Shown piece after piece: positions 1 through 64,000 of a DNA stretch of 64,000 nt; within the stretch, counting starts at the first letter, position 1, and every line of letters starts with the position of its first letter. The stretch covers positions 2,847,501-2,911,500 of the forward strand of contig NZ_BAAAXG010000026.1 of NCBI RefSeq assembly GCF_039535475.1. Reading direction: 5' to 3'. The DNA is from Streptomyces showdoensis. GTDB taxonomy: Bacteria > Actinomycetota > Actinomycetes > Streptomycetales > Streptomycetaceae. A program made the position numbers and the translations under genes. The notes beneath the pieces are model-generated. The model had not been told where the DNA came from, did no database searches, and worked only from the letters and a program-made list of their open reading frames with translations.

Positions 1-497
1 ACCGAGCGCAGCAGCTCGCCCTCGGCGAGGTCCTTGCGCCCGGCGCCGGTGACGAAGTCGACGACCTTCACCTCCCGCAGCGAGCCGTCCTGGGCCCGGA
101 GGAGGCAGGTGCCGTCGAGGGCGGCGGTGAGCGAGATCATCGGGCCGGCGGGCAGCCCGTTGCACAGGTTCCCGCCGACCGTGGCCATGTTCCAGATCTT
201 GAACGAGGCGAGGAAGGCCCGGCAGCACTGCTCGAACAGCGGCGCCGCCACGGCGTCCAGGCCCCGCCGCGCGTACCGCGAGAGCCGGGCGATCGTGCAG
301 GTCGCGGCGATCTCCAGCGACCCGTCCGGAGGGCGGGTGAGCGGTTCCCAGCCCATTGCGCCGAGGTCGATCAGCCGCCGCAGGTGCGGCTGCGGCTCGG
401 AGAAGAGGTACGTGCCCCCGCCGAGCCAGGCGTCCCCCGGCCGCCAGGGCTCGCGCAGCCGGGCATCGCGCACGTCCGTCACCGTGTTCAGGTCCAT
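1..497 (-). CDS. Xanthine dehydrogenase family protein, FAD-binding subunit (partial, C-terminus off the window)
   Basis: Reading leftward from an ATG at 495-497, the frame stays open to the window edge and encodes at least 165 residues beginning MDLNTVTDVRDAR. It contains LGGGTYLFSEP, a conserved IDLGAMGWEP segment and NMATVGGNLCNGLPAGP, the FAD-binding hallmarks of the molybdopterin-dehydrogenase FAD domain (CoxM/XdhB/PaoB family). By family, this subunit passes electrons between the iron-sulfur and molybdenum subunits of xanthine or aldehyde dehydrogenases. The partner subunits and the C-terminal CO-dehydrogenase-flavoprotein domain would lie left of position 1 and cannot be seen. The family is clear; the substrate (xanthine or another heterocycle or aldehyde) is not determinable here. 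Confidence 0.85.
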   Translation of the reverse strand, partial: MDLNTVTDVRDARLREPWRPGDAWLGGGTYLFSEPQPHLRRLIDLGAMGWEPLTRPPDGSLEIAATCTIARLSRYARRGLDAVAAPLFEQCCRAFLASFKIWNMATVGGNLCNGLPAGPMISLTAALDGTCLLRAQDGSLREVKVVDFVTGAGRKDLAEGELLRS

Positions 498-619
498 GGC
501 GCCAGTGAAGCCCGGCGACGGGGGCGGAACGACTGGTGCGGGGCCCGGAATAAGGGGGCGGGGGAGGGGCCGGCCCTGGAGGATCGACCAGGGAGGGCCG
601 TGCGCCTCCCCCGCGCCGG

Positions 620-1441
620 TCAGGGGGTGGTGCACACCACCGAGGCGTAGGCGACGCCGAGCGGGACGGCGGCCGTGTTCGTGACGCGGACCGTCCAGCC
701 GGTGGGCGTCGGTCCCGAGGAGTTGAGGAGGGTGTCCAGGCTGCCGTCCACGCCGCCGCCGGTCGGCACCTGCCCGCTCGGGCACTCCACGTGGACCGTG
801 CCCACCGCACCCGGCCGCAGCTCCATCCGCTCGCTCCGGAGGCTGGGTTCGACGTCGGAGCAGACGACGAGCGCCCGTACGAACGAAGGGCCGGAGCCCG
901 TGTTCTTCGCCCGCGCGGTCCACCGCCTGATGTTGTCGTAGACCGACTGGCTCGCGTACGTCATGTCGCCCGCCTGGAACCCGCCGCCCGCGACGAACTG
1001 CTCGGTGCCGCAGCCCACCTCGCTGGGGTTGTCCGACTCGCCGGGCCGCAGCGGGCTGGACGGTCCCTCGTGGTACTCCAGGGCGGGTTCCGACGAGCAG
1101 ATCACCCGCGGGTGCAGGGTCTGCACCTCGTCGGAGGCGTTGTAGGCCCGCACCCGCCAGCTGGTCTCGCCGACCGGGCCCGACTCCTTGATGAAGACGG
1201 CGCTCTGCGGGTCGCTCTCGGCGGTCGCGCCGCCCCCGGTGGCCTTCGTCCCCGCCGGGCAGAACGCCGCCACCGTCACCTGCCGGCCGGGGTACATGAT
1301 CGCGGGGTGGCCCGGGTGCTGGCCGATGGTGCGGGCGGCGGGCGCCGGCGCGCCCTCCGCCCAGGCGGGCACGGCCGCGGCGGGCAGTGCGGCGGTGAGC
1401 ATCGTCGTGGCGGCCAGTGCGACGGTTCGGAAGCGGCCCAT
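620..1441 (-). CDS. Secreted protein of unknown function
   Basis: 273 residues with a clear Sec signal peptide: basic MGRFR, a hydrophobic stretch, then small residues through AVPAWAEG at about residue 29. The start has a good ribosome site (GAGGAG, about 6 nt upstream). The mature part holds several similar segments built around a cysteine, a glycine-rich turn and a nearby Ser/Thr: FCPAGTKATGGGATAES, CGTEQFVAGGGFQAG and CPSGQVPTGGGVDGS. This suggests two or three repeats of one beta-rich domain, possibly disulfide-bonded. I know of no assigned function. It stands alone between the FAD subunit and tRNA-Arg, with a weak hairpin (574-593) downstream. Confidence 0.8.
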   Translation of the reverse strand: MGRFRTVALAATTMLTAALPAAAVPAWAEGAPAPAARTIGQHPGHPAIMYPGRQVTVAAFCPAGTKATGGGATAESDPQSAVFIKESGPVGETSWRVRAYNASDEVQTLHPRVICSSEPALEYHEGPSSPLRPGESDNPSEVGCGTEQFVAGGGFQAGDMTYASQSVYDNIRRWTARAKNTGSGPSFVRALVVCSDVEPSLRSERMELRPGAVGTVHVECPSGQVPTGGGVDGSLDTLLNSSGPTPTGWTVRVTNTAAVPLGVAYASVVCTTP

Positions 1442-1580
1442 GTCGGTTCTCCTCGTGGCGACCCGCAGGCGGACGGGCCCCCAGCATGGCCGCGCGGCCC
1501 GGCCCGGGCCCGCACCCGCCCGGGTGATTCACCCTCCCGGCTTCGGCCGGACTTGGCCGAAAGGGGCCTGGAGCAGCAAG

Positions 1581-1604
1581 AAGACCCTCCCGAAGGAGGG
1601 TCTT
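1581..1604 (-). terminator. Hairpin terminator downstream of tRNA-Arg
   Basis: A perfect 10-bp stem (AAGACCCTCC paired with GGAGGGTCTT) closes a four-base loop that reads TTCG on the minus strand, an extra-stable UUCG tetraloop. It starts 8 nt past the tRNA 3' end, so it most likely terminates the tRNA transcript. There is no long U-tract, as is usual in streptomycetes. Confidence 0.8.
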
Positions 1605-1612
1605 GAACGATG

Positions 1613-1685
1613 CGCCCCCGGCAGGACTCGAACCTGCGGCCAAGTGCTTAGAAGGCACCTGCTCTATCCGCTGAGCTACGGGGGC
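1613..1685 (-). tRNA. tRNA-Arg(TCT)
   Basis: The minus strand folds into a complete 73-nt cloverleaf. The acceptor stem is GCCCCCG/CGGGGGC, the D arm is GCTC...GAGC and the anticodon stem is GGTGC/GCACT with one G-U pair. The loop CTTCTAA gives anticodon TCT, and the T arm is GCAGG-TTCGAGT-CCTGC. The discriminator base is G and no CCA is encoded. It reads AGA/AGG, rare arginine codons in high-GC genomes. Confidence 0.97.
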
Positions 1686-1982
1686 CGACGGCGGCCCGGT
1701 GGTGGGCCGGGGTCCGCGGGTGGGGCGGGTGTGGCCTGTCGGGACAAGGATAGGGCTCCGATCCCCCTGGCCCGCTTGCTTCACCTGCGTGCCACGATGT
1801 GGAGGTTCGGTGAAGCGGTCCGATAATCGCAGGCAGGTGCGATTCGTGCAGCGCTTTTCGCGCCACTCGGGCCGGGTGTTGTGCACTCGTTATGCCTGGG
1901 GTCTTCCGGCTACATCCGTTCGGTCGGCGCGTAGGGCCTCTATATGCTTCAAAAAGCCTCCAAAATTGGTCATTCTTCACAT
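1686..1982. other. 297-bp gap between tRNA-Arg and the first GTPase gene
   Basis: No gene is visible. It must hold the tRNA promoter (leftward) and the promoter of the GTPase operon (rightward). An 8-bp inverted repeat, GCTTCACC (1778-1785) and GGTGAAGC (1809-1816), could form a hairpin or bind a regulator. The right end is locally AT-rich for this genome (around 1938-1980), fitting a promoter region. I cannot assign convincing -35/-10 boxes. Confidence 0.4.
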
Positions 1983-3659
1983 GTGGTGACCTTGGACGAA
2001 CGGCCTCAGCTGATCGACGCACTCTCCGCCCTGCGCGACCGAGTCGCCGCCGTGCGCCTCCCCCTCCCCCTCCCGGGCGCCCCCCGGGCCCGCCAGACCC
2101 GGGCCGAGCTGCTCGCCCAGCTCGACGACTATCTGGTGCCCCGTCTCAGAGATCCCGACGCCCCGCTGCTCGCCGTCGTCGGCGGCTCCACCGGGGCCGG
2201 CAAGTCCACCCTCGTCAACTCGCTGGTGGGCCGCCGGGTCAGCGAGGCCGGCGTGCTGCGGCCGACCACCCGCACGCCCGTCCTGGTCTGCCACCCCGAG
2301 GACCACCACTGGTTCGCCGGCATGCGCGTGCTGCCCCAGCTCACCCGCGTCTGGCTGCCCCAGCAGGACGACGAGCACGGGCACCCGGCCGAGGAGCCCG
2401 AGGAGGAGAACTCCCTGCGCGTCGAGACCGCCGCCACCCTGCCCCGCGGCCTCGCCCTCCTCGACGCCCCCGACATCGACTCCCTCGTCGTCGAGAACCG
2501 GCTCCTCGCCGCCGAGTTGATCTGCGCCGCCGACATCTGGGTGATGGTCACCACCGCCTCCCGGTACGCCGACGCCGTCCCCTGGCACCTGCTCCGTACC
2601 GCCAAGGAGTACGACGCCACCCTCGTCACCGTCCTCGACCGCGTCCCCCACCAGGTCATCGGCGAGGTCTCCCGCCAGTACGAGGCCCTGCTCGACAAGG
2701 CCGGACTCGGCGACCTGCCCCGGTTCACCATCCCGGAGCTGCCCGAGTCCGCGGGCGGCGGCAGCGGGCTGCTGCCCGACACCGCCGTCGCCCCGCTGCG
2801 CGGCTGGCTCGCCCACTGCGCCCAGGACCCGGCCGCCCGTCAGCAGGCCGTCGGCCGCACCGCCGCCGGCGTCATCGACTCGCTCGACACCCGCATGCCC
2901 GAGCTCGCCGGCGCCGTCGCCGCCCAGTACGCGGCGGCCGTACGGCTCGGCGGCGCCGTCGAGGGCGCGTACGGCGAACAGGGGCGGCGGGTCCGCGAAC
3001 AGGTGCGCCGCGGCGCCGTCCTGGCCGGCGACGCCCGTACCCGCTGGCGCGGCTACCCCCGCGACAGCACGGCCGAGGAGCTCCTCGACGCCCTCGTCGA
3101 ATCCCTCGCCGCCCTCGTCCAGTGCGCCGTCGCCGCGGCCGACGAGCGGGTGCGCGACGCCTGGCACCGCGAACCCGCGGCCGGCGCGCTCGCCCCCGCC
3201 GACCGGACCGGTCCCGGCAAGGACGCGGGCGAGCGGATCGGCGTGACCGTACGGCGGTGGCGGCGCGTCCTGGAGGAGACGGTCGAGGAGGAGGTACGGG
3301 GGATGGAACGCCCGGCCGCCTCGCGGGGATCGGGCCGGGGCTCCGGCCGGGCGTCCGGCCGTGGGCGCGGGGCCACCGCCGCGGCGCCCGACAGCGAGAC
3401 CCTCACCGCCCTCCTCGCCGCCGTCCTCCTCGGCGGGCGCCGCACCCGCGCCGCGGGCGACCGCCTCGCCGAACTGCTCGGCGCCCAGGGCGCCCTGCTC
3501 CTCCGCGACAAGGGCGGCGAACTCCTCCGTACGTACCTCGACCGCGCCCTGAACACCGAACGCGACCGGCGTCTCGCGCCCCTCGACGCCCTCGACGTGA
3601 CCCCCGAGCCGCAGGCCGAGCTGATCGCCGCGCTCTCCGTACTGCAGAAGGAGAAGTGA
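1983..3659 (+). CDS. Dynamin-like GTPase domain protein (first of a tandem pair)
   Basis: About 558 residues beginning [20 protein letters not shown]. The GTPase core shows a P-loop [10 protein letters not shown] (about residues 67-76), a G3-like LLDAPDIDS, and TVLDRVP in the position of the G4 motif. The C-terminal half is helical and charged, with a low-complexity Gly/Arg/Ser linker (roughly residues 440-460) and no membrane segment. Dynamin-family and YfjP-type GTPases remodel membranes or couple GTP hydrolysis to division and stress functions; the precise role here is unknown. The start is uncertain. GTG codons at 1983 or 1986 fit the family, whereas the upstream ATG at 1944 would add a 13-residue tail. 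It ends 3 nt before the second GTPase, so the two are co-translated. Confidence 0.85.
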
Positions 3660-3662
3660 GCA

Positions 3663-5570
3663 GTGAGTGACGCAGGGAGTGACGCACGGAGCCGTGAGGG
3701 AGGAAGCGGCGCTGCGGGCGGGGCCGGGGAGCCGGCCGTGGGCGGGGAGGGGGAGCGGGGGCGCGCCGCCGGTTCCGGGCGCGAGCGCTGGGACGACGGG
3801 CTGATCGCGCGCCGGGCCGCCGAACGGGCCGCGCCCGCGGGCGCGGAGGACGCCGGCGCGGCGCGCGACGAGGACGAGGAAGCCGACGGGCTGCCGCCGC
3901 TCGGCGGGGTCTACGGCGGGTCACTGCGCACCCGCCTGGACGCGCTCCACGAGCTCGTCGGCCTCTCCCGCACCCGGGTCGAGAACGACGCCCTCGCCGA
4001 GGCCGGCCGGGTGCTCGACGAGGCCGCGGCGCGGCAGCGGCTCTCCGCGCGGCACACCGTCGTCGCCATCGCCGGGGCGACCGGCAGCGGCAAGTCGACC
4101 CTCTTCAACGCCCTGGCCGGCGTGCCCGTCTCCGACACCGGACTGCGCCGCCCCACCACCTCCGCGCCGATCGCCCTCAGCTGGTCCGAGGGCGCCGCGG
4201 GACTCCTCGACCGGCTCGGCATCCCCGGGCGGTTGCGGCGCAGGCCGCTCGCGGGCGGGGCGGGCGACGCCGATCTGCAGGGGCTCGTCCTCATCGACCT
4301 GCCCGACCACGACTCGGCCGTCACCGCGCACCGCGACCAGGTGGACCGGCTGCTCGGCCTGGTGGACGCGGTGATCTGGGTGGTGGACCCCGAGAAGTAC
4401 GCGGACGCCGCCCTGCACGAGCGGTACCTGCGGCCGCTCGCCGGTCACGCCGAGATCACTTTCGTCGTCCTCAACCAGACCGACCGGCTCGGCACCGAGG
4501 CCGCCGACCTCGTCCTCGACGACCTGCGCCGGCTGCTCGACGAGGACGGCATGGCCCTCGGCGAGCACGGCGAGCCCGGCGCGACGGTCCTCGCCCTGTC
4601 CGCGCTGACCGGGGACGGGGTGCCGGAACTGCGCGAGCTGCTCGGCCGGTTCGTGCTGGACCGCACCGCGCCCGAGCGGCGCCTGTCCGCCGACGTGGAC
4701 GCCGCCGCGGCCCGGCTGCGCCCGGTGTACGTGGCGGACGGGCGGCCCGGTCTGGGGGAGCGGGCCCGGGAGGAGTTCGCCGACCGGCTCGCGCTCGCGG
4801 TCGGCGCCCAGGCCGCGGGCGAGGCCGCCGAACGCGTCTGGCGGCGCGGCGCCATCCGCGCCTGCGGCACGCCGTGGCTGCGGCTGTACCGCTGGTACGA
4901 GCGGGTCCGCGCGCACGGCAGTACGGACCCGCGGCTGGAGAACCCGGTCGAGGACGAGCTGACGGCGCGGCAGCGGGTCGAGCAGGCGGTGCGGACCGTC
5001 TCCGACGAGGCCGCGCGCGGACTGCCCGGGCCGTGGGCGCACGCGGTGCGGGAGGCGGCGCTGCGGGGCGCCGACGGACTGCCGGAGGCGCTGGACGAAC
5101 TGACCGTGTCCATGGGCGATCCGGCGGCCCGTCCGCCGCGTCCCGCGTGGTGGCCGGCGGCGGTCTTCGCGCAGGTGGTGATGACCTGTCTGCAGATCTT
5201 CGGCGCGCTGTGGCTGGTGGCCCAGATCGTCGGCGTCGTGGAGCCCCTGCTGTGGCCGCCGGTGCTGATCATGATCGTCGGGATCGTCGGCGGTCCGCTG
5301 GTGGAGTGGGCCTGCGCAGCGGCGGTACGGGGCCCTGCCCGGCGCTACGGCCAGGAGGCCGAACGACGCCTGCGCGAGGCGGCGGCCGCGTGCGGCAGGG
5401 CGCGGGTGCTCGACCCGATCGCGGCGGAGCTGATGCGCTATCGGGAGGTGCGCGAGCAGTACGTGACGGCGTCGGGCGCGACGCGGGTGGCGAGCCGGAT
5501 CGGCGGGACGCGGATCGGGGGGACGCGGCTCGGCCCGACGAGGAGGACGGGCGCGGCGAGGACGCGGTGA
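3663..5570 (+). CDS. YfjP-like membrane GTPase (second of a tandem pair)
   Basis: 635 residues. An acidic and low-complexity N-terminus of about 80 residues precedes a GTPase domain with P-loop IAGATGSGKSTLFN (about residues 136-149), G3-like LIDLPDHDS and G4 FVVLNQTDRL. A helical region follows, then two hydrophobic segments near residues 497-550 (FAQVVMTCLQIFGALWLV and LLWPPVLIMIVGIVGGP), so this partner is probably membrane-anchored while the first GTPase is soluble. The C-terminus is a basic Arg/Gly/Thr-rich tail with repeated RIGGTR units. It starts 3 nt after the first GTPase gene. By analogy with bacterial dynamin pairs, which work as heteromers, the two products probably interact; that is inference. 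Confidence 0.87.
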   Translation: MSDAGSDARSREGGSGAAGGAGEPAVGGEGERGRAAGSGRERWDDGLIARRAAERAAPAGAEDAGAARDEDEEADGLPPLGGVYGGSLRTRLDALHELVGLSRTRVENDALAEAGRVLDEAAARQRLSARHTVVAIAGATGSGKSTLFNALAGVPVSDTGLRRPTTSAPIALSWSEGAAGLLDRLGIPGRLRRRPLAGGAGDADLQGLVLIDLPDHDSAVTAHRDQVDRLLGLVDAVIWVVDPEKYADAALHERYLRPLAGHAEITFVVLNQTDRLGTEAADLVLDDLRRLLDEDGMALGEHGEPGATVLALSALTGDGVPELRELLGRFVLDRTAPERRLSADVDAAAARLRPVYVADGRPGLGERAREEFADRLALAVGAQAAGEAAERVWRRGAIRACGTPWLRLYRWYERVRAHGSTDPRLENPVEDELTARQRVEQAVRTVSDEAARGLPGPWAHAVREAALRGADGLPEALDELTVSMGDPAARPPRPAWWPAAVFAQVVMTCLQIFGALWLVAQIVGVVEPLLWPPVLIMIVGIVGGPLVEWACAAAVRGPARRYGQEAERRLREAAAACGRARVLDPIAAELMRYREVREQYVTASGATRVASRIGGTRIGGTRLGPTRRTGAARTR

Positions 5571-5586
5571 GGCGAGGACGCGGTGA
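5555..5586 (+). repeat. Perfect 16-bp tandem duplication across the GTPase stop codon
   Basis: GGCGAGGACGCGGTGA occurs twice back to back (5555-5570 and 5571-5586). The first copy carries the in-frame TGA of the second GTPase; the second copy lies in the untranslated region. The unit is not a multiple of three, so it looks like a recent replication-slippage duplication. Confidence 0.9.
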
Positions 5587-5778
5587 GGCGGCGCCGCGAT
5601 GACGTGCGCCGTCCCCTCGCGCCCGCCCCTGCCGGTTCCTGACGGCCCCTCGCGCGGGTGACGGCGTTTTCCCCAACTCTCCCGTTGTCCACAGGCTTCG
5701 GCGGATTTCCTCCGCCGGGGCCAGCATGGATTCCGTGGCCGGAGCGGTCCGACGGAACGAAGGGTGAGGGGCGGGGAC

Positions 5779-6312
5779 ATGAACGAGACGACGGTGACGC
5801 TGGTCGGCAACGTGGCGACCAATGTGGAGTACCGGGAGACGCTGACGGGAGGGGTGGCCAGATTCCGCTTCGCGGTGACGGCCCGTCGCTGGGACCGTGA
5901 AAGGGCGCTCTGGACGGACGGTCCCACCAGTTTTTACTCGGTATCGGCCTGGCGTTCACTGGGGATGAATGTGGCGGCCTCGGTCTCGGTGGGCGAACCG
6001 CTGGTGGTGCACGGTCGCCTGAAGGTCCGCGAGGAGGAACACGACGGGCGCCGCAAGACCTTCGTGGACGTCGACGCGGTGGCGGTGGGCCACGACCTGA
6101 CCCGCGGCACGGCCGCCTTCCGCCGGACGGTCCGCCAGAATCCCGAAGCCTCCGCCCTGGACGCGGGGATTCCGAAACCGCCCCCGGCCGACCTCTGGCA
6201 GACCCCGGAACCGGCCGTCGACCCGGCGGTCGATACCGTCGATCCGGCCGTTGGTCCAGTCCAAGTGGCTGTGATTGAGGGGGTATCGGTCGATCTAGTA
6301 ACCGCGTCCTGA
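5779..6312 (+). CDS. ssb: Single-stranded DNA-binding protein, SsbB-like (no acidic tip)
   Basis: 177 residues starting MNETTVTLVGNVATNVEYRE, the canonical SSB OB-fold entry, and continuing with FRFAVTARRWDRE, FYSVSAWRSLGMNVAASVSVGEPLVVHGRLK and a conserved VDVDAVAVGHDL. The ATG at 5779 follows a G-rich ribosome site and is preferred over an in-frame start five codons upstream. The C-terminal tail (from about residue 125) is Pro/Ala/Val-rich, with repeated DPAV units, and ends VDLVTAS. It lacks the DDDIPF-type acidic tip through which replicative SSBs recruit partners. Streptomyces has a second SSB, SsbB, of this kind, reported to act in chromosome segregation during sporulation. The replicative paralogue must be elsewhere. 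Confidence 0.93.
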   Translation: MNETTVTLVGNVATNVEYRETLTGGVARFRFAVTARRWDRERALWTDGPTSFYSVSAWRSLGMNVAASVSVGEPLVVHGRLKVREEEHDGRRKTFVDVDAVAVGHDLTRGTAAFRRTVRQNPEASALDAGIPKPPPADLWQTPEPAVDPAVDTVDPAVGPVQVAVIEGVSVDLVTAS

Positions 6313-6372
6313 CCTTGCGTTGTGGGGATATGTCGATACCGTGACCAGCGGTTTCATGGCCAACTCAGGTCC

Positions 6373-6446
6373 CTGATAACGATTTCGAGTCGGAATGGTT
6401 ATCAGATGGCACGACTGGACACCGGGGGGTTCCGCTTACCTAGGAT
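6373..6446 (+). promoter_or_regulatory. Promoter region with an 8-bp inverted repeat upstream of the surface-protein gene
   Basis: CTGATAAC (6373-6380) and GTTATCAG (6398-6405) form a perfect 8-bp inverted repeat with a 17-nt spacer. Eleven bases further on, TGGACA (6416-6421) and TAGGAT (6441-6446) resemble housekeeping -35 and -10 boxes at 19-nt spacing, about 120 bp before the ATG at 6563. An operator directly upstream of -35 would suit an activator. No binding protein is known to me. Confidence 0.45.
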
Positions 6447-6562
6447 TCCCGAGTACTCATGAGGCACTTGCTTCCAATGGGTCAGTGTGAGTCTGCTGGC
6501 AGGTGCTCCCCCCACGCGTATCGATCGATGACGCGGAGCAGCCTGCCCGGAGGGGAAATTCC

Positions 6563-7993
6563 ATGTTTTCTGCACGGAGGCGCGGCGTTGCCCGCCTTGC
6601 CGCCGCGACTCTGGTCTCCGGCCTCGTCGCGGCCGGGACCATAGCCATCGCCGGTCCGGCGATGGCCGACGAGATCAGCACGGGCGGTGCGGCGGCGACG
6701 CTGAGCACGTCCGTTGTCGAAGGCGGCGACATCGCCATCGAGGTCAGGGGGGAGACCGACACCGTCCGCGGTGGTCTCTTCAACCTCGAGGTCAAGGGTG
6801 GCGGCTCGCTCAAGGCCTACTGCATCGACCTGTTCACCGGGACCAAGGTGGGTACGTCGTACAAGGAGGTCGGCTGGGACGAGTCGACGCTCCACAACAA
6901 CAAGAACGCCGGCAAGATCCGCTGGATCCTGCAGCACTCGTACCCCGAGGTGAACGACCTCGCCGCGCTGGCCTCCAAGGCCAATGCCAAGAGCCTGACC
7001 AACGACGACGCCGCGGCGGCGACCCAGGCGGCGATCTGGCACTTCTCGGACAACGTGAAGACCGCGCCCAAGGATGCCGACGCCAACGCGCTGACGGAGT
7101 ACCTCGTCGCCGAGGCCGAGAAGGCGCCGGACCAGGAGGAGCCCAAGGCTTCCCTCAGCGTCTCGCCGACCTCCATCGGCGGCAAGGCCGGTGGCCGCCT
7201 CGGCCCCGCGAAGGTCACCACCAACGCGGCCGCGGGTGTCACCAAGGTGTCCCTGTCCGCCGACGCCCCGCAGGGCGTCAAGGTGGTCGACAAGGCCGGC
7301 AAGGCCATCACCTCGGTCAGCAACGGTGACGAGCTGTACCTCGATGTTCCGGCCGGCACCGGTGACGGTTCCGCCAAGGTGAACCTGCAGTCCACCACCA
7401 AGGTCTCCATCGGCCGTGTGTTCGCCAGCACCACCGAGAAGCGGCGCCAGACGCTGATCCTCGCGGGCAGCAGCGACTCCACGGTCACCGCGCAGATCGA
7501 CGCGACCTGGGCCAAGCAGGGCGCTGTCCCTGCGGTCGACTTCAAGGAGAACTGCGCCAAGGGTGGCGTGGACATCACCGTCTCCAACAAGGGTGACGAG
7601 GACTGGACCTTCGAGCTGAAGGGCCAGACCTACAAGATCGCCCCCGGCGCCTCCGAGACGATCACCGTCCCGGTCGCCGAGGACGAGGCCTACAAGTTCA
7701 CCATCACGGGCCCGAACGAGTTCGAGAAGGTCATCGAGGGCGTCCTCGACTGCAAGACGGCCACCCCCGGCCCGAAGCCGTCCGAGACCCCGTCCGGCAC
7801 CCCCTCGCCGTCCGAGACCCCGGCCACCGGTGGCACCACGGGCTCGACCGGCTCCACGACCGGTGGCGGCGACCTCGCCGAGACCGGTGGCTCCAGCGCC
7901 ACCCCGATGATCGCCGGCGTTGCCGTCGCGCTCGTCGTGGTCGGCGGCGGCGCGGTCTTCTTCCTCCGTAAGAAGAAGGCTGCCGGTCACTGA
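6563..7993 (+). CDS. Thioester-domain (TQxA) cell-wall-anchored surface protein with LAETG sortase signal
   Basis: 476 residues. A Sec signal peptide ends at about AMA|DE (residue 35). A thioester domain follows with Cys87 (KAYCIDLF) and Gln155 (AATQAAIWHFSD), the pair that forms an internal Cys-Gln thioester in Gram-positive surface adhesins. Next come two Ig-like beta modules (about 180-290 and 300-390), a Pro/Thr/Ser/Gly-rich stalk, then LAETG (about residue 438), a hydrophobic segment and RKKKAAGH. LAxTG motifs are typical substrates of Streptomyces class E sortases. The protein should be covalently attached to peptidoglycan and may bind a surface covalently. GGAGGGG precedes the ATG by about 8 nt. 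A strong terminator follows, so it is probably monocistronic. Confidence 0.93.
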   Translation: MFSARRRGVARLAAATLVSGLVAAGTIAIAGPAMADEISTGGAAATLSTSVVEGGDIAIEVRGETDTVRGGLFNLEVKGGGSLKAYCIDLFTGTKVGTSYKEVGWDESTLHNNKNAGKIRWILQHSYPEVNDLAALASKANAKSLTNDDAAAATQAAIWHFSDNVKTAPKDADANALTEYLVAEAEKAPDQEEPKASLSVSPTSIGGKAGGRLGPAKVTTNAAAGVTKVSLSADAPQGVKVVDKAGKAITSVSNGDELYLDVPAGTGDGSAKVNLQSTTKVSIGRVFASTTEKRRQTLILAGSSDSTVTAQIDATWAKQGAVPAVDFKENCAKGGVDITVSNKGDEDWTFELKGQTYKIAPGASETITVPVAEDEAYKFTITGPNEFEKVIEGVLDCKTATPGPKPSETPSGTPSPSETPATGGTTGSTGSTTGGGDLAETGGSSATPMIAGVAVALVVVGGGAVFFLRKKKAAGH

Positions 7994-8029
7994 GGCACCA
8001 GGGTCACCGATCGGGTGATCTGAGGGGAC

Positions 8030-8058
8030 GGCCCCGTCGCGCACCGCGCGGCGGGGCC
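8030..8058 (+). terminator. Terminator of the surface-protein gene
   Basis: A 13-bp stem (GGCCCCGTCGCGC with GCGCGGCGGGGCC, one G-U pair) with a 3-nt loop, 37 nt after the stop codon at 7993. A weaker hairpin around GTCACC...GGTGATC (8003-8020) lies in front of it. Confidence 0.75.
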
Positions 8059-8196
8059 GGTCCGCTGCCCCGGGAGGGCGGAGCGTGAGCGGGCGGTCAC
8101 CCGGGCGGGATCCGGGGCGCGGCCGACCGTGTTGACCTGGGACGGAGAAAATTGTTCCACTGCCCTCGCAGACCGATCCGAGAGCGAGGGGGGCCG

Positions 8197-8583
8197 ATGA
8201 GCCGCCGTATGACCCAGGGCGCCCTGGTGGTCGGTTCGATCGGCGTCCTGATCAACATCGTGGACGCGATCGGATCGGGCCGCCCCGAGCCGCACCACGC
8301 CTTCGCCGCCGTCGTCGCGCTCGGAGCCGGTGGCGAGCTGCTCAAGGAGCGGCGGCCCCGGGCCGCCCGCGCGCTGTACGCCGTGGCGGCGGTGCTGGTG
8401 GTGGTGGCCGGATCCGTCGCGGGGACCACGGCGACGGGCGCGCTCCTCAGGGGCGACGACTTCGATCTGATCGACCTCGGACTCGGCGTCCTGACCGTGT
8501 TCTACGTCGCCACCTGCGCGGGCCGGCTGGTCGCGTACCTGTCCCGCAGGGCGTCGAGGTCCCGGGACGTGTCCGCCTGCTGA
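8197..8583 (+). CDS. Small integral membrane protein, unknown function
   Basis: 128 residues beginning MSRRMTQGALVVGSIGVLINIVDAI. Four hydrophobic stretches (about 8-24, 32-46, 55-80 and 93-112) suggest three or four transmembrane helices with short loops. The ATG at 8197 follows GAGGGGGG and is preferred over an upstream in-frame ATG at 8152 that has no ribosome site. I do not recognise a named family. It sits alone between the surface protein and ettA; a short GGGCC/GGCCC hairpin follows it at about 8592-8605. Confidence 0.72.
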   Translation: MSRRMTQGALVVGSIGVLINIVDAIGSGRPEPHHAFAAVVALGAGGELLKERRPRAARALYAVAAVLVVVAGSVAGTTATGALLRGDDFDLIDLGLGVLTVFYVATCAGRLVAYLSRRASRSRDVSAC

Positions 8584-8703
8584 GCGGGAGGGGCCTGGAG
8601 GGCCCCAGGTCAGGGGCTTCCCGCCTACTCGTTTTCCTCTGAGGGTGGCGGTCAGGCAAGATGGGGTGTATCTGCCCACTCACTCCTTGCCGGACGGTTT
8701 CTC

Positions 8704-10368
<1,665 letters not shown>

Positions 10369-10374
10369 GACTCC

Positions 10375-10800
10375 ATGGCGAGACACCTCTACTCCTGCCC
10401 CCTGCGCTGGTCGGACATGGACGCCTTCGGGCACGTCAACAACGTCGTCTTCCTGCGGTACCTGGAAGAGGCGCGGATCGACTTCATGTTCCGGCTGGCG
10501 CCGGGGAACGGGAGCCCGTCCTTCTCCGGCGGGTCCGTCGTGGCCCGGCACGAGATCGACTACCTGCGCCCGCTGGTCCACCGGCACGAGCCGGTGACCG
10601 TCGAGTCCTGGGTCACGAAGATAGGCGCGGCGTCGCTGACGATCGCGTACGAGATCAAGGACCCGGACGTCACGTACGTACGGGCCTCCACGGTCGTCGT
10701 GCCCTTCGACCTGGCGTCCCAGCGCCCGCGCCGGATCACCGAGGAGGAGCGTTCGTTCCTCCAGGAGTACGTCGACGACGGGATGACGTCCGCCGCATGA
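10375..10800 (+). CDS. Acyl-CoA thioesterase, 4-hydroxybenzoyl-CoA thioesterase (hotdog) family
   Basis: 141 residues, a single hotdog domain. The N-terminal CPLRWSDMDAFGHVNN motif is the signature of the 4HBT/YbgC family, with the catalytic Asp in DMDAFGHVNN, and the central YLEEARIDFM helix follows. Such enzymes hydrolyse acyl-CoA or aryl-CoA thioesters; the substrate cannot be told from sequence. It starts 6 nt after ettA and its stop overlaps the next ATG (ATGA), so it belongs to an ettA-led operon. Confidence 0.9.
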   Translation: MARHLYSCPLRWSDMDAFGHVNNVVFLRYLEEARIDFMFRLAPGNGSPSFSGGSVVARHEIDYLRPLVHRHEPVTVESWVTKIGAASLTIAYEIKDPDVTYVRASTVVVPFDLASQRPRRITEEERSFLQEYVDDGMTSAA

Positions 10801-11474
10801 CCGTCCTCGCGCCCCTGCACTTCGCCGACGCCAGGGAGGCGGCGGGCCTCGCCGCCTTCCTGCGCCGGCTGCTGCACTACGACCGCGCCGCCGCCGTCCG
10901 CCTCCAGGCCGGCGCCGGCGCGCTCGCCGTGTTCGGGCGGCCGCCGTCCTTCGAGGTGCTCGCGATCCGCACGGCACGCCTGGTCGACGCCGTCGACCTG
11001 GACGTGACCGTCTCCGCGGGCGAACTCCTCGAAGGCGTCGAGGAGTCGGCGGGCAAGGCGGTCGTCCCCGACGCCGTCACCGGCCCGCCCTGGGCCGGCG
11101 TCCTGCCGCCCCGCTCCGGCTGGGAGCCGGTCGCCGGGGTGCCGTCGGTCGCCGACCTGCGGGGCGCGGTGGCCGCGGCGGTCGCCGAGTTCCGCACCCG
11201 CGACGAGGCCCTCGGCGAGGAGCGGCGCACCCGGGCCGAGCGCGACCGCATCGGCCGCGAGATCTGGTCCCGCACCCTGGCCCCCTCCGGGCTTCCGCTG
11301 CGGGCCGTCCACGCCGCCCAGTCGCTGGGCTTCCTGCCCGACCTGCCCGACCGGGAGCTCCCGGTCGCCCTGCTCGCGGCGGGCCCCTGGCTGCGGCTGC
11401 GCACCCCGTACGGCTCGGTCGCGCTGCGCAGCGTGCCGATGTCCCTGAGCGTCACGCCGGGCGGGCCGCGGTGA
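10797..11474 (+). CDS. Conserved hypothetical protein in the ettA operon
   Basis: 225 residues, beginning MTVLAPLHFADAREAAGLAAFLRRLL. It has no signal peptide or membrane segment. The sequence mixes helices with a beta-rich middle, an Arg/Glu-rich helix near residues 135-160 (RTRDEALGEERRTRAERDRIGREIW), and a C-terminal segment RTPYGSVALRSVP. It overlaps the thioesterase stop by 4 nt and the GNAT start by 4 nt, so all three are translationally coupled. I do not recognise the family; it looks like an actinobacterial conserved cytosolic protein. Confidence 0.78.
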   Translation: MTVLAPLHFADAREAAGLAAFLRRLLHYDRAAAVRLQAGAGALAVFGRPPSFEVLAIRTARLVDAVDLDVTVSAGELLEGVEESAGKAVVPDAVTGPPWAGVLPPRSGWEPVAGVPSVADLRGAVAAAVAEFRTRDEALGEERRTRAERDRIGREIWSRTLAPSGLPLRAVHAAQSLGFLPDLPDRELPVALLAAGPWLRLRTPYGSVALRSVPMSLSVTPGGPR

Positions 11475-11878
11475 CGGAGCCGTCCGTGCTCCTCACCGTC
11501 GACGCCGAACTCCCCGGCCCCGAGCTCAACGCGCTCTTCCGCGCCTCCTGGCCCGGCCACCGGGACACCGACTTCGGCCCGGTCCTCGCCCGCCGCCTGG
11601 TCCACGTCACCGCGCGCCGGGACGGACGGCTCGTCGGCTACGTGAACGTCGCCGGCGACGGCGGCGCGCACGCCTTCGTGCTCGACACCACCGTCCACCC
11701 CGACGAGCGCCGCAAGGGGCTCGGGGTCGCCCTGGTCAGGGCCGCCGCCGAGGCCGCCCGGGAGCGCGGGGCGCACTGGCTGCACGTCGACTACGAACCG
11801 CACCTCACCGGCTTCTACGAGCAGTGCGGCTTCCGGCCCACGGCGGCCGGCCTCATGGCGCTGACCGGCGACGCCTGA
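11471..11878 (+). CDS. GNAT-family N-acetyltransferase
   Basis: 135 residues from a GTG that overlaps the previous stop (GTGA). A compact GNAT fold is visible: VGYVNVAGDGGAHAFVLDTTVHPDERRKGLGVALVRAAAEAARERG, where RRKGLG is the acetyl-CoA pyrophosphate-binding loop, followed by LHVDYEPHLTGFYEQCGFRPT, the classic beta5-alpha4 end. Family members acetylate small amines or protein N-termini; the substrate is unknown. It is last in the ettA-thioesterase-unknown-GNAT run and converges on the DUF3592-like gene, whose 3' end overlaps it by 26 bp. Confidence 0.9.
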   Translation: MTEPSVLLTVDAELPGPELNALFRASWPGHRDTDFGPVLARRLVHVTARRDGRLVGYVNVAGDGGAHAFVLDTTVHPDERRKGLGVALVRAAAEAARERGAHWLHVDYEPHLTGFYEQCGFRPTAAGLMALTGDA

Positions 11879-12494
11879 CCGTCCCGTCCCGCCCCTCCGC
11901 CGCGATCGCCGCGACCGACAGCGCCGCGCCGGACAGCAGCAGGACGGCCGGCACGACGAGCGAGCCGTGGGCCGTGTTCTCGCTCTCCAGGACCGGGTCC
12001 ATCCGGTGCGCGGGGTCGTAGGCGATCCGTACCGTCCGCCCCTCCTCCGCGACCTTCCGCTCGGCCGCGAACTGCGAGGGGTAGCCGCCCGGGCAGCTCA
12101 GCGGGTGGTGGTACAGCGTCTTCTCGGCGGGCGCGCCCTCGCCGAAGGTCGGGTGGTGGGTCACCGTGACCCGGCCCGACACCAGGCACTCGACGACCTC
12201 GGCGCGGATCCGCGAGTCCCGCGCCTCCACCCACACCGACCCCAGGCCCGCCAGGATCAGCAGCACCGCGAGGACGCTGCCGCCCTCGCGGAAGAGGGCG
12301 TTGTGCGCGAACAGCGCCACGGCGGCCAGGCCCAGCCCGGCCAGCAGGGCGAGCACGGCCGGCAGGCGGACCGGGCTGTGCATGCTCCAGCCCGCCCACA
12401 GGTGCAGCAGGACACCCGCGCCGACGGGTACGAGCACGGCGCCCGCGCAGCGCAGGTACGGCAGCGACGGCAGAGACCTCAGGTTCCTTCGCAC
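11853..12494 (-). CDS. DUF3592-like membrane protein
   Basis: 213 residues from a GTG start (MRRNLRSLPSLPYLRC). Hydrophobic segments lie near residues 14-32, 40-62 and 75-90, with another near the C-terminus (VVPAVLLLSGAALSVAAIA). The extracytoplasmic part (about 90-170) contains SRIRAEVVECLVSGRVTVTH, and VRIAYDPAHRMDPVLESE, which resembles the V-x-Y-x-P signature of DUF3592 proteins. The function of that family is not established. A 9-bp tandem repeat precedes the gene. The 3' end overlaps the convergent GNAT gene. Confidence 0.72.
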   Translation of the reverse strand: MRRNLRSLPSLPYLRCAGAVLVPVGAGVLLHLWAGWSMHSPVRLPAVLALLAGLGLAAVALFAHNALFREGGSVLAVLLILAGLGSVWVEARDSRIRAEVVECLVSGRVTVTHHPTFGEGAPAEKTLYHHPLSCPGGYPSQFAAERKVAEEGRTVRIAYDPAHRMDPVLESENTAHGSLVVPAVLLLSGAALSVAAIAAEGRDGTVRRRRSAP

Positions 12495-12544
12495 GAGTCA
12501 CCCCCGGGGAAGGGGACGCGCGCGGGGGCGGACCGGTTTCCTCC

Positions 12545-12589
12545 GCGACCCCCGCGACCCCCGCGACCCCCGCGACCCCCGCGACCCCC
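12545..12589. repeat. Five tandem copies of a 9-bp unit (GCGACCCCC)
   Basis: GCGACCCCC is repeated five times without error between the end of the ABC ATPase gene (12597) and the start of the DUF3592-like gene (12494). On the minus strand it reads GGGGGTCGC. It is probably a slippage-prone microsatellite and may vary in copy number between strains. Confidence 0.9.
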
Positions 12590-12596
12590 GGCCGCC

Positions 12597-13550
12597 TCAG
12601 CGGGCCGCGTCGTCCGGCCACACCCCGATGTGGTCCTGCTCCAGCTCCAGCGCCACCCGGTGCTCCATGCCCAGCGCCTCGGTGTACTCCGCGGGCAGCT
12701 GGAGCCGCCCGGCCCGGTCGAGCATCGCGTACTCGCGGGCCACCACCGACTCCTGGCCCTCCGCGTCGATCTCGGTGCGCCGCAGCACCTCGGAGGAGGT
12801 GCGGCCGTCGCGGATGGCGACCGTGCGGCGCACCTCGGTGGCGACCGCCTGGTCGTGGGTGACGATCACGATCGTGGTGCCCAGCTCCTCGTTGGCCCGC
12901 CGGAAGGCGGCGAAGACCTGCTCGCCGGTGGCCGAGTCCAGCTCACCGGTCGGCTCGTCGGCGAGCAGCACGGACGGGTGGTTGGCGAGCGCGACCGCGA
13001 TGGCGACCCGCTGCTGCTGACCGCCGGACAGCTGGCTCGGGCGCCGGTCGCGGATCTCCGAGATGCCGAGCATGGCGAGGAGCTCCTCGGCGCGCTGCGC
13101 CTTCTTCTTGGAGCTGCCCGCCAACTGCATCGGCAGCGCGATGTTCTGGGCCGCCGTCAGATAGGGGAGCAGGTTGCGGGCGGTCTGCTGCCAGACGAAG
13201 CCGACGACCTCGCGGCGGTAGCGCAGCCGGGCCTTGCCGTCCATGGCGAGCAGGTCGCAGCCCGCGACCTTCGCCGCGCCCGCGGTGGGCACGTCGAGGC
13301 CGGCCAGGATGTTCATCAGGGTCGACTTGCCCGAGCCCGAGGCCCCGACGAGGGCCATCAGCTCGCCCTCCTTGACCAGCAGGTCGAGGCCCTGCAGGGC
13401 CTGCACCTCCACCCCGTCGGTGGTGAAGATGCGGACCAGCCGGTCGCAGGCGATCAGCGCGTCATGACCGTACGAGGGCCGGTCGCGGTGCGCCGTCGCC
13501 CGTCGTTCCAGCTCTTCGAGCGTGGTGGTCGTACCCGTCGACGTGGTCAT
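12597..13550 (-). CDS. ABC transporter ATP-binding protein (MacB/LolD type) with C-terminal AbrB-like extension
   Basis: 317 residues starting MTTSTGTTTTLEELERR. The ATPase has Walker A GASGSGKST, Q-loop VGFVWQQTA, signature LSGGQQQR, Walker B VLLADEPTGELDS and the switch His in VTHD, all of the MacB/LolD subgroup that serves FtsX-type permeases. After the ATPase fold it carries about 60 extra residues. The last 42 (from about 276), DRAGRLQLPAEYTEALGM...VALELEQDHIGVW, resemble the swapped-hairpin fold of SpoVT/AbrB/MazE proteins. Its ATG overlaps the stop of the upstream permease (ATGA), so it is the last gene of a three- or four-gene exporter operon. Confidence 0.93.
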   Translation of the reverse strand: MTTSTGTTTTLEELERRATAHRDRPSYGHDALIACDRLVRIFTTDGVEVQALQGLDLLVKEGELMALVGASGSGKSTLMNILAGLDVPTAGAAKVAGCDLLAMDGKARLRYRREVVGFVWQQTARNLLPYLTAAQNIALPMQLAGSSKKKAQRAEELLAMLGISEIRDRRPSQLSGGQQQRVAIAVALANHPSVLLADEPTGELDSATGEQVFAAFRRANEELGTTIVIVTHDQAVATEVRRTVAIRDGRTSSEVLRRTEIDAEGQESVVAREYAMLDRAGRLQLPAEYTEALGMEHRVALELEQDHIGVWPDDAAR

Positions 13551-16375
13551 CGTGCGTCTCCTGCCCTGAGTTCCTTGATCGAGCCCCTGCGCGAGGCCCA
13601 CCAGGCCTGTACCGTCGCCGCCGCGCCCGCGAGCAGCACCACCCCGGCCGCCGGGAGCCCGAGCGACCAGACGTCCGCCCGCAGGGCCGCGCCGAGCGCC
13701 AGCGTCTCCACCGGGGCGTCGGCCAGCGCGAGCCGGACCAGGTCGACCCCGGGCGCGAGCAGCAGGATCGTCGCCCAGCCCACCAGGACGCCGCCGACGG
13801 CGGCCAGCAGCGCCTGCGGGAGCGCCTCCAGGACGAGCAGCCGCCGGGCCTGCCCGCGGGTCAGGCCCATGGTGCGCAGCCTGGCCAGCAGCGTGGTGCG
13901 CTCGGGGGCGACCTGGAGCAGCGAGAGCAGCACGGCGAGGACGGCGTAGCCGGCGCCCGCGCCGACGGCGGCCAGGTAGAGCCGTTCGGCTCCGGTCTGC
14001 ATCGGCGAGTCGACGTACCGGGCGCGCTCCTCCTCGCGCAGGACGACGTGGAGCTTGCCGCCCTTGGCGGAGACCGCGGTCCGCAGCGCCGTGCCGTCGA
14101 GCGCGTCGTCCGGGCCGCCGGTGACGAACAGCGCGGTGGGCGCGCGGTTGACGAGGTCGTCGGCGTTGACGATCAGGAAGTCCTGGTCGGGCAGCGCGGG
14201 GGTGACCGTGCGCACGGCGACCACCTTGACGTGGAAGCGGCCGGCGGCGGCCGTGATCTCCATGGGGCGCTCGCCGAGGCGTTCGGCGACCCGCGGCGAG
14301 GCGATCGCGGGGATCACCCGGTCGGTGTTGCCGACGTTGCGGGGGCCACCGGTGCCGGTGGACCTCAGCAGGTCGGCGGGGAAGGGACCGAAGCCGCTGC
14401 GGGCCGCGAGCCGGGCGTACGAGACGGGCTCGATGCCTACCAGCGGGGCGCCCATGCCGTTGTCGGTGCTGCCCTGGGCGGAGGGCAGCTCCAGGCCGTA
14501 CTCGATCTGCACCGGCGACAGCTCCCGGACCCCGGGGAAGGCCTTGACCGTGTCGGCGAGCCCGGCGGGCAGCGGGGTCCAGCCCACGTCGTGGGTGATC
14601 TGCGCGTCCGCGCCGGCCGCGAGGTACGCGGCCCGGTCACGGGCGTCGGAGACGCCGGCGAGGACGGAGCCGCCGAACGCGGCCGTGGTCAGGGCCATCA
14701 GGAGGGCGAGCAGCGGCAGCGCGCCGGTCGCCGAGGAGCGTCCGGCCCGGGCCAGCGACAGGTAGCCGACCGCGCCGCGCAGCCGGCGGGCGGGGCGGGC
14801 CGCCCAGCGCAGCGGCAGCGGGTACACCCGGATCAGCACGAACGCGGCGATCAGACCGACCAGTACGGGCGCGCTGCTGACCAGGTAGTCGCCGGAGCCG
14901 GCGCCGGTGCCGCGCCGGCGCAGCGCGGTGACCGCGCCCGCCGCGAGGACCAGCAGGGTGAGCTCGGTGACCGTGCGGCGGCGGGAGGGCCGGGCGGAGA
15001 CCAGGTCCTCGCGGCCCCCGTGCAGCACGGGGCGGCGGTGCAGGACCATCGCGCGCACCGGCAGCACGAGGGCGGCGATCAGGGCGGCGCCCGTGGCGGC
15101 CAGGGCGGCGGGCCACAGGCGGGCGCCGCCGGGATCGCCGACGAGCGGGACGGCGAGCAGCAGTCCGAGCGCGGCGGCCGGGACGCAGACCGCGGCGGTC
15201 TCGCCGAGCAGCCGCAGGCCGATGCCGGGCAGGGAGGCGCCGCGGGCGCGCAGCAGGGCGAGTTCGGCGTACCGCCGGGCGGTGAACAGGCCGCCGGTCA
15301 TGGCGAGCACGACGGCCGCGACCGCGCCGACGCCGGCGGCGGCGACGGCGACGACCGAGGCGATGGCGTCCCGCATGCCGGCGTACTCGGCGAGGACCTC
15401 GTCGAGGTCGGTGGCGAACTGGCCGTTGGGGCCGAGGGCCGACCGCAGTTCCACCAGGGCGGGGCCGCCGGCGGCCGAGTCGAGCGAGGAGCGCAGGGTG
15501 TCGGCGTCCCGCGCGGTGAGGTGGCCGACGGAGGGGGCGTAGCGCCAGTACTGCTCGGGTTCGCCGAGGGTGCGGGAGAGCGCGGGCGCGCTCTCGGGGG
15601 ACACGATCAGGCTGGCCACCCAGTACCACTTGACCTCGGCGATGCCCCGGGCGGTGAACAGCGGGGTGTGCAGGGTCGGGTCGATGTCCCAGTAGGCGCT
15701 GTGGACGTCGCGCGGCTCGATGACGCCGGTGACGGTGACCGGTGTCCCGCCGCCGTCGGTGCCGGGCAGGTGGACGACGGAACCGACCTTCAGGCCCAGG
15801 GCCTCGGCGGTCTTCGCGGTGACCGCCGCCTCCATGGCGCCGCCCGGCCCCGCGGCGGGCGCGCGGCCGGCCGTGAGGGTGGAGTGGGCGGCCAGGTCGG
15901 AGGGCGAGTCGAGGACGAACTCCGGCGGCAGGCCGTCGGGCTGCGGCAGCCACGGGTCGAGGGCCGGGAGCCGCTTCGTGGTGTGCACGCCGTACGCGGA
16001 GTTCGCGAGGTCGGCGCGCAGCGGCTTGGGCAGCAGGGGGGTGAGCTGGTCGCGGGTCGCGCGCAGCTTGTCCTGCCGGTACTCCGAGGCCTGCCGCTCC
16101 GGGGGGAGGCTGGCCGCCACGTTGTTGGTCAGGGTGACGACGGTGCGGCGCGGCGGGGCCGAGTCGACCGCGTGCCACATGCCCTCGGTCTCGTACGCGT
16201 CGACGGCCCGCGGCAGCGCGGCCGCGAGGAAGGCCGTCACCAGCACGAGCAGCCCGTAGGCGAGGGCCGTGCCCGGGGCGGTCCGCAGCCGGGTGCGGAC
16301 CCAGGGGGCCACGGCGCGGGCGGGCTTGCGGGGCATGACGTCCGCCTTTCCGCGGGTCGGGGCGGTGGAGGGCAT
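13547..16375 (-). CDS. Large FtsX-type ABC transporter permease (second permease)
   Basis: 942 residues, about twice the size of a simple MacB permease. A first transmembrane helix (ALAYGLLVLVTAFLAAALP, about 37-56) precedes a large extracytoplasmic domain (about 60-340). A cluster of helices follows, then a second extracytoplasmic domain and a C-terminal FtsX core with SLLQVAPERTTLLARLRTMGLTRGQARRLLVLEALPQALLAAVGG. This is the duplicated-FtsX layout of actinobacterial exporters. An ATG at 16375 with a GAGGGGGA site overlaps the stop of the tiny upstream ORF; an in-frame ATG at 16336 with AAAGGCGG is an equally good start. The cargo (lipoprotein, peptide or antibiotic) is unknown. Confidence 0.9.
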   Translation of the reverse strand: MPSTAPTRGKADVMPRKPARAVAPWVRTRLRTAPGTALAYGLLVLVTAFLAAALPRAVDAYETEGMWHAVDSAPPRRTVVTLTNNVAASLPPERQASEYRQDKLRATRDQLTPLLPKPLRADLANSAYGVHTTKRLPALDPWLPQPDGLPPEFVLDSPSDLAAHSTLTAGRAPAAGPGGAMEAAVTAKTAEALGLKVGSVVHLPGTDGGGTPVTVTGVIEPRDVHSAYWDIDPTLHTPLFTARGIAEVKWYWVASLIVSPESAPALSRTLGEPEQYWRYAPSVGHLTARDADTLRSSLDSAAGGPALVELRSALGPNGQFATDLDEVLAEYAGMRDAIASVVAVAAAGVGAVAAVVLAMTGGLFTARRYAELALLRARGASLPGIGLRLLGETAAVCVPAAALGLLLAVPLVGDPGGARLWPAALAATGAALIAALVLPVRAMVLHRRPVLHGGREDLVSARPSRRRTVTELTLLVLAAGAVTALRRRGTGAGSGDYLVSSAPVLVGLIAAFVLIRVYPLPLRWAARPARRLRGAVGYLSLARAGRSSATGALPLLALLMALTTAAFGGSVLAGVSDARDRAAYLAAGADAQITHDVGWTPLPAGLADTVKAFPGVRELSPVQIEYGLELPSAQGSTDNGMGAPLVGIEPVSYARLAARSGFGPFPADLLRSTGTGGPRNVGNTDRVIPAIASPRVAERLGERPMEITAAAGRFHVKVVAVRTVTPALPDQDFLIVNADDLVNRAPTALFVTGGPDDALDGTALRTAVSAKGGKLHVVLREEERARYVDSPMQTGAERLYLAAVGAGAGYAVLAVLLSLLQVAPERTTLLARLRTMGLTRGQARRLLVLEALPQALLAAVGGVLVGWATILLLAPGVDLVRLALADAPVETLALGAALRADVWSLGLPAAGVVLLAGAAATVQAWWASRRGSIKELRAGDAR

Positions 16376-16521
16376 CAGTGGTCCCCCTCGGTCCGCGGGG
16401 TCGACGGGGTCGGCGGAACCTGGGGGGCTCGCGCGGCCACCGCGGTCCGTGGGGTCCGCGCGGCCAGGGGGGTCCGCAGGGCCATCGCGGCCACACGGGG
16501 CGGCGGGCTGGGCAGCGGCAT
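16375..16521 (-). CDS. Tiny ORF between the two permease genes (48 residues)
   Basis: A 48-residue frame begins with an ATG that overlaps the stop of the first permease (ATGA) and ends with a TGA that overlaps the ATG of the second (TGATG). It is Pro/Ala/Arg/Thr-rich (MPLPSPPPRVAAMALRTP...), with no signal peptide or membrane segment. Third positions are mostly G/C, but the DNA itself is low-complexity (recurring GGGGTCCGC), so coding potential is hard to judge. It may only couple translation of the two large permeases, or be a genuine small protein. Confidence 0.35.
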   Translation of the reverse strand: MPLPSPPPRVAAMALRTPLAARTPRTAVAARAPQVPPTPSTPRTEGDH

Positions 16522-19500
16522 CAGTTCTCCCCCTGGGTCCGCAGCGTCACGGCCGGGTCGGTGCGGCGCAGGGCGATGGCGGCGACGACGGCCAGCGGGA
16601 GCGCGGACACCCCGGCGAGGAGCAGGGCCACGTGGCCCACGGGGAGCTGGACCAGGACGGCGGGCACGGGGCGTTCCGCCTGGCCGGTGAGGACGATCAG
16701 GGGGACGACCGCCCGGGTGAGGACGGTGCCCAGGGCGACGCCGACGAGCAGGCCGATGCCGACCAGCAGGCCCTGTTCGGCGGCGACCAGCCGGGCCAGC
16801 TGGCGGCGCGGCGCGCCCAGCGCCCGCAGCAGGCCGAACTCGGCCTGCCGTTCCCGCAGGGAGCCGGCCGAGCCGACCGCGAAGCCGACCGCGGCGAGCG
16901 CCGCCGCGGCCACCGCCACGGCCATCAGGGCCGAGTTGGGGCCCGCGCCGAGCGGGTCGCCGAGCAGGTCGGCCGCGGCCTCGTCCCGGACCAGCACCAG
17001 CGCGGGGTCGGCGTCGGGGCGGGCCCGCAGCGTCTCGGCGACCTCGGCGGTGCGGCCGGGCAGGGTGCTCAGCCACCACTCGGTGGGCGGCAGGCTCGCG
17101 GTGGGCGTGACGGACAGCGCCCGGTTCGCGGTGGACAGGTCGACCAGGATCGCGCCGGCGTCCTCGGGGGTGGCGGCGGGGGCGGTCGCGGAGATCGCCC
17201 GGGCGCCCGGTCCGGTGGTCGGCAGCTCGCGGACGACCTCGGCGATCCGCACGCTCAGGGTGGATCCGCTGAAGGTGACGTCGACCCGGTCGCCCCGCTT
17301 GGCCTTGCTCGCGGCGAGGAAGGCCTCGGTGACGATCGCCGGGACGGTCCGCGGGGGCGCGGGGCGCGGCGCGGAGAGCGTGAGGGTGTACTCCTTGGTG
17401 CCGCCGGTGTCGCCCTCGTGCTCGGTGGCGACGTGGAAGTAGACGGTGGCCAGGGCGTTCGCGGCGGGGCGGGCGCTCATCGGGACGGACGTGGTGTCGC
17501 CGTTGCCGAGCTCCGCCGCGTACTCCCCGGCCCAGCCGGTCAGGACGGAGGTGCCGCCGATGGGCTGCTCGCCGCCGTCGGCCTTCTCGACGGCCAGCCG
17601 CTCGACGACGAGCTGGTGCCCGCCGCCGCCCTCGCCCCACAGGGACTGCCCGCCGATCTCCAGGCCGGCCAGGCCGAAGTTCTCGGGGTCGCCGAGCTCG
17701 GCGAGGGGCAGGCCGAGCCGGTGGCTGCGTCCGTCGCCGGGGAGCGTGCCGAGGAGGCGCCGGTACGGGACGCCGTAGCGGTCCTCCAGGACGGCGGTGA
17801 CCCGTGTCGCGGGCGCGCCGGGCGGCGCGGTGTCCCGCAGGTCGACGCGGAGCGCGCGGGCGCCCGCGGGCAGCGGGATCCCGGGCCGGGGGCCGGCCTT
17901 CGGCATGAGGGCCGCGAGCTTCTTCGCGGCGGGGCCGTCGGTGAGGTCGGGGCGGAAGAGCATTCCGTCGGCGGCCTGCCGGGTGTCCACGGCGAGCACG
18001 GTGGCGAGGTGTCCGGCGACGTCGGTGCCGCTGCGGTGCACGGACGCCGCCTTGCGGACGCCGGGTACGGCCGCGATCCGCTCGGTCTGCGCCGGGTCGC
18101 CGGGACCCGCGCCGAGCACCCGGATCGTCGCGCCGGTGCGGAAGTCGGCCTGGTCGCGCTGCGAGCGGTCCCAGGAGGCGCTCTGTCCGATCGCCAGCAT
18201 GCCCATCGCCACCGCGAGCACCAGCAGCAGCACCGGGCCCGCGCCGCGCAGCGGGCGGCGGCTGAGCTGCCAGCCCGCGAGGGCGGCGGGCAGTCCGCGG
18301 CCGCCGGCGGCGCGCCGTTCGGCCAGCTTGGCGGCGGGCGGCAGCAGCCGCAGGGTCAGGACGGTGCCGGCGAGCAGGGCGAGGGCGGGCGCGGCGACGA
18401 GCAGCGGGTCGATGCCGAGGCCGCCGGCCCGGTCGCCGGTGAGCGCGCCGCCGCCGGAGCCCTCGCCGGTCTGCCGGTCCAGCTGCCAGTAGGCGACGCC
18501 CGCGATGAGCAGCAGGCCGACGTCGGCCCCGGCCCGCACCGGCGCGGGCAGGGCGGCGGCCCGGCCCTTGCGCAGCGAGACGGCGGCGCCGTCGCCGGCC
18601 GCGAGCGCGGGCGCCACGACGGCGCCGGCGCAGCAGAGGGCGACCAGGGCGGCGACCAGCCACACGGCGGGCGGGGCGGTGGCGTCGAGCCGCACGCCGA
18701 GCGCGTCGAGCGCGGAGCGGTCGGCGAAGAGCCGGGTGAGCGGTCCGGAGAGCAGCGGGGCGGCGATGGCGGCGGGCACCGCGAGGAGCAGGGCCTCGAC
18801 GGCGGCGAGTCCGGCGATGCGGCGCCGCGAGCCGCCGCGGGCGCGCAGCAGCTCGGTCTCGCCGGAGCGTTCGGTGCTGAGCAGCCGGGCCACCAGCAGC
18901 AGCGCGTACGCGGCGAGCAGCACCAGCTGGACGGCGACGATGCTGAGGGTGGAGCGGGAGACCAGCAGGGCGCGGTCGGTCTGCTCCAGGACGGTGGGCA
19001 GCGAGGCGTAGGCGCTCACCGTGGTGCCGAAGGGGGCGGTGTCGGCGGCCATCCGCTCGGGCCCCCGGGCCGCGGCGGCGTGCAGGGCGCCCATCCGGTC
19101 GGTGGTGATCCCGGTGAAGTCGGCGGCGCCGAGCCAGGAGGTGCCGCCGGTGGTGACCCGCCCGGAGGCGAGCACGGAGGGGTCGGCGACCAGCGGGCCG
19201 TAGGTGGTGAAGACGAGGCTCTTGACCCCGCGGCCAGCGGCCGGGTCGAGCTGCCAGTACAGGTCGGCGAGGTCGAGGGGCCGGTAGAGGCCGGTGATCC
19301 GGGCCTTGAGCGGCTTTCCGCCGAGCCGGTCGGTGAGGTCGAGGACCGTGCCGGGGCCGACCTTCAGCAGCTTGGCGGCCTCTTCGGGGAGGGCGGCCTC
19401 GACGGCGTCGCGGGGTCCGGTGGCCTTCGGCCAGGCGCCGCGCACCAGGGCGACGCGGGAGCGGTCGAGGCCGGCGAAGTGGGTGAGGTCCGGGTCGCCG

Positions 19501-19841
19501 GCGCGGGCGGCCGGGGCCTGGAGCGAGCGGGGCAGTGCGTAGGGCCCGGAGCGCTCCAGCTTCCGTACGGTCACCGGGAGCCCGTCGAAGGTGGCGCGGG
19601 CCCCGGCCTCGACGGCCGCCTCGGCGCTCGCCCGCTTGTCGGCGGGGACCTGGCCGGTGACGATCAGGGCGGCGGCCGGGGCCGAGCGGCCCTGGAGGGT
19701 GCCCTGGAGCGCGGCGTCCCCGATGGAGCCGGAGAACGCGGCGAGGGTGGCCAGCACCGAGGTGGTGAGCAGGACGGCGAGCAGGGCCGCCGCGAGAAGC
19801 AGCCGGTGTGCCCTGACGCGCAGAAGTACGAAGCCCGTCAC
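16521..19841 (-). CDS. Very large FtsX-type ABC transporter permease (first permease)
   Basis: About 1106 residues from a GTG at 19841 (MTGFVLLRVRAHRLLL), preceded by AGGGGGA; a GTG six codons upstream lacks a ribosome site. One N-terminal helix (about 10-32) is followed by a large exported domain, then three or more helices near ALLVSRSTLSIVAVQLVLLAAYALLLVARLL. The mid-protein FtsX segment RSGETELLRARGGSRRRIAGLAAVEALLLAV is followed by more helices, a second exported domain, and a final FtsX block RQAEFGLLRALGAPRRQLARLVAAEQGLLVG. It is the first gene of the exporter operon. It should partner the 942-residue permease and the single ATPase at 12597-13550. Confidence 0.9.
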   Translation of the reverse strand: MTGFVLLRVRAHRLLLAAALLAVLLTTSVLATLAAFSGSIGDAALQGTLQGRSAPAAALIVTGQVPADKRASAEAAVEAGARATFDGLPVTVRKLERSGPYALPRSLQAPAARAGDPDLTHFAGLDRSRVALVRGAWPKATGPRDAVEAALPEEAAKLLKVGPGTVLDLTDRLGGKPLKARITGLYRPLDLADLYWQLDPAAGRGVKSLVFTTYGPLVADPSVLASGRVTTGGTSWLGAADFTGITTDRMGALHAAAARGPERMAADTAPFGTTVSAYASLPTVLEQTDRALLVSRSTLSIVAVQLVLLAAYALLLVARLLSTERSGETELLRARGGSRRRIAGLAAVEALLLAVPAAIAAPLLSGPLTRLFADRSALDALGVRLDATAPPAVWLVAALVALCCAGAVVAPALAAGDGAAVSLRKGRAAALPAPVRAGADVGLLLIAGVAYWQLDRQTGEGSGGGALTGDRAGGLGIDPLLVAAPALALLAGTVLTLRLLPPAAKLAERRAAGGRGLPAALAGWQLSRRPLRGAGPVLLLVLAVAMGMLAIGQSASWDRSQRDQADFRTGATIRVLGAGPGDPAQTERIAAVPGVRKAASVHRSGTDVAGHLATVLAVDTRQAADGMLFRPDLTDGPAAKKLAALMPKAGPRPGIPLPAGARALRVDLRDTAPPGAPATRVTAVLEDRYGVPYRRLLGTLPGDGRSHRLGLPLAELGDPENFGLAGLEIGGQSLWGEGGGGHQLVVERLAVEKADGGEQPIGGTSVLTGWAGEYAAELGNGDTTSVPMSARPAANALATVYFHVATEHEGDTGGTKEYTLTLSAPRPAPPRTVPAIVTEAFLAASKAKRGDRVDVTFSGSTLSVRIAEVVRELPTTGPGARAISATAPAATPEDAGAILVDLSTANRALSVTPTASLPPTEWWLSTLPGRTAEVAETLRARPDADPALVLVRDEAAADLLGDPLGAGPNSALMAVAVAAAALAAVGFAVGSAGSLRERQAEFGLLRALGAPRRQLARLVAAEQGLLVGIGLLVGVALGTVLTRAVVPLIVLTGQAERPVPAVLVQLPVGHVALLLAGVSALPLAVVAAIALRRTDPAVTLRTQGEN

Positions 19842-19981
19842 CCATCCCCCTGAAAACACCGTGATCGTTCAGTTTCGAACGTTCATCGGATGCTTTCAGA
19901 GCGATATCGATCTGGAAACCGCTTTCGGTGCCACCTTGACACGATCGTGACCGTTATTCGGGGCGCCGTCACCGGAATGTG

Positions 19982-20386
19982 TCACTCCGCGGTGTTGACC
20001 ATCGAAGCGGCCGCGTAGGTCAGGTACCGCCACAGCTGCGCCTCGTGCTCGGGGGCGAGCTCCAGCTCGTCCACCGCGTCCCGCATGTGCCGCAGCCAGG
20101 CGTCGTGCGCCGCCCGGTCGACCGTGAACGGGGCGTGCCGCATCCGCAGCCGGGGGTGGCCGCGGTGGTCGCTGTAGGTGCGCGGGCCGCCCCAGTACTG
20201 CATGAGGAACAGCACCAGGCGCTCCTCCGCCGGGCCCAGGTCCTCCTCCGGGTACATCGGCCGCAGCAGCGGGTCCTCCGCCACCCCCTGGTAGAAGCGG
20301 CGGACCAGGCGCCGGAAGGTCTCCTCGCCACCCACCTGCTCGTAGAAGGTCTGCTCCTGAAGCGTGCCGCGCGGAATCTCGTTCAC
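19982..20386 (-). CDS. glbO: Group II truncated hemoglobin (GlbO type)
   Basis: 134 residues from a GTG start. The 2-over-2 globin signature is clear: TFYEQVGGEETFRRLVRRFYQGVAEDPLLRPMYPEEDL, then LVLFLMQYWGGPRTYSDHRGHPRLRMRHAPF (proximal His in RMRHAPF) and the group II Trp in AHDAWLRHM. GlbO proteins bind O2 and NO and are linked to oxygen handling or peroxide/NO detoxification. It lies upstream of and co-directional with the exporter operon but is separated by a 140-bp gap, so it is probably transcribed separately. It is divergent from the methyltransferase gene at 20529 with 142 bp between. Confidence 0.95.
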   Translation of the reverse strand: MNEIPRGTLQEQTFYEQVGGEETFRRLVRRFYQGVAEDPLLRPMYPEEDLGPAEERLVLFLMQYWGGPRTYSDHRGHPRLRMRHAPFTVDRAAHDAWLRHMRDAVDELELAPEHEAQLWRYLTYAAASMVNTAE

Positions 20387-20528
20387 CGTTCCATCGTCTC
20401 AGATGCCCGGACGGAGGACCGGAGGCTTAGGACTCCCGGCCGCCCCCCGCCGCCGCCCCCGGCCGCCCCCCGGGCCGGTCCGCGCCGACCGGTGGCCGGA
20501 ACCGTGCGCGGGGCAGCACAGTGGACCC

Positions 20529-21494
20529 ATGCCCGAGATGTTCGCCGAGGAGGCGGCGCGGGCGCGACGGGCGCTGGTGCGCGAGATCGAGGCGTACGGG
20601 GTCCTGCGCGACCCCGCCTGGCGGGACGCCTTCGGCCGGGTCCCGCGCCACCTCTTCGTGCCCTACTACTACGTGCCCGGCGCCGGCGGCTACGAGCGCC
20701 TCTGGTCCGGCGACCCCGACCCCGCCCGCCGCACCCGCTGGCTGCGCGGCGCCTACCGGGACACCGCCCTCGCCACCCGGGTCCGGGACGGCGCCCTGGT
20801 CTCCTCCGCGAGCCAGCCCTCGCTCATGGCGCAGATGCTCGAAGCGCTCGACGTCCGCGACGGCCAGGGCGTCCTGGAGATCGGCGCGGGCACCGGCTAC
20901 CACGCGGCCCTGCTCTGCCACCGCCTCGGCGACCGCCACGTCACCACCGTCGACCTGGACGAGGAGATCGCCGAGTCGGCCCGCGCCCACCTCGCCGCCG
21001 CCGGGCACCGGCCCGCCGTGCTCACCGGCGACGGAGCCCGGGGCTGCCCCGAGCACGCCCCCTACGACCGGGTCGTGGCCACCTGCGCGGTGCCCTCCGT
21101 CCCGTACTCCTGGCTCGACCAGTGCCGGCCGGACGCCCTCGTGCTCACCCCGCTCTCCACCGGGCTCCTGCTGCTGCGGGTGCGCGACCCCGAGCACGCG
21201 GAGGGGCGCTTCCTGCCGACCTCCGCCTACTTCGTCGCCCTGCGCGGCGGCAGCGCCCGCACCCCGCGCCTGCGCACCACCGGGGTGCCCCGGCGGGTGT
21301 ACGAGGACGAGGGCTTCCGGTTCCTGGTGTCCCTGGCGGCCGGGGGCCTCGACACGCGCGAAGCGCTCTCGCTCTGGCAGCGCGAACGGCGGCCGGAGCG
21401 GGAGCGCTTCGGGGTGACGGTGAGCGGCGGGCGGCAGTGGGCCTGGCTGGACGACCCCGAGGGGCCGTACGCCTGGCCCCTGCCGGACCTGTAG
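20529..21494 (+). CDS. PCMT-type SAM-dependent methyltransferase
   Basis: 321 residues from the ATG at 20529. The N-terminal half has RVPRHLFVPYYYVP and SSASQPSLMAQMLEAL, as in protein-L-isoaspartate O-methyltransferases. Motif I, VLEIGAGTGYHAALL, then motif II TVDLDEEI and GDGARGCPEHAPYDRVVATCAV, complete the class I fold. The C-terminal about 100 residues go beyond classical Pcm and are typical of the longer actinobacterial homologues, some of which methylate RiPP precursors. There is no RiPP gene nearby, so repair of isoaspartyl residues or an unknown substrate is more likely. It ends 7 nt before the convergent FHA gene. Confidence 0.88.
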   Translation: MPEMFAEEAARARRALVREIEAYGVLRDPAWRDAFGRVPRHLFVPYYYVPGAGGYERLWSGDPDPARRTRWLRGAYRDTALATRVRDGALVSSASQPSLMAQMLEALDVRDGQGVLEIGAGTGYHAALLCHRLGDRHVTTVDLDEEIAESARAHLAAAGHRPAVLTGDGARGCPEHAPYDRVVATCAVPSVPYSWLDQCRPDALVLTPLSTGLLLLRVRDPEHAEGRFLPTSAYFVALRGGSARTPRLRTTGVPRRVYEDEGFRFLVSLAAGGLDTREALSLWQRERRPERERFGVTVSGGRQWAWLDDPEGPYAWPLPDL

Positions 21495-21501
21495 GGGAAC
21501 C

Positions 21502-22741
21502 TCAGCCGCGCCGGACGGTGATCGTCGTCCAGGCGCCGACGTGCACCCGGTCCCCGTCCTGGAGCTGCACCGGCACATAGGGCTGGATCGGGTCGGCGGA
21601 GCCGTTGATCGTGGTGCCGTTGGTGGAGTTCTGGTCCACCACCGCCCAGGAGCCGTCCGGCTGCTGCACGAGCACCGCGTGCTGGTGCGAGACGCCCGGG
21701 TCCTCCGGCGGCACCGACAGGTCGATGTCGGGCGACTCGCCGGTGGAGTGCCGGCGGCGGCCGATGCTGATCTGGTTGCCCTGGAGCCGGACGTGCTGCT
21801 CCGGGGAGTACGCGGGCAGGTTGAGCCCGGTCGCCTCCGGGCCGCTGCGCTGCATCATCGCCATGAAGTAGTCGCGGTCCGGGCCGATCAGCACCGTCCA
21901 CCCCGCGGGCGGCGCGGGCTGGTGGAACCCCGGCGGCGGACCCTGCGGGGCCGGGCCGGCCGGCGGCACGGGGGCGGGCGGCACGCTCAGCGGGGGCGGC
22001 GCGGGCGCCGGCGACCGAGGCTGCGACGGCGGGGAGATCATCCAGTCGTCGTCCGCCCGCGGCGGGGGCGCCATCGGCTGCGGCGCGGGCGGCGGCGGAG
22101 GCGCCTGGTGGAAGCCCTGCGGGGCCTGCGGCGGCTGCGGGGCCAGCGGCGGACGCTGCGGCGGCGCCTGGTGGTGGGTCGGGTCGGCGCCCAGCGGCTC
22201 GGCCGGACGGTTCACCTGCGAGGGGCGCGAGCCCTGGTACTCGTACGGGTCCCGGAAGGGCTCCGGGTGCTGCGGCTGGGGGTGCTGCGCGTGCGGCGGC
22301 TGCGGCGGCTGCGTGTGCTGGGGCTGCGGGGGTGCCGGCGGCGACTGGAAGCCCGGCGGCAGGTTCAGCCCGGGCGGCGGGCCCTGCTGCGGCTGCGGGG
22401 CGATCGGCGTGTACGAGGTCGCCGTGTTGGTGAGGAAGTTCCAGCGGCACTCCTCGCAGAACGGCGCCATGTGCTCGCGCGGCGTGCGGCACTGCGGGCA
22501 CAGCTCGGCCTGGGCGGTCGCGTTCGGGTCGTAACCCCCGGGACCCCCGGGACCCGCGGGACCTCCGTGGTGCGGCTCGTACCCCCCCGGGACCCCCGGG
22601 ACCGGGGTATCCGTACGCGGGCGGCGGCGGGGGAGGCGGCGGGACGGCACCCGTCGGCGCACCCGCCCCGGCCATGCGATGGCCGCAGACCTCGCACCAG
22701 TCGTCGGAGACCGACTGGTGTCCGTTCGGGCAGGTCGGCAT
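21502..22741 (-). CDS. FHA-domain protein with N-terminal zinc ribbons, interrupted by an apparent +1 frameshift
   Basis: The frame from the ATG at 22741 reads MPTCPNGHQSVSDDWCEVCG (a zinc ribbon) and a polyproline stretch. The continuation, a second ribbon CPQCRTPREHMAPFCEECRW, a long Pro/Gln-rich linker and a C-terminal FHA domain (ISIGRRRHSTGESPDIDLSV, GVSHQHAVLV, DQNSTNGTTING), lies in the next frame. The join falls in a G/C-run region. Removing one base from the C7 tract at 22582-22588 restores a single 412-residue protein. FHA domains bind phosphothreonine, so this is a candidate target of the PknG-like kinase upstream. The frameshift may be a sequencing error, a real lesion or slippage. 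Confidence 0.85.
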
Positions 22742-22780
22742 GTCGGTGCTTCCCCCTCTCGTCGTCCGTCGAGCGTCGCT

Positions 22781-22820
22781 TCCCGGAGCTATTCGGAGCT
22801 TTTCGGAGCTTTTCGGAGCC
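22781..22820. repeat. Four tandem copies of a 10-bp unit between the VWA and FHA genes
   Basis: Four consecutive 10-mers (TCCCGGAGCT, ATTCGGAGCT, TTTCGGAGCT, TTTCGGAGCC) end exactly at the VWA stop codon (22821). The period is close to one helical turn, so the copies face the same side of the DNA. They may form a protein-binding array or just be a slippage repeat. Confidence 0.85.
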
Positions 22821-24164
22821 TTACTTCTTCACGCGAACGGTCTTGGTGGAGCGCGTCTCGAGAGTCATCTCGTCCGCTTCCGCGACCTTCGCCTTCAACC
22901 GCACAGTACCCGTCGCCGCGTCGACCACGTCCACTACCTTCGAAAGGAGTTTCGCCGTATCGGCGTTGCCGGAGGCCGCCGCGAGCTGCACCGCACGTCC
23001 CAGCTTGGCCGTCGCACCGTCCCGATCGCCCGATTTGCGCGCGTCCAGGCCCTCCTGGATCGCGTCGGCGAGCTCGGCCTGCCCGGTGTAGTGGGCGACC
23101 TGCGGGTTGATGGAGGTGGACATCGCCATGTCGTCCGTCCACACCGCCCGCACCAGCCCCTGGGACAGCGTCGTCGGCGTGCCGCCCGCCGGGTCGGGGA
23201 CGATCAGCGAGACCCGGGCGGCCAGCATCTCCTGGCCGATCGCGGCCTCCGGGACCCGGACCGAGACGTGGTAGTCGCGGGACTCGTCGCCCCACGAGCC
23301 GGTCGGGTAGTCACCGGCGCGCGGCCCGGCCTCGGTGCGCCGGCCGGTCAGGTCGTCGACCGTCGGAGCCACCTGCTTCACGAAGCCGATCTCCACGCCG
23401 ACCGGGGTCCACAGGCGCAGCGCGACGTCCGCGACCTCCTTGTCCATGGCGTGTTCCATCATCGTCGTGAAGTCCTGGGCGAGCCCGGCCGGGTTGGCGA
23501 CGATGTCGGCCGTGCCCAGCAGTGCCGAGGCGATGCCGGTGACCTCCTTGACCTCCCAGTCGGTTCCCACCCCGCGGGCGTCGCAGGTGAACCGGCCCGC
23601 GCAGTCGTCCAGGGCGGCCCGCAGGTCCTCCGGCGACTCGTGCTCGTTGCGCCCGTCGGTGAGCAGGATGCCGTGCCGGATCGACGCGTCGCTCGTGGCG
23701 AACAGCCCGGCGGCCAGCCGCAGCCAGGTGCCGATGGCCGTGCCGCCGCCGGCGCTCAGTCCGCGCAGCGCGTCCTTGGCCTGGGCGCGGGTGCGGGCGT
23801 CGGCGACGGCCAGCCGCCGCCCGCCCGGGTAGACCTCCCTGGCGAGGTGGGTGCCGGCGACGACGGCGAAGGCGGTGCCGTCGCGGAGGGTGTCGATCGC
23901 GGCGGCGGCGGCCTCGCGGGCCCCGCGCATCTTGGTCGCCGGGTAGTCCATCGAGCCGGAGCAGTCGAGCATCAGCACGACGGCGGCGGAGCCGCCGCCC
24001 GGGGTGACCGGGGCGACGGAGGTGCCGGTTCCGGTTCCGGGTCCGGCTCCGGAGGCGGTGACGGTGACGATCGCGTTGACGTCCCGGCCGCCCTCGGGCA
24101 GGTACTCGTTCTGGTAGACGTCCACCGAGAACTGGGGCCCGGTCGGCTTGGAGAAGTTGGCCAT
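22821..24164 (-). CDS. VWA-domain protein in the PknG-like signalling operon
   Basis: 447 residues starting MANFSKPTGPQFSVDVYQNEYL; GAGGAGCC precedes the ATG. A complete von Willebrand A domain carries the metal site LMLDCSGSMD (Asp67, Ser69, Ser71), TAIGTWL and GILLTDGRNE. About 200 further residues form beta-rich modules that resemble those of VWA proteins in TerF/terD-like systems, and a C-terminal helical region (AIQEGLDARKSGDRDGATAKL) looks like a TPR-type hairpin. There is no signal peptide, so it is cytosolic. VWA domains bind partner proteins through Mg2+. Position after the phosphatase gene suggests it acts with the kinase/phosphatase pair; the exact role is unknown. Confidence 0.88.
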   Translation of the reverse strand: MANFSKPTGPQFSVDVYQNEYLPEGGRDVNAIVTVTASGAGPGTGTGTSVAPVTPGGGSAAVVLMLDCSGSMDYPATKMRGAREAAAAAIDTLRDGTAFAVVAGTHLAREVYPGGRRLAVADARTRAQAKDALRGLSAGGGTAIGTWLRLAAGLFATSDASIRHGILLTDGRNEHESPEDLRAALDDCAGRFTCDARGVGTDWEVKEVTGIASALLGTADIVANPAGLAQDFTTMMEHAMDKEVADVALRLWTPVGVEIGFVKQVAPTVDDLTGRRTEAGPRAGDYPTGSWGDESRDYHVSVRVPEAAIGQEMLAARVSLIVPDPAGGTPTTLSQGLVRAVWTDDMAMSTSINPQVAHYTGQAELADAIQEGLDARKSGDRDGATAKLGRAVQLAAASGNADTAKLLSKVVDVVDAATGTVRLKAKVAEADEMTLETRSTKTVRVKK

Positions 24165-24209
24165 GGTGATGCGGCTCCTCGGCTCACGGTCACGTGAGGT
24201 GAAGGGAAG

Positions 24210-24247
24210 GTCGGAGTCGTGGTCGTGGGTCGGAGTCGTGGTCGTGG
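24210..24247. repeat. Perfect 19-bp direct repeat between the PP2C and VWA genes
   Basis: GTCGGAGTCGTGGTCGTGG occurs twice in tandem (24210-24228 and 24229-24247) in the 110-bp gap upstream of the VWA start. No gene or terminator is visible in the gap; it may carry an internal promoter. Confidence 0.85.
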
Positions 24248-24274
24248 GCGGGGTGGGAACGACGGGCCGCGGCC

Positions 24275-25636
24275 TCAGGCCGATCCTGCCCCCGCGGACG
24301 GAAGGGCGAACGGCAGCAGCGCGACCGTGACGTTGTCGTGGCCTCCGCCGTCGAGCGCGTGGCCGACCAGGACCTGTGCCCCGTGCAGCGGGCGCCCGGC
24401 GGCGTCCGGGGGGACCACCCGGGCCATGTCCTCGGCGCCCTCCGCGTAGTTCCACAGGCCGTCGGTGCAGACCACGACCACGCCCGGCCGGTCCGGCTTG
24501 AACGAGGCCGTGTGCGGCTCCAGTTCGTACGCGTCGGCGCCGAGCCAGCCGGTGATGGCGTGGGCCCGCTCGTCCGCGTAGGCCTCCGCCTCGTTCATCA
24601 GCCCCGCGGCGACCATCTGCGCGGCCCACGAGTCGTCCTCGGTCAGCCGGGCGGCCGGCGCGGTGCGGTCGTCCGGCACCCAGTAGGCGCGGCTGTCGCC
24701 GACCCAGCCGACCACGAGCAGCCCGCCCGCGACGATCGAGCCGACGATGGTGCAGGCCGGGGCGTTCTGGTGCTCGCGCTCCTTGACGGTCTCCTCCGCG
24801 AGGGAGTTGACGGCCTCGGCGGCGGCCACGATCGCCTCGTGCATGGCCTGCTGCGGGTGCGTCCCGCGCGGCAGCGCGGCGAGCAGCGAGGCACCGGCGG
24901 CGGAGGCGGCGGCGCTGGACGCCTCGTCGGGGCGGGTCGCCGAGGAGACCCCGTCGCAGACGATGGCCAGCGTGGCGGGGGAGCCGTCGGGGAGCGCGGT
25001 CGAGGACACGGCGAAGGCGTCCTCGTTGCGGTGGTGGCGCAGTCCCCGGTCGCTCACGGCGGCGACCGAGGCCAGCTCCTCCTCCATGTGGTCGCGCTCG
25101 CGCGGCTGGGCGTGCCCGCAGTGCTCGCAGTACCCGTCGCGGTCCACCCGGCCGGTCCGGCACGCCACGCACAGCTTCCGGTCGTCGCCCTCGCCCTGGA
25201 GGGCGGTGCGCGGGTCGGGCGCGGCGAGGGTGAAGTCACCGTCGCTGCCCCCGGTGCTGCCGGTGCCGCCCGTGCCCCCCGTACCGCCCGGTTCGGCGGT
25301 GGCCGCGGTGGCCGCGGTGGCCGCGGCGGTCGGTTCCGGCAGGCCGTCGGTGCGGACCGGGACCGTGGGCAGGTCCCGGCCGCCCGAGTCGGTGCCGGGC
25401 AGGTCGCCGGGGTGCTGGGTGGCCGTGGTCAGGGACTGGGGGTCCCGGGGCGGCGGCTCGGGCCAGTCCACCGGCAGGCTGATCGGCACCGTCGGGCGGT
25501 CCGTCCCCGGCTCCGGCTCCGGAACCGCCGACAGGTCGTACCCGCAGGCCCCGCAGAAGCGGTCGCCCGACTCGAGCGGCTCCGCGCACTCGGGGCAGGT
25601 CCCCAGGGGGTGCGGCGGCTTGGGCTTCAGGGACAT
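24275..25636 (-). CDS. PP2C-family serine/threonine phosphatase with N-terminal zinc ribbons
   Basis: 453 residues. The N-terminus has a zinc ribbon (CPECAEPLESGDRFCGACG), a Pro/Thr-rich linker (about 25-145) and a second ribbon (CVACRTGRVDRDGYCEHCG). The PPM phosphatase domain follows: SDRGLRHHRNEDAF, LAIVCDGVSSA, VGWVGDSRAYW, VVVCTDGLWNYA and the final DNVTVALLPF, which supply the metal-binding Asp residues. It has no membrane segment. It starts 2 nt after the kinase stop, so kinase and phosphatase are made together, the usual arrangement for a reversible phosphorylation switch. The obvious candidates for dephosphorylation are the kinase itself and the FHA protein. Confidence 0.93.
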   Translation of the reverse strand: MSLKPKPPHPLGTCPECAEPLESGDRFCGACGYDLSAVPEPEPGTDRPTVPISLPVDWPEPPPRDPQSLTTATQHPGDLPGTDSGGRDLPTVPVRTDGLPEPTAAATAATAATAEPGGTGGTGGTGSTGGSDGDFTLAAPDPRTALQGEGDDRKLCVACRTGRVDRDGYCEHCGHAQPRERDHMEEELASVAAVSDRGLRHHRNEDAFAVSSTALPDGSPATLAIVCDGVSSATRPDEASSAAASAAGASLLAALPRGTHPQQAMHEAIVAAAEAVNSLAEETVKEREHQNAPACTIVGSIVAGGLLVVGWVGDSRAYWVPDDRTAPAARLTEDDSWAAQMVAAGLMNEAEAYADERAHAITGWLGADAYELEPHTASFKPDRPGVVVVCTDGLWNYAEGAEDMARVVPPDAAGRPLHGAQVLVGHALDGGGHDNVTVALLPFALPSAGAGSA

Positions 25637-25638
25637 AC

Positions 25639-28122
25639 TCACACCCACGTCCTGGGGCGGAAGCGGTTGGCCCGCTCCACCAGTTCGATCCTCTCCTCGC
25701 CCTGCTGGGCGAGCCGGGCGAGCACCCGGTACGAGCGTTCGAGGCCGAAGCGCAGTCCGCGCTCGTCCAGTGCGCTGCCGAGCAGCACCGTGCCGGCCGG
25801 GCCCGCGCCGGGGCTGCCGGAGAGCACCCAGTCCAGCGCCGTGCCCAGCACCTCCGTGGAGAGGCGCTCGCGGCGCACCGCGTCCAGGCCGAAGCCCTGG
25901 AGCGCCGAGACCTGCGCGGCGGCGGCCGTCAGATCGGCGCCCAGCGGCTCGTTGGCGGGGCGGCGGCGCAGCCGGGCCCGCACCGCGGCGACCCGGGCCG
26001 CCGTGTAGTGGATCGACGACTCCGGCACGGACTCCAGGGTGCGCACCGCGGCGGCCCGGTCGCCCGCCGCGAGCTGCACCCGGGCCAGGCCGAACGCGGC
26101 GCTGACGTAGCTCGGGTCGGTCGCCCACACCAGGCGGTAGTACTCCGCCGCGTTGTCCAGCTGGCCCAGGAACTCGGCGCAGATGCCGAGCGCCAGCTTG
26201 GGCGCGGGCTCGCCGGGGAAGGCGTCGTAGATCGCGTCGAAGGAGAGCGCGGCGCCCGCCTGGTCGCCGGTGACCAGCGAGGCGACGCCCCGGTACCAGA
26301 CCACCCGCCAGTCGTCCGGGTGCCGCTCCTCCAGCGCGGCCAGCGCCTGGCCAGCCGCGGCGACGTCGCCCATCTCCAGCCGGGCCCGCAGCTCGCGCAG
26401 CCGCAGTTCGAGCGAGGGGACGGGCGCCGCGTGCAGGGCGGTGATCAGCTCGGCGGGCGCGGCGGCCAGCAGACCGGCGAGGAAGCCGGCGTTGGGGTCG
26501 CCCGGATCGACCCGCGGCACCGGCAGCGCCAGCGCCGTCGCGGGGACGTCGAGCGGCCGCAGGAAGCTGCCGCCCCGCCCGGCGACGGCCGTCGGCAGCG
26601 CCTTGCGCCCGCGCCGGGGCGCGCGGGCCCCGAGCACCGACACGTCGTCCGTGTGCTCCTCGAACAGCTCGGTGTCGGTGACCCGCGTCTCCGCGCCGAA
26701 CAGGGTGGAGAGGGCCGGCCGGGGGCGGCCCGACTGCAGGGCGACGACCTCCCGGAGCACGCCGGTCAGCTGCTCGGCCATCTCCTGCGCGGAGGCGAAC
26801 CGGCGGCCCGGGTCCGGGTCGGTGGCGCGGACGAGCAGCCGGTAGAACGACTCGTAGGTGCGCAGCACCTCGATGCCGTCGGGCTCCGGGAGCGAGTCCA
26901 CGAACACGTTCGTGTAGCCCTGGAAGTCGAAGGTCAGCACGGCCAGGGTGCGCGCCACCGTGTACAGGTCGCTGGCCACCGACGGGCCGAGCTCGGCGAC
27001 CTCCGGGGCCTGGTAGCCGACCGTGCCGTAGATCGCCGACTCGTCGTCGTCCATCCGCCGGACCGCGCCCATGTCGATGAGCTTCAGCTGGTCCTCGGTC
27101 TGGATCGCGTTGTCGACCTTGAAGTCGCAGTACAGCAGGTTGCGGCTGTGCAGGTGGCCGAGGGCCTCCAGGGCCTCGATGCCGTACGCGCAGGCCTGCT
27201 CGACCGGCAGCGGGTCGCGGCGGCCGTCGGGGGTGCGCCGGTCGTTGGCGATCTCCTTGAGGGACTTGCCGCCCACGTACTCCATGACGATGTAGCCGTC
27301 CATGGAGCCGGTGCGCTGGTCGAGGTGCTCGACGAAGTTGTAGATGCGGACGATGTTGGAGTGCTCGATCTCGGCGAGGAAGCGGCGCTCGGAGATCGCC
27401 GCCGCCATGGCGTCCTGGTCGCCGGTGTCGAGCAGGCCCTTGAGGACCACCCAGCGGTCCGAGACCGCCTTGTCCACCGCGAGGTAGATCCAGCCCAGGC
27501 CGCCGTGCGCGAGGCAGCCCGCGACCTCGTACTGCCCGTGCACCACGTCCCCGCCGCGCAGCTTCGGCACGAAGGAGTACGGGTGCCCGCACTTGGTGCA
27601 GAAGCCCTCCGTGCGGCCGGCCCGGTCGCCGCGCGAACGGCCCACCGGAGCCCCGCAGTCGGAGCGCGAGCAGAATCGCTTCCGCTCGGGCACCTCGGGG
27701 TTCGCCATCACCGCGGCGCGCGGGTCGGGACGCGGCACCTCCGGCACCGCCACCAGGCCCGCGCCGAGCCGGCCCCGCCCGGACTGGCCGCCGGCCGAGC
27801 CGGAGCTGCGCACCGACACCGAGCGGGCGGTGCTCTGCCCGGACAGCGCGCGCGAGAGCCGGCCGGAGACGGACCGCCGCGAGGTCGAGGAGCGGGAGGA
27901 GCGCGAGGAGCCGCGCGCCGAGGCGCGCGAGCCCGACCGGGCCGAGTCGGAGCCCTTCCCGGCCACGGCCATCCCGGTCGGCGTGGACGCGAGCAGCCCG
28001 CCGGGGGCGACGACGGGGGCGAGCCCGCACGTGTCGCAGTACAGCTCGCCGCCGCCCATGTCCTCGTACGAGCCCTCGCACGACGGACGCTGACAGCTGC
28101 TCACTCCGGACTCCCCGCTCAC
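25639..28122 (-). CDS. pknG: PknG-like serine/threonine protein kinase with rubredoxin-like cysteines and TPR region
   Basis: 827 residues from a GTG overlapping the previous stop (GTGA). The order is a cysteine motif (CQRPSC...CDTC, 10-33), a Ser/Arg-rich disordered stretch (57-115), and a rubredoxin-like module (Cys151, 156, 175, 178). The kinase domain (about 197-480) has loop LAHGGLGWIYLA, Lys228, catalytic loop YCDFKVDN (Asp333) and DMG at 350-352. The rest is a helical TPR-like region. HGGLGW, the absence of an HRD arginine and the rubredoxin module are PknG hallmarks. Mycobacterial PknG phosphorylates the FHA protein GarA to control glutamate metabolism. Here an FHA protein is encoded in the same operon. 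Confidence 0.94.
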   Translation of the reverse strand: MSGESGVSSCQRPSCEGSYEDMGGGELYCDTCGLAPVVAPGGLLASTPTGMAVAGKGSDSARSGSRASARGSSRSSRSSTSRRSVSGRLSRALSGQSTARSVSVRSSGSAGGQSGRGRLGAGLVAVPEVPRPDPRAAVMANPEVPERKRFCSRSDCGAPVGRSRGDRAGRTEGFCTKCGHPYSFVPKLRGGDVVHGQYEVAGCLAHGGLGWIYLAVDKAVSDRWVVLKGLLDTGDQDAMAAAISERRFLAEIEHSNIVRIYNFVEHLDQRTGSMDGYIVMEYVGGKSLKEIANDRRTPDGRRDPLPVEQACAYGIEALEALGHLHSRNLLYCDFKVDNAIQTEDQLKLIDMGAVRRMDDDESAIYGTVGYQAPEVAELGPSVASDLYTVARTLAVLTFDFQGYTNVFVDSLPEPDGIEVLRTYESFYRLLVRATDPDPGRRFASAQEMAEQLTGVLREVVALQSGRPRPALSTLFGAETRVTDTELFEEHTDDVSVLGARAPRRGRKALPTAVAGRGGSFLRPLDVPATALALPVPRVDPGDPNAGFLAGLLAAAPAELITALHAAPVPSLELRLRELRARLEMGDVAAAGQALAALEERHPDDWRVVWYRGVASLVTGDQAGAALSFDAIYDAFPGEPAPKLALGICAEFLGQLDNAAEYYRLVWATDPSYVSAAFGLARVQLAAGDRAAAVRTLESVPESSIHYTAARVAAVRARLRRRPANEPLGADLTAAAAQVSALQGFGLDAVRRERLSTEVLGTALDWVLSGSPGAGPAGTVLLGSALDERGLRFGLERSYRVLARLAQQGEERIELVERANRFRPRTWV

Positions 28123-29396
28123 CACTGGTTCCCCCTGTCGTCCCTCGGCCCCGAAAGCGTCTCGGTCGCCGCCTGCTGGTAGCGCAGGACCGCCTGTTCG
28201 GCCACCCGCAGGTCGCACGGGGCGCTCCACAGCATCCGCCGGGCCGCGTCGTACCGCTCGATCAGCAGCGGGTCCTCCGCCGCGCCGAGCCGGGCCACCT
28301 TGGCCTTGTACGCGTCGAGCCGGCCGCGCAGTTCCGCGCGGACGGCCAGCGGCGCGGTCACCGCGGTCAACGACTCGCGGGCGCGCAGCAGTTCGTCCTC
28401 CGCCTCCCGTTCGAGGGAGTCCAGGAGCGGGGAGAGCCGGTGCCACTGGGCGTGCCTGCGGTACTCGGCGGCGGTGGCCAGCCGTTCGTGCAGGACCGTC
28501 GGCGGTCCGCTGACGGCCGGCACCTCCGAGGCGGCGATCTTCGCGAGGACCTCGCCGCGGGCAGTCCGGGCCTCCGCGAGCGTGCGGTCCGCCCGGGACA
28601 GCACGTCCCGCACCCGCAGCAGCCGGTCCTCCGAGTCCTGCCGGACCTGGAGCACGGCCTCGATCTCCCGCCGGATGTCCTCCAGGGCGCGGGCCGCCCG
28701 GTCGTACCGTCCGGTGTCGGGCCGGCCGCCGCCCGGGGCCGAACTGCCCGTCGCGGGCTGCCAGAAGGCGAGCGGATCGGACACCACCTGGGAGCGCAGC
28801 GCGGTCAGTTCGGCGGTGATCGACTCCAGTTCGTCCCCGGCCGGGTGCTCGCCGGGCCGCACCCCGACCGAGTGCGCCAGGGAGCGGGTCCGGCCCAGCT
28901 CGGCGGCGAGCAGGTCTATCCGCGCGGGCAGCGCGGACCAGACGGCGTCGGCGGTGACGATCACGTCGAGCGAGGCCGCGTACAGCTCGTTCATCCGCCG
29001 CACCAGCTGTTCGAGGGTGAACCGCTCCGACAGCAGGGCCTGTTCGCGCGCCCCGCCGGAGACGTGCACGCTCTCGCCGCGCAGCCGGTCGGTCAGCTCG
29101 GCCAGCTCCTCCCGGCCGGGCCAGCGGCGCCGGGCGCGCACCTCACGGGCGTCGTGCAGGGCGGCGGTGTAGGCGTCGAAGTAGGCCCAGAGCAGGGTGA
29201 TCGTCCGCTCGGTGGACTGCCAGCGGTCCCGGGTCGTGCCGGTCAGCCCGGCGCCTTCGAGCAGCCTGCGGCCGGCGTGGTCCTGGAGCGCGAGGAGCGA
29301 GTCCTCGACCGCCTTGTGCTCGGCGCCGAGCCGCGCCAGCGCACGGTCCACCTCGTCCCGGTCCATCACCGGCCCAGGGGGTCCCGTGACGCCCAT
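28119..29396 (-). CDS. Helical coiled-coil protein of unknown function between glnH- and pknG-like genes
   Basis: 425 residues, almost entirely helical and charged, with no Cys-rich, membrane or signal segments. Long heptad-like stretches occur (for example AARALEDIRREIEAVLQVRQDSEDRLLRVRDVLSRADRTLAEARTA and ELRGRLDAYKAKVARL), separated near residues 210-230 by a short Gly/Pro linker. I do not recognise the family. It begins 15 nt after glnH and its stop overlaps the kinase start by 4 nt, so it is made in fixed ratio with the kinase and may be an adaptor between membrane receptor and cytosolic kinase. Confidence 0.82.
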   Translation of the reverse strand: MGVTGPPGPVMDRDEVDRALARLGAEHKAVEDSLLALQDHAGRRLLEGAGLTGTTRDRWQSTERTITLLWAYFDAYTAALHDAREVRARRRWPGREELAELTDRLRGESVHVSGGAREQALLSERFTLEQLVRRMNELYAASLDVIVTADAVWSALPARIDLLAAELGRTRSLAHSVGVRPGEHPAGDELESITAELTALRSQVVSDPLAFWQPATGSSAPGGGRPDTGRYDRAARALEDIRREIEAVLQVRQDSEDRLLRVRDVLSRADRTLAEARTARGEVLAKIAASEVPAVSGPPTVLHERLATAAEYRRHAQWHRLSPLLDSLEREAEDELLRARESLTAVTAPLAVRAELRGRLDAYKAKVARLGAAEDPLLIERYDAARRMLWSAPCDLRVAEQAVLRYQQAATETLSGPRDDRGNQW

Positions 29397-29411
29397 CGAT
29401 CACCTCTCGCT

Positions 29412-30551
29412 CTACTTGTACTTGGGTGCGGGCGGCCCGGATATCCCGGGCAGGTCCGCCTTCAGCCAGGTCTCGTACGCCCGCTGCCAGGGGCCCTGCC
29501 GGTAGTCGACGAGGACCTTGTTGACCCGGCGGACCAGGTCGTCGTCGCCCAGCTTGGCGGCCACTCCGTAGTACTCGGTGGTGAACGGCTCTCCCTTGAG
29601 CTCGACGGCCGGGTCCTGGGCCGCCTGGCCCGCGGCCAGCGCGTTGTCCGTGAGGACCGCGTCGACCTCGCCCATCTGGAGCCGGGCCAGGCAGTCCAGC
29701 TGGTTGGGGACGGTCAGCAGGTCCGGGTCGTCCTTGGTGCCGTCGCCGACGTCCTTGTAGACCGCGCCGAACGACTTCTCCTCCAGGGCCTCGTAGGCCG
29801 TGGAGCCCTCCGCGGTGCAGACCCGCTTGCCGCTGAGGGAGGCGTCGTAGCCCGTGATCTCCGAGTCCTTGGGGGCGAGGATCTGCTGCCCGACCTGGAA
29901 GTAGGCGGTGGAGAAGGCGACCTGCTGGATGCGCTTGCAGTTGATCGTCATCGTGCGGACCACGAGGTCGACCTTGCGGCTCTCCAGGGCGGCGATCCGC
30001 TGGTTGGTCGGGATGGTCCGGAAGACGATGGCGTCCTCGTCGCCGAGGATGTCCTTGGCTATGGCCCGGGCCAGGTCGATGTCGAAGCCGACGAGCCGGC
30101 CGGGGGTGGTCTCCTTCCGCCCGTCCGGCAGCACCTTGGTGGTGGCGGGCGTGCGGTAGCCCCAGCGGTAGCTGTTCTGGTCGACGCCCACGATCAGCTT
30201 GCCGCGCCGCTTGACGGCGGCCACGGCGGGGCCGTCGACGGAGGACGGGGTCAGCGAGGCGTCGGGGTCCTTGCAGCTGTCGGCGGTCTCGGCCCGCACC
30301 TGCAGGCCGGTGCCCACCCCGGGACCCGTGACCACGGCCGACGGGGCGGCTCCGGCGCCCGCCCGCGGCAGCGACAGCAGGGCCGTCGAGACGGTCAGGG
30401 CGCAGACGGTCGCCATGGCGGCGACCCCGCCCCAGCCGCGCAGGCGTCGGGCGACCCGGCGCGCGGCCGCGCGGCCCGCCGACGGGCGGACGGGCACGGT
30501 GCCGTCCGGCACCCGGCCCGCCGGGCTCGTGTGCTCGACGCCGTCCGGCAT
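29412..30551 (-). CDS. glnH: GlnH-like periplasmic-type amino-acid binding protein (membrane-anchored)
   Basis: 379 residues. About 35 basic/disordered residues are followed by one hydrophobic segment (GGVAAMATVCALTVSTALLSLP, about 41-62) that could anchor or export the protein; there is no clear lipobox. The remainder is a family 3 solute-binding domain: GKLIVGVDQNSYRWGYR, LVGFDIDLARAIAKDI, IPTNQRIAALESRKVDLVVRTMTI, then VDAVLTDNALAAGQA and KVLVDYRQGPWQRAYETWLKA. No ABC permease or ATPase gene is adjacent, which fits a sensor rather than a transporter part. In M. tuberculosis GlnH binds Asp/Glu and signals through GlnX to PknG. It lies 14 nt downstream of the glnX-like gene. Confidence 0.88.
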   Translation of the reverse strand: MPDGVEHTSPAGRVPDGTVPVRPSAGRAAARRVARRLRGWGGVAAMATVCALTVSTALLSLPRAGAGAAPSAVVTGPGVGTGLQVRAETADSCKDPDASLTPSSVDGPAVAAVKRRGKLIVGVDQNSYRWGYRTPATTKVLPDGRKETTPGRLVGFDIDLARAIAKDILGDEDAIVFRTIPTNQRIAALESRKVDLVVRTMTINCKRIQQVAFSTAYFQVGQQILAPKDSEITGYDASLSGKRVCTAEGSTAYEALEEKSFGAVYKDVGDGTKDDPDLLTVPNQLDCLARLQMGEVDAVLTDNALAAGQAAQDPAVELKGEPFTTEYYGVAAKLGDDDLVRRVNKVLVDYRQGPWQRAYETWLKADLPGISGPPAPKYK

Positions 30552-30565
30552 TGCGCCGCCCCCTC

Positions 30566-32002
30566 TCACCGGTACTCCGACAGTCTGCGGTTGACCCCCG
30601 TGACGGCGCACGCCGCGCCGAGCACGCCGAGCACGGCCGCGCCCAGCGGCAGCCCGGTCAGCGCGTCCCGGCCGCCCTCGGCGGCCCGGGTGAACTCGTC
30701 CTGCTCGTGGGCGAGGGCCCGGCCGAGGGCCGCGTCGACCTGGTCGAAGGAGCGGCCGGTCGAATCCGCCGGGCCGATGATCCGCTGCATCGCGCCGTCG
30801 AAGTCGCCGGCGTCGTCCTTCTCCCGCGCCTGGGCGTGCCGTTCGCGCCACTCGCCGGCCCGGGTGGCGGCCTCGGTGAGCGGGCCGCGGCCCTCCTCGT
30901 CGTCGGCGAGCCGGGTCGCCGAGCCGAGGGCGGCGGTCAGGGCGGACACGCTGGCCGCGTAGTCCGCCTCGTACTTGTCGCGCTTGCCGTCCTCGGTGAG
31001 CACGGCGCCGCGCGCGACGACCGTCAGGTTCTCGCTGGCGCGGGCCTTCAGGGAGCTGATCCGGGCCTCGTTGAGCACCTGGAGGGAGTCCTGGCCGTGC
31101 GCCCGGGCGTCGTCGAGCCCCGCGCGGGCCAGGCCGTGTCCGGCGAGCAGCCACAGGAGGCCGACCAGGCAGGCCGCGGTCGCGCCGAGCAGCCCTCGGT
31201 TGAAGACCCGGTTGGTCCGCTCGTAGCTGCGGCGCTGGGCCCAGACCAGCGCGGCGAGGGCCAGCAGTCCGAGGGCGAGCGAGAGGAACGGCCAGACCCG
31301 CGCCGCGTCGTCGTCCTCGTGCAGCCGCTCGGTCTCCGCCGCGTACAGCCGTTCGGCGGCGGGCAGCAGCTCCTGGGCCATCGTCTGGTTCGCGTAGCGC
31401 AGGTAGGCGCCGCCGAGCGGCAGGCCCTGCCGGTTGGCGGCGCGGGCCCGCTCCACCAGGCCGGTGTAGCGGGGCAGGTGCTCGCTGAGGGTGGCGAGCT
31501 CGCGGGCCGAGTCGCCGGAGGCGTCGGTGCTGGCGGCGGCCTTCACCAGGAGCCGGGAGGCGGTGGTGACGTCGTCCGTGTACCGCTCGCGGATCTGCGC
31601 GGACTCCTGCGGGCCGGCCAGGAAGCCGCTCGCGGCGGTGGCGTCGGCGTCGGCGAGCGAGCGGTAGATGTCGGCCGCGTCGGCGCTCAGCGGCTGGCTG
31701 CGGCCGACCACGTCGTCCGCGTACGAGGCGCGGTCGGCGACCTCGAAGGCCGTGACGGCCCCGAAGGCGACGACGAGCAGCGCCAGCACGGCACCCAGGA
31801 AGCGCAGCCGGCCGGGCTCGGTCGTGGCGGCCCGGCGCAGCAGCTCGCGGCCCTGCGCCCAGGCGCCGGGCGCCGCGGGCGGCGGGACCTCGGCCGGAGC
31901 CCCCGCTCCGGTCTGCGCGGGCACGCCGGATGCCGGTCGCACGGGCGCGCTCGTGGCGCCCTGCGCCGCCGAGGCGGCGGGCGCGTTCGGCGGGTGTGTC
32001 AC
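30566..32002 (-). CDS. glnX: GlnX-like four-TM membrane signalling protein
   Basis: 478 residues from a GTG start. A disordered Pro/Ala N-terminus leads to TM1 (FLGAVLALLVVAFGAVTAFEV, about 69-89) and an exported four-helix-type sensor domain (about 90-235). TM2 (VWPFLSLALGLLALAALVWA) and TM3 (GLLGATAACLVGLLWLLAGHGL) follow, then a second exported helical domain, TM4 (GLPLGAAVLGVLGAACAVTGV) and a very short basic tail. This duplicated sensor layout, and its position upstream of glnH and pknG, match mycobacterial GlnX. GlnX relays GlnH ligand binding to PknG. It is the first gene of the operon; its promoter must lie in 32003-32247. Confidence 0.85.
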   Translation of the reverse strand: MTHPPNAPAASAAQGATSAPVRPASGVPAQTGAGAPAEVPPPAAPGAWAQGRELLRRAATTEPGRLRFLGAVLALLVVAFGAVTAFEVADRASYADDVVGRSQPLSADAADIYRSLADADATAASGFLAGPQESAQIRERYTDDVTTASRLLVKAAASTDASGDSARELATLSEHLPRYTGLVERARAANRQGLPLGGAYLRYANQTMAQELLPAAERLYAAETERLHEDDDAARVWPFLSLALGLLALAALVWAQRRSYERTNRVFNRGLLGATAACLVGLLWLLAGHGLARAGLDDARAHGQDSLQVLNEARISSLKARASENLTVVARGAVLTEDGKRDKYEADYAASVSALTAALGSATRLADDEEGRGPLTEAATRAGEWRERHAQAREKDDAGDFDGAMQRIIGPADSTGRSFDQVDAALGRALAHEQDEFTRAAEGGRDALTGLPLGAAVLGVLGAACAVTGVNRRLSEYR

Positions 32003-32247
32003 GTGACCTCCCCCTCGGTCTGAGACGTCGACCTGTCCGTCCGGTGGAGCGGCGGACGACTCCCGGCCAGCAGTATGGCCGCAGCGACTCGCCCGTACAC
32101 CGGGATTGACTGGATCTTGTTCCTATCGTGCCGCATGCCCGCGGGCCTTCCGCAGGCGAACCCCCCTTCACACATCCCTCACTTTGAATACGTCGCCCGG
32201 CCGGAATCGGTTCCTTCTCGAACGTCGCTCGTACGAGTGAACACGCG
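32003..32247. other. Gap upstream of the glnX-like operon
   Basis: Together with the terminator at 32248-32278 this is the longest gene-free stretch in the right part of the window (302 bp in all). It must contain the promoter of the leftward signalling operon. The part at about 32095-32225 is less GC-rich than its surroundings. I see no ORF with coding character on either strand and no convincing operator palindrome. Confidence 0.45.
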
Positions 32248-32278
32248 TGCGGGGCGCCCCGTGAGGGAACGCCCCGCA
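32248..32278 (-). terminator. Terminator of the csn operon
   Basis: TGCGGGGCG and CGCCCCGCA form a 9-bp GC-rich stem with a 13-nt loop, 27 nt past the csnK stop on the minus strand. Confidence 0.7.
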
Positions 32279-32304
32279 TCCGTGCGCTTCCGTGCGCGCG
32301 CCGG

Positions 32305-33273
32305 TCAGGCCCCGTAGTGCGCCCGCAGCCGCGCCGCCGCCTCCGGCCCCGCGCCCCAGGCGTCCAGGGCCAGCAGCCCCGCGCCCAGCACCGGCGGGGC
32401 GGTCACCACGCCGATCACCGCCTTCGGCGCCTTCGCCGCCAGGAGGTCGGCGATCCGGGCGTCGAGCCGCGGATGGCGGGCGGCCAGCACGCTGCCGCCC
32501 AGCACCACCGGAGCCTCCTCGTCGAGCAGCCCGAGCCGTCCGAGGGCGACCGAGGCGAGCGCCACCACCTCGTCGGCCAGCCGGTCCACCAGCGCCTGCG
32601 CCACCGGGTCGCCCGCCGCACCGGTGCGGAAGAGCACCGGCGTCAGCTCGTGCTTGCGCTCCACCGGGATCCGCCCCAGGTGCAGCGCCTCGATCAGCGC
32701 GTACATCGTCGGCAGCCCGAAGTGCGCGGGCAGCGTGCGGGCGAGCTCCGTGGGCTCGCCCCGCCCGTCCTCGGCGCGCGCCGCGAACCACAGGGCCTCG
32801 TCGGCGAGTCCGCCGCCCCCGCCCCAGTCGCCGGAGATCTTGCCGATCGCCGGGAACCGCGCGGTCCGCCCGTCCGGCAGCATGCCGACGCAGTTGATGC
32901 CCGCCCCGCACACCACGGCCACGCCGCGCGGCTCGTCGATCCCGGCCCGCAGGATGGCGAAGGTGTCGTTGTGGACGTGGACCGAGCGGCTCCAGCCGCG
33001 CGCCTCCAGCGCCGCCTTCAACTCCGCCTCCTCCACCGGCAGGTCGGCGTTGGCCAGACAGGCCGCGACCACCTCGAACTCGGCCGGGACGCCGGCCTCG
33101 GCGCAGGCCCGGCCGACGATCTCGGCCAGCGCGCCGACGGCCGTGTCCACCCCCACCACGGGCGGCTGGAACCCTCCGCCGCGCGCCGCGCCGAGGACGG
33201 TGCCGTCCCCGCCGACGACGGCGACGTCGGTCTTGCTGTTGCCGGCGTCGACGGCCAGCGCGACCCCTCTCAC
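32305..33273 (-). CDS. csnK: CsnK-like BadF/BcrA-type sugar (glucosamine/N-acetylglucosamine) kinase
   Basis: 322 residues from a GTG overlapping the csnH stop (GTGA). The actin-like ATPase fold is visible: ALAVDAGNSKTDVAVVGGDG (phosphate 1), VHNDTFAILRAG, VVCGAGINCVG (phosphate 2), KISGDWGGGGGLADEALW and VVLGGSVLAA. This is the BadF/BadG/BcrA-BcrD family that includes N-acetylglucosamine kinase. As the last gene of the csn operon it most plausibly phosphorylates glucosamine released from imported chitosan oligosaccharides. The exact substrate (GlcN or GlcNAc) is inferred from context. Confidence 0.87.
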   Translation of the reverse strand: MRGVALAVDAGNSKTDVAVVGGDGTVLGAARGGGFQPPVVGVDTAVGALAEIVGRACAEAGVPAEFEVVAACLANADLPVEEAELKAALEARGWSRSVHVHNDTFAILRAGIDEPRGVAVVCGAGINCVGMLPDGRTARFPAIGKISGDWGGGGGLADEALWFAARAEDGRGEPTELARTLPAHFGLPTMYALIEALHLGRIPVERKHELTPVLFRTGAAGDPVAQALVDRLADEVVALASVALGRLGLLDEEAPVVLGGSVLAARHPRLDARIADLLAAKAPKAVIGVVTAPPVLGAGLLALDAWGAGPEAAARLRAHYGA

Positions 33274-34535
33274 GCCCACGCGAGGTGCTCCCGGTTGTGC
33301 GCGATCAGACGGTCCGTGAGCGCCTCGGCGTACCCGAACTGCCCGACCAGCGGGTGGGCGAGCAGCGCCTTGAACACCCGGTCCCGGCCGCCCTTGAGGG
33401 CCGCCTCCAGGGCCAGGTCCTCGTAGGCGGTGACGTTGGCGATCAGCCCCGCGAAGAGCGGGTCGAGCCGCGGCACCGCGAGCGGCGAGGCACCGGCCGG
33501 GCCCACCGCCGCCTGCACCTCGATCACCGCGTCGTCCGGCAGGAACGGCAGCGTGCCGTTGTTGTACGTGTTCACCACCTGGTACGGGGAACCTCCGCCG
33601 CCCAGCAGCGAGGCGGCCAGGTCCACGGCCGCCTCCGAGTAGAAGGCGCCGCCGCGCTTGCCGAGCAGCGCCGGCTTCTCGTCGAGCGCGGGGTCCCCGT
33701 ACATCTCCAGGAGCTGCTTCTCCATCGCGGCGACCTCGGCCGCCCGCGAGGGCTTGGAGCCGAGCTCCTTCACGACCTCGTCGTGGGCGTAGAAGTAGCG
33801 CAGGTAGTACGAGGGGACGACGCCGAGCCGGTCCACGAGCTCGCGGTCCATGCGCAGGTCGGCGGCGACGGCCTCGCCGTGCTCGGCGAGCAGCCGCGGC
33901 AGCACGTCCTCGCCCTCGGGGCCGCCGAGCCGTACCCCGGTCTCCCAGGTCAGGTGGTTGAGGCCGACGTGGTCGAGGTGGACCTCGCCGGGGGTGACGT
34001 CCAGGAGCGCGGCGAACTTCCGCTGGAAGCCGATCGCCACGTTGCACAGGCCGACCGCCTTGTGCCCGGCCTGGAGCAGGGCCCGGGTGACGATGCCGAC
34101 CGGGTTGGTGAAGTCGATGATCCAGGCGTCCGGGTTGGTGCGGCGCACCCGCTCGGCGATGTCCAGGACCACGGGGACCGTGCGCAGCGCCTTGGCGAGG
34201 CCGCCGGCACCGGTGGTCTCCTGGCCGACGCAGCCGCACTCCAGCGGCCAGGTCTCGTCCTGCTCGCGGGCGGCCTGCCCGCCGACGCGCAGCTGGAGCA
34301 GCACGGCGTCCGCGCCCTCCACTCCCGCGTCGAGGTCCGAGGTGGTGACGATCCGCCCCGGGTGCCCCTGCTTGGCGAAGATCCGCCGGGCGAGGCCGCC
34401 GACCAGGTCGAGCCGCTCGGCGGCCGGGTCGACGAGGACGAGTTCGGTGATGGGCAGGGTGTCGCGCAAGCGTGCGAACCCGTCGATCAGTTCGGGGGTG
34501 TAGGTGGAGCCGCCCCCCACGACAGCGAGCTTCAT
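33270..34535 (-). CDS. csnH: CsnH-like GH4 family glycosidase (6-phospho-beta-glucosidase type)
   Basis: 421 residues. The N-terminal Rossmann motif MKLAVVGGGSTYTPELIDGF binds NAD+; IIDFTNPVGIVT, the metal-ligand Cys in AVGLCNVAIG and the metal-ligand His in VGLNHLTWE are the GH4 signature. GH4 enzymes use NAD+ and a divalent metal in a redox-elimination mechanism to split, typically, 6-phospho-glycosides. In the csn operon it should cleave internalised glucosamine oligosaccharides. Whether it needs a phosphorylated substrate is open, since import here is by an ABC system. It starts 9 nt after csnG and overlaps csnK by 4 nt. Confidence 0.9.
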   Translation of the reverse strand: MKLAVVGGGSTYTPELIDGFARLRDTLPITELVLVDPAAERLDLVGGLARRIFAKQGHPGRIVTTSDLDAGVEGADAVLLQLRVGGQAAREQDETWPLECGCVGQETTGAGGLAKALRTVPVVLDIAERVRRTNPDAWIIDFTNPVGIVTRALLQAGHKAVGLCNVAIGFQRKFAALLDVTPGEVHLDHVGLNHLTWETGVRLGGPEGEDVLPRLLAEHGEAVAADLRMDRELVDRLGVVPSYYLRYFYAHDEVVKELGSKPSRAAEVAAMEKQLLEMYGDPALDEKPALLGKRGGAFYSEAAVDLAASLLGGGGSPYQVVNTYNNGTLPFLPDDAVIEVQAAVGPAGASPLAVPRLDPLFAGLIANVTAYEDLALEAALKGGRDRVFKALLAHPLVGQFGYAEALTDRLIAHNREHLAWA

Positions 34536-34544
34536 AACAGTCGG

Positions 34545-35447
34545 CTAGCCCTTCACTCCGGTCAGCGTGACACCCTCGACGAACGCCTTCTGGGCGAAGA
34601 AGAAGACGAGGATCACGGGGGCCATGACCAGTACGGTCGCGGCCATGGTCAGATTCCAGTCGGTGTGGTGTGCGCCCTTGAAGGACTCCAGGCCGTAGCT
34701 CAGGGTCCACGCGGCCGGGTTCTCCGAGGCGTAGATCTGCGGTCCGAAGTAGTCGTTCCACGCGGCGAAGAACTGGAAGAGCGCGACGGCCGCGATCCCC
34801 GGCTTCGCCATCGGCAGGACGACCCTGACGAGGGTGCGCAGTTCGCCGCAGCCGTCCACACGGGCCGCGTCGAGGTATTCGTTCGGGATGGTCATGAGGA
34901 ACTGGCGCAGCAGGAAGATGGAGAACGCGTCGCCGAAGGCCATCGGGATGATCAGCGGCCAGAGCGTGCCGGACAGGTCCAGCTCCTTGGCCCAGAACAG
35001 GTACATCGGGATGATCACGACCTGCGGCGGCAGCATCATCATCGAGATCACGAGGATCAGGGAGAGGTTGCGCCCGCGGAAGCGGAACTTGGCGAGCGCG
35101 TACGCCACGGGGATCGAGGAGACCACCGTCAGGACGGTGCCGAGCCCCGCGTACAGCAGGGTGTTGCGCCACCAGGTGAGGAAGCCGGGGGTCTCGAAGA
35201 CGCGGACGTAGTTGCCCCACTCCCAGGTGTTCGGGGTGAGGTCGCGGGTGAGCGCCTGCTGGTCGCTCATCAGCGAGGTGAACAGGACGAAGACGAACGG
35301 CAGCACGAAGAACAGCGCGGCGGCGACGCCGAGCGAGTGCACCGCGATCCAGTGCAGCAGCGCCTTGCGGCGGGCGGTCCGGGCGGCGGGGGTGACCTCG
35401 TCGTCCGGCCGGGCCGGCGCCTTCGGGGGGTCGAGTACCTGGCTCAC
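34545..35447 (-). CDS. csnG: CsnG-like sugar ABC transporter permease (MalG type)
   Basis: 300 residues with six predicted helices. The conserved cytoplasmic EAA loop is DAARVDGCGELRTLVRVVLPMAKPGI, and FFVLPFVFVLFTSLMSDQQ and AALFQFFAAWNDYFGPQIY-like segments are typical of MalG-class CUT1 permeases. It pairs with the 313-residue permease encoded 3 nt upstream. No ATPase gene lies in the operon; the CUT1 systems of Streptomyces share the ATPase MsiK encoded elsewhere, which has been reported for CsnEFG. Confidence 0.92.
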   Translation of the reverse strand: MSQVLDPPKAPARPDDEVTPAARTARRKALLHWIAVHSLGVAAALFFVLPFVFVLFTSLMSDQQALTRDLTPNTWEWGNYVRVFETPGFLTWWRNTLLYAGLGTVLTVVSSIPVAYALAKFRFRGRNLSLILVISMMMLPPQVVIIPMYLFWAKELDLSGTLWPLIIPMAFGDAFSIFLLRQFLMTIPNEYLDAARVDGCGELRTLVRVVLPMAKPGIAAVALFQFFAAWNDYFGPQIYASENPAAWTLSYGLESFKGAHHTDWNLTMAATVLVMAPVILVFFFAQKAFVEGVTLTGVKG

Positions 35448-35450
35448 GGG

Positions 35451-36392
35451 TCAGTCACCTGCCTGGATCAGACCGCCGCGGCGGCGCATGAGCAGCCCGG
35501 TGAAGAGCATGGCCAGGGCGAAGAGGATGAGGGCGATGGCGCAGGCCGCTCCGTAGTCGAAGCGCTGGAAGCCGAGGTTGTAGACGAGCTGCGGCAGGGT
35601 CAGCGTGGACTTGTCCGGGTAGCCGGGCTCGAACTGCTGGCCGGAGCCGCCGATGACGCCGGAGGCGACCTTCCCGGCCACCAGCGGCTGGGTGTAGTAC
35701 TGCATCGCCTGGATCACGCCGGTGACCACGGCGAACATCACGATCGGCGAGATGTTCGGCAGGGTCACGAACCGGAACCGCTGGAAGGCCGAGGCCCCGT
35801 CCAGCTCGGCCGCCTCGTACTGCTCCTTCGGCACGTCGAGCAGCGCGGCCATGAAGATCACCATCAGGTCGCCGACGCCCCACACCGCGAGCATGGTGAG
35901 CGCGGGCTTGGACCAGGCGGCGTCGGTGAACCAGCCGGGTCCGGAGAGGCCGACCCCGTCGATCAGCGAGTTCACCGGTCCGGTGCCGGGGTTGAGCAGG
36001 AAGACGAAGGCGAGCGTGGCGGCGACCGGCGGGGCCAGGTAGGGCAGGTAGAACAGGGTGCGGAAGACCCCGGCACCGGTCTTGATCTTGGTGATGAGCA
36101 GGCCGACGCCGAGGCCGAAGACGACCCGGCAGGCGACCATCACCACGACCAGCCACAGGGTGTTGCGCAGGGCCGGCCAGAACATCGGGTAGTCCTGGAA
36201 GACGTACGTCCAGTTGTCCAGGCCGTTGAAGGTCGGGGCGGCGAAGCCGTCGTAGTGCGTGAACGAGAAGTAGACGGTGGAGACCATCGGGTAGGCGAAG
36301 AAGACGCCGAACCCGATCAGCCACGGGGACATGAAGGCGGCCGTCCGGAGCGCCGATCTGCGGCGCTTCGCGCGAAGGGTGTTGGTGCTCAT
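35451..36392 (-). CDS. csnF: CsnF-like sugar ABC transporter permease (MalF type)
   Basis: 313 residues with six helices. It begins with a basic N-terminus (MSTNTLRAKRRRSALRTA), then FMSPWLIGFGVFFAYPMVSTVYFSFTHYDGF, typical for the first permease of CUT1 systems, and carries the EAA loop EAAELDGASAFQRFRFVTLPNISP. It lies 7 nt downstream of csnE and 3 nt upstream of csnG, so the three transporter genes are tightly co-translated. By operon identity, the ligand is glucosamine oligosaccharides. Confidence 0.92.
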   Translation of the reverse strand: MSTNTLRAKRRRSALRTAAFMSPWLIGFGVFFAYPMVSTVYFSFTHYDGFAAPTFNGLDNWTYVFQDYPMFWPALRNTLWLVVVMVACRVVFGLGVGLLITKIKTGAGVFRTLFYLPYLAPPVAATLAFVFLLNPGTGPVNSLIDGVGLSGPGWFTDAAWSKPALTMLAVWGVGDLMVIFMAALLDVPKEQYEAAELDGASAFQRFRFVTLPNISPIVMFAVVTGVIQAMQYYTQPLVAGKVASGVIGGSGQQFEPGYPDKSTLTLPQLVYNLGFQRFDYGAACAIALILFALAMLFTGLLMRRRGGLIQAGD

Positions 36393-36399
36393 CGGACGG

Positions 36400-37743
36400 C
36401 TACTTCGCCTTGGCGATGTCGGTGTCGATCTGCGCGGCGGTCTTCGCCAGACCGGCCTTGAGGTCGGTCACCGAGCCCTTCTCGTACTGGAGGGCGAAGT
36501 CCTGGAGGGTGTTGAGGTAGGAGGCGCCGTTGACCGCGCCGGCCGGGGTGTTGGACTTCGCGTGCCCGGCGATGTCGAGGAAGGTCTTGAAGCGCGGGTC
36601 GAACTTCAGGTTCGGCGACTTCAGGGCCTCGAAGGTGGAGGGCACGTTGCGGATGCCGTTGGCGAAGCCGACGACGGCCTCGGTGTCCGTGGTCATGAAC
36701 TTGACCAGTTCCCAGGCGGCGTTCTGCTTCTTGCTCTGCGGGGCGATGCCCATGATGGTGCCGGAGAGGAAGCCCTTGCCGTAGTCGGCGGCCTGGCCGT
36801 CCGGTACGGGCATGGGGGCGACGCCGATGTCGAAGGGCACCTTGGCGTCGGTGGCCATGCCGAGCCGCCACTCGCCGTCCATCTGCATGGCGACCTGGCC
36901 GGTGTGGAAGGGGTGCTTGGAGCCCCACTCGTCGCCGAAGGTGGTGCGGTACTTCTCCAGCTTCTCGTAGCCGCCGAGCTCGTCGACCATCTTCTTCTGC
37001 GTGGTCATCATCTCGGCGACGGCGGGGTCGGTGCCGACCGTCGACCTGCCGTTCGCGTCGAAGTAGGAGGGGCCCCAGCTGCCCAGGTAGTGCTCGGTGG
37101 TGGTCTCGTAGCCGTGGTAGTTCGGCATGAAGCCGAGCTGCTCGTACGAGTCGCCCTTGGGCTTGGTCAGCCGCTTGGCGGTCGCCAGCAGCTCGGAATA
37201 GGTCCGCGGCGGCTTCTCCGGGTCCAGGCCGGCCGCCTTGAAGGCGGTCTTGTTGTAGTAGAGGCCGTAGGCGTCGGTGAGCAGCGGCATGGCGCAGCGC
37301 TTGCCCTCGAACTGGGTGTACTGGAGCAGCGTCTTCGGGATGATCTTCTCGAGGTCGAGCTTCGACTTCTCGATGAAGGGCTTCAGGTCGGCGAAGGCGC
37401 CGGAGGAGCAGAACTTGCCGACGTTGGAGGTCGTGAAGGACGAGACGACGTCCGGTCCCTTCGAACCGCCGGTGCGCAGCGCCTGGTTGAGCTTGTCGTC
37501 GTTGATGTTGCCGACGACGTCGACCTTGATGTTCGGGTGGGCCTTCTCGAAGCGGGCGATGTTGTCGTTGATCGCCTTCACCTCGGACGGGGTGTTCCAG
37601 CCGTGCCAGAAGGTGATCGTGGTCTTGGCGTTCGGGTCGTCGGTGGCGCCGTTGCTCGCCGAGCCGGTACAGGCGGAGGCGAAGAGGGCTATGGACGCGG
37701 TGGCGGCGAGCGAGGCGGCGAGCCGGCGCTGGCGTGCGGGCAT
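36400..37743 (-). CDS. csnE: CsnE-like lipoprotein sugar-binding protein (CUT1 ABC transporter)
   Basis: 447 residues. A lipoprotein signal peptide (MPARQRRLAASLAATASIALFASAC, lipobox FASAC, lipid Cys at about 25) anchors it to the outer face of the membrane. The mature protein is a family 1 solute-binding protein: ITFWHGWNTPSEVKAINDNIARFEKAHPNIKVDV, PDVVSSFTTSNVGKF, then DAYGLYYNKTAFKAAGL. The ATG at 37741-37743 follows GGGAGA. It should capture glucosamine oligosaccharides made by secreted chitosanase. It is separated from csnR by a 61-bp gap without an obvious operator. Confidence 0.92.
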   Translation of the reverse strand: MPARQRRLAASLAATASIALFASACTGSASNGATDDPNAKTTITFWHGWNTPSEVKAINDNIARFEKAHPNIKVDVVGNINDDKLNQALRTGGSKGPDVVSSFTTSNVGKFCSSGAFADLKPFIEKSKLDLEKIIPKTLLQYTQFEGKRCAMPLLTDAYGLYYNKTAFKAAGLDPEKPPRTYSELLATAKRLTKPKGDSYEQLGFMPNYHGYETTTEHYLGSWGPSYFDANGRSTVGTDPAVAEMMTTQKKMVDELGGYEKLEKYRTTFGDEWGSKHPFHTGQVAMQMDGEWRLGMATDAKVPFDIGVAPMPVPDGQAADYGKGFLSGTIMGIAPQSKKQNAAWELVKFMTTDTEAVVGFANGIRNVPSTFEALKSPNLKFDPRFKTFLDIAGHAKSNTPAGAVNGASYLNTLQDFALQYEKGSVTDLKAGLAKTAAQIDTDIAKAK

Positions 37744-37804
37744 GGCGGGTCTCCCTGGAACGGGCGGGGCGGGGGCGGGGGCGGACGGTGTGGCGGTTTC
37801 GGGG

Positions 37805-39025
37805 CTACCGGGAGGTGTCGAAGACCTCGTCCCGGGTGGCGGCCAGGGCGCTCTCGAGCGCGCCGCGCAGCACGGGGGTCGGTTCCACGGTGGCGAGGAC
37901 GAGCCGTGGCCGGGACGCGGCCAGGTCGGCGAGCTGGCTCTGGACGCGGGCGCGCAGCGGCTCGCCGCCCGCGGTGATCGCATCGCCGGCCAGCACGAGG
38001 AGCTCCGGGTCGAGCACGGCGACGAGGGAGGCGAGACCGGTGGCGAGCCGCTCGGCGTACTCGTCGAGGAGCCGGGCGTACCGCTCGTCCCCGGCGTGGT
38101 GGGCGACGGCGTGCGCGAGCAGCCCGGCGGCGGTCTCCACGTACGGCTGCTCGCGGGTCTCGATCCCGAGGGCCTTGGCGATCCGGGGGATCGCCTGGAC
38201 GCCGGCGAGCTCCTGGAAGCCGCCGGAGTTGGCCTTGGCGACCTGCCGTACGAGCGGGGTGCCGGGTACGGGCAGGAAGCCGACCTCGCCGGCCCCGCCG
38301 GTGAAGCCGCGGTGCAGCCGGCCGCCGAGGACGAGGGCGGCACCGACGCCGGTCTCGCTCCACAGCAGCACGAAGTCCTCGTGGCCCTGGGCGGCTCCCA
38401 GGCGCTGCTCGGCGACGGCGACCAGGTTGACGTCGTTCTCGTACTCGAACGGCATCGGCAGGGCGACGGCCAGCTCCTCCAGCAGGGTGGGGGAGTGCCA
38501 GCCGGGCAGGTGGGAGGCGTACCGCAGGCGGCCGGTGGCGGGGTCGAAGGCGCCGGGGGTGCCGATGACCAGCCGGTGCACCTCCCCGAGCCCGCCGAGC
38601 CCGGCGTCCTTCACGGCCCCGGCGAGCGCCTCGACGACCTGGCGGACCACGCCGCCCTCCGCCGTGCGGCCGGGCGTCGGCAGCAGGAACTCGCCGACCA
38701 CCCGGCCGGTGACGTCGGCGACCGCCGCGCGGATCCGGCGGGGCGTGACGTCGAGGGCCGCCGCGTGCGCGGCCCGCGGGTTCACCGCGTACAGCTGCGC
38801 GTTGGGACCCGGCCGCCCCGCGGTGGTCCCGGTCTCGACCACGAGCCCGGCCGCTTCGAGCCGCGCGAGCAGCTGCGAGGCGGTCGGCTTGGAGAGCCCG
38901 GTGAGCTTGCCGATCCGGGTCCGCGAGAGCGGGCCGTGCTCCAGGAGCAGTTCGAGTGCGGCCCGGTCGTTCATGGCGCGCAGGACGCGCGGGGTACCGG
39001 GGGTTCCCGGGGTCGTACCTGCCAT
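37805..39025 (-). CDS. csnR: CsnR-like ROK-family transcriptional repressor
   Basis: 406 residues. An N-terminal winged helix-turn-helix (AALELLLEHGPLSRTRIGKLTGLSKPTASQLLARLEAAGLV) is followed by a ROK sugar-kinase-like domain: AALDVTPRRIRAAVADVTGRV, VHRLVIGTPGAFDPATG, ENDVNLVAVAEQR, and TGVGAALVLGGRLHRGFTGGAGEVGFLPV. The zinc-binding CxCGxxGCxE motif of ROK kinases is absent, as in several ROK repressors. The ATG at 39025 is preferred to a GTG at 39052, which would abut the operator palindrome. CsnR is known in S. lividans/S. coelicolor to repress csnA and its own operon until glucosamine oligosaccharides appear. Confidence 0.9.
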   Translation of the reverse strand: MAGTTPGTPGTPRVLRAMNDRAALELLLEHGPLSRTRIGKLTGLSKPTASQLLARLEAAGLVVETGTTAGRPGPNAQLYAVNPRAAHAAALDVTPRRIRAAVADVTGRVVGEFLLPTPGRTAEGGVVRQVVEALAGAVKDAGLGGLGEVHRLVIGTPGAFDPATGRLRYASHLPGWHSPTLLEELAVALPMPFEYENDVNLVAVAEQRLGAAQGHEDFVLLWSETGVGAALVLGGRLHRGFTGGAGEVGFLPVPGTPLVRQVAKANSGGFQELAGVQAIPRIAKALGIETREQPYVETAAGLLAHAVAHHAGDERYARLLDEYAERLATGLASLVAVLDPELLVLAGDAITAGGEPLRARVQSQLADLAASRPRLVLATVEPTPVLRGALESALAATRDEVFDTSR

Positions 39026-39055
39026 GTCGGAGTCCGCCTTGTCCCGCTGCACTGT

Positions 39056-39070
39056 TAGGAAAGTTTCCTA
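39056..39070 (-). promoter_or_regulatory. CsnR-box: perfect 15-bp palindrome upstream of csnR
   Basis: TAGGAAA-G-TTTCCTA is perfectly symmetrical around 39063 and lies 31 bp upstream of the csnR start at 39025. It matches the A/T-flanked GGAAA/TTTCC operators of ROK repressors, and its place fits autoregulation of the whole csnR-K operon. No second copy occurs before csnE. Confidence 0.8.
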
Positions 39071-39146
39071 TTGGGTTGGGAGGAAGGTAAGACCCACGTC
39101 ACCGGGGCGTCAAGAGGGCCGTCGTCGCCCGCGGGCCCCGGCGCGG

Positions 39147-39186
39147 CGAAGGGGCGCCCCGCCATCATCGGCGGGACGCCCCTTCG
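39147..39186 (-). terminator. Terminator of the mscS-type gene
   Basis: A 17-bp stem with one mismatch (CGAAGGGGCGCCCCGCC with GGCGGGACGCCCCTTCG) and a 6-nt loop (ATCATC), 15 nt after the stop codon on the minus strand. Confidence 0.8.
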
Positions 39187-39201
39187 GCCGTGCGGGAACC
39201 G

Positions 39202-40275
39202 CTACTTCGTGAGGTCCGGCTTCGGCAGCGGGGTGGCCGCCGCCGACTGCGGCGAGGTCGGGGAGGCGAAGGCCGACGGGGCCGCCATGCCCGCCGACGG
39301 GTCGGCGGGGGAGTCCTCGGCCTGGGCCGGCAGGGCGCCGCCGACGATGCGGATGCCCGCCGCGTCCAGGGCGCGCTTGATGCGCCAGCGGAGCTCGCGC
39401 TCCACGCCCAGCTTCTTGCCCGGCATCGTCTTCGCCGAGACCCGGATCGTCATCGAGTCGAGCAGCACCTCGCTCAGGCCCAGGATCTCCACCGGGCCCC
39501 ACAGGCGCTCGTTCCAGGGCTCTTCCTTGGACATCGCCTCGGCCGCCTCGCCGATGACCGCCGACACCCGGTCCAGGTCCTCCGTCGGGCGGACCGTCAC
39601 GTCCACCCCGGCGGTCGCCCAGCCCTGGCTGAGGTTGCCGATCCGCTTGATCTCACCGTTGCGGACGTACCAGATCTCGCCGTCGACGCCGCGCAGCTTC
39701 GTCACCCGCAGGCCCACCTCGACCACCTCGCCCGATGCGACCCCCGCGTCGATCGAGTCGCCCACCCCGTACTGGTCCTCCATGATCATGAAGACGCCGG
39801 AGAGGAAGTCCGTCACGAGGTTGCGCGCGCCGAAACCGATCGCCACACCCGCCACACCGGCCGAGGCGAGCAGCGGCGCCAGGTCGATCTTGAAGGCGCC
39901 CAGGACCATCAGTCCGGCCGTGCCGAGGATGAGGAAGGACGCGACCGAGCGCAGCACCGAGCCGATGGCCTCGGAGCGCTGGCGGCGCCGCTCGGCGTTG
40001 ACCAGCAGTCCGCCGAGGGCCGTCCCCTCCACCGCCTGGGCCGAGCGGTTCATCCGCTCTATGAGCCGGGTCAGCGCCCGCCGTATGAGCATCCGCAACG
40101 TCAGCGCCACGACCAGGATCAGCACGATCCGCAGGCCCGTGTTCAGCCAGGTGGACCAGTTCTGCTCCACCCAGCCCGCGGCGTTCGTCGCCGTCTCGGC
40201 GGCCTCGTCCAGCGTCACCGGGACGGTGGGCGGGGCGTCGGCGGTCGGCAGGGCGGACCAGAGCACGGGGGGCAC
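39202..40275 (-). CDS. MscS-family small-conductance mechanosensitive channel
   Basis: 357 residues from a GTG with GGAGGT upstream. After a short exported N-terminus come TM1 (TGLRIVLILVVALTLRMLI), TM2 (SVASFLILGTAGLMVLGAF) and the pore helix TM3 (LLASAGVAGVAIGFGARNLVTDFLSGVFMIMED), the MscS signature with Gly/Ala packing. The beta domain (YGVGDSIDAGVASGEVVEVGLRVTKLR...WYVRNGEIKRIGN) and an alpha/beta domain follow, then a Pro/Ala-rich tail. The channel opens on membrane tension and releases osmolytes on hypo-osmotic shock. It is divergent from the HNH gene. Confidence 0.94.
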   Translation of the reverse strand: MPPVLWSALPTADAPPTVPVTLDEAAETATNAAGWVEQNWSTWLNTGLRIVLILVVALTLRMLIRRALTRLIERMNRSAQAVEGTALGGLLVNAERRRQRSEAIGSVLRSVASFLILGTAGLMVLGAFKIDLAPLLASAGVAGVAIGFGARNLVTDFLSGVFMIMEDQYGVGDSIDAGVASGEVVEVGLRVTKLRGVDGEIWYVRNGEIKRIGNLSQGWATAGVDVTVRPTEDLDRVSAVIGEAAEAMSKEEPWNERLWGPVEILGLSEVLLDSMTIRVSAKTMPGKKLGVERELRWRIKRALDAAGIRIVGGALPAQAEDSPADPSAGMAAPSAFASPTSPQSAAATPLPKPDLTK

Positions 40276-40525
40276 GGGGAGACCTCCAGGGCAGGGGCGG
40301 GCAATCCGTCCACACTAACGGGGGACACGGCGTGCCCCGGTCGGCGTGTGCACAGGGGAAGACGGACCACGGCGGGGGAAGACTCCCGGATGCCTGCCGA
40401 TGTGGTCGAGAACACCTCGGGCCCGTTACCCCCACGTGGTGGCGCGCCGACCAGGCAGGAGGAGAGACTGAGAGCAGTTTCGTCCCGGCGCGAGCCACGC
40501 GCCGCCGGCGTCATAGGAGGCATCC

Positions 40526-41089
40526 GTGCCGCATGTCCTGGTCCTCAACGCGTCGTACGAGCCGCTCGGCGTCGTACCGCTCCGCCGCGCGCTCGTCCTC
40601 GTCCTGGAGAACAAGGCACTCTGCCTCGAGGAGTCCGGCGCCTTCCTGCACAGCGAGAGCCGCGTCATGGCCGCACCCAGTGTGGTGCGCCTCAAGCGGT
40701 TCGTGCGGGTCCCCTACCGGGGGCCCGTTCCCTTGACCCGCAGAGCCCTCTTCGCCCGCGACGGCGGGCGCTGCATGTACTGCGGTGGCGTCGCAACCAG
40801 CGTCGACCACGTCATTCCGCGCAGCCGCGGGGGGACGCACGCCTGGGAGAACGTCGTGGCGGCCTGCCGCCGCTGCAACCACGTCAAAGCCGACCGGCAC
40901 CTGCGGGAACTGGGCTGGCGGCTGCGGCACCAACCCGCCCCGCCGACCGGACTGGCCTGGCGGATCATCGGGACCGGCCACCGCGACCCGCGGTGGCTGC
41001 CCTACCTCCAGCCGTACGGCGCGGACGACGCGCTGGCCCGGATCGACTCGGCCGTGACCGCCCCCCAGGGGGTCGTGACGGCGAGTTGA
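40526..41089 (+). CDS. HNH endonuclease family protein
   Basis: 187 residues from a GTG with a strong AGGAGG ribosome site. The N-terminal PHVLVLNASYEPLGVVPLRRALVLVLENKA and the LTRRALFARDGGRCMYCGGVATSVDHVIPRSRGG...NVVAACRRCNHVKADR segment define the widespread actinobacterial HNH protein: two CxxC pairs hold a zinc ion, and DHV...N...H forms the nuclease site. The cellular role is not established; it is a core gene, not part of a restriction system here. Confidence 0.93.
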   Translation: MPHVLVLNASYEPLGVVPLRRALVLVLENKALCLEESGAFLHSESRVMAAPSVVRLKRFVRVPYRGPVPLTRRALFARDGGRCMYCGGVATSVDHVIPRSRGGTHAWENVVAACRRCNHVKADRHLRELGWRLRHQPAPPTGLAWRIIGTGHRDPRWLPYLQPYGADDALARIDSAVTAPQGVVTAS

Positions 41090-41106
41090 GCCGGGCCTTT
41101 CGCGTT

Positions 41107-41128
41107 CCCGGGCCCCGGACGGCCCGGG
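41107..41128. terminator. Bidirectional terminator between HNH and GH84-like genes
   Basis: CCCGGGCC and GGCCCGGG form an 8-bp stem with a 6-nt loop in the 41-bp gap between two convergent genes. Confidence 0.55.
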
Positions 41129-41130
41129 GG

Positions 41131-44100
41131 TCAGGGGGAGCCGGGGGCCCCGCCCCGCTCCCCTTCGGGCGAGCCGTCCGGCGCGGTGTCCGCCGAGCCG
41201 TCCGCGGAGGCGTCCGGCGAGGTCGCCGGGGCGTCCGGCGGGGTGCCGGGAGCCGGGGTGCCGGGCGCCTTCCCCGGCGGCTCCGCCACCGCGTAGGCCT
41301 CCACCGACCACAGCGAGTAGCCGTACTCCGTCGCCCGCGCGTCGCCCTGCACCCGGAGGAAACGGGTGTCCGGCGCGTCCATCCGCACCGACTCGCGCCC
41401 GCCCCGCCCGTCCCGGACCGTGGCGGCCGTACGCCAGCTCCGCCCGTCGCCGGAGACCTGCACCCGGTAGCGGCTCGCGTAGGCGTCCTGCCAGTGCAGC
41501 ACCACCCGGCCCACCCGGGCCGGCTCCGCCAGCTCCAGCTGCCACCAGGCGCCGTCCTCCGCGGGGGAGGACCAGCGGGTCGCCGGATCGCCGTCCACCG
41601 CGAGCGGGGCCGGGAAGTCGGGCGTCTCGTCGCCCGAGGACGAGGCCGTGCCCGCCGGCGCCAGGTCGGGGCCCGCCGTCCGCGGGAACGCCCGCACCGT
41701 CAGGACCCGCTGCTCGCCCGCGAACGACACCGGGACGCGGTACGAGCCGGCCGGCGTGCCCGCGGCGACCGACACCTCCAGCGGCACCGTCGTGCGCGTG
41801 CCGCGCGGCACCAGCGCCTCCTTGGGCAGCCGCACCGTGATCCCCTTCGGCGCCCGCGCGGCCAGCGCCCCGCGCACCTCGGCCGCCCGCCGCCCCTCCA
41901 GGGCCGCGTTCACGCGGACGGCAGGGCCGCCGATCTCCGCGTCGGTCTCCGCACGGGCCAGCTCCAGCCCGGCCCGCGGCCCGTCGGCGAACCACGGCAC
42001 CAGCGACCGCACCCGCCCCGCCGGGCCGCTCCACACGATCCGCACCGCGTCCGCGCGCAGCCCCGCCAGGTCCGCCTGCGTCCAGCCCGAGGCCGCCAGC
42101 GGGCCCAGCGCCCGCCAGCCCTCGCCGGCCACGAAGGCCTCCAGGGTGCCACCGGAGCCGGTGCCGGGCTCGGTCATCACGGTGACGGTCTCCATCGGCC
42201 GCGCGCGCTCCAGCCGCACCGTGTACGCGTCCTCCGCCACGTCCGAGGTCAGCCCGGGGCCCCGCTCCCGGTCCGCGCCCGTCCAGGCCGCCGACTCCGT
42301 CACCGCCCGCGCCAGGAACGGGTCGAGCACGCCCTTGCCGACGGTCGCCGGACTCCCCTTCAGCTCCTCGCGCCGCCGCTCCAGGTCCAGCTGGGCCCGC
42401 CAGGCCCCGGCGCCGTCGCCGCGCGCCTGGGCGAGCAGCATGTCCACGGCCGTCTCGCCCGCCCGCCCGTACCGGGACAGCTGCTCCAGCCACGGGCCCG
42501 CCTCCGCGCGCAGGGCGCCGCCCGCCGTCACGGCCAGCCGTCCGGGCGCCTCGCGCATCACCGTGAACGCGGCCCGCAGCTCGCGCGCCGCCCGCTCCCG
42601 GGCGGCCGCGTCGGCGCCGGTGCGGCTCGCCCAGAAGGCGTCCGCCAGCGGCTTCAGATAGGCCGACTCGGCGTCCGGGGCGAGCAGCGAGGAGGCGCCG
42701 TTCCCGGCGAGCGCCGCCAGCGCCGTCCGCGCGGCCGGGTCCGGTCCCGCCAGGTCGTCCACGGCGGCCCGCCAGGACTCCTGCGGCCGGTAGCCCTTCG
42801 GGTTCCAGGCGAAGTCCGCGGCCGTGAACAGCGGCACGCGCGAGGCGGCGGCCTGCTCCATGGCGGTGGCCAGGTACGCGGCGCTGCCCGCGGCGACGGC
42901 CGGCTCCCGGCCCGTGGCGGGGCCGAGGAAGAGCCGGTCCTGGGCGTAGTCGTTGACCGGGTAGTCGTCCATGGTGACCAGCGGGTGGCGCAGCGCGTCA
43001 CGGGCCCCGGCCAGCTCGCGCCCGGTGATGCTCCGCGGCACCGCCCCGACGCCGGTCCACGCCACCTGCACCCGCGGGTCGAGGGCCTCCGCCAGCGCCT
43101 CGCGGTACTCCGTCGCGCCGTCCTGGTAGTACTCCGTCGGCATCAGCGACAGCGGCTCCGCCCCCGGGTGGCGCTCGGCCAGGTGCCGGGCGACGGCCCC
43201 CGCCACGCGCGCGTGCGCCCGGGCGGCGGCCCCGGGCCCGCGCCCGAAGGCGTCGGCGTCCGCGGAGCAGTGCCACTCGCTGTAGCTGACGTCCTGGAAC
43301 TGGACCTGGAAGGCGCGCACCCCCAGCTCCCACATGGCGTCGAGCTTCGCCGTGAGCGCCTCCAGGTCCCGGTCCGAGGACAGGCACATCGCCTGGGCCG
43401 GGGCGACCGCCCACGCGAGCGTGACGTGGTTGGCCCGGGCCCGGGCGGCCAGCTCGCGGAACGCGGCCCGCTCGGCGGCGGGGTAGGCCTCGCGCCACAG
43501 CGTCCGGCGGTACGGGTCGTCCCCGGGCGCGTAGAGATAGCGGTTCTGCTTGGTGCGGCCCAGGAAGTCGACCTGGGCCAGCCGCTGCTCGCGGCTCCAG
43601 GGGCGCCCGTAGAAGCCCTCGGTGATCCCGCGCACGGCGGTGCCGGGCCAGTCGCGCACCCGGACGCCCGGCAGGCTCCCGTCGGCCCGGACCAGCTGAC
43701 GCAGCGTCTGGACCGCGTGGAACAGGCCGTCCTCGCCCGCCCCGTCGAGCACGAGGGTGTCCCGGCCCCGGAAGCGGCCGGTCGCCAGCCGGTAACCGCC
43801 GTCGGGCAGATCGCCCCGCCCGGCCACCCGCAGGGCCTCCAGCGCCTCCCGCGCCCCCTCGGCGTCCTCGCCGACCCGGACCACCGGTCCCCGTCCCGGC
43901 AGCGCCTCGTGGACGGTGCGCACCCCGGCCGCCCGCAGCAGTTCGCGCAGCGCGGCGACGGCGTACGGGTCGGCGTCCGGGGCGGTCAGCAGCGTCACCT
44001 CGGCGCCGAGCGCCACGGCGCCGCCCGTGGCGGTCAGCGACTGGGGCCGCGGCCAGACGGAGGGGAGTGCGGCCGCACCCGCGGTCGGGGCGGTGAAGGG

Positions 44101-44247
44101 AGGGGCGAGAGGGGCGGGAGGGGCCGGTGCGACCGGGGCGCGGGGTGCCGCCTGGGCCGGGCCCGGGACCGCGCCACCGCCGAGGAGTCCGCCGATGACC
44201 GCGACGGCCACCGCGGTCGCCGTCCGCCTCCTGTGTCCGAGGTGCAC
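41131..44247 (-). CDS. Secreted GH84-like beta-N-acetylglucosaminidase with CBM32, altered catalytic pair
   Basis: 1038 residues from a GTG with GGAGGGGG upstream. A signal peptide ends near AQA|AP. Then come a GH20b-like N-terminal domain (PSVWPRPQSLTATGG...) and a GH84 catalytic barrel starting VRGITEGFYGRPWSREQRLAQVDFLGRTKQNRYLYAPGDDP. A linker, an NPCBM/NEW3-like segment (VPRGTRTTVPLEVSVAAGTPAGSY) and an F5/8 type C (CBM32) domain (about 895-1005, WWQLELAEPARVGRVVLHW) follow. GH84 enzymes normally have adjacent Asp-Asp at the end of the fourth strand; here the site reads FQVQFQDVS, so the first Asp is Gln. It probably acts on extracellular GlcNAc glycoconjugates, with activity uncertain. 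Confidence 0.88.
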   Translation of the reverse strand: MHLGHRRRTATAVAVAVIGGLLGGGAVPGPAQAAPRAPVAPAPPAPLAPPFTAPTAGAAALPSVWPRPQSLTATGGAVALGAEVTLLTAPDADPYAVAALRELLRAAGVRTVHEALPGRGPVVRVGEDAEGAREALEALRVAGRGDLPDGGYRLATGRFRGRDTLVLDGAGEDGLFHAVQTLRQLVRADGSLPGVRVRDWPGTAVRGITEGFYGRPWSREQRLAQVDFLGRTKQNRYLYAPGDDPYRRTLWREAYPAAERAAFRELAARARANHVTLAWAVAPAQAMCLSSDRDLEALTAKLDAMWELGVRAFQVQFQDVSYSEWHCSADADAFGRGPGAAARAHARVAGAVARHLAERHPGAEPLSLMPTEYYQDGATEYREALAEALDPRVQVAWTGVGAVPRSITGRELAGARDALRHPLVTMDDYPVNDYAQDRLFLGPATGREPAVAAGSAAYLATAMEQAAASRVPLFTAADFAWNPKGYRPQESWRAAVDDLAGPDPAARTALAALAGNGASSLLAPDAESAYLKPLADAFWASRTGADAAARERAARELRAAFTVMREAPGRLAVTAGGALRAEAGPWLEQLSRYGRAGETAVDMLLAQARGDGAGAWRAQLDLERRREELKGSPATVGKGVLDPFLARAVTESAAWTGADRERGPGLTSDVAEDAYTVRLERARPMETVTVMTEPGTGSGGTLEAFVAGEGWRALGPLAASGWTQADLAGLRADAVRIVWSGPAGRVRSLVPWFADGPRAGLELARAETDAEIGGPAVRVNAALEGRRAAEVRGALAARAPKGITVRLPKEALVPRGTRTTVPLEVSVAAGTPAGSYRVPVSFAGEQRVLTVRAFPRTAGPDLAPAGTASSSGDETPDFPAPLAVDGDPATRWSSPAEDGAWWQLELAEPARVGRVVLHWQDAYASRYRVQVSGDGRSWRTAATVRDGRGGRESVRMDAPDTRFLRVQGDARATEYGYSLWSVEAYAVAEPPGKAPGTPAPGTPPDAPATSPDASADGSADTAPDGSPEGERGGAPGSP

Positions 44248-44476
44248 GGGTGCCCCCTCCGGTCCCTTGGGTAACGATCGGATGACGAGCCCACCATCCG
44301 GGCCGACGGAGTGTCAATGCGAGCGGTCGAACTGTCCTGTTTGCCTCCCGGCCTTTCGGCGAGGTGGCACCCATTCGTCAACTTCCGCCGGTAAAACGGG
44401 GAGTGATGGGTAAGGCTTCCCGTGCTGTCCCACCTGTCTTACCTGTCGAGACCGTCGAGACGACCCGGGAGATCCC

Positions 44477-44686
44477 GTGAACGCGACCGACCACTCCGCA
44501 CCCCGGATACGCGAGCAGACCCCCGCGCCGATCCGGATCCCGCGGCAGGGCCCGCTCACCAGCGAACCGCCCCTCGCCGACGCCGCGCCCCTCACCAGCG
44601 AGCCGCCGTTGATCGAGGCGGCCCCCCTGACCAGCGAACCCACCGCCCGGGGCACCGCGGGCGGCACGGAGTCACCCGGAGTGTGA
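44477..44686 (+). CDS. Small repeat-built ORF immediately upstream of malQ
   Basis: 69 residues from a GTG; the stop lies 1 nt before the malQ GTG. The middle consists of three imperfect copies of PLTSEPPL(A/I)(D/E)AA. Nearly all third codon positions are G or C, including across variable repeat positions, so it looks translated. It has no Cys, no signal peptide and no membrane segment. GGGAGA lies upstream of the start. It may be a leader that couples translation to malQ or a small protein in its own right. I do not recognise a family. Confidence 0.55.
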   Translation: MNATDHSAPRIREQTPAPIRIPRQGPLTSEPPLADAAPLTSEPPLIEAAPLTSEPTARGTAGGTESPGV

Positions 44687-44687
44687 A

Positions 44688-46796
44688 GTGACCCTGGCCC
44701 GTCTCGCCGAACTGCACGGCGTCGCCACCGCGTACGCCCCCTCCGAGGGCGTCACGGTCACCGTGCCCGAGGCCACGGTGGTGGCCGTCCTGCGCGCCCT
44801 GGACGTCGACGCGTCCACGCCCGAGGCCGTCGCCGCCGCGCTCGGCGCGGCGGAACGGGCCGCCCGCGAGCGGCTCCTGCCGCCGACCCTCGTCCACTGG
44901 CAGGACGGGCCCGCCCGCCCGGACCTGGGCCTGCTGCCCGGCACCCGGCTCGCGGTGACCACCGAGGACGGGACGACCGTCACCGGACCCGCCGGGGCCG
45001 CCGGGAAGGGCCCCGACTGGAGCGGCCTCCCGCTCGGCGTGCACCGGCTCGCGGCCGAGGCCCCCGACGGGCGCCGCTGCACCGCCACCCTGATCGTCGC
45101 GCCCGCGCACGCGCCGGGGCCCGAGGGGCGGGCCCACGGACTGCTGGTCCAGCTCTACTCGCTGCTCTCCACCCGCTCCTGGGGCATGGGCGACCTCGGC
45201 GACCTGCGCGAGCTGGCCGACTGGGCGGGCCGGACGCACGGCGCCGGCTTCGTCCAGGTCAACCCGCTGCACGCGGCCGTGCCGGGGGCGCCCACCGACC
45301 CCTCCCCGTACCGCCCCTCCTCGCGCCGCTTCCCCGACCCGGTGCACCTGCGGATCGAGGACGTCCCCGAGTACGCGCACGTCGACCCGGCCCGCCGCGA
45401 GGAGCTCGACCGGGTCCTCGCCGACGCGGCGGAGCTGCGCGAACGGGTCCTCGGCAAGGGCGCGTTGATCGACCGGGACGCCGTGTGGGAGGCCAAGCGG
45501 CGGGCCCTCGAACTGGTCCACACCGTGGAGCTCGGCCCCGGCCGCCGCGCCGCCTACCGCGACTTCCTCGCCGAGCGCGGGCGCGCCCTGGAGGACCACG
45601 CCACCTACCAGGCGCTCGCCGAGCGGCACGGCCACCACTGGCGCCGCTGGCCCGAGGGGCTGCGCGACCCGCGGACGGCCGAGGCGGCGGTCCGGGCCGA
45701 CGCGGAGCTCGCCGCCCGGGTCGACTTCCACTGCCGGCTCGCCTGGCTGACGGACGGCCAGCTCGCCGCCGCCGCGGACACCGCCCGGCAGGCCGGGATG
45801 GCGGTCGGGATCGTCCACGACCTGGCCGTCGGCGTCCACCCGGACGGCTCCGACGCCTGGGCCCAGCGGCACGTCTTCGCCGCCGGCATGTCGGTGGGCG
45901 CCCCGCCCGACGCCTTCAACGCCCGCGGCCAGGACTGGGGCCTGCCGCCCTGGCGCCCCGACGTGCTCGCCGCCGAGGGCTACGCCCCGTACCGCGGTCT
46001 GCTGCGCGAACTGCTGCGGCACGCGGGCGCGCTGCGGATCGACCACGTCATGGGTCTGTTCCGGCTCTGGTGGGTGCCCGAGGGCGGCGAGCCGACCGGG
46101 GGGACCTACGTCCGGTACGACGCCGAGGCCATGCTCGCCGTCCTCACCCTGGAGGCCCACCGGGCCGGGGCCGCGGTCGTCGGCGAGGACCTCGGCACGG
46201 TCGAGCCGGGGGTGCGGGAGGCCCTCGCCCGGCGCGGGGTGCTCGGCACCTCGGTGCTCTGGTTCGAACGGGACTGGGCCGGGACCGGCCGGCCGCTGCC
46301 CCCGGAGGCGTGGCGGGCCGACTGCGTGGCCACGGCCACCACCCACGACCTGCCCTCCACCGCCGCCCGGCTCTCCGGCTCCCATGTGGCGCTGCGTCAC
46401 CGGCTCGGGCTGCTCACCGGCGAGCTGGAGCGGGAGCGGACCAGGGACGCCGCGGAGACCGCCGAGTGGCTGGGGCTGCTGCAGCGGCTCGGACTGCTGC
46501 CGGAGGGGCCGGGCGAGGAGGCCGCGGAGATCCGGGCCTTCCACCGCTTCCTGGCCGCCACCCCGGCGCGGATGGTCGGGGTGTGGCTGCCGGACGCGGT
46601 GGGGGACCGCCGGCCGCAGAACCTGCCGGGCACCTGGGACCAGTACCCCAACTGGCGGCTGCCGGTCGCGGGCCCCGACGGACAGCCGCTGACCCTGGAG
46701 GAACTGGCCGCCTCGCCCCGCGCGCACGCCCTGCTGCGGGTGCTCGCGGAGGAGCTCGGGGCCCGTACGGCACCCCCGGGCGCGCGGTCCGTTTAG
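44688..46796 (+). CDS. malQ: 4-alpha-glucanotransferase (amylomaltase, GH77)
   Basis: 702 residues, from a GTG. An N-terminal domain of about 130 residues, usual in actinobacterial MalQ, precedes the GH77 barrel: LLVQLYSLLSTRSWGMGDLGDLRELADW, VNPLHAAVPGAPTDPSPYRPSSRRF, RIDHVMGLFRLWWVPEG with the nucleophile Asp, then GEDLGTVEPGVREAL with the acid/base Glu and TTHDLPST. The enzyme transfers maltosyl units between alpha-1,4-glucans and works in maltodextrin and glycogen metabolism. It follows the repeat-built small ORF. Confidence 0.95.
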   Translation: MTLARLAELHGVATAYAPSEGVTVTVPEATVVAVLRALDVDASTPEAVAAALGAAERAARERLLPPTLVHWQDGPARPDLGLLPGTRLAVTTEDGTTVTGPAGAAGKGPDWSGLPLGVHRLAAEAPDGRRCTATLIVAPAHAPGPEGRAHGLLVQLYSLLSTRSWGMGDLGDLRELADWAGRTHGAGFVQVNPLHAAVPGAPTDPSPYRPSSRRFPDPVHLRIEDVPEYAHVDPARREELDRVLADAAELRERVLGKGALIDRDAVWEAKRRALELVHTVELGPGRRAAYRDFLAERGRALEDHATYQALAERHGHHWRRWPEGLRDPRTAEAAVRADAELAARVDFHCRLAWLTDGQLAAAADTARQAGMAVGIVHDLAVGVHPDGSDAWAQRHVFAAGMSVGAPPDAFNARGQDWGLPPWRPDVLAAEGYAPYRGLLRELLRHAGALRIDHVMGLFRLWWVPEGGEPTGGTYVRYDAEAMLAVLTLEAHRAGAAVVGEDLGTVEPGVREALARRGVLGTSVLWFERDWAGTGRPLPPEAWRADCVATATTHDLPSTAARLSGSHVALRHRLGLLTGELERERTRDAAETAEWLGLLQRLGLLPEGPGEEAAEIRAFHRFLAATPARMVGVWLPDAVGDRRPQNLPGTWDQYPNWRLPVAGPDGQPLTLEELAASPRAHALLRVLAEELGARTAPPGARSV

Positions 46797-46816
46797 GTGT
46801 TCGCTACTTTTGCACC

Positions 46817-47047
46817 GTGGACAAGAAGAACGCCCTGCGCGCCGGTGCTGTCGCGGCCGGTACGACGCTGATGATGCTGCTCATGTCGTCCCCCGCGCTC
46901 GCGCTCACCCGCGACGACGGTGACGACCCGGCCCCCAAGCTGAGTGTGGCCGAGACCCTCGGCCTGTTCGTCGCCGCACCGCTGGTGCTCTTCCTGGTGA
47001 TCTGCGGCCTGGTGATGGTGCTCGACAAGTCCAGGAAGAAGGCGTAA
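46817..47047 (+). CDS. Small membrane protein with two hydrophobic segments
   Basis: 76 residues from a GTG. A signal-peptide-like N-terminus (MDKKNALRAGAVAAGTTLMMLLMSSPALA, ALA|L cleavage site at about 29), a short charged stretch (TRDDGDDPAPKLS) and a single C-terminal helix (TLGLFVAAPLVLFLVICGLVMVLDKSRKKA) give a type I membrane protein of about 47 mature residues. Function unknown. It lies 20 nt after malQ and is followed by a strong terminator. Confidence 0.75.
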   Translation: MDKKNALRAGAVAAGTTLMMLLMSSPALALTRDDGDDPAPKLSVAETLGLFVAAPLVLFLVICGLVMVLDKSRKKA

Positions 47048-47065
47048 GCCCCACCCGTTCCTTCA

Positions 47066-47106
47066 CGAGGGCGCCGCACGGTACGAGGTACCGGGCGGCG
47101 CCCTCG
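47066..47106. terminator. Bidirectional terminator between the small membrane protein and marR genes
   Basis: A 12-bp outer stem (CGAGGGCGCCGC with GCGGCGCCCTCG) encloses an inner stem (CGGTAC/GTACCG with loop GAG). The hairpin lies 18 nt past the rightward stop and 38 nt past the marR stop. Confidence 0.8.
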
Positions 47107-47144
47107 CATGCGTCCGGGCGCCGGGAATCCGGACGCCCGGCGTT

Positions 47145-47666
47145 CTAGGCGGTCGTGGCGAGCAGCTTGCGCAGCAGGGCCGCCAGCTGCTCCGACTCCT
47201 CCTGGGTGAGCGCCGCCTCCACGGCCGCGCGCTGCTGGGCGAGCCCGGCGCCGACGGCCTGGTCCACGAGGGCGCGGCCCTCCTCGGTGAGCGTGACCCG
47301 CAGTCCGCGCCGGTCGTTCGGGTCGGGGCTGCGGGTGATCAGCCCGGCCCGCTCCAGCTTGTCCAGGCGGCCCGTCATCCCGCCGGTCGTGATCATCAGG
47401 GTGGCGGTCAGCTGGCGCGGTGAGAGGGTGTACGGCTCCCCGGAGCGCCGCAGCGTGGCGAGCACGTCGAACTCGCCGAGCGACATCCCCCCGTACGGCG
47501 CGTACGCCTTGTCCACCTTGCCCCGCATGGCGCCGGCGAGCCGGTAGATCCGCCCGAAGACGGCCATCGGCAGGGTGTCCAGGTCGGGGCGCACGACGGC
47601 CCACTGATCGGCGATGGCGTCGACGGCGTCGTGGGCGGGCCCCGGGGCGGGTGTCTGCTTCTCCAT
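47145..47666 (-). CDS. MarR-family transcriptional regulator
   Basis: 173 residues from an ATG with GAGGTC upstream; in-frame starts further upstream would run into the divergent promoter. The winged helix is clear: MSLGEFDVLATLRRSGEPYTLSPRQLTATLMITTGGMTGRLDKLERAGLITRSPDPNDRRGLRVTLTEEGRALVDQA. MarR dimers bind palindromes and release on phenolic or oxidant ligands. It is divergent from an EamA transporter (124 bp between), so it probably represses that transporter and itself. Confidence 0.92.
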   Translation of the reverse strand: MEKQTPAPGPAHDAVDAIADQWAVVRPDLDTLPMAVFGRIYRLAGAMRGKVDKAYAPYGGMSLGEFDVLATLRRSGEPYTLSPRQLTATLMITTGGMTGRLDKLERAGLITRSPDPNDRRGLRVTLTEEGRALVDQAVGAGLAQQRAAVEAALTQEESEQLAALLRKLLATTA

Positions 47667-47709
47667 GACCTCAGTTTCCCCTCTTCGCTGACTCGATGGC
47701 AAGAAAGCC

Positions 47710-47737
47710 ACTTGCAAGTAAGTAGCTTAGTGCTAAG
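47710..47737. promoter_or_regulatory. Candidate MarR operators in the divergent promoter region
   Basis: Two palindromes lie close together: ACTTGCAAGT (47710-47719) and CTTAG-TG-CTAAG (47726-47737). This stretch is AT-rich for the genome and lies between the divergent marR and EamA starts, as expected for an autoregulated MarR pair. Confidence 0.6.
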
Positions 47738-47790
47738 TTAGTTACCGGCAAGCCGATCGGCCCGCCGACCCGACCAGGGGGGAACCTGTC

Positions 47791-48792
47791 ATGTCCCGCA
47801 AGGCCGCAACCGTCGCACTGACCGCGCTCGCCCCGATCTCCTGGGGCTCCACCTACTTCGTGACCACGGAGTTCCTGCCCCCCGACCGGCCGCTCCTCAC
47901 CGGTCTGCTGCGCGCCCTGCCGGCCGGGCTGCTGCTCCTGGCCCTCACCCGCAAGCTGCCGCAGGGTGCCTGGTGGTGGAAGTCCGCGGTGCTCGGCGCC
48001 CTCAACATCGGAGCCTTCTTCCCGCTCCTCTTCCTCGCCGCCTACCGCCTGCCCGGCGGTGTGGCCGCCGTCGTCGGCTCGGTCGGCCCGCTCTTCGTCG
48101 TCGGCCTCGCCGCCCTCTTCCTGGGCGACAAGCCCACCGTGAAGGGGCTGCTCACCGCCATCACCGCCGCCTTCGGCGTCAGCCTCGTGGTCCTCAAGGC
48201 CGGAGCCGCGCTCGACGCGATCGGTGTCGTCGCCGGGCTGCTCTCCGCGCTCTCGATGTCCGCGGGCACCGTGTTCACCAAGCGCTGGGGCCGCCCCGAG
48301 GGCGTCGGCGCGCTCGCCCTCACCGGCTGGCAGCTCACCGCGGGCGGTCTGATCATCCTGCCCGTCGCCTTCCTGGTCGAGGGCGCCCCGCCCGCCCTGA
48401 CCGGCACCAACCTGGCCGGCTACGCCTACCTCGCCTTCGGCAACACCGCGATCTCCTACTTCCTCTGGTTCCGCGGCATCGAGCGGCTGAGCGCCTCCTC
48501 GGTCACCCTGCTCGGCCCGCTCTCCCCGATCACCGCCGCCGTCATCGGCTGGGCCGCGCTCGGCCAGGCGCTCGGCCCGGTGCAGCTGCTCGGCATGGTG
48601 ATCGCCTTCGGCGCCACCCTGGTCGCCCAGATGGGGCCGCGCACCGCCGGGACGGAGAAGGAGGCCGCAGCCGAGGCCGCTGCCGAGGCCACCCTGGAGG
48701 CAGCCCCCGGGACCACTGAATCGTTCAGCTCTGCTGAACAGAACGGTCAGGAAGTTTCGATGGACCTGGAGGGTTCGGCGGTGCGACGGTAA
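47791..48792 (+). CDS. EamA/DMT-family transporter (first)
   Basis: 333 residues with ten predicted helices. It starts MSRKAATVALTALAPISWGSTYFVTTEFLP, an EamA N-terminus; the two EamA repeats are recognisable (GGVAAVVGSVGPLFVVGLAALFLGD and ASSVTLLGPLSPITAAVIGWAALGQ). DMT transporters export metabolites or drugs. Divergent MarR control suggests an efflux role. The last about 45 residues (from TEKEAAAEAA) are not part of the transporter fold; they read through the promoter element of the next gene, and the stop lies only 5 nt before the next ATG. Confidence 0.9.
   Translation: MSRKAATVALTALAPISWGSTYFVTTEFLPPDRPLLTGLLRALPAGLLLLALTRKLPQGAWWWKSAVLGALNIGAFFPLLFLAAYRLPGGVAAVVGSVGPLFVVGLAALFLGDKPTVKGLLTAITAAFGVSLVVLKAGAALDAIGVVAGLLSALSMSAGTVFTKRWGRPEGVGALALTGWQLTAGGLIILPVAFLVEGAPPALTGTNLAGYAYLAFGNTAISYFLWFRGIERLSASSVTLLGPLSPITAAVIGWAALGQALGPVQLLGMVIAFGATLVAQMGPRTAGTEKEAAAEAAAEATLEAAPGTTESFSSAEQNGQEVSMDLEGSAVRR
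48723..48766 (+). promoter_or_regulatory. Palindrome and promoter element upstream of the second EamA gene (same as before alc)
   Basis: GTTCAG-N5-CTGAAC is a 17-bp palindrome (48723-48739). Its right half could serve as a -35 (CTGAAC), followed by TTCGATGGACC (48756-48766) with a possible -10 TTCGAT. The ATG lies 31 nt further on. The same parts with the same spacing occur at 50687-50729, before allantoicase. Confidence 0.65.
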
Positions 48793-48797
48793 GCCGC

Positions 48798-49760
48798 ATG
48801 ACACCGACCACGATCACCGTCCGCCACCCCACCGAGAGGCCGGCGCCCGCGAGGAAGCTCGCGAAGGGCGCCGGCCTCGGTGTGCTGCTCGCCCTGCTCG
48901 CCACCGTCGTCTGGTCCGGCAGCTTCGTCGCCACCCGGGACATGGCCGACGGCGTCCCGCCCGTCCAGGCCGTCTTCTGGCGCTGGATCATCGCGCTCCT
49001 CGCCGTCGCCCCGTTCGCCGCCCGCCCGTTCTGGCGCCGGCGCCGGACGATCCGCCGGCACCTCGGCTTCGTCGCCCTCGCCTCGCTGTTCGGCGTCGCC
49101 CTCTACAACACCCTGGTGCACCAGGCCGGGCTGACCACCTCCGCCTCCACCATGGGCATGATCATGGCCGCCTCCCCGGTGCTCATGGCCGGCTACGCCC
49201 GGCTCGGCGGCGAACGCCTCGGGGTCCGCCGCGTCCTCGGGACGCTGGTCGCCGCGCTGGGCGTGCTGCTGCTCGTCGGCAAGGGCTCCCTCGCCGTCGA
49301 CCTCTCGGCCGGGGACCTGTGGATGTTCGCCGCGGCCCTGTCCTTCGCCTCGTACAGCGCCCTGCTCAAGCGCAAGCCCGCCGGGATCGACCAGCTCGCC
49401 TTCCTCTTCGCCACCTTCCTGTTCGGCGCGCTGATGCTCGCCCCCGCGTACGCGGTCTCCCTCGCCGTCCAGGGCGCCTTCACCGTCGGCACCGGCACCG
49501 TCGGACCCCTCCTCTACGTCGGCGTGCTCTCCTCCGCCGTCGCGTTCTTCGCCTGGAACAAGGCGGTCTCCCTCATCGGCGCGGCCCGCGCGGGCGTCGT
49601 CTACTACCTCCAGCCCGTCTGCGTCGCCCTCCTCTCGTACGCGCTGCTCGGCGAACGGCTCGGCCTGCTCGGCGTCGCCTGCATGGCGCTCATCCTCGGC
49701 GGAGTGGCCCTCGCCTCCGCCCCGAGCTCCGGGCCTCGCGCAGGGGGGACTCCCAGGTAG
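48798..49760 (+). CDS. EamA/DMT-family transporter (second)
   Basis: 320 residues with ten predicted helices. Typical EamA segments are LLALLATVVWSGSFVATRDM, ASTMGMIMAASPVLMAGYARLGGERLG and SLIGAARAGVVYYLQPVCVALLSYALLGERLG. No strong ribosome site precedes the ATG. It shares its upstream regulatory element with allantoicase and sits next to a LysR gene, so it may transport a nitrogenous metabolite; this is inference. It ends 10 nt before the LysR start. Confidence 0.9.
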   Translation: MTPTTITVRHPTERPAPARKLAKGAGLGVLLALLATVVWSGSFVATRDMADGVPPVQAVFWRWIIALLAVAPFAARPFWRRRRTIRRHLGFVALASLFGVALYNTLVHQAGLTTSASTMGMIMAASPVLMAGYARLGGERLGVRRVLGTLVAALGVLLLVGKGSLAVDLSAGDLWMFAAALSFASYSALLKRKPAGIDQLAFLFATFLFGALMLAPAYAVSLAVQGAFTVGTGTVGPLLYVGVLSSAVAFFAWNKAVSLIGAARAGVVYYLQPVCVALLSYALLGERLGLLGVACMALILGGVALASAPSSGPRAGGTPR

Positions 49761-49770
49761 GTTGCGCCCC

Positions 49771-50700
49771 ATGACCGAGTGGGACATCAAGAAGCTCCAG
49801 ATCCTCCGCACCCTCCGCGACCGCGGCACCGTCACCGCGAGCGCGGAGGCGCTGCGGATGACCCCCTCGGCCGTCTCCCAGCAGCTCACCAACCTCTCCA
49901 AGCAACTCGGCGTGCAGCTCCTGGAGGCGCACGGCCGCCGGGTGCGGCTCACCGACGCCGCGCACCTGGTGCTGCGGCACGCCGAGGCGGTCTTCGCCCA
50001 GCTGGAGCGGGCCGAGGCCGAACTCGACGCCCATCTGCGGGGCGAGGCGGGGCGGGTGCGGGTCGCCGCCTTCTCCACCGCCGTGCCCGCCCTCGTCGTC
50101 CCCGCCGTCCAGGCCCTGCGCACCGCGCACCCCGGGCTCGACGTACGGATCCGGGAGGCCGAGGCGGCCGAGGCGTACGAGCTGCTCACCGCGGGCGAGG
50201 TCGACCTGGCCCTCTCGCTCGCCGCCCACGCGCCCACCGCCCGCGACCCCAAGTACAGCCGGGTCCCGCTGCCGGCCGACCCGCTCGACGTGGCCCTGCC
50301 CGCCGGGCACCCGCTCGCCGAGGCGCCCGGGCTGCGGCTCGCCGACCTCTCCGCCGAGCCCTGGATCTACGGCGGATCGGGTCCCTGGTCGGAGATCACC
50401 ACCGCCGCCTGCGAGGCCGCCGGCTTCGTCCCCGAGCAGGCGCACAGCGCGGCCGGCTGGACCGCGATCCTCGCCATGGTCGAGGCCGGTCTCGGCGTGG
50501 CCCTGGTCCCCCGGATGGCCGCCGCCGAGCGCCGCACCGGGGTCGTCATGCGGGTGCTCTCCGCCGACCAGCCGCGCCGCCACGTCGTCGCGGCGGTGCG
50601 CCGCGGGGCGGAGGAGGGGCCGGCCGTGGCCCGGGTCCTGGCGGCGCTGCGGCAGGCCGCCGCGCAGCGGGAGACCCGGGAAACCTTTCAGCAGAACTGA
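49771..50700 (+). CDS. LysR-family transcriptional regulator
   Basis: 309 residues. The N-terminal helix-turn-helix reads LQILRTLRDRGTVTASAEALRMTPSAVSQQLTNLSKQLGVQLLEAHGRRVRLTDAA, followed by a LysR substrate-binding domain (GRVRVAAFSTAVPALVVPAVQALRTAHPGLDVRIREAEA... VEAGLGVALVPRM). The start MTEWDIKKLQ at 49771 is preferred to one three codons upstream. It follows the second EamA gene by 10 nt. Its 3' end overlaps the regulatory palindrome of allantoicase. It is a candidate regulator of both neighbours. Confidence 0.92.
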   Translation: MTEWDIKKLQILRTLRDRGTVTASAEALRMTPSAVSQQLTNLSKQLGVQLLEAHGRRVRLTDAAHLVLRHAEAVFAQLERAEAELDAHLRGEAGRVRVAAFSTAVPALVVPAVQALRTAHPGLDVRIREAEAAEAYELLTAGEVDLALSLAAHAPTARDPKYSRVPLPADPLDVALPAGHPLAEAPGLRLADLSAEPWIYGGSGPWSEITTAACEAAGFVPEQAHSAAGWTAILAMVEAGLGVALVPRMAAAERRTGVVMRVLSADQPRRHVVAAVRRGAEEGPAVARVLAALRQAAAQRETRETFQQN

Positions 50701-50729
50701 ACGGCGACGTCGGAAACATTCGATGGACC
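50687..50729 (+). promoter_or_regulatory. Palindrome and promoter element upstream of alc (same as before the second EamA gene)
   Basis: TTCAG-N5-CTGAA (50687-50701) overlaps the last codons of the LysR gene. TTCGATGGACC follows at 50719-50729, 17 nt further on, and the alc ATG comes after 31 more bases. Element order and both distances equal those at 48724-48766. Confidence 0.65.
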
Positions 50730-50760
50730 CGGGCAAGGCCCCGGCGGCACAGTCGAACGC

Positions 50761-51897
50761 ATGAGCCTCGACCACGCCACCGCCCAGGACCCGCACGCCA
50801 ACGACGCCGCCCCCTACGCGGGCGGCGACCCCTACGCCGACTACCGGACCGGAGACTTCCCGTACACCGAGCTGGTCGACCTCGCCGACCGCCGGCTCGG
50901 CGCCGGCGTGGTCGCGGCCAACGACGAGTTCTTCGCCGAGCGGGAGAACCTGCTCGTCCGCGAGCGGGCCGTCTTCGACCCCGAGCACTTCGGCCACAAG
51001 GGCAAGATCATGGACGGCTGGGAGACCCGCCGCCGCCGCGGCGCCGACGCCGAGCACCCCTTCCCGGCCCCCGAGGACCACGACTGGGCGATCGTCCGCC
51101 TCGGCGCCCCCGGCGTCATCCGCGGCATCGTCGTCGACACCGCCCACTTCCGCGGCAACTACCCGCAGCGGGTGAGCGTCCAGGCCGCCGCCGTCGAGGG
51201 CACGCCCGGCCCCGAGGAGCTCCTGGACGCGACCTGGGAGGAGCTCGTCCCGCCCACCCCGGTCCGCGGCCACGCCGCCAACGGCTTCACCGTCACCGCC
51301 GAGCGCCGCTACACCCACCTGCGGCTCCGCCAGCACCCCGACGGCGGCATCGCCCGCCTGCGGGTCCACGGCGAGGTCGTCCCCGACCCCGAGTGGCTGG
51401 ACGCCCTCGGCACCCTCGACCTGGCCTCCGTGCTCAACGGCGGCGTGTACGAGGACGCCTCCGACCGCTTCTACTCCTCGCCGACCCAGATCATCCTGCC
51501 CGGCACCTCCCGCAAGATGGACGACGGCTGGGAGAACCGCCGCCGCCGGGTCCGCGGCACCAACGACTGGGTGCGCTTCCGGCTCGCCGCCCAGGGCGCC
51601 GTACGGGCGGTCGAGATCGACACCGCCTACCTCAAGGGCAATTCGGCCGGCTGGATCGCCCTCCAGGGCTGCAACGGCGACCCCTCGGGAGCCGGCGAGT
51701 GGTTCGAGATCATCCCCCGCACCCGCCTCCAGCCCGACACCCTGCACCGCTTCACGCTCCCCGCCCGGGCCGTCGTCACCCACGTCCGGCTCGACGCCTT
51801 CCCCGACGGCGGCGTCGCCCGGATGCGGCTGCACGGCAGCCTCACGGACCGGGGCGCCTCGGAACTCCGGGCCCGCTACGCGCGGCTGACCGGCTGA
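50761..51897 (+). CDS. alc: Allantoicase
   Basis: 378 residues with the two tandem allantoicase (jelly-roll) repeats: first GKIMDGWETRRRRG...WAIVRLGAPGVIRGIVVDTAHFRGNYPQRVSVQA, second RKMDDGWENRRRRV...WVRFRLAAQGAVRAVEIDTAYLKGNSAGWIALQGC. The enzyme splits allantoate to ureidoglycolate and urea in purine catabolism. No allantoinase or other ureide gene is adjacent, which is unusual; the neighbours are EamA and LysR genes with a shared promoter element. No clear ribosome site precedes the ATG. Confidence 0.95.
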   Translation: MSLDHATAQDPHANDAAPYAGGDPYADYRTGDFPYTELVDLADRRLGAGVVAANDEFFAERENLLVRERAVFDPEHFGHKGKIMDGWETRRRRGADAEHPFPAPEDHDWAIVRLGAPGVIRGIVVDTAHFRGNYPQRVSVQAAAVEGTPGPEELLDATWEELVPPTPVRGHAANGFTVTAERRYTHLRLRQHPDGGIARLRVHGEVVPDPEWLDALGTLDLASVLNGGVYEDASDRFYSSPTQIILPGTSRKMDDGWENRRRRVRGTNDWVRFRLAAQGAVRAVEIDTAYLKGNSAGWIALQGCNGDPSGAGEWFEIIPRTRLQPDTLHRFTLPARAVVTHVRLDAFPDGGVARMRLHGSLTDRGASELRARYARLTG

Positions 51898-51944
51898 CGG
51901 GCCACCTGGCAGGTCCACGGCAAACGATCATTAGGCTCTCGGGC

Positions 51945-53654
51945 ATGAGACTTCTCCAGAGAGCGATGGCCGCGCTCGCGCTGCTGGTCACCGCGGTCCT
52001 CACGACCGCGGGACCGGCCGCCGCCGACCTCGTCGACCCGGCCACGGCACCGCCGACGCGCGTCATCTCCTACAACGTCTGCGGGGCCTCCCCCACCTGC
52101 CGCAGCGCACTGGACCTGCCCACCTGGACCGCCAAGGTCAAGGCGCAGACCCTCGCCTGGGACGCCGACGCCCTGATGCTCCAGGAGCTGTGCTTCACCC
52201 AGTGGACGGCGGTGCGCGACGCACTGGCCGACGCCGGCTACACCGCCGTCTGGGGCTTCGCCACGAAGACCCCCAACTGCGGCGCCTGGGGCGGCACCGA
52301 CAACGGCTTCGGCCTCGGCGTCTTCGCCAAGGCCGGCGCGGTCGACCGCTACACCGCCAACCTGACCACCCCCGGCACCGAGCCCCGCCCGGTCCTCTGC
52401 GCCCGCGGCCCGGTCGACGGCCGGCCCACCCTCGTCTGCAACGTCCACCTGGACCAGAAGATCACCCCCGACAACGGCTCCGCCGAGGCCCTCGCCCACG
52501 CGGAGACCTGGGCGGCCGGACTCCCGGTGATCTTCGGCGGCGACTTCAACGCCGGTACGGAGCAGACCTACGACCCGATGCTCGACCCGGTCCGCAACGG
52601 CCTGCCCGGCACCGGCCCGCTCATCGAGGCCGACGAGAACGACGTCGACCACTTCACCCCGGCCTGCGCGGCGGCCCACGCCACCACCTGCCACTCCGGC
52701 GAGCCCACCGTCGCCTCCGGCAAGAAGTTCGACCACGTCTTCCTGACCGCCCGCGACTTCCGCACCGTCCGCGCCGACGCCCTCGAACCCGAACCCGAGG
52801 GCACCACCGCGCTCTCCGACCACAAGCTGCTGCGCGCCGCCGCGTACCCGACGTACCGGCCCGGCGACCTCACCGGCGACGGCCGGCCCGACCTCCTCGC
52901 GGTCAAGGACGACGGCGCCCTGCGCCTCTACCCCGGCACCGGCACCGGAGCCGTCTCCGGCATGCGCCAGATCGGCACCGGCTGGGCCGGCGCCGCCGTC
53001 AGCCACCGCGGCGACTGGACCGGCGACGCCCGCGAGGACGTCCTCGCCCGCATCGGCGACGAGCTGTGGGTCTACCCGAACACCGTCAACGGAGAGCTCG
53101 GCGCCCGGATCGCCATGGGCGGCCGCCCCACCGGCTGGTCGAACGGCGGCGTCCTCCCGCTGGCCGCGGGCGACGTGGACGGCGACGGCCTGCCCGACGT
53201 GCTCGCCCGCAGCACCACCGGCCTCTGGCTGCACCGCGGCGGCCCGGCCGTCGACGGCAAGCCCACCTTCGCCCCCCGGGCCGCCGTCAAGGTCGGCGGC
53301 GCCGAATGGGCCGGCTACGACGTGATCCTGCCCGGCGACGTCACCGGCGACGGCAAGGCGGACGTCTGGGGCCGCGACCGCGCCACCGGCGAGATCAAGC
53401 GGTACGTGAGCCAGGGCGCGGCCCCGCTCACCGCCGACCCGACGCCGCCGACCGGCGGCCCCTGGACCGTCGCCGACCGGCGCCTGGTCGTCTCGCCCGG
53501 CGACGTCACCGGCGACGGCCTGCCGGACCTGTGGACCACCCGCACCGCGGGCACGGCCGAGAACCTGGAGCTCCTGCCGGGCACCGCGACCGGCCTCGGC
53601 CTCCCGACGACGATCGGCACCGGCGGCTGGCAGTGGCTCACGCACCTGAGCTGA
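51945..53654 (+). CDS. Secreted endonuclease/exonuclease/phosphatase-family protein with FG-GAP repeats
   Basis: 569 residues. The signal peptide (MRLLQRAMAALALLVTAVLTTAGPAAA, cut near AAA|DL) is followed by an EEP catalytic domain: RVISYNVCGA, LMLQELC (catalytic Glu), GGDFNAG, and ALSDHKLL with the final His. The C-terminal about 270 residues contain five FG-GAP/VCBS calcium-binding units, with D-x-[TDN]-G-D-G-x-x-D motifs such as DLTGDGRPDLL, DVDGDGLPDVL and DVTGDGKADVW. Extracellular DNase or phosphodiesterase activity is likely. It is followed by a strong terminator and converges on pepN. Confidence 0.9.
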   Translation: MRLLQRAMAALALLVTAVLTTAGPAAADLVDPATAPPTRVISYNVCGASPTCRSALDLPTWTAKVKAQTLAWDADALMLQELCFTQWTAVRDALADAGYTAVWGFATKTPNCGAWGGTDNGFGLGVFAKAGAVDRYTANLTTPGTEPRPVLCARGPVDGRPTLVCNVHLDQKITPDNGSAEALAHAETWAAGLPVIFGGDFNAGTEQTYDPMLDPVRNGLPGTGPLIEADENDVDHFTPACAAAHATTCHSGEPTVASGKKFDHVFLTARDFRTVRADALEPEPEGTTALSDHKLLRAAAYPTYRPGDLTGDGRPDLLAVKDDGALRLYPGTGTGAVSGMRQIGTGWAGAAVSHRGDWTGDAREDVLARIGDELWVYPNTVNGELGARIAMGGRPTGWSNGGVLPLAAGDVDGDGLPDVLARSTTGLWLHRGGPAVDGKPTFAPRAAVKVGGAEWAGYDVILPGDVTGDGKADVWGRDRATGEIKRYVSQGAAPLTADPTPPTGGPWTVADRRLVVSPGDVTGDGLPDLWTTRTAGTAENLELLPGTATGLGLPTTIGTGGWQWLTHLS

Positions 53655-53669
53655 CCCGCCCGCCACGGC

Positions 53670-53705
53670 GAGGGGCCCCGGACCGTGACCGGTCCGGGGC
53701 CCCTC
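53670..53705. terminator. Bidirectional terminator between the secreted nuclease and pepN
   Basis: A 15-bp GC stem (GAGGGGCCCCGGACC with GGTCCGGGGCCCCTC) with a 6-nt loop sits in the 68-bp gap between convergent genes. TCTT follows on the rightward side. Confidence 0.88.
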
Positions 53706-53722
53706 TTCCGTCATCCGAGCCG

Positions 53723-56299
53723 TCAGGCGGCAGCGGCGTCCGCCGCCTGCGCCTTCAGCGCGCGCTCGACGCCCGCGCGGGACTCGGTCACCATACGGCG
53801 CAGCGCCGGGGCCGGGTCGTTCGCGGAGATCCAGGCGTCCGTGGCGTCCAGGGTGGCCTGCGAGACCTGGAGCGACGGGTAGAGGCCGACCACGATCTGC
53901 TGCACGATCTCGTGGCTGCGGGTCTCCGAGATGCCCTTGATCGAGGCGAAGTACTTCTCGGTGTACGGGGCGATCAGCTCACGCTGGTCGGCCTGCACGA
54001 AGCCGCCGATCACGGCCTCCTGCACCGCGTTCGCGAGGGTGTCGCCCTCGACGACCGCGGCCCACGCCTCGGCCTTCGCCGCCTCCGTCGGACGGGCCGC
54101 GCGGGCCGTCGCCGCGTGGCGCTCGCCCGCGGCGGTCCGGTCGCGCTCCAGCTCCGCCGCGATCTCCGGCTCGTCGAACCGGCCGGTCGCCGCGAGCCGC
54201 TGCACGAACGCCCAGCGCAGCTCGGTGTCGACGGCGAGGCCGTCGACCGTCACGTCACCGGAGAGCAGACCGGCGAGCACGTCGAGCTCGGCGTCCTCGC
54301 GGGCGGTGGCCGCGAAGGCCCGCGCCCAGGCCAGCTGGTGGTCGCTGCCGGGAGCCGCCGCGCGCAGCTGCTCCTGGGAGAAGGCGCCCCAGCGGGCCAG
54401 GCCCTCGGCGCGCCACTCCGGCGCCGCGTACAGGTCGAGGGCCGCCTTGACCTGGCCCTGCAGCGACTGGACCACGCCGATGTCGGTCTCCTTGGCGATG
54501 CCCGAGAGCACCAGCGCCAGGTAGTCGCGGGTGGCCAGCTCGCCGTCCCGGGTCATGTCCCAGGCCGAGGCCCAGCACAGCGCCCGCGGCAGGGACTCGG
54601 TGAAGTCGCCCAGGTGCGCGGTGACGTTCTTCAGGGACACCTCGTCGAGGCGGACCTTGGCGTACGACAGGTCGTCGTCGTTGAGCAGCACGACCGCCGG
54701 ACGGGTCTTGCCCGCGAGCTGCGGCACGGAGGTCAGCTCGGCCGCCTCGATGTCCAGCTCGACCCGCTCGGTGCGGACCAGCTTGCCGGCCGCGTCGAGG
54801 TCGTAGAAGCCGATCGCGATCCGGTGCGGGCGCAGGACGGCCTCGCCCTTGGCGCCGGCCGGCAGCGCCGGGGCGGTCTGGCGGACGGCGAAGGAGGTGA
54901 TGGAGCCGTTCTCGTCGGTCTCGATCTCGGGCCGCAGCACGTTGATGCCGGCGGTCTCCAGCCACGCCTTCGACCAGGCCTTCAGGTCACGCCCGGAGGT
55001 CTCCTCCAGGGCGCCCAGCAGGTCCGTCAGACGGGTGTTGCCGAAGGCGTGGGCCTTGAAGTAGGCCTGCACGCCCTTGAAGAACTCGTCCTGGCCGACG
55101 TAGGCGACGAGCTGCTTCAGGACGGAGGCGCCCTTGGCGTACGTGATCCCGTCGAAGTTGACGAGCACGTCCTCCAGGTCGTTGATCTCCGCCATGATCG
55201 GGTGCGTCGACGGCAGCTGGTCCTGGCGGTAGGCCCAGGTCTTCTCCGCGTTGGCGAAGGTGGTCCAGGCGTTGGGCCAGCGGGTGCCCTCGACGGAGGC
55301 CTGGCAGGCGACCGAGGTGTAGGTGGCGAACGACTCGTTCAGCCACAGGTCGTTCCACCACTCCATGGTGACGAGGTCGCCGAACCACATGTGGGCGAGC
55401 TCGTGCAGGATGGTCTCGGCGCGGCGCTCGTACGCGGCGTCCGTCACCTTCGAGCGGAAGACGTACTGGTCGCGGATGGTGACCGCGCCCGCGTTCTCCA
55501 TCGCGCCCGCGTTGAACTCCGGCACGAACAGCTGGTCGTACTTGGCGAACGGGTAGTCGTACGCGAACTTCTCCTGGAACCAGCCGAAGCCCTGGCGGGT
55601 CACGTCGAAGATGTGGTCCGCGTCGAGGAACTCCGCCAGCGACGGACGGCAGTAGATGCCCAGCGGCACGACCTGGCCGTCGGGGCCCTCGTACGTCGAG
55701 TGCACCGAGTGGTACGGGCCGACGATCAGCGCGGTGATGTACGTGGAGATGCGCGGGGTCGGCTCGAAGACCCACACGTCGTCCTTGGGCTCCGGCGTGG
55801 GGGAGTTGGAGATGACCGACCAGCCGGACGGGGCCTTCACGGTGAACTGGAAGGTCGCCTTGAGGTCGGGCTGCTCGAAGGAGGCGAAGACGCGGCGGGC
55901 GTCCGGCACCTCGAACTGCGTGTAGAGGTAGGCCTGGCCGTCGACCGGGTCGACGAACCGGTGCAGGCCCTCACCGGTGTTGGTGTACGCGCAGTCGGCG
56001 ACGACCTTCAGCTCGTTGCGACCCTGGACGAGGCGCGGGAGCGCGATCCGGGAGTCCCGGAAGACGGCGGCGACGTCGAGGGCGTGCCCGTTGAGCACGA
56101 CCTCGTGGACGGCGGGGGCGACGAGATCGATGAAGGTCTCGGCCCCGGCCTCGGCGGAATCGAAGCGGACGGTGGTGACGGACCGGTAGGTGCCGCCCTC
56201 CTGCGCACCGGTGAGGTCGAGGTCGACCTCGTACGCGTCCACGGACAGCAGCTTCGCCCGCTGCGCCGCCTCTTCACGGGTCAGGTTTGTGCCAGGCAC
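53723..56299 (-). CDS. pepN: Aminopeptidase N (M1 metallopeptidase)
   Basis: 858 residues from a GTG (MPGTNLTREEAAQRAKLL) with AGGAG 8 nt upstream. The size and N-terminus match the Streptomyces lividans PepN type; upstream in-frame codons lack a ribosome site. It shows the exopeptidase motif GAMEN (265-269), zinc ligands HELAH (299-303) and Glu322 in NESFA, and a long ERAP1-like C-terminal helical domain. It is a cytosolic broad-specificity aminopeptidase that recycles peptides. Confidence 0.96.
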   Translation of the reverse strand: MPGTNLTREEAAQRAKLLSVDAYEVDLDLTGAQEGGTYRSVTTVRFDSAEAGAETFIDLVAPAVHEVVLNGHALDVAAVFRDSRIALPRLVQGRNELKVVADCAYTNTGEGLHRFVDPVDGQAYLYTQFEVPDARRVFASFEQPDLKATFQFTVKAPSGWSVISNSPTPEPKDDVWVFEPTPRISTYITALIVGPYHSVHSTYEGPDGQVVPLGIYCRPSLAEFLDADHIFDVTRQGFGWFQEKFAYDYPFAKYDQLFVPEFNAGAMENAGAVTIRDQYVFRSKVTDAAYERRAETILHELAHMWFGDLVTMEWWNDLWLNESFATYTSVACQASVEGTRWPNAWTTFANAEKTWAYRQDQLPSTHPIMAEINDLEDVLVNFDGITYAKGASVLKQLVAYVGQDEFFKGVQAYFKAHAFGNTRLTDLLGALEETSGRDLKAWSKAWLETAGINVLRPEIETDENGSITSFAVRQTAPALPAGAKGEAVLRPHRIAIGFYDLDAAGKLVRTERVELDIEAAELTSVPQLAGKTRPAVVLLNDDDLSYAKVRLDEVSLKNVTAHLGDFTESLPRALCWASAWDMTRDGELATRDYLALVLSGIAKETDIGVVQSLQGQVKAALDLYAAPEWRAEGLARWGAFSQEQLRAAAPGSDHQLAWARAFAATAREDAELDVLAGLLSGDVTVDGLAVDTELRWAFVQRLAATGRFDEPEIAAELERDRTAAGERHAATARAARPTEAAKAEAWAAVVEGDTLANAVQEAVIGGFVQADQRELIAPYTEKYFASIKGISETRSHEIVQQIVVGLYPSLQVSQATLDATDAWISANDPAPALRRMVTESRAGVERALKAQAADAAAA

Positions 56300-56389
56300 C
56301 CGGTCAACTCCTCGGTTTCGTGACGTTTGGGCCATCCTTCCACGGGGTGTGTCGGCGACGCACGGCGCATTTCCCAGGGCGAACAAGCG

Positions 56390-56420
56390 AAGGGCGGCCA
56401 TCCCACGGATGGCCGCCCTT
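56390..56420 (-). terminator. Terminator of asd
   Basis: A perfect 14-bp stem (AAGGGCGGCCATCC with GGATGGCCGCCCTT) and a 3-nt loop, 33 nt downstream of the asd stop on the minus strand. Confidence 0.82.
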
Positions 56421-56453
56421 AGATGCCGTTCGTACCGGTTTCGGCCGGGAGCA

Positions 56454-57656
<1,203 letters not shown>

Positions 57657-57663
57657 TCAGGCG

Positions 57664-60600
57664 TTACGGGACGACGTTCCCGATCACGACGCTGCCGGTG
57701 CCGGCGGCGGTGCCGCGGGCGTTGAGCAGCTGGACCTCGCCGAAGAACCGGCGGCCCTCGGGGGCCGCGGCGTTCACGACGACCTCGGCGGCGACCTGGG
57801 CGGAGGCGCCGTTGGCCAGCTTGACCTGCTTCGACTCGTCGACCTTCACGGAGCCGAGCGCGGACGAGTAGTACACGTCCTTGTAGTCGTAGCTGGTGCC
57901 GCCGGCGGCCTGCACCGAGTAGCCGTCGATGATGACGGTGTAGGTGCCCGGGGCGGGCTTGACCAGGCTGACGGACTCCTCGGAGTCGCCGTCGGCGGAC
58001 TGGCCGACCTGGGTGTCGCCCAGCTTGACCGTGAGGTCGAGGTCGGCCGACAGGTCGGAGGTGTTGCCGATGGCGATGTCGAGGCGCTCGACGCCCTCAC
58101 CGATGGTGACGGTCTTGATCTGCTGCTCGTGGTGCTGGATGGTCGCCTTCTCGGACTTCTGCGAGCCGAGCGAGCCGCCCTTCAGGCGTCCGTCCAGGGC
58201 CGCGAACTCGTTGGAGACGTTCCACTGCACGGCGGCCGGGGTGCCGATCTTCGCCTCGGGGACCGTCTGGACGGCCGGGTCGAAGGTGGCGCCGAGCACC
58301 GACACGTTCAGCTTGAACGGGTTGTCCAGGTCCGGCGAGGTGCGGCGGGACTCGACGATGATCTCCCACACGCCCGGGATCGGGTTGGCGTAGGAGCGCA
58401 GGTCCGGACGGCAGGTGTTCGCCGGGTTGTAGTGCGGGTAGCACTGGTTCGTCGCGTTGTCCTCGAGGGCCACGCCGTACGGGTGCTGGGTGATGAACCG
58501 GGTCTGGCTCTTCTCCTTCAGCCCGCTCAGGGAGACCTCGAGGGTCTTGGCGCCCTTCGGCACGGTGACGAAGTACGACTTGCTGCTGTTGCGCTGCGTC
58601 GTGCTGGTGGCGGAGAAGCCGTAGCCCGGGCCGACCAGGTCGTTGGAGACGACCGAGGTGGCGAGGATCTGCTTGTCGACGCCCTCGGTGCGCTCGTCGT
58701 CGGCCTCCAGGATGACGCTGTGCACGCCGGAGGTGGTCGGACGGGCCTGGAGCTTGACGGTGACCGGCTTGTTCAGCGGCAGGTAGACCTCGTCGTCGCC
58801 GAGGATGCGGAAGGTGCCGTCGTTGTACTTCAGGTCCAGCTCGTGCTCGATCGGCCGGTCCGGGCCGTTCGTGCGCGTGATGGTGACGTCGTAGACCTTC
58901 TTCTGGCCGACCTTGAGGCCGCCCTGGCGGTCGTACACGCCGGTGCCGGTGTGCGGGGCCGGGAAGATCGCGGTGTCGACCGGGGCCTCGACCTTGTAGT
59001 CGTGGGCGGTCGCGCCGTCCTTGATCGACTCCCAGGCGTCCTCGATGTCGATGAGGCCGGCGCCCTGCTCGTGGGCCGCGACACCCGGGATCCGCTTGGC
59101 GGTCGAGGTGAGCGCGGTGCGCAGGGTGAGCGGGGAGAGCGCGATGCGCTTCTGCTTGGCCGCGGAGATCAGCAGCGCGCTCGCGCCCGCCGCCTGCGGC
59201 GAGGACATCGAGGTGCCGTTGAGCATGCCGTAGCCGGCGGGCAGCGCGTAACCGGCCTCGGCCACGCCCGCACCGGGCTGCCAGGTCGGGATGGTGTTCA
59301 CGGCCGAGCCGGGGGCGGTGATGGTCGGGGTGAAGCCGCCGTCCTCACGCGGGCCGCGCGAGGAGAAGGGGAACATGGCGTACTTCTTCTCGACGGCGGA
59401 GCCGTAGTTGGCCGCCCAGGTGGACTGGGAGACGGCCGCGCCGACCGACAGGACCTTGTCGGCCAGGCCGGGGTCGCCGATCGTGTTGATGCCGGGGCCC
59501 TCGTTGCCGGCCGAGATGACCAGCTGCACGCCGTACGTGTCGATGAGACGCGTGTAGAGGCGGGCGCGCACGTTGTCGCCGTCGTTCTGCAGCGGCAGGC
59601 CGCCGATCGACATGTTGACGATGTCGACGCCGCGGTTGGCGACGAGGTCGATCATGCCCTCGGTCAGCGCGGTGTTGGTGCAGCCGCCGGTCCAGGTGCA
59701 GGCGCGGGCGGAGACGATCTTCGCGCCGGGGGCGGCGCCGTTCATCCTGCCGCCGAACAGGCCGTTGGCGGCCGTGATGCCGGCGACGTGGGTGCCGTGC
59801 GAGGACTCGACGAGACCGACGTTCACGAAGTCGGCCTTCTTGCCGACCCACGTGCCGCCCAGCGGGTCCATCGGCACGTCCTTGCGGATCTGCACGACGA
59901 ACGGGGTCTTCTCGACGACCTCGGTGGCCGGGTTGTCCGTGCCGAAGTAGCCGATCTGGTTGCCGTCCTTGTACGGCTTCATCGGCTCGTTGTTGGTGAA
60001 GTCACCGTCCTGGTCGGTGTCCACGCGCACGGTGCCGGCGACCGGGTCGTACAGCAGACCGAAGCGGTCGGTGGTGTCGCCGTCCCGGTTGATGTCGCCC
60101 GCCGGGTCGCCGCCCGCGGTGACCGACTCGCTGAACCGGCTCCACTGGTACGAGCCCTCGGGGGCCTTCCAGCTCTGGCCGCCGGCGGTGAACGCGGTGC
60201 CCGTGACCGGGGTGATCTGGGCGCGCCAGGTGCCGTCGCTCTCGGTGAGCGGGTCGGTGGCGGTGACCCAGTCGACGATCTTGCGCTCGCCGGTGGTGGT
60301 CTTCTGCAGGGCCGGGTGGCCGAGGTCGACACCGGAGTCGAGGATGCCGATGGTCACGCCGCGGCCGTCGGCCTTGGGGTGCTCCTTGACGAAGTCCACC
60401 GCACCGGTCTCGTAGGACGGGTTGTACGGGTTCTTCGCCGGGGTGCTCTTGCCCGGGGCCGGGTAGGTCCTGGTGACGGTGGTGCCGTCGACCGCGCCCG
60501 TGGTGCCGGCGTCCGGGGTCGGGTCGTCCTGCTTGATCTCGGCCTGGAGGTCCACCGACTGCACGGAGGACAGCTTGGTGGCGGCCTTGATGGCGGCGTC

Positions 60601-60984
60601 GGCCTTGGCGGTCGGCAGGGTGGCGCGGACGTAGCCGAGCTCGTCGTCCTGCTTGCCGACGGAGGCGCCGGGGACGGCGTCGAGCTGGCCCGCGACCTGC
60701 TCGGTGGCGCCGGGGGCGGTGGCGACGAGCACGGTGACGTTGGCCTGGCCGGAGGCCTCGGCCTCGGAGAGGCGCTGGGCGTCGGTGGCGCCGAGCTTGT
60801 CGGCGGGATCGGCGATCTTCACCGGGTTGCTGCCGGCCGCCGGGTCGTCGGCGGCCAGGACCGGGGCGGCACCGGCCGCGACGAGCGCGGTCACGAGGCC
60901 GGCGGCGGCCGCGATGCGGGCCGCTCGTCTGGTCCCGGAGGTGGAGCGCCCGGGTATGGAGCTCTGCGTTTCGGGGGTGGTCAT
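57664..60984 (-). CDS. Large secreted S8 (subtilisin-like) serine peptidase
   Basis: 1106 residues. The signal peptide ends near VLA|AD (about 44), followed by a propeptide-like inhibitor domain (about 80-150). The triad residues are Asp216 (ILDSGVDLGH), His396 (SSHGTHVAG), oxyanion Asn494 (SAGNEGP) and Ser592 (GTSMSSPQ). Asp and His are 180 residues apart because of a large insertion, as in tripeptidyl-peptidase II-like subtilases. The C-terminal half is beta-rich, with a probable PPC-type domain near residues 950-1050. It is exported and probably calcium-dependent. Confidence 0.93.
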   Translation of the reverse strand: MTTPETQSSIPGRSTSGTRRAARIAAAAGLVTALVAAGAAPVLAADDPAAGSNPVKIADPADKLGATDAQRLSEAEASGQANVTVLVATAPGATEQVAGQLDAVPGASVGKQDDELGYVRATLPTAKADAAIKAATKLSSVQSVDLQAEIKQDDPTPDAGTTGAVDGTTVTRTYPAPGKSTPAKNPYNPSYETGAVDFVKEHPKADGRGVTIGILDSGVDLGHPALQKTTTGERKIVDWVTATDPLTESDGTWRAQITPVTGTAFTAGGQSWKAPEGSYQWSRFSESVTAGGDPAGDINRDGDTTDRFGLLYDPVAGTVRVDTDQDGDFTNNEPMKPYKDGNQIGYFGTDNPATEVVEKTPFVVQIRKDVPMDPLGGTWVGKKADFVNVGLVESSHGTHVAGITAANGLFGGRMNGAAPGAKIVSARACTWTGGCTNTALTEGMIDLVANRGVDIVNMSIGGLPLQNDGDNVRARLYTRLIDTYGVQLVISAGNEGPGINTIGDPGLADKVLSVGAAVSQSTWAANYGSAVEKKYAMFPFSSRGPREDGGFTPTITAPGSAVNTIPTWQPGAGVAEAGYALPAGYGMLNGTSMSSPQAAGASALLISAAKQKRIALSPLTLRTALTSTAKRIPGVAAHEQGAGLIDIEDAWESIKDGATAHDYKVEAPVDTAIFPAPHTGTGVYDRQGGLKVGQKKVYDVTITRTNGPDRPIEHELDLKYNDGTFRILGDDEVYLPLNKPVTVKLQARPTTSGVHSVILEADDERTEGVDKQILATSVVSNDLVGPGYGFSATSTTQRNSSKSYFVTVPKGAKTLEVSLSGLKEKSQTRFITQHPYGVALEDNATNQCYPHYNPANTCRPDLRSYANPIPGVWEIIVESRRTSPDLDNPFKLNVSVLGATFDPAVQTVPEAKIGTPAAVQWNVSNEFAALDGRLKGGSLGSQKSEKATIQHHEQQIKTVTIGEGVERLDIAIGNTSDLSADLDLTVKLGDTQVGQSADGDSEESVSLVKPAPGTYTVIIDGYSVQAAGGTSYDYKDVYYSSALGSVKVDESKQVKLANGASAQVAAEVVVNAAAPEGRRFFGEVQLLNARGTAAGTGSVVIGNVVP

Positions 60985-61183
60985 TTACATCCCTGATTGT
61001 GAAAGAAGAGGGTCCGGATTCCGGTACCGGATGACCGCTCAGCCTTTCGCAAATGACAGGGGTTTGGGGAGAGTTACCGAGGGGCGGAATGCGCGCGTGG
61101 CACACATCCGCCACTGCGGAAGATGCGCCACGGGGGACGAAAGGTCTCCAAGGGGGGCGAGCCGACGGCCCTGCCGTGGGCGA

Positions 61184-61726
61184 CTAGTTGTCCTTTGTAC
61201 GGGCATAGTGGCGCGAGGCCTTGGCCCGGTTGCCGCAGGCCGCCATCGAGCACCAGCGGCGGGTGCCGTTCCGCGAGGTGTCGAAGAAGTGCAGGATGCA
61301 CGCCTCGTGGGCGCACTTGCGGATGCGTTCCGGATTCGCCCGCAGCAGGTCGAGGTAGTCGCGGGCGGCGGTCCACCCCGGCCCCCAGGCGAGGTCCGCG
61401 AACTCGGCCTCCTCGCCCGGCCCTTCGAGGGTGAGCGTGGCCCGGATCCGGCCGTGTCCGAGGACCGCGTCGACCTCGGCGGTGGCCCCCGGGTCGCCGG
61501 GTCGGTCGACCAGGCCGCCGAGCGCCTCCCGCGCGGCGAGGGTGTGCCGCAGGGTGGCCGCGTCGGCGCGGAACCGGCCGTCGAGCCCGTTCGAGCCGAG
61601 CCAGACGCCGAGCCCCTCGACGCCGGTGAGCAGGTCCTGCCGTACGCCGTCGGCCATCCAGCGGGTGTTGAGCAGGTCGAGGGAGACGGGCTCGCCGACG
61701 AGGGGCCGCGGGTCGTGAACGGTCAT
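61184..61726 (-). CDS. CGNR zinc-finger protein (ABATE-domain regulator)
   Basis: 180 residues. The N-terminal part (EPVSLDLLNTRWMADGVRQDLL...WLGSNGL) matches the ABATE stress-response domain. The C-terminal CGNR finger reads IRKCAHEACILHFFDTSRNGTRRWCSMAACGNRAKASRHYAR, with four cysteines and the CGNR signature. These actinobacterial proteins are thought to be DNA-binding regulators. It is divergent from a PPOX-fold gene, and inverted repeats lie in the shared promoter region. Confidence 0.93.
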   Translation of the reverse strand: MTVHDPRPLVGEPVSLDLLNTRWMADGVRQDLLTGVEGLGVWLGSNGLDGRFRADAATLRHTLAAREALGGLVDRPGDPGATAEVDAVLGHGRIRATLTLEGPGEEAEFADLAWGPGWTAARDYLDLLRANPERIRKCAHEACILHFFDTSRNGTRRWCSMAACGNRAKASRHYARTKDN

Positions 61727-61758
61727 GGCGGAGGCCCTCCTCGGCGACGGATTCCGGA

Positions 61759-61830
61759 CTAACCCCTCAAGGTTACGTGACCGGTTGCGCGCTGCGCTGT
61801 CTAACCTCTAAAGTCTAAGTGAGAGGTTAG
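61759..61830. promoter_or_regulatory. Inverted repeat operator region between CGNR and PPOX genes
   Basis: CTAACCTCT (61801-61809) and AGAGGTTAG (61822-61830) make a perfect 9-bp inverted repeat with a 12-nt spacer. A third half-site, CTAACCCCT, lies at 61759-61767. This fits a dimeric regulator, most simply the CGNR protein, controlling both divergent genes. Confidence 0.6.
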
Positions 61831-61899
61831 CTCCGTCCGGGAATCCGCTCCCGCCCGGAACCGCCCCGAACGACTCGCACCCGAGGAGGTCCGCCCACC

Positions 61900-62766
61900 A
61901 TGCGCGCCTACCACTCCGGCTCCCTCGCCGTTCAGACCCGCGTCGGAGTCCGCGACCTCGCCGAGCACGTCGGCAGATCCATCGCCCCCGGCATCCGCCC
62001 CGTCGCCGCCGCCTTCCTGGAGGCCCAGCCGATGCTCGTGCTGGGCGCCGCCGCCCCGGACGGCCGGGTCTGGGCGAGCCTGCTCACCGGCCTCCCCGGC
62101 TTCACCCGGGCGACCGGCCCGCACACCCTCTCCGTCGCGGGCGGCATCCCCTCCCGCGACCCGCTCGCGCAGGCCGTCACCGAGGCCGGCACCCCCGTCG
62201 GGACGATCGCCCTCGACCCGCGCACCCGCCGCCGGCTCCGCCTCAACGGGACCGCGCGCCCCAGCGCCCGGGGCCTGGTCGTCGAGACGGAGCAGGTCTT
62301 CTCGAACTGCCCGAAGCACCTCACGCGGCGCGCGCTGCGCGGCTGGGCGCCGATTCCCGGCCCGGGCTCCGGCGCCGTCCGCCGCACCGGCTCCCTCACC
62401 CCGGACCAGGAACGCCTGATCCGCGCCGCCGACACCTTCTTCGTCGCCACCGCCGCCCCCGACGGCGTCGACGCCAGCCACCGCGGCGGCCCCCCCGGCT
62501 TCGTCGAGCTCGTCTCGCCCACCGAACTGCGCTGGCCCGACTACCCCGGCAACGCCATGTTCCTCACCCTCGGCAACCTGGAGGAGGACGGCCGCGCAGG
62601 ACTCCTCTTCCTCGACTGGGCCACCGGCACCACCCTCCAGCTCTCCGGCGTCGCCCACACCGAGTACGGCCCCGAGGGCCGTGCGGTCCGCTTCCGCCTG
62701 GACGCGGTGGCGGAGACCGAAGCGGCCAGCCCCCTGCGCTGGTCGGCCCCCGAGCACTCCCCGTAG
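61900..62766 (+). CDS. Pyridoxamine 5'-phosphate oxidase-fold (FMN-binding split barrel) protein
   Basis: 288 residues, ATG with GAGGAGG about 9 nt upstream. The C-terminal half is a PPOX split barrel: LTPDQERLIRAADTFFVATAAPDGVDASHRGGPPGFV, then NAMFLTLGNLEEDGRAGLLFLDW, with the flavin-phosphate segment around SHRGG. The N-terminal half repeats the theme in degenerate form (FLEAQPMLVLGAAAPDGRVWASLLTG). Some members reduce quinones or act with ferredoxin domains; none is fused here. It is divergent from the CGNR regulator, which probably controls it. The stop codon lies in the first unit of an 8-bp tandem repeat. Confidence 0.88.
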   Translation: MRAYHSGSLAVQTRVGVRDLAEHVGRSIAPGIRPVAAAFLEAQPMLVLGAAAPDGRVWASLLTGLPGFTRATGPHTLSVAGGIPSRDPLAQAVTEAGTPVGTIALDPRTRRRLRLNGTARPSARGLVVETEQVFSNCPKHLTRRALRGWAPIPGPGSGAVRRTGSLTPDQERLIRAADTFFVATAAPDGVDASHRGGPPGFVELVSPTELRWPDYPGNAMFLTLGNLEEDGRAGLLFLDWATGTTLQLSGVAHTEYGPEGRAVRFRLDAVAETEAASPLRWSAPEHSP

Positions 62767-62826
62767 CCCCGTGGCCCCGTAGCCCCGTGGCCCCGTAGCC
62801 CCGTGGCCCCGTGGCCCCGTGGCCCC
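62763..62826. repeat. Eight tandem copies of an 8-bp unit (GTRGCCCC)
   Basis: GTAGCCCC and GTGGCCCC alternate three times and two more GTGGCCCC copies follow, without gaps, from the PPOX stop codon into the gap before the HPP gene. The regular A/G alternation suggests that a 16-bp unit was amplified. Confidence 0.92.
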
Positions 62827-62901
62827 GCAGACCCCGTCCCACTCGTCCCGCCTGCCCGTCCGTCCGGACCCGTCCCGCCCGCCCGTCACGAAGGACCGCC
62901 C

Positions 62902-63438
62902 ATGACCACCGCTCCGGCCGCCGAGGCCACCCCCGCCACCGCCCCGGCCCCCGCGCCCGCCCGCGCCACCGCCCCCGCCCGCCCCCGGCCCCGCGTGCTG
63001 CTCGCCTCCACCGCCGTCAGCGTCACCGCGCTGCTCCTGCTCGTCGCGATCGGGACCCTGCTCCACGAGCCGCTGCTCATCCCGCCGCTCGCCGCGAGCA
63101 TGGCCCTGGTCGCGGGCGCGCCCGACCTGCCGCTCGCCCAGCCCCGCTCCGTCGTCGGCGGCCAGCTGCTCTCCGCCCTCACCGGCTTCGCCGTCCTCGC
63201 GGTCACCGGCCCGGGCCCGTGGGGCGCCGCCGTCGCCGGCGGCCTCGCCCTCGGGGTGATGTCCGCGGCCCGCACCCCGCACTCCCCGGCCGCGGCGACC
63301 GCGGTGATCGTGACCCTCCAGAACCCGCCGTTCTGGCTCTTCCTCGGGCTCCTCGCCCTCGCCGCCCTCGTCCTGGTCGCCACCGGCCTCGCCGGCGCGC
63401 GCCTCACCGGGCGGCGCTACCCCTCGTACTGGATCTGA
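62902..63438 (+). CDS. HPP-family membrane protein
   Basis: 178 residues. An Ala/Pro-rich N-terminus of about 30 residues precedes four to five helices. The HPP-domain core is HEPLLIPPLAASMALVAGAPDLPLAQPRSVVGGQLLSALTGF, closely following the family pattern P-P-x-x-A-S...P-x-A-Q-P-R-x-x-x-G-G; the end is RLTGRRYPSYWI. HPP membrane proteins occur in plants and bacteria, and a cyanobacterial/plastid member transports nitrite; the bacterial role is otherwise unknown. It lies 135 bp after the PPOX gene, beyond the tandem repeat, perhaps in the same transcript. Confidence 0.88.
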   Translation: MTTAPAAEATPATAPAPAPARATAPARPRPRVLLASTAVSVTALLLLVAIGTLLHEPLLIPPLAASMALVAGAPDLPLAQPRSVVGGQLLSALTGFAVLAVTGPGPWGAAVAGGLALGVMSAARTPHSPAAATAVIVTLQNPPFWLFLGLLALAALVLVATGLAGARLTGRRYPSYWI

Positions 63439-63456
63439 TGCCCTTAACCTCCTCCC

Positions 63457-63924
63457 ATGCAGACCGAGTTGCGGGTGGCGGCCTACGCCGTGTGTGTGCG
63501 GGACGGGCAGATACTCCTGGCGCGCTGGGTGGACCGGGAGGGGGTGAAGCGGTGGACGCTGCCCGGCGGCGGGATGGACCACGGTGAGCTGCCGGTGGGG
63601 GCCGTCGTGCGGGAGGTCGAGGAGGAGACCGGCTACCTCGCCGAGGCGACCGCGCTGCTCGGGATCGACTCCATCCGGCGGCGGCGGACCCGTGCGCTCG
63701 GCGGGGCCTACGACTGGCAGGGGCTGCGGATCGTCTACGAGGTCCGGGTCACCGGCGGCGAGCTGCGCAACGAGGAGGACGGCTCCACCGACCTCGCCGC
63801 CTGGCATCCGCTGGAGTCCGTGCCCTCGCTCACCCGGGTCGAGCTCGTCGACATCGGCCTCCAGCTCTGGCGCGACCGGCCCCCGCTGGGGCACTCGCCG
63901 CTGCACGATCCGGCGAACGGCTGA
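63457..63924 (+). CDS. NUDIX hydrolase
   Basis: 155 residues. The NUDIX box is intact: PGGGMDHGELPVGAVVREVEEETGY (G-x5-E-x7-REVEEETG). Family enzymes hydrolyse nucleoside diphosphates linked to another moiety; the substrate is not predictable. It begins 18 nt after the HPP gene. The last 76 bases of the window contain no further gene that I can support. Confidence 0.93.
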   Translation: MQTELRVAAYAVCVRDGQILLARWVDREGVKRWTLPGGGMDHGELPVGAVVREVEEETGYLAEATALLGIDSIRRRRTRALGGAYDWQGLRIVYEVRVTGGELRNEEDGSTDLAAWHPLESVPSLTRVELVDIGLQLWRDRPPLGHSPLHDPANG

Positions 63925-64000
63925 AAACGGCTCAACCGTCACGGACGCGCTCAACCCGCCGCCCGTGCCCCGTGGTCCCCTCCCGTGACCGAAGCAGTAC

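Follow-up and report, generated by a model that had tools for sequence, protein, structure and literature searches.

A PknG-GlnH-GlnX gene set in Streptomyces with ArnA- and ArnB-like neighbors: a candidate second output of PknG

INTRODUCTION

Few bacterial kinases have been studied as closely as PknG, but it is understood from lineages that hold only three genes of what seems to be the larger module described here. In Mycobacterium and Corynebacterium, the GlnX-GlnH-PknG operon feeds a relay, GlnH-GlnX-PknG-OdhI/GarA, that is outlined in PMC9769921 and PMC6069109, and an N-terminal segment of PknG is described as the recruiter of the FHA substrate in PMC8546545. A second system that invites comparison is archaeal. 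The nutrient response of Sulfolobus acidocaldarius involves a kinase with a TPR-like part (ArnC), a phosphatase (PP2A), a VWA protein with a beta-sandwich and a C-terminal helical domain (ArnB), and a partner composed of zinc finger, linker, and FHA domain (ArnA), whose FHA domain, of the double-pSer/pThr class, binds ArnB at its phosphorylated C-terminal domain. An upstream nutrient sensor for this ArnAB switch is not described in the portions of the ArnAB literature cited here. The locus reported below has parts of similar kinds next to a bacterial amino acid sensor.

RESULTS

The window, a 64,000-nucleotide stretch of Streptomyces showdoensis DNA, carries seven genes on the minus strand at the positions and in the order proposed by the initial annotation, whose main claim, a PknG-GlnH-GlnX set enlarged by a phosphatase, a VWA protein, an FHA protein, and a coiled-coil protein, is borne out by family matches. 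It also held correctly that no ABC partner genes lie within the run. Sensor, relay, and kinase families and the order GlnX-GlnH-PknG are those of the Mycobacterium/Corynebacterium operon, whereas the run here has four more genes. Intergenic gaps from GlnX to the FHA gene are 14, 15, -4, 2, 110, and 79 bp. Internal promoters could fit into two gaps of the putative operon, PP2C-VWA (110 bp) and VWA-FHA (79 bp). By position, the likely promoter region is 32003..32304 (minus strand), between GlnX and a sugar-kinase-like gene that ends at 32305; no sigma-70 consensus site was found within 21300-32400.

The GlnX-family sensor/relay (30566..32002, minus strand) matches NF058618 at 470 bits (cut-off 250), and its hydrophobic segments at residues 68-86, 236-254, 270-288, and 452-470 agree with the four-TM receptor that had been proposed. 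The GlnH-like family-3 solute-binding protein (29412..30551, minus strand; PF00497) has mycobacterial GlnH (6h1u, E 4.5e-46) as its closest solved structure and a membrane segment at its N-terminus; two differences from the Mycobacterium/Corynebacterium protein are that a lipobox is not evident by eye and that Gln replaces Trp232. Side-chain contacts in the Asp/Glu pocket of GlnH are made via Arg147, Thr162, and Trp232, according to the pocket description in PMC6069109. Arg147, Thr162, Arg169, and Asp250 are retained here, and because of the change at Trp232 the ligand specificity may differ. Gln stands at this position in the protein studied here, as it does in 43 of 58 Streptomycetaceae GlnH proteins; the other 15 did not fit the pattern used.

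The kinase (25639..28122, minus strand) carries the TPR and rubredoxin domains of PknG (PF16918, 309 bits; PF16919, 110 bits) together with a kinase domain (PF00069) in which the catalytic Lys, Asp, and Asp-x-Gly motifs are all present; both GlnX and GlnH are encoded alongside it. Its layout is an extra zinc ribbon (by eye), a Ser/Arg-rich segment, rubredoxin, kinase, and TPR, so that its N-terminus departs from that of Mycobacterium/Corynebacterium PknG. The phosphatase (24275..25636, minus strand) is a PP2C (PF13672) with an N-terminal zinc ribbon (PF13248). The coiled-coil/helical-bundle protein, a possible scaffold (28119..29396, minus strand), has no match in Pfam or NCBIfam and none in the PDB at E <= 0.001; its AlphaFold model has a pLDDT of 93.5.

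The VWA protein (22821..24164, minus strand; VWA and PF18571) consists of a beta-sandwich, a VWA domain with MIDAS, and a C-terminal helical domain, which is the architecture of ArnB, followed by a tail with S439 and T442. Sequence similarity to ArnB is weak (profile E 1.2e-7; 12% identity), and among whole-length matches ArnB ranks best after the ortholog. The VWA protein of Catenulispora acidiphila is known as a structure (PDB 4fx5). A resemblance of that protein to ArnB is noted, with no mention of its operon, in passages of PMC6509490 and PMC12852372, the latter also describing the ArnB fold as widespread (Sec23/24, YfbK). The tail holds a conserved S-x-x-T motif, counted in 86 of 86 sequences that had themselves served to define it. 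The motif tracks the presence of the FHA gene; FHA-less VWAs belong to few paralog lineages, so few independent events lie behind this link. These paralogs parallel ArnE, the ArnB paralog that lacks phosphosites.

For the FHA gene (21502..22741, minus strand), the start codon is most likely ATG 22741, not 22662. The zinc-ribbon N-terminus of its product is encoded in a different frame, the shift falling near a seven-G run at 22582-22588, and the change is either a sequencing slip or a genuine frameshift. Zinc ribbons, a Pro-rich linker, and a C-terminal FHA domain (PF00498; motifs G-R, S-x-x-H, and S-T-N-G) reproduce the ArnA architecture, although with more than one zinc ribbon. The family profile matches ArnA structures 8s05_C and 5a8i (E 1.4e-10 and 2.9e-10), with both zinc-ribbon and FHA parts aligned. 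The best E-value, level with ArnA, goes to 1uht ("expressed protein"), presumably a plant protein. The initial annotation knew of no counterpart for the VWA and coiled-coil proteins in the mycobacterial model, and in this it overlooked the archaeal ArnA-ArnB pair. The module differs from ArnAB in being bacterial, in having PP2C in place of PP2A, and in having no archaellum.

The FHA protein fails as a substitute for GarA. Its OdhI/GarA model score of 22 bits lies below the cut-off of 200, and its translations lack the ETTS motif; a true GarA ortholog, itself below the cut-off at 186 bits but with ETTS, is encoded elsewhere in the genome, as in GarA/OdhI systems. Streptomyces GarA likewise has a zinc ribbon. 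Relatives of GarA occur in 140 of 148 genomes of the class, with ETTS read by eye in 20 of 37 segments and variants such as EQTS in the remainder. A role "besides" GarA thus survives from the earlier proposal, whereas "rather than" GarA does not.

Conservation of the seven-gene order, a check suggested at the outset, was confirmed: strand, order, and co-occurrence are kept across families, and gene order is far above chance. VWA is followed by FHA in 60 of 60 loci of at least 15 kb, and PknG is also found in 94 of the 97 genomes with the VWA family (exceptions G369, G633, and G658). A VWA-family match is missing from 46 of 140 PknG genomes. Five genomes have lost or broken the VWA gene along with the kinase and still have FHA. 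All five show an identical 4/3 split, GlnH-GlnX-PknG-VWA versus coiled coil-PP2C-FHA, with key PP2C and FHA motifs intact by eye, and they constitute a natural genetic test of which parts go together. Since FHA outlives an intact kinase or VWA in these genomes, the idea that it is the kinase's own target is unlikely. The VWA protein, lost together with the kinase and bearing the conserved C-terminal S-x-x-T, is the better candidate for a dedicated PknG target.

DISCUSSION

We lean toward a relay in which GlnH-GlnX-PknG signals through the ArnB-like VWA tail to the ArnA-like FHA protein, beside GarA. GlnH would bind an extracellular amino acid, probably an acidic one, and GlnX would carry the signal over the membrane to the PknG TPR domain. 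PknG would then phosphorylate the VWA C-terminal tail (candidate sites T437, S439, T440, and T442), and the FHA domain would bind the phosphorylated tail, so that a loosely held VWA-FHA complex becomes tight. PP2C would undo the phosphorylation, the coiled-coil protein may act as a scaffold, and this arm would run parallel to the classical control of 2-oxoglutarate metabolism via GarA. The present analysis shows which genes are there and in what order, how they are conserved, the folds and architecture of their products, the conserved tail, and the co-loss; the GlnH-GlnX-PknG relay and the ArnAB phospho-switch come from published work in other organisms, and we infer VWA phosphorylation by PknG, its reading by FHA, and what the complex controls. 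Weighing against this reading, FHA is kept without intact VWA in the five loss genomes, which implies another FHA role, and FHA may not read VWA at all.

It is conceivable, if improbable, that PknG acts on GarA only, as in mycobacteria, and that VWA, FHA, PP2C, and the coiled coil are neighbors with other jobs. The published relay, the ETTS-bearing ortholog, the breadth of GarA relatives, and the PknG genomes without a VWA match would all fit. Conserved order and the joint loss of VWA and kinase argue against it, as does the N-terminus of the module-type PknGs inspected, where a zinc ribbon and a Ser-rich region take the place of the FHA-recruiting segment (8 of 21 chosen loci did not fit the pattern used). 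Two linked subsystems, GlnH-GlnX-PknG-VWA and a coiled coil-PP2C-FHA set serving other Ser/Thr kinases, with the VWA tail not read by FHA, would explain the 4/3 split. We give this reading similarly little credence, given the invariant VWA-FHA order, the tail motif that tracks FHA, and the ArnAB precedent.

TerY-P and type VI secretion phosphorylation relays also combine kinase, phosphatase, VWA, and FHA domain types. A generic relay of this kind, steering membrane-complex assembly, is nevertheless very improbable here: the kinase here is a genuine PknG (PF16918/PF16919) paired with a GlnX/GlnH sensor, and ArnB leads the whole-length VWA matches after the ortholog.

If the proposed relay holds, the extra genes are a candidate second PknG output with named phosphosites, reader, and eraser, and a bacterial amino acid sensor becomes tied to the archaeal ArnAB switch. 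The comparison suggests that the three mycobacterial genes are what remains of a larger module. That this module and archaeal ArnC-PP2A-ArnB-ArnA are one old nutrient-responsive switch, with mycobacterial PknG-GarA being secondary, having lost its VWA-FHA output and kept GarA, is a tentative and rather doubtful extension. Node supports from the root to the three-gene f3 clade are 0.27, 0.96, 0.53, 0.50, 0.62, and 0.99, the low values leaving root and nesting uncertain; the only nodes that hold are the f3 clade (1.0) and f3 plus L066 (0.99).

Organization of the seven-gene run

The seven leftward genes with short gaps or overlaps described in the initial annotation do form one continuous run on the minus strand, from 32002 down to 21502: GlnX (30566-32002), GlnH (29412-30551), a coiled-coil protein (CC; 28119-29396), PknG (25639-28122), PP2C (24275-25636), VWA (22821-24164), and FHA (21502-22741), with successive spacings from GlnX to FHA of 14, 15, −4, 2, 110, and 79 bp. 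A sugar-kinase-like gene lies ~300 bp before the start of the run, and 7 bp past the end of the run is a convergent gene for a PCMT-type methyltransferase (20364-21494). The GC content of the window is 70-78% in 4-kb steps, in a genome of 8.5 Mb. Upstream, on the same strand, is a sugar gene cluster (32305-39052; GH4 glycosidase, transporter subunit, and ROK-type regulator), and 17 of 20 same-genus regions (L037-L056) have a GH4 match. Downstream, beyond the convergent gene, are a truncated haemoglobin (PF01152; 19982-20386), found on the same strand in 33/40 Streptomycetaceae regions, and an ABC ATPase with two large FtsX-type permeases (12597-19859).

GlnX has the four hydrophobic segments of the predicted four-TM receptor and matches NCBIfam NF058618 at 470 bits. 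The closest solved structure to the window GlnH is mycobacterial GlnH (6h1u, E = 4.5e-46). The side-chain ligand contacts named in PMC6069109 include Arg147, Thr162, and Trp232; the first two are retained and the third is Gln, so that an acidic ligand is likely but not certain from the pocket residues. Gln occupies this site in all 43 Streptomycetaceae GlnH proteins that fit the search pattern (15 of the 58 fell outside it), and Trp occupies it in 13 of the 14 pattern-fitting proteins, out of 16, from family f3. Corynebacterium GlnH is described as a lipoprotein (PMC9769921), whereas inspection of the window GlnH by eye showed a hydrophobic segment at the N terminus and no clear lipobox cysteine. 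PknG retains the catalytic Lys, the catalytic-loop Asp, and Asp-Met-Gly, and its N terminus carries an additional zinc ribbon and a Ser/Arg-rich stretch; at the equivalent place, the f3 sequence L057 instead carries an acidic, TQ-containing segment (the sequence pattern used for this comparison missed 8 of the 21 loci selected). Zinc ribbons also begin the PP2C and FHA proteins. The CC protein matched no Pfam or NCBIfam profile.

Translation of FHA most likely begins at the ATG at 22741. The zinc-ribbon and FHA parts of this gene lie in different frames, switching near a seven-G run at 22582-22588. A sequencing slip is likely, because the gene is continuous in a single frame in the near relative L038, but the change may also be a real frameshift.

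Conservation of the gene set

PknG_TPR (E ≤ 1e-20) was found in 140/394 class genomes and 117/121 family genomes. The initial annotation had proposed a search for conservation of the seven-gene order. All seven genes lay on one strand in 60 of 100 PknG regions, a nonrandom set hand-picked for spread (40 from Streptomycetaceae and 60 others, some genomes supplying 2 to 4). These 60 comprise all 40 Streptomycetaceae regions, 14 from family f89 (in a different order, CC-PknG-PP2C-VWA-FHA-GlnX-GlnH), 5 from f90, and 1 from f3. Another eight had all genes but CC; by eye, a frame between GlnH and PknG ends CC-like in four of these (L112-L115), and none was seen in the other four. The remaining 19 of 20 f3 regions had GlnX-GlnH-PknG only (15) or PknG alone (4), both f113 regions had three genes, and the last 11, some of which lay at contig ends, had incomplete sets of other composition. 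Of 18 additional Streptomycetaceae loci, 17 had the full set and 1 was interrupted by a contig end. The VWA gene was readable only in part in one frame in L021, L029, and L177, and single genes were split in a few other loci.

Across the class, 97/394 genomes had the VWA family (94 with PknG) and 88 had CC (84 with PknG); 46 of the 140 PknG genomes lacked a VWA match. Among the listed VWA places, 85/119 had a listed PknG no more than 6 kb away, the other 34 including contig breaks, unlisted PknG places, and paralogs. Further PP2C-VWA-FHA sets with a partial or no PknG match occur in f90 (L117, L118, and L125), where the kinase may be a different one.

A second, separate set, the best 80 of 590 loci found by two VWA motifs, came from named organisms including Kribbella, Cellulomonas, Nocardioides, Intrasporangium, and Rathayibacter. 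FHA was the next recognized gene after VWA in all 60 of these loci of at least 15 kb, with PknG in the same direction in 53, in the opposite direction only in 4, and absent from 3. In Rathayibacter L223, L246, and L254, PknG is on the opposite strand only; the VWA-FHA pair can thus stand apart from the kinase operon.

A VWA tail motif associated with FHA genes

Near-full-length VWAs from the fetched loci (n = 96; six partial ones omitted) were compared at the C terminus. The motif [LIVN][DEN]xxSxxT ended all 86 VWAs whose locus also holds FHA and only 1 (L092) of the 10 without it, 7 of the other 9 ending in a zinc ribbon (Fisher P = 8e-12, with relatedness ignored and the motif derived from the same sequences). 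All 80 VWAs of the second, separately fetched set carried it. Five Streptomyces loci (L119, L120, L121, L132, and L133) hold a second kinase-VWA pair with no FHA or PP2C match, the VWA ending in a zinc ribbon rather than S-x-x-T.

Natural losses

PknG_TPR (E ≤ 1e-20) was missing from five of 133 Streptomycetaceae genomes, two samples pooled: G369, G635, G667, G761, and G762. All five retain CC, PP2C, and FHA in order, and inspection by eye showed that the key motifs of PP2C and FHA are intact. In all but G369, GlnX and VWA had no match genome-wide and GlnH was absent from the 20-kb locus searched; in G369, GlnX, GlnH, PknG, and VWA are all fragmentary, and G761 keeps a PknG remnant. The five genomes are scattered on a CC+PP2C+trHb tree: G761 (0.99), G667 (0.99), and G369 (0.60) have sisters with the whole set, G635 is near G667 with the intact L056 in between, and G762 forms its own branch. 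The same four genes were therefore lost independently four or five times. This happened even though lost and kept genes alternate along the operon, and the pattern indicates that GlnX, GlnH, PknG, and VWA form a single unit. Contrary to a simple model, the pattern likewise indicates a function for FHA that does not depend on VWA.

Relation to known systems

The initial annotation had suggested a switch acting "rather than (or besides) GarA"; the second wording fits and the first does not. GarA/OdhI relatives occur in 140/148 class genomes and in all five loss genomes (the G762 match partly aligned, 113 bits), and the window genome has a GarA ortholog that scores 186 bits, contains SETTSTISISG, and, by eye, neighbors a MerR-like frame. 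The module therefore supplements GarA control. GarA phosphorylation at ETTS has been reported in Saccharopolyspora (PMC12321487).

In other organisms, Asp/Glu sensed by GlnH reportedly acts via GlnX on PknG (PMC6069109 and PMC9769921), with direct GlnH-GlnX and GlnX-PknG contacts called not yet demonstrated (PMC9769921), and the ArnC-ArnB-ArnA steps have likewise been shown elsewhere. We infer that the two are joined here, the relay feeding an ArnB-ArnA-type output. Conservation of the GlnX-GlnH-PknG operon in Actinobacteria including Streptomyces was noted by Bhattacharyya 2018 (PMC6069109), and the likeness of the VWA structure 4fx5 to ArnB was noted in PMC6509490 and PMC12852372. The main text of PMC8546545 contains neither "von Willebrand" nor "Streptomyces," and in a literature search confined to papers with at least three of six terms, and so blind to any with ArnB and PknG alone, none of those listed held both.

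On a PknG tree rooted on distant kinase-VWA paralogs, the f3 PknGs with three genes or PknG only form one clade (support of 1.0), sister (0.99) to L066, the seven-gene f3 locus, and together they fall among lineages with larger sets. Kinship and PknG scores suggest that f3 is Mycobacteriaceae. Since several nodes below are weak (0.27 to 0.62), reduction of a larger set in mycobacteria is the simplest reading of the tree but is not proven. Some f3 genomes (at L062, L064, L065, and L068) also have PknG copies without GlnX and GlnH alongside.
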